Assembly (NCBI GenBank): GCA_038093975.1
Contig: JBBPTG010000232.1
Location: 1-37,719 of the forward strand
DNA: 37,719 nt
Source of the DNA: Chalciporus piperatus
Taxonomy: Eukaryota > Basidiomycota > Agaricomycetes > Boletales > Boletaceae
Reading direction: 5' to 3'
Positions 1 through 37,719 of the stretch are shown piece by piece (position 1 is the stretch's first letter; each line of letters begins with the position of its first letter). A program made the position numbers and the translations under genes. Under the pieces are notes generated by a model that saw nothing but the letters and a program-made list of their open reading frames with translations, was not told where the DNA came from and did no database searches.

Positions 1-1900
1 TATCGTAGTTCCGTTCAGCGTCACCAAAGGATTGGGAGAGGTAGGAACAGGGGTGCCAATCGCCGTTGGCATCAGTTTGGAGGAGTATACCTCCAGAGGC
101 AAATTTAGAGGCATCGGTTGCGATGGCGAAGGGTTTGGAAAGGTCTGGGAAGCGTAAGACGGGTTTCGCCAGGAACATCTGTTTTAGGCGGGCGAAGGCA
201 TCTTGGCAGGCATTGTTCCAGTCCCATCGATGATCCTTTTTGGTCAGGTCAATCAAAGGGCGGGCGACTAAGGAGTAATTTGGGATAAAGCGTCGATAGA
301 AGTTGGCAAAGCCGAGGAATGAGCGAACTTCTTTGACGGTAGTGGGAATGGGCCATTGAGAGATGCCGTCGAGTTTGATGGGATCCATGGCGAGCTCTCC
401 GGGGCGGACGATCATGCCAAGATATTCTACTTCGTTTACGGCGAAGTTGCATTTCTCTAAACGAAGATGGAGATCTAGCTCTTGCATCCGTTCAAGGACT
501 CGTTGTGTGCGAGCGGTGTGAGTAGCATCGTCGGGAGAAAAGATGAGAAGGTCGTCCATATAGATGACAAGCCACCCTTCAGCTATCATGTCTCGAAAAG
601 AGTCGTTCATGAAGCGCTGGAAGGTGGCTGGGGAGTTGTTCAGTCCGAAGAACATCACAGTCGGTTCAAAGAGGCCTTTGTGGGTGAGGAAAGCGGCTTT
701 CCACTGGTGTCCGTCTTTGATGCGGACATTGTTGTAACCCCATCGCACATCAAACTTGGTAAAGACTTTGGCGTCTTTCAATTTGTCGACGAGATCCCCG
801 ATGAGGGGAAGTGGGTACGCGTCTCGAGTAGTATGTTTGTTGAGATATCGATAGTCTTGGCAAGGGCGGAGTTTTCCATCTTTCTTCTTGACGAAGAAGA
901 AGGGGGATGCCTGGGGGGAATTGGAGGGACATATCTTTTCCGTACGCAGGTTCTCTTCGAGGAAGTCTTCTGTGGCTTTCTTTTCATCCGGAGATAGCGG
1001 ATAAAGTTTTCCAATTTTAGGGACGAAGGATTCCTTCAGGTTAATCTTGTGGTCATAAACCCGAGATGGAGGAAGGTGACCAGCCGAGGGTTCATCGAAA
1101 ACCGAGGCATATCTGGCATATTCTTTTGGGAGGATAGGTTTGGGTTTAGCCAGTTCGGCTGCGATTGCGAGTTCAGTAGCTCGGGTAAGGCGAGCGACAA
1201 CATGATTGGGGACAAAGCATGAACCGCAACGAATAATGCGGTTTAGGGTATGGTTTTCGTAAGCGCGGTTAAGAAAGGTGGATTCGGTTTCAGAGTCCAG
1301 GTAGTCATAGAGTTGTTGATCGACTTCCGGGGTTACATAAGAGTGTCGAGGAGGAGGGGTGGGTCGAGTGAAGAGTTGGTCGTTGGTTTTACAGGCTGCA
1401 GCATGTATGGTATACAACTTCTTTGACTCGTCGATGGATTCCGACAGCGACAAGGTACGCCGGCGCCAATCGATGGTTGGATTAGCTTTTTCAAGCCATG
1501 GGAGTCCTAGGATGACGTTCTCGTTTCCGCAATTCATGACGTGGAAGATTACTTCTTGTGCGATTCCTTCGATATCAAGGAAGAGGGTGGTGGTAAAGAG
1601 TATCATCCCGCTTTTGTTTGCGGTCTGGTCGACGTTTCGGACTCGAATAGGGGTTTCAAGTCGAGTAGTGGGGATTCGATTTCTTCTTATAAAGCCCCAG
1701 TCGATACAGGAGATGTCTGCGCCGCTATCAATGAGGGCGTGGGTTTCGACGGCTTTCATCGTGTGCGAGGGAACGATAATCTGTATGGGAATTTGCATAG
1801 AGCGCTTTCGCGACTTTACAAGTACAGGTGCACACGTGATTGGGGAAGCTTGCGTCGGCAGAGCTTCCCGGTCTAAAAACCCTTTGTGACAAAGGCTACT
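1..1900 (-). CDS. pol: Pol polyprotein of G1 (protease, reverse transcriptase, RNase H start), cut by the window edge
   Basis: The frame was read by hand from 1900 down to base 1 and contains no stop. In order it shows an aspartic protease with ALIDSGAD near 1740-1708, the flap-region motif ILGLPWL near 1515-1495, then the reverse transcriptase with YMDD at about 570-556, followed by the connection and RNase H start. It aligns without any net insertion or deletion to the copy at 6169-7645 (constant offset of 6296 bases over positions 1-1294). It lies in the -1 frame relative to gag and begins inside the last codons of gag, so it is expected to be made as a Gag-Pol fusion by ribosomal frameshifting. 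The 3' part (integrase) is outside the window. It looks intact as far as visible. Confidence 0.9.
1873..1885 (-). promoter_or_regulatory. Candidate -1 ribosomal frameshift site at gag/pol junction of G1
   Basis: The sense strand reads AAAGGGTTTTTAG, in the gag frame A AAG GGT TTT TAG. Both A-AAG-GGT and G-GGT-TTT fit the X-XXY-YYZ slippery pattern, and the second sits immediately before the gag stop. Shifting back one base enters the open pol frame. The shape fits known -1 frameshift heptamers; function is inferred. Confidence 0.7.
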
Positions 1901-2781
1901 TTACGAACGGTGGTTTCATCCTCATCATCTATCTCGATCAGCGAGGGAATTTCTTCCTCAACCTTCTGAACCTTCTTCGGGGTTTTCTGGTTCGAGGAGA
2001 ACTCTGGGCAGGCGTTGGACCGATGTCCAGCTTTCCTGCAGCGGAAGCAGAGCCCTTTCTCCTGGCAGCGTTTCCGCTCTTCAGGAGTGAGTTTGGAGAT
2101 ACGGATGACGTCGACGTCCATGGCATTGGGGTCCCGGGCAGGGGTAGAGTGGTTGGTGGAGGAGAATGGACGAAATGGCTTAGCAGGGTTGCGATTTCGA
2201 TTTGCGATTTCATTGGCGTGTTCCCATTGGGTCTGGAACTGGGTAGTGCGTTTGTACCAATCCTCCATCGTGGTAGGGACAGTGTCCATGCTGTTGACTC
2301 GTCTCATGAGGGAGACGGGTATGCCTGCGGAAAAGTATCCGATTAGGACATTGTTATCGGTGATGCCTGATAAGGCGACTTGATTCTGGAAACTTGAAAT
2401 GAATTCTGGGAGGGAGGGAGAATGCTCTCCATTCTTGAGAGGTTTCATTCGCTTGGTGGAGAGCCAGGCGACGGCGTTTCCTACGGTATCGTGGTGTTTG
2501 AATGCGGTTTCGAAATCGGTGATAAACTGAGCCCAGGTTCCCATTGTGACTGTGGCGCCGGTAATGGCTTTGCGGCGGAAGGTGGCGGCCCAAGTGGCTG
2601 CTGATCCTTTGGACATGTAAGACAGCGCAAAGGCGATCTTCTTGGGGTCGGTGTTGTATACGTCACCATTGACAGTGAGATAGAATTGGATAGAATTCAT
2701 CCAAGCAGTGCTCTTTTCAAAGGAGCCATCAAAGGCGTCTGGGGCTCCGATGTGGAGTTCAGTGGGTTTGGAGGACGACAT
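1873..2781 (-). CDS. gag: Gag capsid/nucleocapsid protein of G1
   Basis: The first ATG on the predicted transcript is at 2781, giving a protein of about 302 residues that ends at TAG 1875-1873. The central part (MNSIQFYL, then the GMTWAQFITDFETAF-like region) is typical of retrotransposon Gag capsid. Near the C terminus is one zinc knuckle CFRCRKAGHRSNAC (CX2CX4HX4C), which binds packaged RNA. The C terminus is acidic. The same frame stays open upstream to 3174 without any ATG, so a longer N-terminally extended form starting at a non-AUG codon is possible; that extension is rich in P, S, T, E and D. Role: forms the virus-like particle in the cytoplasm. Confidence 0.85.
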   Translation of the reverse strand: MSSSKPTELHIGAPDAFDGSFEKSTAWMNSIQFYLTVNGDVYNTDPKKIAFALSYMSKGSAATWAATFRRKAITGATVTMGTWAQFITDFETAFKHHDTVGNAVAWLSTKRMKPLKNGEHSPSLPEFISSFQNQVALSGITDNNVLIGYFSAGIPVSLMRRVNSMDTVPTTMEDWYKRTTQFQTQWEHANEIANRNRNPAKPFRPFSSTNHSTPARDPNAMDVDVIRISKLTPEERKRCQEKGLCFRCRKAGHRSNACPEFSSNQKTPKKVQKVEEEIPSLIEIDDEDETTVRKVAFVTKGF

Positions 2782-3402
2782 GGGGTTTACAAAGGTAGGG
2801 GGTACCTGATACGCTCCTGGTGCAAATGCGGGTGCGGGAAGGGAAGGAGTGGGGAAAGCTAGGGTTCGTGGGGGAGCAGGCGACACAGGGAACTGTGGAG
2901 CTCTTCGGGATATTGGGGTTGGCGACGGTGGTGTTGGTGACCTTGGGATGGTTACAGCTGAGGAAAATTCGTGGGAGAGGTGAAGGGTTTCTTCTTGTTC
3001 CTCTTGGGTGGTGATTGGTTCGTCGTAAAGATCCGAGGTGTCGTAGGGGTTAGAGGGATCTTCCTCTTCAGGTGAGCCCGAGTCAGAAGATTCGGGGTTC
3101 TGTGGATTAGCGGTCTCTCGTGGGGGGCCCCAGCGAGAGGTGTCGAGGCGAGGTCGTTGGGAAATGGTGGAGGTCTACAGCGAGGGTAGCCTTCAGGGGT
3201 AACTTAGACCTTTTGTTACGCTTGTACCGGGTAGGTCAAAGCGTAGACGCAAAAGCCTAGTCAAGGACAAGGGTTTCAAAGGTAGCCTAACGATGGGATG
3301 TCCACGTTAAGGCCTAGCGTCCGTTCAAGAGTGGGACGGTGACTCTCAGAAGGTTCAAAGGAAGCGAGGAAAGACCAAGCTAGATTGCGTAGGTCTAAGT
3401 TA
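2782..3402 (-). promoter_or_regulatory. AUG-free leader of G1 mRNA, with open gag-frame extension
   Basis: Between the predicted transcription start (3402) and the gag ATG (2781) the sense strand holds no ATG in any frame, while the opposite strand has five. From 3174 to 2782 the gag frame has no stop (131 codons). Upstream of the predicted start, sense ATGs reappear at once (near 3458, 3496 and 3514). This supports both the placed start site and selection against upstream AUGs. Confidence 0.6.
3200..3211 (-). promoter_or_regulatory. Self-complementary primer binding site of G1
   Basis: The sense strand reads AGGTCTAAGTTA, 2 nt inside the 5' LTR end. It is the exact complement of TAACTTAGACCT at 3402-3391, which lies 32 nt downstream of the TATA box start, so it would be the very 5' end of the mRNA. 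No TGG-type tRNA primer site is present. This is the arrangement known for Tf1-like elements, where the mRNA primes its own reverse transcription. Confidence 0.7.
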
Positions 3403-3684
3403 GGGTTACAGGAGGAAACTCGAGGGTTTATATAAGTGAAGAAACGAGTTAAGGGCAGGCATAGAACAAGTCAGAATACGTAAGAACAAGTCATGACGAA
3501 TAGGAATGAGTCATGCTCGGTAAGTATACGAGTCAGCAATGACGAAGCGTGGAAGGTGAAAGAACATTAAGGAATGTTCGCTGACTAAAGCAAGGTAAGA
3601 AATAAGGGGCCTAGGCAGGACTTGAACCAGCGACTAGGACTTAGTACAAGGTAACGAAGAAGGAAAGAATTAGTGATCGTAACA
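3214..3684 (-). repeat. 5' LTR of G1 (471 bp)
   Basis: Ends TGTTACG...CGTAACA as a perfect 7-bp inverted repeat. In the sense direction it contains degenerate TGACTCA/TGACTTG motifs upstream of the TATA box, and near its start GGTTCAAGTCC, which looks like a tRNA T-arm/B box but has no matching acceptor stem around it. The second LTR is outside the window. Confidence 0.85.
3427..3434 (-). promoter_or_regulatory. TATA box of G1 LTR (TATATAAA)
   Basis: TATATAAA in the sense of the element, inside the LTR. Transcription is expected about 30 nt downstream, which coincides with the self-primer sequence at 3402. Confidence 0.7.
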
Positions 3685-3686
3685 CG

Positions 3687-4754
3687 TGGTGGGGCGAATT
3701 AAAGAAATCGATGGAAGAACTCGGCTTTAAAAAGATTTACTCAGACGCAGGCATCTATGTCTACAAACACGGCAAAGTCTATGTTGTTGTATATGTTGAT
3801 GACGCCTTCTTTTGTGGTCCCAATAAGCTTGAGATTGATCAACTCAAAGCAAAGTTCATGAAACGATGGGAATGCCGTGATCTCGGTGAGACAAAAGAAT
3901 TCCTCCGCATGAGGATTCGTCGAGACCGACCTAACCGCTTAATCTATGTTGATCAATGCGAGTACCTTGACAAGGTGGTTGAACGGTGCGGTATGCAAGA
4001 TGCCAAACCAGCCCGTACCCCTTTACCTCAGGGATATTATTCGATTAAAAATACACAAGATGTGAACCCAGAGTTACGGACGCGTTTCCAAGTGGTTATC
4101 GGATCCCTACTATATATCATGCTCGGCACACACCCGGACATAGCCTACGCAGTTACACAACTTGCGAGACAATCGGCGAATCCGACACAAGAGCATTTAG
4201 ATAAAGCTCTTTACATCGTGAAGTACCTAAAGGGAACACGAGACTATGCTCTCAAATACGATGGTAAAGGCGGTTCTGGCCTCATAGGTTTTTCAGACTC
4301 TGATCTCGGAGCTGATCCAGAACGAGCACGCTCACAGACAGGATATTTCCTGAAACTTGCGAATGCAGCTTTCATGTGGAACTCGCATCTTCAGAAGAAT
4401 ACAGCGAGAAGTACCACTGAGGCTGAATATATTGCATTGTCTGTTTGCTGCGACCAAATCATTGGTGTAAAGCAAATGTTTGCTGAATTGGGTTATAAAC
4501 TTAAGCCCATTCCACTCTGTGGTGACAATCAGGGATCGATATTTCTCTCCCAGAATCCTGTCAACCAGAAAAACCACAGACATATACGAATTGGATATCA
4601 TATCATTCGTGATGCAATTGAGGAAAAATTTGTTGAACTATACTACATCGAAGGCAATGAAAATCCTGCAGATATCTTTACTAAGAATCTGGGATATATT
4701 AAATTCGAGAAGTTCCGATCCCTCCTCGGTCTAGTAGTTTACTGCGCCGATTAG
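3687..4754 (+). pseudogene. pol: Copia polyprotein, C-terminal part of reverse transcriptase plus RNase H (C1)
   Basis: The frame is open from the G1 boundary to TAG at 4752-4754; the first internal ATG (3711) is not a true start. Seen in order: the end of the palm with VVVYVDDAFF (catalytic YVDD), the thumb, the copia-typical LLYIMLGTHPDIAYAV segment, and an RNase H with FSDSDLGAD, TEAEYIAL and DNQGSI and a terminal ADIFTKNL motif. The expected N-terminal gag, protease and integrase are missing from the window. There is no stop or frameshift inside the visible part, so the only visible break is the G1 insertion. It is more AT-rich than the other copia element at 11-17 kb and belongs to a different lineage. 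Confidence 0.88.
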
Positions 4755-4813
4755 TTTTTTGTGCGCATGTTATTACATTCTTACTATGCTCGCATATACT
4801 AGCGTACACTAAG

Positions 4814-4823
4814 CATGGGGGAG
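4814..4823 (+). promoter_or_regulatory. Polypurine tract of C1
   Basis: CATGGGGGAG directly abuts the LTR start TGTTGA. It primes plus-strand DNA synthesis in this type of element. Confidence 0.75.
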
Positions 4824-5069
4824 TGTTGAACATATTTACTACGGACAATTGTACAGTTCACTACATTACTATACACGTTAGATGATTAGGTAATCACCAC
4901 TGTACATACATATATTCGAACTCAGTCGATCTGAGTTAATATAACTCTTTAACCAGTACCACAACGTTCCGTTCAGGTGAGCCAGTCACAACACTTCCTA
5001 TGTGTGTCTAGCACTGTGCTGCTCTGGTAGGATAGTGCCTTAGGGCCTATTCCTTACACCAGCTCAACA
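4824..5069 (+). repeat. 3' LTR of C1 (246 bp)
   Basis: Starts TGTTGAAC and ends GCTCAACA, giving inverted ends TGTTGA/TCAACA. A TATA-like TTAATATAAC lies near 4936. No second copy is in the window. Confidence 0.85.
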
Positions 5070-5139
5070 TATAGCACTGGTTGCGATTGTCGTCGGTGTG
5101 ACTCGCTGTGAGTCGCGGCGGAGATTGCTTGTTGCATCA

Positions 5140-5560
5140 TCATTCTCGCTCGATTTGACTTGAAGGGTTCGGTACATCGCTGTCATCGTTTAGATTGCCT
5201 TCTCGGCGTTCTGGCTCGATCCGTCGAGCTCCCATTGCGACCATATTGTTGCATGGCACATTCCGCGCGGCTGTGTGATCACATAGCGTGTTCGACCATT
5301 TCTCGTCGTCGCGGTCGCTCGTAAGGATGCCAAATGGCTGGGTGTGCACGGCCGACGAGACTCGTCGTTGTTGCCCGTGGTCTTCGTCGACTCCGTGAGC
5401 TTGGCATCGATTCGCTCGACTTCACCATCTCCCCCTTGAGCGACATGCTTTGGGGATCTGTTGGCGAGTCATCCTGTCTGTTTTTCGTTTGCGTCGGCAT
5501 CAACGGACGCGTTCGCTGTCGTTGCGGCAGCGGTCTTGTCCGTAGATATCTTTGCTTCAA
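5140..5560 (-). pseudogene. Degraded charged-protein coding relic
   Basis: Two overlapping minus-strand open stretches (5560-5279 and 5349-5140) are rich in R, S, E, D and P. Short words such as PCNNMVAMGARR and the surrounding layout recall SCGHTVATRDQRG in the charged ORF at 18.1-19.1 kb. No domain is recognised. It is probably a decayed copy of the same internal gene of the inverted-repeat family; low-complexity similarity by chance is the alternative. Confidence 0.3.
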
Positions 5561-5913
5561 TTTCTTTGACTAACGGCCCGTCGTGCCAGGCATCGTTCAT
5601 GGTCGCGTTTGACGTGCGTTTGATGTGCTTCATCGTCATCAACGAGCACTGGCAGTGGTGTCATGAGAGCGTTGGGACGGATACCACAGGCTCAGAAGTC
5701 GAGCATTTGGCGGGGATTTGACTGCCTTTGCAGCTCGTTTTGGCTCTGCTCATTGTTGCTGCTGTTTGTCGGCGGTCGTTCAATATTATGGTGGAGTGTG
5801 TTGTGAACAGTGCGTGAGGTGGGAAGGCAAGGAGTGAGACGGACTTGGTGAAAATTTCACTACAGCGGGAATTGATAGTCATATAGCCATGACCATCGAA
5901 CCACTAATGAAAT

Positions 5914-5995
5914 CTTGTGGTGTAGTGGGTAAGATGTACATTGCTTGTTTTTGGTAAGTATGGCTGTCGTGCGTTCGATCCTCGCCTCAACCCAA
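5914..5995 (+). other. tRNA-like stretch with A and B boxes (tRNA pseudogene or SINE head)
   Basis: TGGTGTAGTGGGTAAGATG (A box) and GTGCGTTCGATCC (B box) lie about 50 bp apart on the plus strand. A full cloverleaf cannot be drawn: the acceptor strands do not pair and the T stem has mismatches. A tRNA-derived SINE head or a decayed tRNA gene fits better than a working tRNA. Confidence 0.3.
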
Positions 5996-6168
5996 AATTT
6001 ATGATGTCTTCTGCTTATGCTTACTACTTTTGTTAGTCTCCTTGGGTGGGCCACAGAAAAGCCTTATTCTAAGTCCCAAAAAGTCGGAATATTGGGACAT
6101 TTAAGGACTCGTAAGTAAAGTGTCTCTGATAAGTGCCACTAAGGATAGATCAGTAAAGTGTGAATTTC

Positions 6169-7645
6169 CTGATGTTGGCTGAAGTAGGTCAGGTTCTTGT
6201 GATCAGTGAACACCTGGATGGGGAAGGGAGAGCCGTGGAGATAGTGTCGCCAAGGTTTAAGTGCGCGAATGACAGCAAGAAGTTCGTGATTGTAGATATC
6301 GTAGTTCTGTTCTGCGTCACCGAAGGACTGGGAGAGATAGGAACAAGGATGCCAATTTCCGTTGGCGTCGGTTTGGAGGAGTATACCTCCAGAGGCAAAT
6401 TTGGAAGCATCGGTCGCGATAGTGAAAGGTTTGGAGAGGTCGGGAAAGCGCAGGACGGGTTTCGCCAAGAACATCTGTTTCAGGTGAGCGAAGGCGTCCT
6501 GGCAAGCATTGGTCCAATTCCATCGATGGTCTTTCTTGGTTAAGTCGATCAAAGGGCGGGCGACTAAAGAGTAGTTTGGGATAAAACGTCGGTAGAAGTT
6601 GGCGAAGCCAAGAAATGAGCGAACTTCCTTAATGGTGCAGGCCACGGGCCATTGAGAGATGCCGTTGAGTTTGATGGGATCCATGGCAAGTTCTGCTGGG
6701 CGGACGATCATGCCAAGGTATTCGACCTCTCTTACGGCAAAGTTGCACTTTTCTAAACGAAGATGGAGATCTAGCTCCTGCATGCGTTTGAGAACCTGTT
6801 GGGTGTGGATAGTGTGAGTGACGTCATCGGGGGAGAAAATGAGAAGGTCATCCATATAGATAACAAGCCATCCTTCAGCTATCATGTCTCTGAAGGAGTC
6901 GTTCATGAAGCACTGGAAGGTGGCTGGGGAGTTATTCAGTCCGAAAAACATCACCATCGGTTCGAAGAGGCCTTTGTGGGTGAGGAAAGCAGCCTTCCAC
7001 TGGTGTCCATCTTTGATACGGACATTATTGTAGCCCCATCGTACATCAAATTTGGTGAAGACTTTAGCATCTTTAAGTTTGTCAACTAGATCTCCGATAA
7101 GAGGAAGTGGGTAAGCGTCGCGGGTAGTATGTTCATTGAGATATCGATAGTCTTGACAGGGGTGGAGTTTTCTGTCCTTCTTTTTGACAAAGAAGAAGGG
7201 AGATGCTTGGGGGGAATTGGAAGGATGAATCTTTCCGGTACAGAGGTTTTCTTCAAGGAAGTCTTCTGTGGCTTTCTTCTCGTCCGGGGATAGTGGGTAA
7301 AGTTTCCCGATGTTTGGGACGAAAGATTCCTTCAGGTTGATCTCATGGTCGTAGATTCGGGACGGAGGGAGGTGGCCGGCTGAGGGTTCATCGAAAACTG
7401 AGGCGTATTTGGCGTACTCTTTCGGAAGGGTAGATTTAGGTTTGGCCAATTCGGCCGCGATTGCAAGTTCTGTGGCTCGGGTAAGGCGGGCAACAACATG
7501 GTTGGGGACAAAGCGCGAACCACAGCGAATAATGCGGTTTAGGGTATGGTTTTCATAGGCACGATTGAGGAAGGTGAATTTGGTCTCCAAGTCTAGGTAG
7601 TTATAGAGTTGTTTATCAACCTCCGGAGTTACATACGAGTGTCGA
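6169..7645 (-). pseudogene. pol: Gypsy pol fragment (protease end, reverse transcriptase, RNase H), second copy of family G1
   Basis: Open on the minus strand from about 7645 to the break at 6168. It contains the reverse transcriptase with WLVIYMDDLLIF (near 6870-6845), the LGFANFYRRFIPNY thumb region and an RNase H (TIATDASKFASGG, DHKNLTYF). It aligns gap-free with 1-1349 of the window at an offset of 6296, differing mostly by transitions. Both ends are abrupt. On the right the match stops after GAGTGTCGA and satellite DNA begins. On the left it stops in the middle of RNase H at a CATCAGG-type element end. It has no gag, integrase or LTR and is a dead fragment, although the visible frame has no internal stop. 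Confidence 0.88.
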
Positions 7646-7659
7646 CATCAGCAAGCCTG

Positions 7660-8262
7660 CAAAAAGTCTGAAGTTACTGGAATGACTGGATCAGTTAAAT
7701 CAGTCCTCTAGGGGCCCAGTGGTCCAGCCATCCAGCCATCCAGTAGCTCAGTGATTCAGTGTTGCAGGTATTTCAGTTGTCTCAGTAGCCTAGTTATCCA
7801 GTTATCCAGTTATTTTAGTCATGCCAGTACCCCAGTGGCTGAGTAGTCCAGTCATCCAGTGATGTCAGTAGTGTCAGTAGCCTAGTAGCCCAATCATCCA
7901 TTTATCCAGCAGTATCAGTAGTCCAGTAACCCAGTCATCCACTCATGCAGTAGTCCCAGTAATTCAATCAGTCAGTGCTCCAGTAATCCTGTCAGTCCAG
8001 TCAGTCCAGCCAGTCAAGTCAGCCAGTTCTCCAGTCAGTACAGTCAGTCAGTAATTCAGTCAGTCAGTGCTCCAGTAATCCAGTCAGTCCAGCAGTTCAG
8101 TCATCCAGTACTCCAGTACTCCAGTCAGTCCAGTGAGTCAGTAATTCAGTCATCTAGTCAATCCAGGTCACCCAGTCATTCAGTCACACCAGTCACCCAC
8201 ACCAGTCACTCGGTCAGTCTAGTAATCCAGTAATCCAGTAATCCAGTAGTCTTGACAGAACT
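7660..8262. repeat. Degenerate short-unit satellite, CAGT(C/A)ATC-like
   Basis: About 600 bp made of diverged units such as CCAGTCATCCAGT, CCAGTAATCC and CAGTCAGTCC, roughly 8-10 bp each. No open frame of interest. It fills the space between the gypsy fragment and the helicase promoter region. Confidence 0.85.
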
Positions 8263-8423
8263 AAGGCGCATTGGCAGAGAGGTCGAATTCGGCAGTCTCC
8301 GGACATCGCTAAGACGTTGTGAGATCAGATATAGCCTTAGCATCTATCGGATACAATCCAGAACGTAGCTAACTCGAATGACAAAAAATGCTAAGTACCA
8401 AATAGTCTTCATGCTCCTATAGC
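8263..8423 (+). promoter_or_regulatory. Upstream region of the RecQ-like gene
   Basis: Unique sequence between the satellite and the ATG at 8424. No clear TATA box or other known motif was recognised; the promoter role is inferred from position only. Confidence 0.3.
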
Positions 8424-11081
8424 ATGGTCTTCGATCCCCTCCTCGCCGCTCGCGAGCCCAGGTGGCTATCCAACGAGGCTCGACAACATATCCGAGATGT
8501 TCTGAAGCCCCGACTACCTCACTGGCAATCAGGACCTCGTGAATTTCAGCTTGATGCATGGCTTCGGACCCTTGCTGGAGTTTCACAACTGCTCGTTGTG
8601 CCTACCGGAGGTGGCAAGACGGCTCTTTTCTTCGGCCCGATCCTCATTGTACAGGAGCTGAAAAAACAATCTTTTCAGTCCACAAACCTTCCTGTTCGTG
8701 AGCTGCCCAAAAATCCCATGGTGCTTGTCGTGACACCTTTGAATGATCTCGGGGACATGCAAGTGAGGTATATTCGTTTGCAGGTGAATAACAAAGTCCT
8801 TACCTGACTACACAGGCTGCCGAGATGCGAGAACTTGGCATCAAGGCAGTTTCCGTAAACGCGGACACCATCCGCCAGGCATGGAACGAAAAACGCGACC
8901 TACTCGACGAGATCCGGCGCGGTCAATGGTCCATTACGATATGGAGCCCGGAAAAGCTTACCGCTCGAGGGACGAATGATATCCTCATGGACAAATCATT
9001 CCGCGCAAATGTTCTGTGCATTGCTATCGACGAAGCGCACATCGTAAACCAGTGGGGCCGCGATTTCCGTCAAGCCTATCAAAACATCAGTGCCGTACGC
9101 AAACGCGTGGGGATGGACGTACCGATCGTCGCGGCCACGGCAACGCTCGTCGAAGGACCTGAGCGTCAGTTCGTCTGCACGAGTCTTGGTCTTGAGGGTG
9201 GAGCTTTCCACTTTGAGCGGCATTCGTGCGAGCGACCAAATGTACGCATGGTGGTTCGCGAGCTCACACATACCTTGACAGGCTCGTTATTCCCTGACAT
9301 CCGTTGGGTGCTAGATCAACACGAACATGTTGTCGTATACTGCAAATCAATTGACTTGCTGTTTCGCGTCGCCCTATACCTCTGGCGTAGCCTCCCGCCC
9401 GGCCGCGATCGGTTGGATATCGTTCGCGTTTGGGATTCACTCACATCATCTCGATATAATGCACGAACCTTGGACCTCTGGAGCACTCGGCAAGCTCGCG
9501 TTATCGTCGCCACAGTCGCGTTTGGGTTGGGAATCAATCGCACTGACATCTTGACGGTCGTCAACCTTGGAACGCCGGAGTCCCTCTCGCTTGACCTTCA
9601 ACAACGTGGTCGCGCTGGACGAGACTTGACGAGTGCTGCCGTGGGGATCACGTACGTGGAACCATCGATAATGAAGAAGGTGATGGCCAAGGTCAAGGCC
9701 GAAAATGCAGGCAATAGCCCGCAGGGAGAGGCTACCATTGAGAAGGGCCGGAAAGTTAAGAAACGCACACAGGCGGCATCAGGTGACAATCAATCCACTG
9801 AAGAGAGCATTGAGCCAAATATCACGGCAGTGCTTAAAGCTCACGTCACTGGCGCTTGCCTTTGCGTCGCCGTAAACCACGTGTACCAGAACCCAGGTGT
9901 CGGCTCGTTATCACCTTGCGTTCTCACCACCGTCGATTCATCCACTTCCGCGACCACCGTCACGTTCACTCGTCGCCTCCCTTGTAGTTCCTGCCAGCCG
10001 TTTTGGGAAGCAACCATCCGTTCCCGACCATTCTGCTCTCCACCCGGCTTCGTCAGTCCTGCCCTACCCGTACCCAGCATCACTGAGAAGACGAGCAAGA
10101 CGAGGGCCAGGATGACTGGTCCTCAAATACCACCCCCGCTCACGAAAAAAATGCGGGAGAATGCACTCTATCGTCTCGACAAATTTGCGCGGCAACGTTG
10201 GATACTCAAGGATGGCGCAGCTTTCCGGTACATCCCCCATCTCGCATTCTGGGAAGATGACAAACAGACGAGACTCGTTGATGTCTTCCATCTCATCCGG
10301 GATGAAGAAGCACTCAATCTCTTGCTTCAAGACTGGAAATACCTCTTGACTGATGGCTCTGCTCTTTTTCTTCTGGTATGCGAGCTCAATGCACGCTATG
10401 ACGACTTAGTAGCCAAATCGAAGGCCAATCGAACTCAAAAGGCAGTGGAGACACAGGCGAAGAAGGCTGCAGCAAAGCGAAGTAAGCTTTCGTGAACTGG
10501 CACATCATTTATCGTTCTACGCAGCACCAATTGTTAAGTTCGAGCTCGACGACAAAGAAAACACGCCAGCTGCTGAGGCTATCCCTCTGTTTTTATCACC
10601 GCTTCTTGGCACTGCTGTGCTGCCCGTGTTTACGATGAACGAGAAGGGATACAGGCCTGCCCCCATGTCACCTCGAGCACCACTATTTGCGCCATCGGAG
10701 ACCGTAAGTGACTGGATTGATCGTGGCATCTGCCTGGTGCTCAACATGATTGTTATAGTCAACTAGTAGTAATGTTCCTATGACTTTGTGGCAACATTCA
10801 CGAGCAACCGAGGAGCTCGAGCCTGTTCCACCCCATCTGATTGTCCCATCACAAGCTCATCTTATCAGGTTGAATATCACCCGCAAGCGAGCACGATCGA
10901 ATGGTTCTGATATTTCTAGCACTGTTACTCCTGATGAAAATATCAAACGACACTGCGAAGGTAGGTTAAATATATATGTCTTGATCGTAAGATGGCTGAC
11001 TTACTATCCGATCAAGGTTCAGGGTCTAATCCGAGTCAGCCATTTGAAGGCAGCCATCTGCCGCCACGAACATTGGCATGA
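8424..11081 (+). CDS. RecQ-like DEAH-box DNA helicase, five exons
   Basis: Proposed exons: 8424-8762, 8816-10481, 10525-10703, 10759-10960, 11017-11081, coding for 816 residues. The four introns are 53, 43, 55 and 56 bp, begin with GT and end with AG; introns 1 and 4 contain CTGAC branch motifs. Helicase motifs: Q-motif region REFQLDAW, Walker A PTGGGKT (residues 60-66), DEAH (185-188), VAATAT, FGLGINRTD and motif VI QQRGRAGRD (375-383). A C/H-containing segment follows (CLCVAVNH ... CSSC), possibly a degenerate RecQ zinc region. The C-terminal third matches nothing I recognise. Such solitary RecQ-like helicases are typical of fungi and some (TLH type) sit near telomeres. It would unwind duplex DNA with ATP in the nucleus. 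The 43-bp second intron is the least certain; without it the protein ends at 10495. A copia element starts 6 bp after the stop. Confidence 0.8.
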
Positions 11082-11087
11082 CGGGAG

Positions 11088-11623
11088 TGTGAAAACTAAA
11101 CGAACTCAGCCGATGCCTAAGAGAGGCGGAAACGACTATATTCATCTAAACGAACTAGGTACAACTCAAATAAGTAAAGGAACTAAGTAAAGAGAGTAAA
11201 TACTCACCTCAGCCGATGCCTAAGAGAGGCGGAAACGACTGAGGTGCTCTGGAAGTGAGACGAGGAATTTAAGTAAATGGGTGGAGATGTGCTCGGAACG
11301 ATCCGACGTGATTCCGGTCCGGAATGACCGATTCCGGGTGCAAAAGGATCAAGCCATGTCAAGGACTTGACATGGATAAGAATAGAAAGGGTGAATGGTG
11401 AACAGAGATGTCACGAAAGGGAATAGACAAGTGAATGACATATAGGAGAACATACGAATGTAAAAGGGATCCGTTCCAACGAATCCGGAGATGTTTCCGT
11501 GCGTTCCGGACATCGGAAACATCAGATTAAACACGGAATGCATCCGGAAGTATCCGGAGACGGATAGGGGCTATCCGGAAGCGGAAAGGAGCGGATAGGC
11601 ACGGATTGGACTATATTTTGACA
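11088..11623 (-). repeat. 3' LTR of C2 (536 bp)
   Basis: Ends TGTGAAAA...TTTTGACA. It contains a near-complete direct repeat of a 33-bp unit (CTCAGCCGATGCCTAAGAGA...) about 100 bp apart, a 20-bp palindrome CATGTCAAGGACTTGACATG at 11355-11374, and six TCCGGA sites. The polyprotein stop codon lies inside it. Confidence 0.93.
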
Positions 11624-14600
11624 CTCCCACTCGAGCGCAATCGTAATCCCATCCCACGAACGAACTTCCAGTGTTGCTCCCTGACAAGAGGCTTGGTAAG
11701 GATGTCGGCGACCATGTCCCCAGTAGGAACATATTGGATAACGGCTTCTCCGGTCGCAACCAAGTCGTCCCGGACGAAGTGGTACTTCCGTTTGATATGC
11801 TTGGTTCGAGCTCGGAACTGAGGATCACGGGAAAGGATGATGGCGGCCTGATTATCGCAGTTGAGCGTTGTTGGGCCCTTCTGAGGATGTCCAATCTCTG
11901 CAAAGAAGGTCCGGAGCCAAGCAAGGTGCTGTCCAGCGAGACTGAGTCCGATGTACTCTGATTCCGTGGTAGACAGTGCGACCATGCTCTGCTGTTTGCT
12001 GGACCAGGAAATGGCACCGCGATTGCTGAGAAACAGGAATCCGGAAGTGGAACGGGAGTTGTCTGGGTCCTGCGACCATCCAGCGTCAGAGTATCCATGG
12101 AAGTCCTGGTCCAAGGACACATCAGTTCCGTCGTACCGAAGTTCCATGTCTGAAGTTGCTCGAATGTAACGGAGGACACGCTTTGCGGCTTCCCAATGGC
12201 ACATCTTGGGTGCGGAACTGTAACGGGCGAGGTGTCCAACAGTGTACGCGATATCCGGACGTGTTCCAAGCATGAGATACATGAGGGACCCGATGACGGT
12301 AAGGTAAGAAACAAGCTTCCCTTCAATCCGGAGTTCCGGAATCGTGGTGTTGTCCTCAGGATCTGTCGCAGAGAGATGTATGCCATGGACCATAGGAGTC
12401 CAGACGGGAGCGGAGTTGGACATTCCAGTTCGCTCTAGAACGGTGCGAGCATACTGGGATTGACTCAAGGAGATGGTGCGGAGTTTCCGGTCGCGACGGA
12501 TTTCGATCCCCAGGATGTACTTGGCTTCTCCAAGGTCGTGCATTTTGAATGCAGCGGAAAGGGCCTCCTTACAGGAGTTGATGAAACCCCTGGAGGTGGC
12601 TGCAAGAAGAAGGTCGTCGACATACACAACAAGGAAACAGACCTGTCCGTCTTTCCGAAGGACGTAAAGGCAGGTCTCTGCGTCGAGTCTGGTGAATCCG
12701 AGTTCTCCAAGCTTTTTGTCCAGGGTTTTGTTCCAAGTACGTCCGGCTTGTTTAAGGCCATATAGGGAGCGTCTGAGTCTCCAACAGCATCCGGAAGGAA
12801 TGGGAACACCGTCCGGAGGTAGGAGGTACAATTCCTCCTCGAGCTCTCCGTTGAGATATGCGGTGGAAACGTCCATTTGATCCAGTTCCAAGTTATGCTT
12901 CGCGGCAAGAGCAATGATGGTCCGGACGGAATCGAGGTTTGCTACGGGAGCGAATACTTCCTGATAGTCAACTCCTTCGCGCTGGGTAAAGCCTCGAGCA
13001 ACAATCCGGACCTTGTATCGTTCGATCATGCCGTTCTGATCGCGTTTGATGCGGAACACGGGCTTGGAAGTGATCGGATTGACTCCGGATGGAATGGGGA
13101 CGGTTTCGTAGACATGGTTGGTGTTTAAGCTGAGGAGTTCCTCCTCGACAGCGGATCTCCACTGGTCTGCGTTAGGACCTGCATATGCTTCCTTGATAGT
13201 GTTAGGAAGGTGTTCTCCCTGGGTTGCGTCAGCGGCTCCTGCAAAGATATGCTCCTGGAGCCTTTCCTGAGAGGCATAGAATGCTCCTGGAATGTCCAAA
13301 TCTGGATCCGGAGCTTCCGCGTTTTCGGAAAGTACTTCCGCAGGGGGTTCCAGTTGTTCCTGTTGGACATCCTGGCGTTCAGCTCGACGTGCAGCTTCCT
13401 CATCAAGGGTGCGCTGGTAGTCTCGATTCCGGTTTGCTGTTTGACGGTTCCGATTGCTCCTTCGAACTCCTGCTACGACTTGTGCAGGAGGTCGTTCCGG
13501 AGATGGACTTCGAACTGGAGCAGGAGGGGCAGGGAGAGGAACAGGAATGGGAATGGGAACGGGAACGGGAGCAGGATGAGGAGCAGGAGCAGGAGCAGGA
13601 GGTTCCGGACCTATGTGGAGTTGACCCAGACGGTCGACGAGATCCTCAACGGAATGATCTGGAGGTATGAGATCGTCTCCCACTGGTCCTGGAAGGGCTG
13701 GAGGTACGGGAATGTTGTCCTCCTCGGATTCCTCAGGTTCCGGCTGATGGAGACGCTGAGGAACAAGTCCCTCCCACTGACCCTCAGCAGGGAGATTTCT
13801 CCAAGGTGCGGAGTCCGCTTCAGAGATGGTTCCGGACTCATTGAAGGTGACATGCCGACTGGAGATGATGGTACGGCGTTCAATATCAAGGAGCTTGTAT
13901 GCCTGTTGCCCATAGGTATATCCAAGCATGATACATTTCCGTCCGTGGCTCCGGAACTTTCCTCCACGCAAATCCTTCGGAATGTGAGCATAGGCAGAAC
14001 ATCCGAAAGGACGGAAGAGGGTCGGATCGACTTTCCGTTTGAAAAGGGTCTGGTAGGGATTCGCTCCTTGGAGCGCGGACGTTGGACTCCTGGATGTAAC
14101 ATAGGCTGCAGTGGCCATAGCGTCAGCCCAGAAGGATTTAGGAAGTTTGGACTCCTCGAGCATGGTATTGGCGAGCGAGGATAGAGTTTGGTTCATCCGT
14201 TCCGCGAGTCCGTTTTGCTCTGGAGTATAAGGAGCAGACATCTCCTGAAGGGTTCCATCTTTCCGGAGTTGGTTCCGGAAGTCCTGTCCGGTGTACTCGC
14301 CACCCCCATCGCTCCTAAGGAACTGGACATGCGCCTCAGACAACTCCTCCTGTTCGACCTCAGCCTTGAAGAAGGCCTTGACGTCTACCTTCCACTGGTT
14401 GTATGTGGCTAGGACATCGCTCTTCTTCTTCAGGAAGTAGATCCAAGGGAAGCGGGAGAAGTCATCGACGATTAGAAGCCAGAACCGGAATCCTTCCCTG
14501 GACTGTGGAGTTATAGGACCTCCGACATCCGTGTGGACCACTTGGAGTGCGTGTGTAGCTCGGGGTCTTTCCAGTAGCTCGAACGGAAGCTTCTTCATCT

Positions 14601-16173
14601 TTCCGAGAACGCAGGACTCACAGAATTCCGGAGTTCCAGAAAGCGTGTCAATCCCTTGGAGTTGACCATGCCTGATCATATGCTGAATCCGGGGGATGGA
14701 GATGTGTCCCATGCGTCGATGGAGGAGGTTGATATCCACAGTGGCATGCGCAGCCTCCGGAGTGAGCATTGGAGTGGCTTCCGCGTGGTACAAACCCTCC
14801 TTGTGTGTTCCAACGATGATGGGAACAGGCCCCTTCCGGATGTGGCAGATGGAGGAGTTCGCAGGAAAGAGGGTGGATAGTCCAGCATTGGACAGGCGAT
14901 GGACGGAGATGAGAGAAATCCGGAAGTCTGGAATGAGAAGGACATTGCTTAGGATGACCTCAAACGTCTTCCCTTTGACAGTGGAGCGAAGTGGAACGGA
15001 TCCAATTCCGATCGCGGAAACGGTGGAGTTGTCTCCGAATGACACGGGACGTGGTGGATGGAGTGGATGGTACGTGCGGAACCAGGAACGGTGCGGAACC
15101 ATGTGGGATGTTGCTCCAGAGTCGATGAGGAGTGAGAAGTCAGCCAGCTTGGGTTCAGACGACAGATAGGCGTGAACACGTTGGATTAGAGACTCAGATA
15201 CACTCTCCTTAGCTACGTTTGCACTTTCCGGAGGTCCGGAACTTTGGTCTGGACGCTCTTCCGTCGCATTAGCCTTTTCCCTTTCCTTTCCCTTTCCCTT
15301 TCCTTTCTGTCCAGGTCCTCCGCCTTCGCGAAGCCTCTCGACCCACTTCTTGTAAGCGAAGCAGTTGGACGAGTCATGTCCATTGGACTGATGGTGCTCA
15401 CACCAGGCGGAGGAGTTTCCAGGAACTCTTCCGGACGCTTTGAGGGCGGAATCAGAAGTTCCGGACGGATTGAGGCGGGATTCCTCGGATAGAACACGAA
15501 GTTCGATGGTGTCGAACGTGAGTTTGTCTTTCTCAACGGTGTTGATGATGGAGGATGTGAACATGGTCCAATCCGGAGTTTTGGGAAGGGAGTTGAGGAG
15601 TGTGAAGGCAAGGAGTTGTGGATCGATGGTGTATTGCATCCCGAGGAGTTGGCGTTGGATGGTCCGGATGGAAGCGACGTGCTCAGAGATGGCAGAGGTG
15701 CCGTTCCAGGCAGTGGAGAAGAGACTGCGGAATGAATGGAAAGCGTCGGAAACGCTAGGAGTTGCATAGAGCTCCAGGAGTTTATCCCAGAGTTCCTGAG
15801 CAGTCAGGATGTTCTCCGTTTGCATCAGGATAACGTCATCCAGGTGGGTTTGGATGATTCCGTGCGCTTTCTCATCTCGTTCCCTCCACTTCCGGATCTC
15901 CTCTGCCGTTGGACCAGTGGTAGAAGGGGTGGTGGTCGTAGCAGGAGTAGGAGTGTTTCCGGATGCGGAAGTGGACGGAGCAACTGCGGGAGTGGCTGTG
16001 CTAGAGGTTCCGGAAACTACGGATAGCGAGGGATCCGGATCCGTTCCTAGTACAACGCCTAGAACCTTTTCGCTTCTGAGGAGGACAGTGATGCGAAGAC
16101 GCCAGGTGGTGAAGTTTCTGGGTCCCATCAAGCGAGGGACTGTGGAAGTCCGGGTGGTAGTATCCGATGTCAT
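11611..16173 (-). CDS. pol: Copia Gag-Pol polyprotein (C2), 1520 residues
   Basis: One uninterrupted frame from ATG 16173 to TAG 11613-11611. In order: a Gag domain (about 1-250); a variant zinc knuckle CEHHQSNGHDSSNC (CX2HX4HX4C, residues 258-271); protease LLIDSGATSH (about 348-357); integrase with an HHCC zinc domain (about 485-521) and catalytic D549, D622 and E658; a long linker with proline-alternating repeats (about 857-886); reverse transcriptase with AYLNGE and YVDD (1184-1187); and RNase H with YSDAGW, STTESEYI and DNQAAI, ending in ADILTKPL. The length is normal for a single-ORF copia element. The products act in cytoplasmic particles and then in integration in the nucleus. The last codons run through the polypurine tract into the LTR. 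No frameshift separates gag and pol. Confidence 0.96.
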   Translation of the reverse strand: MTSDTTTRTSTVPRLMGPRNFTTWRLRITVLLRSEKVLGVVLGTDPDPSLSVVSGTSSTATPAVAPSTSASGNTPTPATTTTPSTTGPTAEEIRKWRERDEKAHGIIQTHLDDVILMQTENILTAQELWDKLLELYATPSVSDAFHSFRSLFSTAWNGTSAISEHVASIRTIQRQLLGMQYTIDPQLLAFTLLNSLPKTPDWTMFTSSIINTVEKDKLTFDTIELRVLSEESRLNPSGTSDSALKASGRVPGNSSAWCEHHQSNGHDSSNCFAYKKWVERLREGGGPGQKGKGKGKEREKANATEERPDQSSGPPESANVAKESVSESLIQRVHAYLSSEPKLADFSLLIDSGATSHMVPHRSWFRTYHPLHPPRPVSFGDNSTVSAIGIGSVPLRSTVKGKTFEVILSNVLLIPDFRISLISVHRLSNAGLSTLFPANSSICHIRKGPVPIIVGTHKEGLYHAEATPMLTPEAAHATVDINLLHRRMGHISIPRIQHMIRHGQLQGIDTLSGTPEFCESCVLGKMKKLPFELLERPRATHALQVVHTDVGGPITPQSREGFRFWLLIVDDFSRFPWIYFLKKKSDVLATYNQWKVDVKAFFKAEVEQEELSEAHVQFLRSDGGGEYTGQDFRNQLRKDGTLQEMSAPYTPEQNGLAERMNQTLSSLANTMLEESKLPKSFWADAMATAAYVTSRSPTSALQGANPYQTLFKRKVDPTLFRPFGCSAYAHIPKDLRGGKFRSHGRKCIMLGYTYGQQAYKLLDIERRTIISSRHVTFNESGTISEADSAPWRNLPAEGQWEGLVPQRLHQPEPEESEEDNIPVPPALPGPVGDDLIPPDHSVEDLVDRLGQLHIGPEPPAPAPAPHPAPVPVPIPIPVPLPAPPAPVRSPSPERPPAQVVAGVRRSNRNRQTANRNRDYQRTLDEEAARRAERQDVQQEQLEPPAEVLSENAEAPDPDLDIPGAFYASQERLQEHIFAGAADATQGEHLPNTIKEAYAGPNADQWRSAVEEELLSLNTNHVYETVPIPSGVNPITSKPVFRIKRDQNGMIERYKVRIVARGFTQREGVDYQEVFAPVANLDSVRTIIALAAKHNLELDQMDVSTAYLNGELEEELYLLPPDGVPIPSGCCWRLRRSLYGLKQAGRTWNKTLDKKLGELGFTRLDAETCLYVLRKDGQVCFLVVYVDDLLLAATSRGFINSCKEALSAAFKMHDLGEAKYILGIEIRRDRKLRTISLSQSQYARTVLERTGMSNSAPVWTPMVHGIHLSATDPEDNTTIPELRIEGKLVSYLTVIGSLMYLMLGTRPDIAYTVGHLARYSSAPKMCHWEAAKRVLRYIRATSDMELRYDGTDVSLDQDFHGYSDAGWSQDPDNSRSTSGFLFLSNRGAISWSSKQQSMVALSTTESEYIGLSLAGQHLAWLRTFFAEIGHPQKGPTTLNCDNQAAIILSRDPQFRARTKHIKRKYHFVRDDLVATGEAVIQYVPTGDMVADILTKPLVREQHWKFVRGMGLRLRSSGSVKI
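11624..11632 (-). promoter_or_regulatory. Polypurine tract of C2
   Basis: GAGTGGGAG in sense direction directly before the LTR start TGTCAAAA; it also encodes the last residues of the polyprotein. Confidence 0.7.
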
Positions 16174-16393
16174 GATTATGACAGGTGACAGATGACAGGT
16201 GACAAGACAGTTTGATCGACAGGTGACAGGAGATGGTTCCTATGTCGGAGTGATCTGAGGATGTCTAGAACGGTCCGGAAACGGGCCGGAAGGGCGCGGA
16301 AAATTGCGCGAGAGTGGATAGAGTCAAGGGACTCGGAGTCGTTGGGCAAGAGGACCGTTTGCTGCTAATGGGCGCTAGCCAGGGCTCATAACC
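16174..16393 (-). other. 5' untranslated leader of C2
   Basis: 220 bp between LTR and ATG. It contains direct repeats of GACAGGTGACAG-type units next to the ATG (16185-16230). No ORF is seen in it. Confidence 0.6.
16378..16393 (-). promoter_or_regulatory. Primer binding site of C2 for a half initiator-Met tRNA
   Basis: The plus strand reads CAGGGCTCATAACC directly at the LTR edge. This is the anticodon arm of eukaryotic initiator tRNA-Met (anticodon CAT, loop CTCATAA, stem GGG/CCC). The primer would be a tRNA cut in the anticodon region, as known for Drosophila copia, rather than the tRNA 3' end. Confidence 0.75.
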
Positions 16394-16929
16394 TGTGAAA
16401 ACTAAACGAACTCAGCCGATGCCTAAGAGAGGCGGAAACGACTATATTCACCTAAACGAACTAGGTACAACTCAAATAAGTAAAGGAACTAAGTAAAGAG
16501 AGTAAATACTCACCTCAGCCGATGCCTAAGAGAGGCGGAAACGACTGAGGTGCTCTGGAAGTGAGACGAGGAATTTAAGTAAATGGGTGGAGATGTGCTC
16601 GGAACGATCCGACGTGATTCCGGTCCGGAATGACCGATTCCGGGTGCAAAAGGATCAAGCCATGTCAAGGACTTGACATGGATAAGAATAGAAAGGGTGA
16701 ATGGTGAACAGAGATGTCACGAAAGGGAATAGACAAGTGAATGACATATAGGAGAACATACGAATGTAAAAGGGATCCGTTCCAACGAATCCGGAGATGT
16801 TTCCGTGCGTTCCGGACATCGGAAACATCGGATTAAACACGGAATGCATCCGGAAGTATCCGGAGACGGATAGGGGCTATCCGGAAGCGGAAAGGAGCGG
16901 ATAAGCACGGATTGGACTATATTTTGACA
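16394..16929 (-). repeat. 5' LTR of C2 (536 bp)
   Basis: Same as the left LTR except for three substitutions. It carries the second copy of the 20-bp palindrome at 16661-16680. Confidence 0.93.
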
Positions 16930-16943
16930 GGAAGTTCGGTCCG

Positions 16944-17374
16944 TGTTACGAACGCTCAGTTCCTTATCCTAGTCTTTCCTAGACTTCACTACGCTTACTA
17001 CGTTTCTCTTTCACTTTTGGACTTAGTCGCTTTCTTTCCCTTTTCTGTTATCTTATCTTATCAAGATCACATCACGTGACCTGCTGACATCAGCTAGGTC
17101 TAGCCTTTCGCTTACGTAATGTGGCTGTGCGTGGCTGTGCATCTTCCCCACTGTCCATGACTCATACCGAGTCACCATGACTCAGACTCTTATTGACTCA
17201 TTATGACTCACCGTGACTCATACTGACTCACGCTGACTCATCTCGCTTCCTAGTCATATACGCTATTGGCTGTTACTCGCCATGACTCATATCTAGTCAT
17301 ACCTAGTTATATAGTTAAGGTTTACTAGTCATATAGTTAAGATTTAGTCACAACATGTACAAACACTGTCAATA
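16944..17374 (+). repeat. Ty3-type LTR (family G2), first part, split by an inverted-repeat element
   Basis: Starts TGTTACG, the same end as the G1 LTR and as the start of the G3 LTR. It continues at 20240-20433, where TATATAAACCC and the end CGTTTCA lie; the rejoined LTR is about 625 bp. It contains CACGTGAC and an array of TGACTCA motifs upstream of the TATA box. Confidence 0.65.
17158..17289 (+). promoter_or_regulatory. Array of eight TGACTCA motifs (bZIP/AP-1/Gcn4-like sites)
   Basis: TGACTCA starts at 17158, 17178, 17194, 17204, 17214, 17224, 17234 and 17283. Five of them are spaced exactly 10 bp, one helical turn. TGACTCA is the known site of Gcn4/AP-1-type bZIP factors. The array lies about 140 bp upstream of the TATA box once the inserted element is removed, so it may be the LTR's upstream activating region. 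Confidence 0.6.
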
Positions 17375-17875
17375 CATCAGGAAAAATACCCTATGCCATA
17401 GTTGGCCATATGTGCAGCCATGGCACACATTGGACATATTTGTGCTATAAGTTGCACATATGGCACTATATGGGCTATTTATTGCTATAGTACACAATGC
17501 TACTGATATATCTAGTACAATGTTTGATAGGCGTACTTACTAGACCAGTTATTAAGGATAAAATGTGTACAACTGTCCAATACATTACTGGAAGCCCAGG
17601 TGGTGTTGGCAACTCGTCTGGTCGTGTATCTTTACGCCTGAGTGCATCTCCAACGTTGTTCGACATGTCCCGCTCGACGGTTGGGCTTGTCGACTCGTCG
17701 TCGTCGTCTTCTGGTGGCTCGGTAGGGTCATTTGGTGAGTTCGCATGGCCGCCACTCGACTCGGCGCTGACCTCGCCGGGACATTAACAGCCTCGGGCTT
17801 CACGGCAGCCGCATCGCCTTCAGTGGCAGGAGGGGAGGAACAGCTTCTTCACCTTCTTGCCGGAGTGTGGAGTCT

Positions 17876-19225
17876 TCAAGCTCTGATGCGAGCTGGCGAA
17901 CGTACTCGTGGCCCCATGAACCTGGTTCCGGTATTGTTGATGACGGAGGGAGGAGGGACGCGGATAGCAAGCGATATCGGAGAGTCCCTTGTGGTTGAGT
18001 ATCTGAGTACGTCATAGCGAGGACAGATAGGATGTCCGCAAAGAGACTCTACTGCAGGGTGAGTTTCATTTGGTGATTCACCAACGAAGTGACCTACCTT
18101 CAAGCTCTGATGGGGGCCACACGTCGAAGAGCCGTAGGTTCGATTTGAGTCGTCCTCGACGACGCGGTGGGTTCGGGTGACTGGTGAGTCGTCTGGCGTG
18201 ATGGGAAATGCGTGGTGGTGATGGCCTAGGTGCGTACATGGCCAACTTGCGCATGTAGCGTTGGTTCTGACGCTCGTCGTCAGCGATCGGCTTCGATCCG
18301 ACTCGTCGTGAGTCGCGATCCCAGTTGCTCGTTGCGTCGTCCATGCCGTTGCGTTCGCCGTATCGTTCGGCGCCGTTTCCACCCCTCTCATACTCCCCCT
18401 GACTCTCAACTTCAAGTTCTCTCGACTTGACCCTCTCCCGCTCGTCGTCTCGGTCTCGATCTCGCTTGACTCGAGTCAGCAATCTCCGTAAGTCGTCGCC
18501 GTCGTCTTCTCGATGCTCTGCATCGCCCCGTTGGTCCCTCGTTGCGACCGTATGGCCACACGACTCCGTTCGTGCGTCTGTGCGGTCGTACCGTGCGTTC
18601 GCCGCTTTGTCGTTGTTGTGATCATTCGTTCGGCTTCGGGATCGGTCGTGAGGACTGGGAATAGGTGGAGGAAGGAGTGGGGACGGTGTAGCTACGTCGT
18701 CGTTGTTCGCCGTGTCTTTTTGACTGGTTGCTTCGACTCCTCGCGTCGATCGCTTGTGCGGCCTCGACGACCTTTTCTTCTCCTTGATCGACGTGTTTCC
18801 GCGCGTCTCGTCCTTCTCCCCTTCGACCTGCTCGTCTCTGAGCGCTTCCTCGTCTTCCCCTTCGATCTCCGTGGTCCCCCGACCGGTTTCGACGCCTTTT
18901 TGTGGCCTCGAGTTGCCCCGATCGGTTTTCATGCACCTGCGGTCGTGCACGATGCTTCCGGCTCGTTCGACGTCCGCCTCGCCGCCTGGTTCGATCTCGA
19001 CGGCACCCGATTTGCTCGACTCGACCCCTTGGACTTTGGACTCGCAGTCTGCATTCGTGCGGCTGCTTGTTTCCTCGACCTCAACACTCGATTGCTCGAC
19101 TACCAACCACGCGCCCTCGACGCCTGCGACTCCCTCAAGTCCGTCGGATGGCTCTGGCGACTCGTCCCGTCGCGTTTCTTCGCGGCTGGGCGCGTCTTTA
19201 TTTCTGCAGTTGGACGCTCTGCCAT
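17876..19225 (-). CDS. Charged, low-complexity protein of unknown function inside element A (fragmentary model)
   Basis: A minus-strand open region of 342 codons (19106-18078) is rich in R, D, E and S (words such as RDRDDERERVKSRELEVES). A likely start upstream, ATG 19225 (MAERPTAEIKTRPAAKK), is in a different frame, so a frameshift or an unseen splice near 19105 is needed. Downstream, a 46-bp intron (18097-18052, GTAGGT...CTGCAG) could join it to an open frame ending near 17876. No domain is recognised, and base composition alone could create such ORFs. A weak relative lies at 5140-5560. It could be cargo or an unrecognised element protein. Confidence 0.3.
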
Positions 19226-19527
19226 GATGAACGTGGTGGATTGATCACGACAAGGACGCGCGATGGTAGACCTCATTGTCTCCACGGTCGTCTTCGCGAA
19301 GGTGGCGGGCGCCGACACTGCGCCTTGGGACTATTTGAGGAACAAGAGTGTGTTTCTGCCACTTGTCTGCTTTTCCACCATTCCCACAGCCTTCAACTTC
19401 ATCACACACGTATTTCTACCCAAGATGAGTTTTTTTCTTCTCTCCCGTTCTTTCTTTCACACCCAACCAAGTTTTAGCAACATGCCCACCTCCACCCGCT
19501 CAAACAAATGTGCTGCCCCTGCGCCCA

Positions 19528-19720
19528 GGCCAGCGAGGGCTCAACAGCCCCGCCGGCCTTACTAGGTGAGTTTCCACTCCCCCACCACCACATCCACTTA
19601 CCTCGAGCATAGCTGCTCGTGCCCCACCATCACCTCCCACCTTCAACACCCACTCGAACACGGCTGGCGAGGGCTCGACAGCCCCGCCGCCATCATCAGG
19701 TGAGTTTCCACTCACCTACC
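19528..19720 (+). repeat. Two GC-rich hairpin modules followed by GGTGAGT in element A
   Basis: GCGAGGGCTCAACAGCCCCG and GCGAGGGCTCGACAGCCCCG occur within longer, near-palindromic GCCGGC-type arms. Each is followed within about 20 bp by GGTGAGTTTCCACTC. The same module recurs in element B at 34278-34460. Confidence 0.7.
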
Positions 19721-19856
19721 ACCACATGTACTCACCACAGACCCCCTCCACAGCTCCCCATCGCTTTTTCCACCACCATCCCCAACCCCATCCCCGCTAC
19801 TACCACAGCTAACACTGCCATTTCTGCTGCTGATACCCCCGTCGTTTAGATTTATT

Positions 19857-20237
19857 GTTTTGATTGTTTTACTTTTCATTTCATCATGTATTATATTAGC
19901 ACTGAATTCAGCCTGAAGTATTTTAACTCAAGTGTGATATTTTGACATAAAGAGTGAAAAATGGCGCCATATGGAAAAGCCCTCAGTTGTTTTTTCACTT
20001 TTCCATTTGGTGCACATTGTGCACATATAGCTTATATTGATAGAGGCCTTTTACATGTCTACAGGCCCTGCTATATGTTGCAATTTGGTGCTATTTGTAT
20101 GCTATATGATGCACTATAGTTGGGTACTTTTCCCTTTTTGCCATATGGCCCATAGTGCACAAATAACATCAAATAGCATCATATAGCAACAAATATTGCC
20201 ATATGGTGACATATGGCATAAGTCATTTTTCCTGATG
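19857..20237. repeat. Right subterminal region of element A
   Basis: AT-rich sequence with many short inverted words (CATATGG, GTGCAC, GCTATATG, TAGCATCATATAGC). The left subterminal region (17375-17560) has the same word set in inverse orientation. Such regions usually bind the transposase. Confidence 0.55.
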
Positions 20238-20239
20238 TA

Positions 20240-20433
20240 GTATATAAACCCGGGTTGACAAGCACTGGCTCTCCAGTCTTGTTCTCCTGGAGTTTCCTCT
20301 TCTTGAACTTCATGGGCCAAGCGCTCCTGCTTGCCTAGTCTGATCCTCAGCTCTAGTTACTGAGTTGATGTGGTTCCACTAGGGCATGTTGTCTGATGAT
20401 AGCGCTAGCTCTTGATTGAGTTGAGTCGTTTCA
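20240..20433 (+). repeat. Ty3-type LTR (family G2), second part
   Basis: Begins at the TATA box TATATAAACCC (20241) and ends CGTTTCA, which is also the sense-strand end of the G3 LTR. Confidence 0.6.
20241..20285 (+). promoter_or_regulatory. TATA box and predicted mRNA 5' end/self-primer of G2
   Basis: TATATAAA at 20241; AGTCTTGTTCT at 20275-20285, 34 nt downstream, is the exact complement of AGAACAAGACT at 20436-20446, 2 nt inside the LTR end. Confidence 0.6.
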
Positions 20434-20435
20434 TT

Positions 20436-20446
20436 AGAACAAGACT
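20436..20446 (+). promoter_or_regulatory. Self-complementary primer binding site of G2
   Basis: AGAACAAGACT follows the LTR end CGTTTCA after two T residues, with the same 2-nt spacing as in G1 and G3. Confidence 0.6.
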
Positions 20447-22576
20447 TCTTAATATTTCTTATGCCTTAGCGTCTCGTCGCTACCGCACACGTCGTACGCC
20501 ACTTCACCGTCGTCGCAAGTGGGTACCAGCACAATCGAGAAACGTGCTTCGTCGTCGCTGAAGATAACTAGGTCAGCAAAATGTATCGTCGTCCGCGTTG
20601 AGTCTGCCAGTCAGCTCACCATCGTCCTCATCGCTGAAGATAACTCGGTCAGCAAATCCGACGTCATCGTCGTCGTCGTCGAGCTTGCAAGTCAGCTCAT
20701 CATTGTCAACATCGTCGAGCCTGCCAGTCAGCTCATCGCCATCGTTCCCGTACACGCTCATCGAGATTGAGCTCATCGTTGCTGCCATCGCAACAGTACG
20801 TCGTCACCGTGTTACAACCTTAGCAGAGTGTTTACCTCTGTCACCTATTGCGCTGTCGTTGCGCTCACCATCCTTGTCACTGTCGAGGCTGCTAGCCAGC
20901 TCATATCGTCATCACTGTTGCTGCGTCCGCAACATGCTGTCATCGTCGCCACATACTCAGACCTACCTAGCTTTGGTCGTGAGCTAAAGAGTCACTACCT
21001 AGTGTTGATGACTGCGTCATGACACTTGGATAAACTTGATCACACTGCCCGGACTCTAGGGCTAAAGAGTTGGTCGTTTGACCGTTGGCGTACGTGACAC
21101 GCTCGGAGAAAGCAACTCTGTTCCCACTGCTGCACATACGGCTGTCCACCGTTCTAAACGGGATAATGTTGCTGTTCCCCATAGTGCACAAGGGGCTCTT
21201 TGATCATTGGAGATCGCTTGGGTATTACCAATAGCCTTTGCGTGTACACATGATCCAGGTTCGCGTGATCACCTGTTGACGTCATGAATTCGCCTTCTGG
21301 CTTTTCACTTCTCATGGGTCAGCATTTAGTGCCCAGTTTCTGTTACCCATTCGTCGTCGTCGTCACCCCACATCCCTATCCGCGTACATCGTCGTCGCTG
21401 TCTCGCGACTCTGCTAGAGTGTCTACCTCTACCGTGTACATCGTCGCCGTTGCTCTGCAACTATTCCCTGGCAACTAGAGTGTCTACCTCTGTTGCACAT
21501 TCCGCCGCCGTCACCCGCGAAGCCTGAAAGATAGCTTCACGATCTGTTGAACCTCACTTGGTCTTCTATACCGGTTTGGACAATCAACATGCAGTACTCT
21601 AGCAGTACTTAGAAGATCAATACCCTGAGTTATCGCAACTCACGTGCAAGAGCCGCCGCCGCTCGACTTCTTCTCCCTCGACATCTACAAGCTTGAAAGA
21701 TAGCTTTACGACTTTATCGTTATCGTCTAGTCGTCTCGTCACCAGTACGCCACTCAACTGTCGATCGCAAGTGGGTACCTGCGCTGTCTTCGCGCCTTGT
21801 CATCGCTGACAGTAGGTATCTACTTGTCGAGCAAATCCTGCCGCCTATGAGCGTGCCGCGTCCTCTGTCCTTCCATCGAGTGGAACTGGATACTTGATTT
21901 TCTGTCTACCGCGTTCACGACACTTCAACTGCTTTCGTTGAGTTAACAACTGTCGAACATGATGTCGAACATCATCGTAGTCCGCGTCGCGTTTTTATCC
22001 CTTCCATCGAGTGGAACGGAACACTGTGTTTACCAGTCGCCCCCTTGTCCCTATCGTCGTCAGCAAGCTTGAAAGACAGCTTTACGACTTTATCATCGTT
22101 GTCACCGACACATCGCGTCAAGAACGCTGTCACTAGTGTCTATCCTACTGAGGTGCTATCCCTCACAAGCATCATCGGAGAATCCGAGCAGGGATAATCC
22201 AACACAGTCCCTGAACGTGTCTGGAATCCAAAACTCTCGCCGCCCGCTGTCTAGAACCCAAATTTGTCGAGTTGTTTTCGCTCGTTACTCTTGCGCACAC
22301 CGCTGCCATGTGCATGAAATCCAAGTAGTCTGGAATCCAAATCGACAGAGCTGTTTCTGCTCATTGCTACTTGAATAGCATTGTCTTGGATCCAAATCTA
22401 TTGAGCTGCTTTCGCTCATCGCTATCAATCCTCACTGCTGTCTCAAGCACTCGAAGTATGGAATCGAATTCCATTGAGCTGTTGTCGCTCATCGCTCGAA
22501 CAATCCCAAACCACTCGTCGTTTCGGTTATCTGTGAAGAAACCTACAGAAACCGTGAAATTTTTTTTTACTGGGGG
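20447..22576. repeat. Gene-poor region with diverged internal repeats
   Basis: No convincing coding region was found. Seen: units of CTGCCAGTCAGCTCATC with TCGTCGTCG runs (20600-20910); three copies of a GCTTGAAAGATAGCTTTACGAC-like word (21522, 21690 and 22069 regions); three of CTTCCATCGAGT; and four diverged units of TCTGGAATCCAAATC...GAGCTGTTTTCGCTCATCGCT (about 22218-22500). It may be the decayed interior of the G2 element or a non-autonomous retroelement. Confidence 0.5.
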
Positions 22577-23604
22577 GATTGTCAAGATCACATGAAACTC
22601 CTACTTCCATCGAGTATCGAGAAGGCCGATCGGGCCAAAGAACCATAGAGTTCCTCTGTGGGTTCACCGTAGGGTTTGGTTCTCCGTAGGGTTTGTCTGG
22701 AATCCAAACCAAAGAGAGGAGGTAGTGGAATGGTAGTGACACGATGAAGTGTTGCGGGAATGCACACGAAGATGTGTTACCAATGAACACCAATGGAACG
22801 TGAAGTGACACAAGGAACACAAAGTGTTATGGCAATAACACAAGTGTTACGACAGGTGTTACGACAAGTGACACACTATGAACACGCTAGTGTGAAGAGT
22901 ACAAGAGAGTACCAAGGGTACGAACGATAATGGTGTTAACCATAATCATTTTCTTCGCTCAAAAATCTCTTTCTCTCGCCCAAATTCCAAGCTGCAGTCG
23001 CTTGAAGAACCCAAATCTCTACCGAGAACGCGCATTTCTGAGGATTTCACAATCTTCACGCTCATCACCACTCGCTTTAGCACTCGCTGCTGCAATTCTC
23101 ATTGACACACTCGAGAAACGTGTTGATACAATCCAAGGAAACCTTTCTTACAAGGTTAGAACCTTACACAATCGCAAATCTGATTGGTCGGAACGCTATA
23201 CGCTTGAAGCTTCCATATCCCATGACGAACACAAGGTGAATTACATCGTTGATTCATGCTTACAAGGTCAAAACCTGAAATGCCTTGCGCATTGAAAGCT
23301 ATGCGAAATCTGATCGCACGTGAAAACCAAGGTCTATTCTTGACATTGCACTGGATGCAATTAGAATTTCCCACGCTACACATCCGTCCACCCTGCGCTT
23401 ACACAGCATGACTCAGAATTCTATTCGAGTCACAATTACAACTGCATGACAGTCGATCGAGTCAGACTGACGATGAAAATATCGACTGATTGGAAATCGT
23501 GCCGAGAACCGAAAAGGTATAAAGAGTGATGTTTTACGCTCTTGCTCTCCATTGACATCCATCATTGAAACAATCATCACAATGAACTCACACGCCTTCG
23601 CCGC
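22566..23604 (+). repeat. Possible polypurine tract and LTR fragment
   Basis: A run of T followed by ACTGGGGGGAT and then TGTCAAGATCACATG looks like a polypurine tract and LTR start (about 22577). A TATA-like GGTATAAAGAG lies near 23515. The stretch is cut at 23605 by the G3 LTR. No second copy and no LTR end are visible, so the assignment is weak. Confidence 0.3.
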
Positions 23605-24121
23605 TGAAACGACCCAAAACTCGTATTGAGATCAGGTCTACACTATCGCCAAGTGAAGCGGTTTAGAAGAAGAGAGTGGAGAACAACTGAGATAGGACGG
23701 TTGAGTCTTGGGGAAAGACCAAGTGAACTAAGCTGGGGTTACCAGCAGTTCCTTGGGGTTTATATACTATCCTAAGTGTTTGTACATGTTTGTACTAACT
23801 ATAACTAAATAAGGAGTTACCCTGAACCCATGAGAATAGAAGCGAGATAAGGAGGCTGTGAGGCATAGCCGAGATAGCGGAGATTAAGTACATGAGGTGA
23901 AAGGCTGTGGCATAGCCATGCGCAGCACGGAGATTAACTGTCAAGGTAAGGCAGTGCGTGAGAATGAATATAACCATAATGGGCGACCGTGCGAAGAGTG
24001 AAAGTGAATGAGCACGTGTCTGAAAGATAAGATGAGAGAGATTAGATAAGATCGAATGGAACGAAACGTTGAAGTTCAAAAAGTGTCTGTGAAGGTGAGA
24101 GAACCGTAATGAACCGTAACA
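23605..24121 (-). repeat. 3' LTR of G3 (517 bp)
   Basis: Sense ends TGTTACGG...CGTTTCA. It differs from the other LTR by roughly a dozen changes. Confidence 0.92.
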
Positions 24122-24138
24122 CTACCCCCTTCCTATGG
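24122..24138 (-). promoter_or_regulatory. Polypurine tract of G3
   Basis: Sense CCATAGGAAGGGGGTAG directly abuts the 3' LTR start TGTTACGG. Confidence 0.75.
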
Positions 24139-24154
24139 ATCAACTTCCAGGTGA

Positions 24155-24625
24155 TCAGTTTTCCATGTTATCTGCGTCATGCCACTGCTGCCAACCGTGG
24201 GCATCAAGGTTATGGGGGACGTCAAGATGACCGTTGACCAGGGTGGGTGAGGGTGTTGGTCTCAATGAAGCCACTAGGGCTGGGATAGGGTCATCTGCGT
24301 AACGAGGGGGCAAGACGTCGGGGTGCATAACTTTCAGAGTCATCCACATCTCGCTCCACGAGATCTGGTACTCGACGATGGTGGTACGATCCGTCACAAG
24401 CATGTGAACGAATCGGAGGGAGGTGTAGAGCACGATGAGGGTCACGACCAGCGTGATGACGACGAGGAGGAGAAGGAGGACATAGATGACGACCGGCATG
24501 GCCATCAAGAGAAAGAGGGAAGCGCTGACGACAGCGAGGAGTGCGGTACGATGAAGTTTGTTGACCGACATGTCGGTCTGAGCAAGGGGACGAGTGTAGG
24601 CAACACCGTTGAGGTAAGCGTCCAT
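24155..24625 (-). CDS. Small putative membrane protein in the env position of G3 (156 residues)
   Basis: ATG at 24625, TGA at 24157-24155, lying between the pol stop (24707) and the polypurine tract. Residues about 28-68 form a 40-residue hydrophobic block (LLAVVSASLFLLMAMPVVIY, then an L/V/I run), long enough for two closely spaced transmembrane helices. It is followed by a soluble C-terminal tail of about 85 residues with VEYQISWSEMWMTL and a proline-rich stretch. There is no clear cleavable signal peptide. About 45 bp upstream of the ATG the sense strand has TATATAAAGG, so it may be transcribed on its own. No similarity to known envelope proteins is recognised. It could be a captured host gene or an element-specific accessory protein. 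The acidic frame on the other strand is explained as the complement of hydrophobic codons. Confidence 0.55.
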   Translation of the reverse strand: MDAYLNGVAYTRPLAQTDMSVNKLHRTALLAVVSASLFLLMAMPVVIYVLLLLLVVITLVVTLIVLYTSLRFVHMLVTDRTTIVEYQISWSEMWMTLKVMHPDVLPPRYADDPIPALVASLRPTPSPTLVNGHLDVPHNLDAHGWQQWHDADNMEN

Positions 24626-24672
24626 TATGATTTAGAGTAGAGAAGATGAGGGATGTTGGGTGGGCATCCAAG

Positions 24673-24680
24673 CCTTTATA
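24673..24680 (-). promoter_or_regulatory. TATA box in front of the membrane-protein ORF
   Basis: TATATAAA in sense direction, followed by a pyrimidine-rich stretch and the ATG. Internal promoters are not normal for Ty3 elements. Confidence 0.45.
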
Positions 24681-24706
24681 TACGTTCTTCTCCTATTTGG
24701 CACTGT

Positions 24707-27700
24707 TTATGTGGGCGCAGCCCGTGTTTTTAATGGACTGGACAGGTTTGCCATGAGTCTATCAATTTTGGCTGGTCCGTTGTCCGTGAGATTTTCTGGA
24801 CGTTTCTGGAATAAGAATAGGAATTTCGCAGGGTCAATGGATAGAGCACGAGGTGCGGCTGGATTCTTTTCGTAGAAGTCCTTCAAGCAACCTTTGGCAT
24901 TTGCCAAATTAGCTCTTGGTTCCCAAGTGCGATCGGTTTCATCATAACCTTTCCAGTGCACGAGGTATTCCAGTTTCTTTCCCTTGTACCGTGTGTCAAC
25001 AACGTAGTCGACTTCCCATTCGTTGTCTCGTTCTTCCGTAACAAGGACTGGTCCAGGCCGTGCTGTAGGCTGGCCATCAAGGCGGTCCTTGTAAGGTTTG
25101 ATTCGACGGACATTAACCACAGGGTGGATTCGAATGTCACGTGGAAGCTGTAGTTTTACTGCATTTGGCCCTGCCAAGGCGATGATTTTAAATGGACCTA
25201 GCCATCTTTCGGACAATTTGTCTGATGCGCGTGTCAAACGCAAGTCTGTGGTTGACAGCATGACTTGCTGTCCAATTTCATATTCGGGCGCAGCCGAGCG
25301 GTGTTTATCGGCTAGCGATTTCATGCGTTCCTGGGCCTTGGCCAGGTTCTTTTCTACCTCAGCAAGCGTTTTCCGCATTGCGTCTGTGAATGATTTGGCA
25401 GCTGGTGCCTGAGAAGTAGAAGCATGTGGTTCTGTGCCCATGCGTGGTTCATATGAGCGTGTGACTTCGAACGGCGATTTCTTTGTTGAAGTATGATACT
25501 TGTTATTAATAGAGAACTGGGCGATGGCTAGCCAGTCTGCCCATTGGTTTTGTTTATCGAAGCAGTAGATTCGTAAAAACTTTCCAACTTCTTTGTTTAC
25601 GATTTCTGATTGTCCGTCTGTCTGCGGATGGAATGCTGTACTGAGCTTGGTATCAATACCAAGAGCATTATTGATTTCTTTAGCGACTTGCGCCGCGAAC
25701 TGCGGGCCTCGATCTGATGTAATGGATAAAGGAAGTCCATGATGCTTCCATACGTGAGAAAGGAATAGGCGAGCGGTTTCCAGGGCCGAACACGTTTTTG
25801 TGCATGGTATGAGTTCGACTTCTTTCGAGAAGCGATCTACCACCGTTAAGATTGCATTAAAACCACGTGATTCGGGTAAACCCGTAATGAAATCCGCAGT
25901 GATGTGTTGCCAGGGTCCCCTAGGGACCGGTAAAGGTTGGAGAAGACCTGCAGGTGCCTGATTCGTTCCTTTGAATCTCTGACAGGTCTGGCAGTGGGAC
26001 ACGTAATCTTTTACGAGGGTGGCGAGTCCAGGCCACATGTAAGATCGTTGAATGAGTTCTAACGTTTTCTCGTAACCGGGGTGTCCTGCAGCCGGTGTGT
26101 CGTGGTGTAAGCGAATGATGTCCATTCGGAGTGTGTTATCTTCCGGGATGTACATCCGATCTTCTTCGTCGTAGAGTAAGCCATCAAGCTTCTCATGAAT
26201 GCCCTTCTTCTGGAACTTCTGGACTTCTGTCTCAGATAGCTTGCACGTTGCAAGGAAGACTCTTTTCTTGATCCGTGCCCCTTCGTCTGTCAGGGCGACT
26301 GTGCGGATATTCTCGGGAGCAATGACCAATATTCCTTTATTGTCATTTTCAACTCCGACGGCGTGGTCTTCTCGACGTGAGAGAGCGTCAGCTTTTGCCA
26401 TAGAAGGTCCAGGTTTGTAAACCCAGAGCATATTGAATCTAGATAGATATTGCGCCCAGCGCGCTTGTCGTCGGTTGAGATCCTGTCTCGTCATGAACCA
26501 CTGCAGGTTTGCGTGGTCGTTCCAGATCTCAAACTGGTGTTTAGCACCTTCTAGATAATGTCGCCATTGCTCTAGTGCCTGAATGACTGAGAGCATTTCT
26601 TTATCGGCGATAGGATAATTCCGTTCTTGCGGAGTCATGGAATGAGATGAATAGGCAACCGGGTGCCATTTGTCTTCTTTCAGAATAGATAAGACTGCGC
26701 CTGTTGCGTAATTAGATGCATCGCATTCTAAGCGGAATTGACAAGTGCTATCAGGGAAGGCGAGTATGGGGGCTGAGGTGAAACTCTTTTTCAGCGTATC
26801 AAACGCTATTTGACATTTGTCATCCCATATGAAGGCTTGTTCCTTTTTGGTTAGGTCATTGAGAGGACGTGCTACTTGCGCATAGTCTTGAATGAACCTT
26901 CGATAGAAGTTTGCTAAACCTAGGAAGCTTCTTACGCCTTTGACGTTCTTCGGCTCTGGCCATTCCAGTATGGCGGTGACTTTTGATTGATCCATTTTTA
27001 TCCCATCTTTTCCTACGATCATTCCAAGGAATTCAACCTCAGATACGCGGAAATTGCATTTTTCGGGTTTTACGAATAGATCGTTTTCTTCCAGTCTGCG
27101 AAGAACTTCAAGCACGATTTTGTTGTGTTCTGCCTGACTTTCTGTTTTGGTAAAGATCATCAAATCGTCTATGTAGACGACGAGCACGTCTTCCATGTCT
27201 GCGAAGATCTCGTTCATCATTGCTTGGAATGTGCCGGGGGAGTTACAGAGACCGAAGTACATGACTCGGGGTTCGAAAGAACCACGGAAGCAAACGAAGG
27301 CGGCCTTCCATTCATCGCCTTCTTTGATGCGAACGTTGTTGTATCCCCATCTGAGATCCATCTTGGTGAATAATTTAGCTCCTTTGAGCTTGTCAACGAG
27401 TTGGCCGATCAACGGCAATGGATAGTTATTTTTGACCGTGTGTTCGTTTAGGTATCGGTAGTCCTGTACCATGCGTTTTCGTCCATCCTTTTTAGGGACA
27501 AAGAAGACTGGTGACGTTTGGGGGGATTTAGAAGGCGCGATGTAGCCCTTTTTGAGCTGATCATCGATGAAGTCGCTGACTTCCTTCTGTTCTGTCTCCG
27601 AAAGTGGTATCAGTCTACCCTTTTTAGGTTTGAACGTCTCTTTTACATCAATAGCGTGATCCCACGGCTTGCGTAAGGGCATGCGCTCCGATTCTCCTTT

Positions 27701-28537
27701 TGAGAACACCTTGAGGAATTTATGGTACTCTTTTGGGACCATTTCCTCCACGGTCTTTTCCTTTTCTTTGGGAACTTGCGCGTCAAGCGCATGGATAGCG
27801 GAGTATGCAGAATACTGGGAATCTCGTTCCTGGTGATCTGGATCTTGGATATCTAGATTTGGCCTTTCCTGGAGTAGGGCACACGTGTGTGGGCAACGAG
27901 TCATTTTGACCGTTCCCTTACTCCAGTTAATGTCCGGATTATGACGTTTCAGCCATAAGAACCCGAGTATGAAGGCGTTCTTGCCAAGATCTGTGACTTC
28001 CGCAGTGATTTCTTCGCGATGTCCTTCGTAATCTAGCACTAGCTCGGCTGAGTGCGTAATAGAACCAGCGGAATTTCTTGTTCCGTCCACGTTGTAAACG
28101 GGAATTGCATGACGTAACTTTGTCAAGGGAATGTGATGTGATTTCGCCCACTGGCGGTCTATGAATATGGCATTTGCTCCTGAGTCAAGGAGTGCCGTAA
28201 GAGGAATGAATGTCCGACTTGTTTCAGGACGAATCTTGATTGCGAGAAGTATTTCGCGTTCCGGCGCGAACGAGCGCACGAAAGCATTGTCTGGGATTTG
28301 TGTGGGGGAGGGAGAAATAGAGGAATTAAGCACCCGTGTAACGCCCGGGCCGAGCCCATCAAGGGACTCCTCTGTCGGCAAAGTAATATTGGAAACTAAT
28401 GTGTCATCCGCATCATCATCGGCGGAGTTTTCTATTTCTAGTGGTCCGTAGCGAGATCCTCTCACACACCCAGATGCGTGTGAAAGGGGTTTCAGTTTTC
28501 CGATTTGTCGGTAAGGGTGCTGTAATCCTGGAACCAA
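24707..28537 (-). CDS. pol: Pol polyprotein of G3: protease, reverse transcriptase, RNase H, integrase, chromodomain
   Basis: 1276 open codons, counted from the first non-ATG start-like codon of the frame; the true product should be a Gag-Pol fusion by -1 frameshifting, because pol overlaps gag (28492-28537). Motifs: protease LLDSGANAIF (residues 117-126), LGFLWL (191-196), reverse transcriptase with VVYIDDLMIF (YIDD 455-458), RNase H (CDASNYATGAVLS, DKEMLSVIQAL, NDHANLQWF), integrase zinc domain (HHDTPAAGH ... CQTCQ) and catalytic D, D, E in ITADF, TSDRGPQF and GQSEIVNKE. Near the C terminus is a chromodomain (EYLVHWKGYDETDRTWEP), which targets integration to marked chromatin. No stop or frameshift inside. 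About 28% of the length after the integrase core belongs to the C-terminal extension and tail. Confidence 0.96.
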   Translation of the reverse strand: MVPGLQHPYRQIGKLKPLSHASGCVRGSRYGPLEIENSADDDADDTLVSNITLPTEESLDGLGPGVTRVLNSSISPSPTQIPDNAFVRSFAPEREILLAIKIRPETSRTFIPLTALLDSGANAIFIDRQWAKSHHIPLTKLRHAIPVYNVDGTRNSAGSITHSAELVLDYEGHREEITAEVTDLGKNAFILGFLWLKRHNPDINWSKGTVKMTRCPHTCALLQERPNLDIQDPDHQERDSQYSAYSAIHALDAQVPKEKEKTVEEMVPKEYHKFLKVFSKGESERMPLRKPWDHAIDVKETFKPKKGRLIPLSETEQKEVSDFIDDQLKKGYIAPSKSPQTSPVFFVPKKDGRKRMVQDYRYLNEHTVKNNYPLPLIGQLVDKLKGAKLFTKMDLRWGYNNVRIKEGDEWKAAFVCFRGSFEPRVMYFGLCNSPGTFQAMMNEIFADMEDVLVVYIDDLMIFTKTESQAEHNKIVLEVLRRLEENDLFVKPEKCNFRVSEVEFLGMIVGKDGIKMDQSKVTAILEWPEPKNVKGVRSFLGLANFYRRFIQDYAQVARPLNDLTKKEQAFIWDDKCQIAFDTLKKSFTSAPILAFPDSTCQFRLECDASNYATGAVLSILKEDKWHPVAYSSHSMTPQERNYPIADKEMLSVIQALEQWRHYLEGAKHQFEIWNDHANLQWFMTRQDLNRRQARWAQYLSRFNMLWVYKPGPSMAKADALSRREDHAVGVENDNKGILVIAPENIRTVALTDEGARIKKRVFLATCKLSETEVQKFQKKGIHEKLDGLLYDEEDRMYIPEDNTLRMDIIRLHHDTPAAGHPGYEKTLELIQRSYMWPGLATLVKDYVSHCQTCQRFKGTNQAPAGLLQPLPVPRGPWQHITADFITGLPESRGFNAILTVVDRFSKEVELIPCTKTCSALETARLFLSHVWKHHGLPLSITSDRGPQFAAQVAKEINNALGIDTKLSTAFHPQTDGQSEIVNKEVGKFLRIYCFDKQNQWADWLAIAQFSINNKYHTSTKKSPFEVTRSYEPRMGTEPHASTSQAPAAKSFTDAMRKTLAEVEKNLAKAQERMKSLADKHRSAAPEYEIGQQVMLSTTDLRLTRASDKLSERWLGPFKIIALAGPNAVKLQLPRDIRIHPVVNVRRIKPYKDRLDGQPTARPGPVLVTEERDNEWEVDYVVDTRYKGKKLEYLVHWKGYDETDRTWEPRANLANAKGCLKDFYEKNPAAPRALSIDPAKFLFLFQKRPENLTDNGPAKIDRLMANLSSPLKTRAAPT

Positions 28538-29679
28538 GCCTTTGCTTCTTCCACACCCATGCCTCGGGTAGCTCGTACCCAGTCCATTTCTTTTCCTTTG
28601 CCCTTGTTTGGCTTAGGAGTTTCGGTGCTTTTATCCTCATCCCAGGAGGTATGCTCTTCTGTGAAGCGAACATTTCTTGGTGTTTTGTACTTTTTGCACA
28701 CACGTTTGTGCTCTCCTCTAGACCAGCCGCATTCTGGGCATTTGGTCTTGGGTTCCTTGCAGTCTCTGACGAAGTGGTCCTTGCCACAGTTGAAGCATTT
28801 GGGCTTCCTGTCTCCGTTTGGTTTCTTAGTTTGGACGGCGTCAACGTCCATTGCGTTAGGGTCACGGCGTGAGATTCTGTCTGCCGTGCCTGCCTTGATG
28901 TATGAGAATAACTCTTTCCTGTTACAGCGGGCGCGGATTGCTTCAACGAAGGTTTCGTAATTGTCATATCTTCCCACGTTCTCAAGTAGGAATTTGACTG
29001 ATTCCTGATCCGCATTCTTTTCTAGGATTTCGATGTGACGTTCATTATCCCATCCATCCATCGCTTTGTGGATCTCGAATTTGGTTATGAAACTAGCGAA
29101 TTTCATATCGTGCTGTTTCAGACCCATGATCATCTTGCGATGATATTCTTGTTCGTTTGATGAACGGAACCTATCCGTCATCATCTTCTCGAAGTCATTC
29201 CAAGTATGGGTTGTTCCATCTAAGATCTGTGCCATGGTGGCACGTGCGAAGTCTCCGGCGTCCCCGCCTTTCATTCGGCTAAGGGTTGCCTTTATTCCGG
29301 CCATCCCGGCAAGTACTCTGATGTTTTCCGCTCGCCAGGAGCGTACTCTCATCCACCATTCTTCAAACTTTTTGCCTTTGGACCCGTCATAGTCTCCTGG
29401 GTCAGCTACGATTTTTGATAGCCTTGGTTCGGCTGGTGGTACAGCTCCTCCTGGAGCTGGGGGTGCTGGCGTATTAAGAATCGCCCTGATCTGATCTGTT
29501 GCTTGATCGAGATCATCTCGTAATGTCTGATTTCTGAGTCTTTCATCTCGTAATGAATCTGTTTGGAATTCTAAGAAGAGCCTGAGGTGCGCTCCTAGAG
29601 CGGCTAAGTCCTGATTGTGATTCTGAGCGAGAGCGGAAAGGCTTGCTGCAAGTTCTGCTGGGAGTGCAGTCTGTGACAT
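28492..29679 (-). CDS. gag: Gag protein of G3 (395 residues)
   Basis: ATG 29679 is the first ATG on the predicted mRNA. The N-terminal 80 residues are predicted helical with heptad-like leucines (coiled coil). The capsid region follows (FEEWWMRVRSW, WNDFEKMMTDRF). Two zinc motifs are seen near the C terminus: CFNCGKDHFVRDC (CX2CX3HX4C) and CPECGWSRGEHKRVC (CX2CX6HX3C). It ends at TGA 28494-28492 and overlaps pol in the -1 frame. The sense sequence before the stop, TCGGAAAACTGA, is a weaker slip candidate than in G1. Role: particle formation and RNA packaging. Confidence 0.93.
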   Translation of the reverse strand: MSQTALPAELAASLSALAQNHNQDLAALGAHLRLFLEFQTDSLRDERLRNQTLRDDLDQATDQIRAILNTPAPPAPGGAVPPAEPRLSKIVADPGDYDGSKGKKFEEWWMRVRSWRAENIRVLAGMAGIKATLSRMKGGDAGDFARATMAQILDGTTHTWNDFEKMMTDRFRSSNEQEYHRKMIMGLKQHDMKFASFITKFEIHKAMDGWDNERHIEILEKNADQESVKFLLENVGRYDNYETFVEAIRARCNRKELFSYIKAGTADRISRRDPNAMDVDAVQTKKPNGDRKPKCFNCGKDHFVRDCKEPKTKCPECGWSRGEHKRVCKKYKTPRNVRFTEEHTSWDEDKSTETPKPNKGKGKEMDWVRATRGMGVEEAKAWFQDYSTLTDKSEN

Positions 29680-29687
29680 TGTTACTA

Positions 29688-30476
29688 CTAATACTTGTAG
29701 CGAGGTTGGGGAAGCTTGGGGTGCTTGGCACGTAGGACTATTCTAGAGATCTTTTCAGGATCGTTTATGTTTCCTACTTCTGTGCGTATGATCTTTCTCC
29801 GGAAGGCGGCGGGGATCTTTATCTTTCTGATCGGCCTAGCCGGGATTACTCTCTCTGGTCCTGTGATGACGTCTCTCTGTCTCTTTGGGGTTCTAACCTC
29901 TTCGTCAAACTCTTCGAGTCTCCTTTTGACGCTAGAGGTAGCGGATGCGGTTTTCGGCAACGAGGGTGCCTTCTCTGACAACCCACGTGGTACGACTAAT
30001 GGGGATGGAGCGGGGAGTGGGATCGAGGGGGCGATAGGCGTCTGGTCGTTGGGGTCGAACTCTTCGCTGATGAGTGACTCTTGGCTGACCGACGCTGGTC
30101 TGTCGAAGTCTCCGAGTATCCCGTCGAATAGCAGCCCCTGGGCGTATGCTATCGACGCGTCGTGGTAGGTTGCGTAACCTCCGTCTGAGTTCTTTCCAAA
30201 GTAGAACTGCTCTGGCTCTAATGCCGTGAGCGCTTTCAGCGTCCTGCTGAATGGTGAGAGGAGTCTAGCGGGTTCTTCTTCACCCACTGGGATCCGTGCG
30301 TCTGCAGCGGCCTCCGGCTCTGTCTCAACTATGGTCGGGATCGCGGTGACCCGTCCGTGCCTAGCTACTACTGAGGCTACGTAAGGATGGTCTAGGTTCT
30401 CGGCTTGCGAGTACCTCCCGGACCGGAAAGGGAGAAGAGTGGCGTGAAAAGATGGGAAGTACACTACGAGGTCTCG
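29688..30476 (-). CDS. ORF0: 258-codon open frame without methionine, upstream of gag in G3
   Basis: The frame opens after TAA at 30479-30477 and closes at TAG 29690-29688, followed in frame by TAG and TAA; gag ATG starts 2 nt later. There is no ATG inside, so translation would need a non-AUG start (a CTC-GTA-GTG stretch lies at its beginning) or entry by frameshift or splicing. The predicted product has an N-terminal part with FHATLLPFRSGRYSQ, a middle region rich in P, S and E, a bipartite nuclear-localisation-like pattern (KRRLEEF ... TPKRQRD) and a basic C terminus (RRKIIRTEVGN ... RAKHPKLPQPRYKY). No known domain is recognised. Gag follows in another frame. The alternative is a non-translated leader that happens to be open. 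Confidence 0.5.
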   Translation of the reverse strand, partial: RDLVVYFPSFHATLLPFRSGRYSQAENLDHPYVASVVARHGRVTAIPTIVETEPEAAADARIPVGEEEPARLLSPFSRTLKALTALEPEQFYFGKNSDGGYATYHDASIAYAQGLLFDGILGDFDRPASVSQESLISEEFDPNDQTPIAPSIPLPAPSPLVVPRGLSEKAPSLPKTASATSSVKRRLEEFDEEVRTPKRQRDVITGPERVIPARPIRKIKIPAAFRRKIIRTEVGNINDPEKISRIVLRAKHPKLPQPRYKY

Positions 30477-30564
30477 TTAACGTAGGTACTTGAGCGAGAG
30501 ATTGTCCACGCACTTGCGACGCGATGAAGCGGTGGAGAACGATAGCGTAGAGGTGATAAAATGA

Positions 30565-30575
30565 AGCTTAGTTCA
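30565..30575 (-). promoter_or_regulatory. Self-complementary primer binding site of G3
   Basis: Sense TGAACTAAGCT, 2 nt inside the 5' LTR end, is the exact complement of AGCTTAGTTCA at 30707-30697, the predicted mRNA 5' end, 32 nt downstream of the TATA box start. Confidence 0.75.
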
Positions 30576-30577
30576 AG

Positions 30578-31095
30578 TGAAACGACCCAAAACTCGTATT
30601 GAGATCAGGTCTACACTATCGCCAAGTGAAGCGGTTTAGAAGAAGAGAATGGAGAACAACTGAGATAGGACGGTTGAGTCTTGGGGAAAGACCAAGTGAA
30701 CTAAGCTGGGGTTACCAGCAGTTCCTTGGGGTTTATATACTATCCTATGTGTTTGTACATGTTTGTATGTACTATAACTAAATAAGGAGTTACCCTGAAC
30801 CCATGAGAATAGAAGCGAGATAAGGAGGCTGTGAGGCATAGCCGAGATAGCGGAAATGAAGTACATGAGGTGAAAGGCTGTGGCATAGCCATGCGCAGCA
30901 CGGAGATTAACTGTCAAAGTAAGGCAGTGCGTGAGAATGAAATGTAACCATAAGGGGCGACCGTGCGAAGAGTGAAAGTGAATGAGCACGTGTCTGAAAG
31001 ATAAGATGAGAGAGATTAGATAAGATCGAATGGAACGAAACGTTGAAGTCCGAAAAGTGTCTGTGAAGGTGAGAGAACCGTAATGAACCGTAACA
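30578..31095 (-). repeat. 5' LTR of G3 (518 bp)
   Basis: Sense ends TGTTACGG...CGTTTCA. It holds the promoter used for the element transcript. Confidence 0.92.
30732..30739 (-). promoter_or_regulatory. TATA box of G3 LTR (TATATAAA)
   Basis: Sense TATATAAACCCC; the distance to the self-primer sequence is 32 nt, the same as in G1. Confidence 0.7.
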
Positions 31096-31521
31096 CCTAC
31101 CTTGAAGAAATTCATGCAAGAGCATGGTACCCACACCAAAGTTGCTGTTGTCCAAGTTGACGAGGCTGGGCCAAATGACACCGCCAGGTTCTATGACGAT
31201 GCCGTTGACCAAGCTGGCCAGTTCTGAGTGGGAACTAGGAGTCGTACAGGTTGGAAGCATTGCTCGAGGGCTGCACATTTTTTGATCGTTTTCCTGTACT
31301 CCTCGGCTATACATTGTGTGTTTAGGAAATGAATGACTGGATGCTTTATGAGAATGCGGGAAGACATTTTAGTTCTCAAGAATGAGGATGGCAGTAAGTC
31401 GTATGTACTACCACCGCTTAAATTGACCGCGACTCGAGCAAAGGACGGGCTGGGGTTGACAGTCTGAAAAACGCAATCATACGACGATCGGGCCCGGCTA
31501 AGCTTCGAATTAATAAACACG
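31096..31521 (-). pseudogene. Unidentified coding-like fragment between G3 and the Plavaka element
   Basis: Two minus-strand stretches look coding but lie in different frames: about 31345-31245 (QCIAEEYRKTIKKCAALEQC) and about 31260-31098 (SELASLVNGIVIEPGGVIWP, then LDNSNFGVGTMLLHEFLQG). The second is cut by the G3 LTR at 31095. No family was recognised. It may be the remnant of a gene destroyed by the insertion; the rest is not found at the other end of G3. Confidence 0.3.
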
Positions 31522-33869
31522 CATCAGGAAAAGGTCATGTCACTGTCAGACGCTGCCACAACTGTGGCACTGCGCGCCAGTCAGGCCACTGTATGCAGAC
31601 GCTGACAGACGCTGACAGCCAGACAGACAGATATCAACTTTGAATTAAAAAAATAGCAAATGTGACTAGCTACTGATACTATGCGAATGATGATCAATAT
31701 ACTTATTTACGTAGTAAGCTTTAAATGCATCTAGGGACTCCGAGCAGTCGAAATCCGTTGGTAAGAATTCTTCACCATAGACTCCTATTAGATGCACCCC
31801 ACGAAGCACGGTATCGAGTGATATCACGGCTCGTACCCGATCCCCCCTCTCATCCAACTCTGGTGCTACAATCCACAATCCAGTCAATTCATCCGGCTCC
31901 TCGTCGAGTGGAAGAAACCACTCGACGAGTGCACACGCATACCTCCTCGCTCGATGTGTCAAAGAGAAAAACAGCAGGGTCCGTGCCGCCAGAATGCTCT
32001 GCAGCCCCTCTCCTTCACCGCCTCCGTTGTTCACAAGTACGCAGTCGTGACGTGCCCGCCCACCTCGCCAAGAACTTGTTGCGCGGATCATGTCGCGATG
32101 CATGCCCCTTCGCCCAGATTGGTCGCTTGGAGCATAGTATGTCGTCCGTGCAGCTCGATAAACCTTGATGCGTCCTCGAGCCAGCGGGCACCTGTTGATG
32201 TTCACTCGGTCCCCAGGAATGTCAGCATCTGGGTTGAGTTGGTCATACAGGAACCGACGGATCCCGTCGACGAGTTCTGGGTAGCCGAAGTATTGTCCCA
32301 CCTCCACCGCCGTATGCGGGAGGCCTCGCACTGTTATTGCCATTAGTGATGAAGTAGATATTGAGAATAAGTCCCACTCTACCATGTTTGCGTGTGAGCT
32401 TCACCTCATACGATGTTGGCTCATCGTCTACCCCTCCTTCTTCTTCGTCATCGCTCACGAGCTCTGCAGGCATCATCCTTCTCACCTCCCACTGTGGTGC
32501 GACCAAGGGTCCCTCCAGCATCATGCGGCGCGTGAAGTCCAGTCTTGCGGCTGTCAACTTGTCTAACCGTTGGTTTGTCACCAACATCTGTCCGAGTGCC
32601 TCGAAACGACTCGAACGCCGCCACGGTTCCTTGACGGCCTTGATATGTTTTGATTCCGTGATCGATGAGCATAATCCGTTAGGTGCGCCAAACAATTCGA
32701 CAAGTCCGCGGTAATGCACCATTGAATGTTGCCGCGGCAATGAGAACCCTTCCCGTACGCCCGTCTCCTGAAAAATGCTGCGCTCGTTGTGGAACCGTTG
32801 CACCGCAGTCTCGATCGCTTGGAGGCAAGTCTCATTGATGACCGAACGTCGGACCAGATAGCAGAAGTCCAGGAACGTGCTGAACGCCCGAACCATTTGG
32901 TCCGGAACGTGGCCCACAATTGCAGGGAGGTATACCTTGAAATAAGAGTCATCAAATACTGTTAACACGAATGGTAGACTGAACTTACTTTCATGAGCGC
33001 CTTGGAATCGTCCCCGGTCCATTGCTTAAAGCCTCGGCCCTCTGGAAATCGACGCAGCCCAGGAAAGGGTGGTGCCGCTGCGATACTAAAGGGTTGTTCA
33101 GATCAAAAAAATTATGTTTGGATCACGCGTTCTTACTGGCGGTCTATGTCAGCCATGATTTCGGCAGCGCGTGCCTTTCCGTGTGTCAACTCTAAGTACT
33201 CCCCTATCCATGTGACGAGATGGTCCTTGAAGCTGCCCTTGATCAACTGGTGTAAGAGATCAGGTGTGATTAACTCGTGAATATCTGCTCGGGGGAAATG
33301 TGTTGTGAACGGCTGTGTGCACGTCATTACTAAACACCATTCTCACCCACTAGTAATTATTATCGCGTACCTCAATATCCCCCACGATGCCATAATCATC
33401 CCATAATCTCTTGAGATCAAGCGTTCTTCGTAGATGCTCCGTATGTCGCTTTGCCCGGGGCCCACCCCCTCCATCTAGATCATCATGTGTTGCGGTACAA
33501 CTGTGAGATATGAGTTTCATAGTTCCTAACGACTGAGAAGTATACTCACCGTGCACACCACCCCTGCACGATACAAGCCAACAGTGCTTGTTCGGGGTAA
33601 TCAGCTATGTATGGCCCCAGGCCATAGATGACACGCCGGAAATGCCCATCAGGGCAGCGGACAACATACGGGGTTGTCATCGCAGCTTTGCATCAGGAAA
33701 AAAGAATTATGGCTGTAGCACACTGCACAGCTCTGTAGCCAAAATAGTCCGATATTTGTCAGATTGTCCAGTGCGTGAGAACAACTACCTATGTATGACT
33801 ACAGTAACACAGGTAAGTGCTACCAAGTACTACAGTAGACCTATATCAACCCATGCATGAACTAATGTT

Positions 33870-34110
33870 TGTAAGTATGAACAAAAGTATATAGGGATTG
33901 AATGTATCAAAAAAGTGTACTAAAACAGTACTCAAAAGTATAGAGTGTAGCTAAAGTGTACAAAAAGCGGACTAAGTGTAGTCAAAAGTGTATGGGATTG
34001 TGTAGCTTAAAGTGTACAAAAAAGCGTACTAAAAGTGGACAAAAAAGTCTAGGGAAGTATATGAGGATTTAATGAAGCTAAAGTGTACAAAAAGTGTAGT
34101 AGATGTGTGG
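33870..34110. repeat. AT-rich subterminal repeats of element B
   Basis: Many copies of AAAGTGTAC/AAAAGTGTA-like words separated by 10-40 bp, including AAAGTGTACAAAAAGCG. No gene. Confidence 0.65.
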
Positions 34111-34277
34111 TATAGATTTCCTAATAAAGTGTAGGCACATTCCCCTAATGCTCGGACTTGAACGAAAAATCCGCGCGAACAGGTCACGTGACCATGTTGA
34201 ATACGCCACGTCGGTCTTTTCGAATGTCTCTCACCTTTAACACGACATTTCGACCTCAACACGACCTCAACAACACA

Positions 34278-34460
34278 GCCGGCGCGGGCTCAACAGCCCC
34301 GCCGGCATCAAACGGTGAGTTTTTACTCACCTAGTACCTAGCAGCTCACCGCAGAACACACCAGCACCTCCCACTCATCCTCATCCTCAACAACACGGCC
34401 GGCGTGGGCTCAACAACACGGCCGGCGTGGGCTCAACAGCCCCGCCGGCATCAACTAGGG
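34278..34460 (+). repeat. Hairpin modules followed by GGTGAGT in element B
   Basis: GCCGGCG(C/T)GGGCTCAACAGCCCCGCCGGC-type palindromic modules occur at 34278-34306 and (one partial, one complete) at about 34397-34450. They are followed by GGTGAGTTTTTACTCA, which itself contains the inverted pair GTGAGT/ACTCAC. They match the modules of element A. Confidence 0.7.
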
Positions 34461-34529
34461 TGAGTTTTTACTCAACCCCACTGCTCACGAGTCACCTTGC
34501 ACACAGCCGCTCGTGCAGGCTGTCTGCCC

Positions 34530-35020
34530 ACCCCATCTTTTCCGAGCACACTCAGTGCCACTCACTCGTGCACGCCGCCACCTCACGACCCATCCCCAGC
34601 CTTTTACGAGTACAGATTGTGCTCGCTCATGCCCCACGACCCATCTCCACCATTTCGCGAGTGCATTTGGCTCACTCGTGCACGCTGCCACCTCATGCCA
34701 CCTGTCACTCCATTCCCACCTTTTACGAGCACAACTGCTGCTCGCTCGTTTACGCCGCCATCTCACAACCCATCCCCACCCTTTTACGAGTACCAATTGT
34801 GCTCACTCGTGCATGTTGCCACCTCACACCACCTGTCACCCCATCCCCACCTTTTCACGAGCGCAACCACTGCTCGCTCGTTTACGCTGCCACCTCACGA
34901 CCCATTTCCACCTCTTTACGAGTGCAATCAGCACTCGGCTTGTGCACACCGCCCCCGCACGACCCATCTCCACCTTTTCGCGAGCGCAATTGGCTTGCCC
35001 GTGCACCTCATGATCCACTC
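34530..35020. repeat. Minisatellite inside element B
   Basis: About seven to eight diverged units of roughly 60-75 bp carrying CTCGTGCACGC(T/C)GCCACCTCA and CCCA(T/C)CCCCACCTTTTACGAG. Long open frames in several phases arise from the repeat and are not genes. Confidence 0.75.
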
Positions 35021-35667
35021 ATCATCAAGTGTATCCCTTTTGTGTAGCTATCATAGTACCATCTTGTGTAGTAGTAGCTGTGCAATATAGTATTTGACAT
35101 TCGGAACTTGATATCTCTCTGAGAGCTATGGAGTCTACTGAGTGGAATATTGAGCTGACTATCATATTTTTTTCTGAGATATGTTGCTCTCTGTAGACAC
35201 TGTAGACACTGGACCTTACTATAGAGTTTTATGTACTAGGGGGAAGACGATGGTGCAATATAACCTATGTCGTACTACATGGCCAATCCATTTTTCCTGA
35301 TGTGAGAGGGTCTAGAATTGCCGCTAGCGAGGAATGAAAGAGTTGCTGGCGGAAGTGTCAGAAATTTGTGTCGTCCTTATGTGCTGTATCAGCTAGTAGT
35401 ATGAAATCTAGTGTGAGTACGACACGAAAGTTAGTTTGGCCAGTGAGACCTACTATTGGGAATGGCGAGAAATCCTAGAATCACGACGGCATCCCGATGC
35501 GCCCGTCGTACGTTGTTGTGAACGTTGCCCAGAGAAATATATAATGGATAATATGAAGTGTTCCCGGTGCCGACTGACACGGTCGTCTTGTCGCTACCGA
35601 GAACCACAGGCACGAACATTGCTCCATGAGTATTAGGATCCTCGGCAATTATGTCCTGTGTGTCATT

Positions 35668-36121
35668 TGTTATAGTATTTAAAAACTTTTCAAACTTTTG
35701 CCTACAACGGTATTCGAACTCTGGACTTTGTCTACAACTTAGGGGTCAAGCCGGATTCATCTTAATCCGCTCCGGTAGTCCCTGTAGCATTACATAAACT
35801 ATTACATAATCAGGTCACGTGACAAAGGTCCAGACTTAGATGAGTCAGCAATGATGTCATGGCCTAGACCCTAATCCGTGCCTGGTACCTTTTCTTATCA
35901 TCGTACCATTTACCTTATCTATCTTTCCCTTTGTGTTTTCCTTATTCGGCTGTTGGTCTGTGCGCACTTCTCAATAGTATATAAGTAGCCCTGTACTTAT
36001 CACAGATCCCAGTCTAATCCATTTGTTGCTTCACCGCAATTAAGTTTTAGTACTCAGCATATTCCTTCGCAAGGCTTAGTGTTGCCTTAAGTCCCCGCTG
36101 TGTTGTGACCCAGTCATAACA
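35668..36121 (+). repeat. Solo LTR (454 bp) in a transposase intron
   Basis: Ends TGTTATA...CATAACA, flanked by a perfect 5-bp duplication TCATT (35663-35667, 36122-36126). TATATAAG at 35978 gives the plus orientation. It lies in intron 2 of the Plavaka gene; without it the intron is 51 bp. A stretch at 35700-35775 resembles a tRNA T-arm on the minus strand (GAGTTCGAATACC). Confidence 0.88.
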
Positions 36122-37079
36122 TCATTGAGTGACGCGTACAATGTACGGCGTTCAAGGCTACTTACCGATTGGTCCCAGGCCCACTGACCAGACATGAGGT
36201 CACATACTTCTCGTTCTCCATTCTCATCGACGACTAATTTCGCTGCATAATCGATTTCGTCAGCATAGTCGGCATTGTCCAGTTGTTGCTCCAGGATGGT
36301 CTTAGGATCATGAAATCATACATTGTACTCTGCATCCATCCATGCTGGTGGGTCCTCCGGCATCAGACCTCCATATTTGACTGAGAACGACTGCCAAGGG
36401 CAGTCACCGTGCGCGATCGCATCAATAGTACTGTAAAGATCGTCGTGGGATTGAAATGGCGGCCCAAGATCGGGTCCGGGGTACATTGCTGCCAGGATAT
36501 CCATGAGGCGGTCAATTTTTCCCGCCGACATTTGAACACTCTTGTACAGGAATTCGGCCATCTCAAATTCCCCTCGACTGTTATAAGGGGACCAATCATC
36601 AATGGCGGCAAAGACACGAGGAGGAGGAGGAGTGTTTGGAGGTAGCATGTGTCCTTGCTCATCACAAGGGCTACCTTCAAGTGATCAGGTAATACTATGT
36701 CAGTTTGCGACACCATGTGATATGAATGAAAAAAAACAAACCGCTAAGTAATGGATGGTGGTCAATATGGCGCCGACCAGGTTGGCGTGGATTGGCGAGC
36801 GGGTTGGGGGGATCTACGTCCATATAGATGTCGTCATTTGGGGGAGGAGATGGATAACGCGGGTGGTTTGGCAGGCGCACATTCTCGACATTGAGGTTAT
36901 CTAGTGGCAAGTGCCGTTGATGTGCCAGTGGGTGAATGCATGCATGGCGCTTCAAGCCTCCGCGGCTCGAGCATGCTTTGCCACACCCGGCGCGGCCACA
37001 GATAAAAACCTTGGGGTGATAGGGACGGCGTGGTCGAGCTCGGTCGGGCATTCCTAACTTGAAGATAGAGAGACGATGC

Positions 37080-37719
37080 ATTGAGCCTCAATGCGTAGGA
37101 ATGGGCCGATGCATTGAGGCTCAATGTGTAGGGATGGGCCGATGGGTTGAGCCTCAATGCGTAGGAATGGGCCGATGCATTGAGCCTCAATGCGTAGGGA
37201 TGGGCCGATGCAATCAGTGTCAATGCGTAGGAATGGGCCGATGGGTTGAGCCTCAATGTGTAGGGATGGGCCGATGGGTTGAGCCTCAATGCGTAGGAAT
37301 GGGCCGATGCATTGAGCCTCAATGCGTAGGGATGGGCGGATGCAATCAGTGTCAATGCGTAGGAATGGGCCGATGGGTTGAGGCTCAATGTGTAGGGATG
37401 GGCCGATGCATTGAGCCTCAATGCGTAGGAATGGGCCGATGCATTGAGGCTCAATGTGTAGGGATGGGCCGATGGGTTGAGCCTCAATGCGTAGGAATGG
37501 GCCGATGCATTGAGGCTCAATGCGTAGGAATGGGCCGATGCATTGAGGCTCAATGCGTAGGAATGGGCCGATGCATTGAGGCTCAATGTGTAGGGATGGG
37601 CCGATGGGTTGAGCCTCAATGCGTAGGAATGGGCCGATGCATTGAGCCTCAATGCGCAGGGATGGGCGGATGCAATCAGTGTCAATGCGTAGGAATGGGC
37701 CGATGGGTTGAGCCTCAAT
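37080..37719. repeat. 33-bp tandem minisatellite, running off the right edge
   Basis: About 19 units of GATG(C/G)(A/G)TTGAGSCTCAATG... with GCGTAGGAATGGGCC. Most contain the palindrome CATTGAG-C-CTCAATG; some units carry CAATCAGTGTCAATG instead. As 33 is a multiple of three, one minus-strand frame is open and reads an 11-residue repeat (ALRLNPSAHSY-like). It starts 29 bp upstream of the Plavaka ATG. The frame is regarded as a by-product of the repeat. Confidence 0.9.

Follow-up and report, generated by a model that had tools for sequence, protein, structure and literature searches.

The window (the whole stretch of DNA analysed here, 37,719 nt) is contig C232 of a 35.5-Mb assembly, and every copy counted below comes from the same single genome. 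Matches to the Zn2Cys6 domain (PF00172) in 19 places, each above the family cut-off, point to a fungus. The minus strand of the window carries G3, a Ty3/gypsy chromovirus whose pol contains the Pfam domains RVT_1, RT_RNaseH, rve and Chromo in that order, as expected of a chromovirus. The two LTRs of G3 are 97.3% identical. The parts of the element, and the evidence on which each was placed, are listed below.

30578..31095, minus strand: 5′ LTR (TGTTACGG...GTTTCA), from the LTR pair, with edges from copy comparison and sequence
30732..30739, minus strand: TATA box TATATAAA, from sequence
30697..30707, minus strand: predicted RNA 5′ end and 11-nt self-primer AGCTTAGTTCA, the exact reverse complement of the primer site
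30565..30575, minus strand: primer-binding site (PBS) TGAACTAAGCT, 2 nt past the LTR
29680..30707, minus strand: leader with AUG in no sense frame, from ATG counts, copies and shuffles
29691..30476, minus strand: ORF0, an ATG-less frame of 262 codons from stop to stop, basic, without a Pfam, PHROG or PDB match
30462..30464, minus strand: candidate non-AUG start codon GTG of ORF0, the first near-cognate of the frame, with G at −3
29682..29690, minus strand: tandem stops TAG TAG TAA closing ORF0, 2 nt ahead of the gag ATG, from sequence
28492..29679, minus strand: gag, 395 aa, beginning at the first AUG of the predicted RNA (context ACAATGT), with a Retrotrans_gag match and a weak zf-CCHC match
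24707..28537, minus strand: pol, with a weak protease match followed by reverse transcriptase (RT), RNase H, integrase and chromodomain, from Pfam
23605..24121, minus strand: 3′ LTR, from the LTR pair, with edges from copy comparison

The flanks of G3 (GCCGC at 23600-23604 and CCTAC at 31096-31100) do not form a matching target-site duplication. Despite this, both LTRs are present and the gag and pol frames are open, and G3 may be a recombinant insertion. The window also holds other repeats. Positions 1-1349 and 6297-7645 are 85% identical to each other, and a Ty3-type RT/RNase H region (6139-7590) goes with the second of these stretches; the two look like element copies and not like an LTR pair. 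A copia RT fragment is found at 3711-4754. Positions 16944-17324 and 20238-20433 match a family B-like solo LTR (L091), with about 2.9 kb of other sequence between them, and adjoin an open-frame copia element at 11088-16929 with LTRs that are 99.4% identical. At 36942-37719, an array of 33-bp repeats within a minus-strand open frame corresponds to an 11-residue protein repeat, and contains 15 copies of a 300-nt reference in register (64-100%).

An RNA start at 30707 is predicted because R opens with 11 nt that form an exact reverse complement to the 11-nt site 2 nt past the LTR. The same relation is found in three families, namely the G3 family (A), a sister family (B) and a third family (C, in which the LTR edge was read by analogy), and the letters of the self-primer differ among them (AGCTTAGTTCA in A, AGTCTTGTTCT in B and AGTCTAATCCA in C). 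All three families therefore have the 11-nt match between predicted RNA 5′ end and PBS beside the LTR that is typical of Tf1/sushi elements. In Tf1, the first 11 bases of the RNA pair with the PBS, according to the available text of PMC7175516, and Tj1 is cited for the same kind of comparison between RNA start and primer site in that of PMC4600332. In G3, TATATAAA begins about 30 nt upstream of the predicted start, and a TATATAAA-type motif is also found about 30 nt before the predicted start in B (from L073:1124 on) and C (from L076:1720 on). A transcription start had previously been predicted at this position on other grounds; the exact complementarity supports that assignment, which is still a prediction.

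Absence of AUG from the leader

The original prediction stated that no sense AUG occurs in the kilobase before gag, and the counts bear this out: in 29680-30707 the sense (minus) strand has 0 ATGs and the antisense strand 16. The sense-ATG-free run spans 29680-30757 and exceeds every other ATG-free run on the two strands of the window, the second longest being 681 nt from start to start. Of the limits that had been proposed for this zone, the gag ATG stands; the other was placed at the predicted RNA start, and the run in fact begins about 50 nt upstream of it, with the next sense ATG (30760-30758) lying upstream of the TATA box. The proposed expectation of about 16 ATGs was too high, as base composition predicts 12.6 in the 1027-nt leader and dinucleotide shuffles predict 4.3. 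The conclusion of depletion still holds, with zero ATG reached in 2 of 1000 dinucleotide shuffles of the G3 leader.

Family A was represented by 35 rows (the window and 34 copies, fragments included). The leader is without ATG in 26 rows and has one to three in the other nine, such that no A copy examined has more than three. Among the 23 rows that have a complete leader and the gag ATG, 18 lack leader ATGs, and the 23 leaders together contain 7 sense and 327 antisense ATGs.

Family B was found by a gag search; its gag is about 50% identical and its RT 82% identical to those of the G3 family. The leader of the B copy L073 extends for 1537 nt without ATG, from beside the predicted start to gag. 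Zero ATGs are found in 14 of the 17 alignable B leaders (1493-1554 nt) and one or two in the other three. Two B copies have 0 ATG against 10.8 and 12.7 expected, a result reached by 0 of 1000 dinucleotide shuffles in either case. On the opposite strand of the A and B leaders, ATG is not depleted. The B-type copies that are rich in ATG are decayed, or carry their ATGs in inserted or replaced stretches. For example, L078 has an internal deletion and retains the B leader from position 809 only, with its pre-gag ATGs upstream of that point, and the pre-gag ATGs of L091 belong to a copia LTR match and to a solo LTR with CCACC repeats at its flanks; both copies were left out of the B alignment. L115, L116 and L119 are decayed or rearranged relatives with many ATGs and no continuous leader, and were read but left unaligned. 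Among older copies, L117, which lies at a p-distance of 0.144 from L073 and keeps both frames intact, has 0 leader ATGs; in L118 (0.178) and L114 (0.208), whose frames are broken, the count is 8 in each case.

In family C (L076 and L077), the L076 leader contains 1 ATG against 10.5 expected and has no long leader ORF. The two copies differ by 21 substitutions that show no clear phasing, and a third coding leader is not claimed. Because family C is poor in AUG and lacks a long leader ORF, avoidance of AUG may predate the leader genes.

Probable coding frames in the leaders of families A and B

The ORF0 frame is under purifying selection. The distinct substitutions between the window and the other 34 rows comprise 107 synonymous (62.8 expected), 96 replacement (138.6 expected) and 3 stop changes (4.6 expected), and N/S is 0.41 in the ORF0 frame, whereas the two alternative frames give 1.45 and 1.38. 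Of 40 match rows, 23 retain the whole ORF0 frame free of stops. Six-base insertions in two family A copies preserve it; frame-breaking indels occur in L014, L027, L031 and L039. The first TAG after ORF0 is invariant in the aligned rows that cover it. The leader of family B contains two frames of this kind:

L073:1402-2364: ORF1, 321 codons, ATG-less
L073:1904-2653: ORF2, 250 codons, ATG-less, in a different frame from ORF1

The two frames overlap by about 460 nt, and 41 nt separate the ORF2 stop from gag in L073. Both are under purifying selection: N/S is 0.35 in the part of the leader that belongs to ORF1 alone and 0.19 in the part that belongs to ORF2 alone, and the variable codon position switches from one part to the other. 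Over 1492-1866 (L073 positions), ORF1 shows synonymous change mostly at 2.6-5 times expectation; the ratio is 0.6-1.4 over 1897-2226, inside the overlap, and rises again to 1.6-2.7 over 2212-2361. The ORF2 replacement ratio is 1.3-1.4 over 2219-2323, which corresponds to the hydrophobic part of the protein, so that constraint on ORF2 is not detected in that segment. Whole and stop-free frames were found in 49 of 85 match rows for ORF2 and 45 of 89 for ORF1. Three of the 17 B leaders (L081, L086 and L088) have a broken ORF1, and L081 a broken ORF2 as well, yet all three have 0 ATG. In the diverged relative L091, ORF2 can be traced as pieces at 36% and 43% identity and the end of ORF1 at 42%, the PPPY motif included.

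The first 241 nt of the B leader (L073:1161-1401) are its least variable part, with 20 distinct substitutions; the ORF1-only part has 200 in 502 nt. This low variability suggests a structured or packaging element.

Antisense coding was considered as the source of the codon phasing and rejected, as the antisense frame that shares the wobble position contains 6, 19 and 9 stops opposite A ORF0, B ORF1 and B ORF2, respectively. The antisense frame of A ORF0 keeps a 155-codon open run, and the sense phasing continues outside that run. The leader appears to encode extra, previously unrecognised protein, one in family A and two in family B.

ORF0 and ORF1 are basic (pI 9.2 and 9.6), with clusters that we take to resemble bipartite nuclear signals. 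In ORF2, two hydrophobic stretches are combined with an acidic C-terminal tail and a PPPY sequence, presumably a motif of the WW-domain/Nedd4 type, features that suggest a membrane adaptor. No match to A ORF0, B ORF1 or B ORF2 was found in Pfam or PHROG, none to A ORF0 or B ORF2 (the two that were run) in PDB, and no homologue of A ORF0 or B ORF1 (the two searched) in a set of 5.8 billion proteins. A gag search of proteins returned three relatives at 41-45% identity, and a search of viral contigs with the RT region gave no match. A single-sequence structure model of ORF0 was uninformative (pLDDT 41). ORF0 has no detectable relation to either B ORF1 or ORF2; the AUG-free state is common to families A and B, and the leader proteins are not.

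Selection against AUG and candidate start codons

The leader proteins are almost devoid of Met. When the count is confined to frames without stops or frame-breaking length changes (23 of 35 A rows; 15 and 17 of 20 B rows), Met accounts for 2 of 5938 residues in A ORF0 (23 copies), 1 of 4737 in B ORF1 (15 copies) and 0 of 4063 past the candidate start in B ORF2 (17 copies), or 3 of 14,738 residues over the three frames. The proteins read from the window (29691-30464), L073:1402-2364 and L073:1937-2653 contain neither Met nor Cys; Cys is present in other ORF0 and ORF1 copies and absent from the 17 intact ORF2 copies. Out-of-frame ATGs are missing as well. Synonymous shuffles that preserve the protein predict 3.9 in B ORF1 and 2.7 in B ORF2, where none is found (zero is reached in 0.5% and 1.4% of shuffles), and 1.4 in A ORF0, where the observed 0 is not significant alone. 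In the controls, gag has 16 out-of-frame ATGs against 15.8 expected and pol has 48 against 45.4.

Recent substitutions carry a weaker signal. In a test of mutational opportunity, gain of ATG was depleted by about half at most or not at all: distinct ATG-creating substitutions number 5 against 9.6 expected in intact A copies, 8 against 11.4 in all A copies, 8 against 15.5 in B and 10 against 10.4 in a B subset; the U3 control gives 7 against 6.3. Over B positions 1345-2039 (37 rows), ATG arose at 5 of the 10 CpG sites that a single transition would turn into ATG, and at none of the 73 other near-cognate sites; one further ATG (1669 in L092) is at a position where L073 has no near-cognate.

The leader frames of A and B must start without AUG, because a stop codon closes each of them upstream. 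In A ORF0 the first near-cognate codon is the GTG at 30464, with G at −3, followed by AGG, AGG and ATC. TAA GTG opens B ORF1 in each of the 37 rows, as well as in L117, L118 and L114, the base at −3 being U. The candidate start of ORF2, GTG at 1937, has A at −3 and is located where synonymous change in ORF1 drops (about 1850-1940); other near-cognates precede it, including a TTG that all 37 rows share. At codon 1937, 34 rows have GTG and the remaining three (L087, L098 and L100) have ATG; these three are identical over 711 nt and have different flanks. The different flanks indicate three separate insertions, apparently of a recently mobile lineage, and an AUG at exactly this codon is therefore compatible with transposition. 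Every other ATG in this stretch is confined to one copy. As codon 1937 is a CpG site, mutation alone could explain how ATG appeared there, though not how it spread. In most eukaryotes GUG is a poor initiator; we regard the odds that it is the start codon of the leader frames as about even.

Proposed translation of the leader and comparison with known systems

It is probable, in our assessment, that the RNA of these chromoviruses has an AUG-free coding leader through which ribosomes reach gag by leaky scanning, with a minority of near-cognate starts producing accessory proteins. The RNA would be polycistronic. Most ribosomes would scan through the leader to the gag AUG, the first they encounter, and a minority would start at a near-cognate codon heading each leader frame, the likeliest being GUG 30464 for G3 ORF0, GUG L073:1402 for ORF1 and GUG L073:1937 for ORF2. 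Family A would make a single accessory protein in this way and family B a pair from overlapping frames, and the ribosomes that leak past these starts would translate gag-pol. An AUG inside the leader, whether in frame or not, would intercept gag-bound ribosomes, which would explain why AUG has been purged even from a leader that is coding and why its proteins are almost Met-free. Since in-frame and out-of-frame AUGs are both avoided, gag-bound ribosomes would have to cross the leader without translating it. Leaky scanning is preferred because neither reinitiation nor internal entry would require the avoidance of in-frame AUG. A more specific proposal is that this clade makes up to two accessory proteins from GUGs on a leaky-scanned tri-cistronic RNA with 1.0-1.5 kb purged of AUG, and that B ORF2 is a membrane-anchored PPxY protein with an envelope-like or ubiquitin-ligase-adaptor function. 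This proposal is tentative, with a chance of being correct that we place slightly below even; we know of no such function in elements of this type.

Several other routes to gag were weighed. Ribosomes that had translated ORF0 might terminate and reinitiate at the gag AUG, 2 nt past three tandem stops, an arrangement in keeping with the tight spacing of stop and gag in family A and with the stop/start coupling of non-LTR elements and caliciviruses that is described in the available text of PMC5902531. An in-frame AUG in ORF0 would be harmless to such ribosomes, yet Met is almost missing, and in L073 of family B the gap from the ORF2 stop to gag is 41 nt, making this route unlikely. The supposition that scanning alone matters, with AUG purged so that gag comes first and the frames arising by chance or as by-products of RNA structure, would account for the AUG-poor leader of family C, which has no long ORF; we consider it less likely again, given the codon-phased constraint in A and B, the phase switch between ORF1 and ORF2, the traces of both frames in L091 and the stops in the antisense frame that shares the wobble position. 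The original prediction offered a scanned leader or a coding leader, and the two readings appear to be true together. The absence of both in-frame and out-of-frame AUG, the AUG-poor family C and the 8 ATGs in each of two old decayed copies, against none in a comparably old intact one, support the first, and a 262-codon ATG-less frame under purifying selection, together with the two such frames of the sister family, supports the second.

Internal entry or a ribosome shunt to gag, with the leader ORF translated from another RNA, could make use of a structured element in the conserved first 241 nt of the B leader. This is less likely still, as entry at gag has no need of an AUG-free leader, and a shunt of the pararetrovirus type is at variance with the lack of an AUG uORF in the window copy and most B copies. 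Removal of the leader by splicing, or creation of an AUG for the leader ORF by splicing or editing, seems very improbable. Loose consensus introns are present in B L073, and one in C L076, but the intron pattern scanned for is absent from the A leader, no splice-made AUG was found in A, B or C, and 16 of 17 rows have lost the B acceptor closest to the start of ORF1. A spliced leader had been named as one of two findings that would undo the original prediction, the other being further copies with many leader ATGs; the A copies examined have three at most, and the B-type copies with many are decayed or carry them in inserted or replaced stretches. Chance or base composition is scarcely credible; dinucleotide composition does cut the expectation in A from 12.6 to 4.3, and against this stand the comparison of the zero counts in A and two B copies with shuffles, the undepleted opposite strand and the 8 ATGs in each of the old decayed copies.

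Leaky scanning through an AUG-free coding leader, our preferred reading, has implications for annotation, as gene finders and transposon annotation that rely on ATG would easily miss genes such as the leader frames. The roughly 70 places with whole leader frames (23 for A, 49 for B ORF2) constitute a natural system for studying selection against AUG along a scanned RNA, and the frames themselves are a testable case of non-AUG initiation in fungi. If they are translated, leaky scanning in the style of rice tungro bacilliform virus (RTBV) would extend to fungal LTR retrotransposons.

Known elements share some of these features. Like Tf1/sushi chromoviruses, G3 has the order RT, RNase H, integrase and chromodomain and an 11-nt stretch at the predicted RNA start that is complementary to its primer site. 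It differs, as does the sister family, in having separate, overlapping gag and pol frames and a coding leader of 1.0-1.5 kb, neither of which Tf1 reportedly has. In murine leukaemia virus, glyco-Gag starts at a CUG upstream of gag and is an in-frame N-terminal extension of Gag. ORF0 resembles it in that its candidate start, upstream of gag on the genomic RNA, is a codon other than AUG, and differs in being a separate protein in another frame. Plant Retrosat2, RIRE3 and RIRE8 (ORF0) and Tat elements have an ORF upstream of gag; the available descriptions, by which they are set apart from A and B, mention no AUG-free ORF, non-AUG start or overlapping pair. An additional ORF without a known function is drawn in a survey of fungal Gypsy elements (PMC2864245); the available text gives neither its position nor its start codon, the term "start codon" being absent from that text. 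Judged by titles and the openings of abstracts, none of the open papers found by searches on such elements describes an AUG-free coding leader of an LTR retrotransposon.

The closest parallel is with RTBV and badnaviruses, which, like the A and B leaders, have long ORFs without internal AUG ahead of the main ORF. Members of the Caulimoviridae are not known to have an LTR or integrase and carry a virus gene set; G3 has both LTRs and integrase, and the likeness is one of working and not of membership. According to the available text of PMC5902531, the start codon of RTBV ORF I is AUU, and a lack of AUG in ORFs I and II aids scanning over about 900 nt. In the leader frames, no AUG is available for the first ORF, and a conserved GTG is its candidate start. 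The uORF- and hairpin-driven shunt of RTBV appears to have no counterpart here: the window copy and 14 of the 17 B leaders lack an AUG uORF. The setting also differs, being the RNA of a fungal LTR retrotransposon, with 1.0-1.5 kb free of AUG, candidate GUG starts and ORFs that precede gag. On the preferred reading, G3 would work like RTBV in a new setting.
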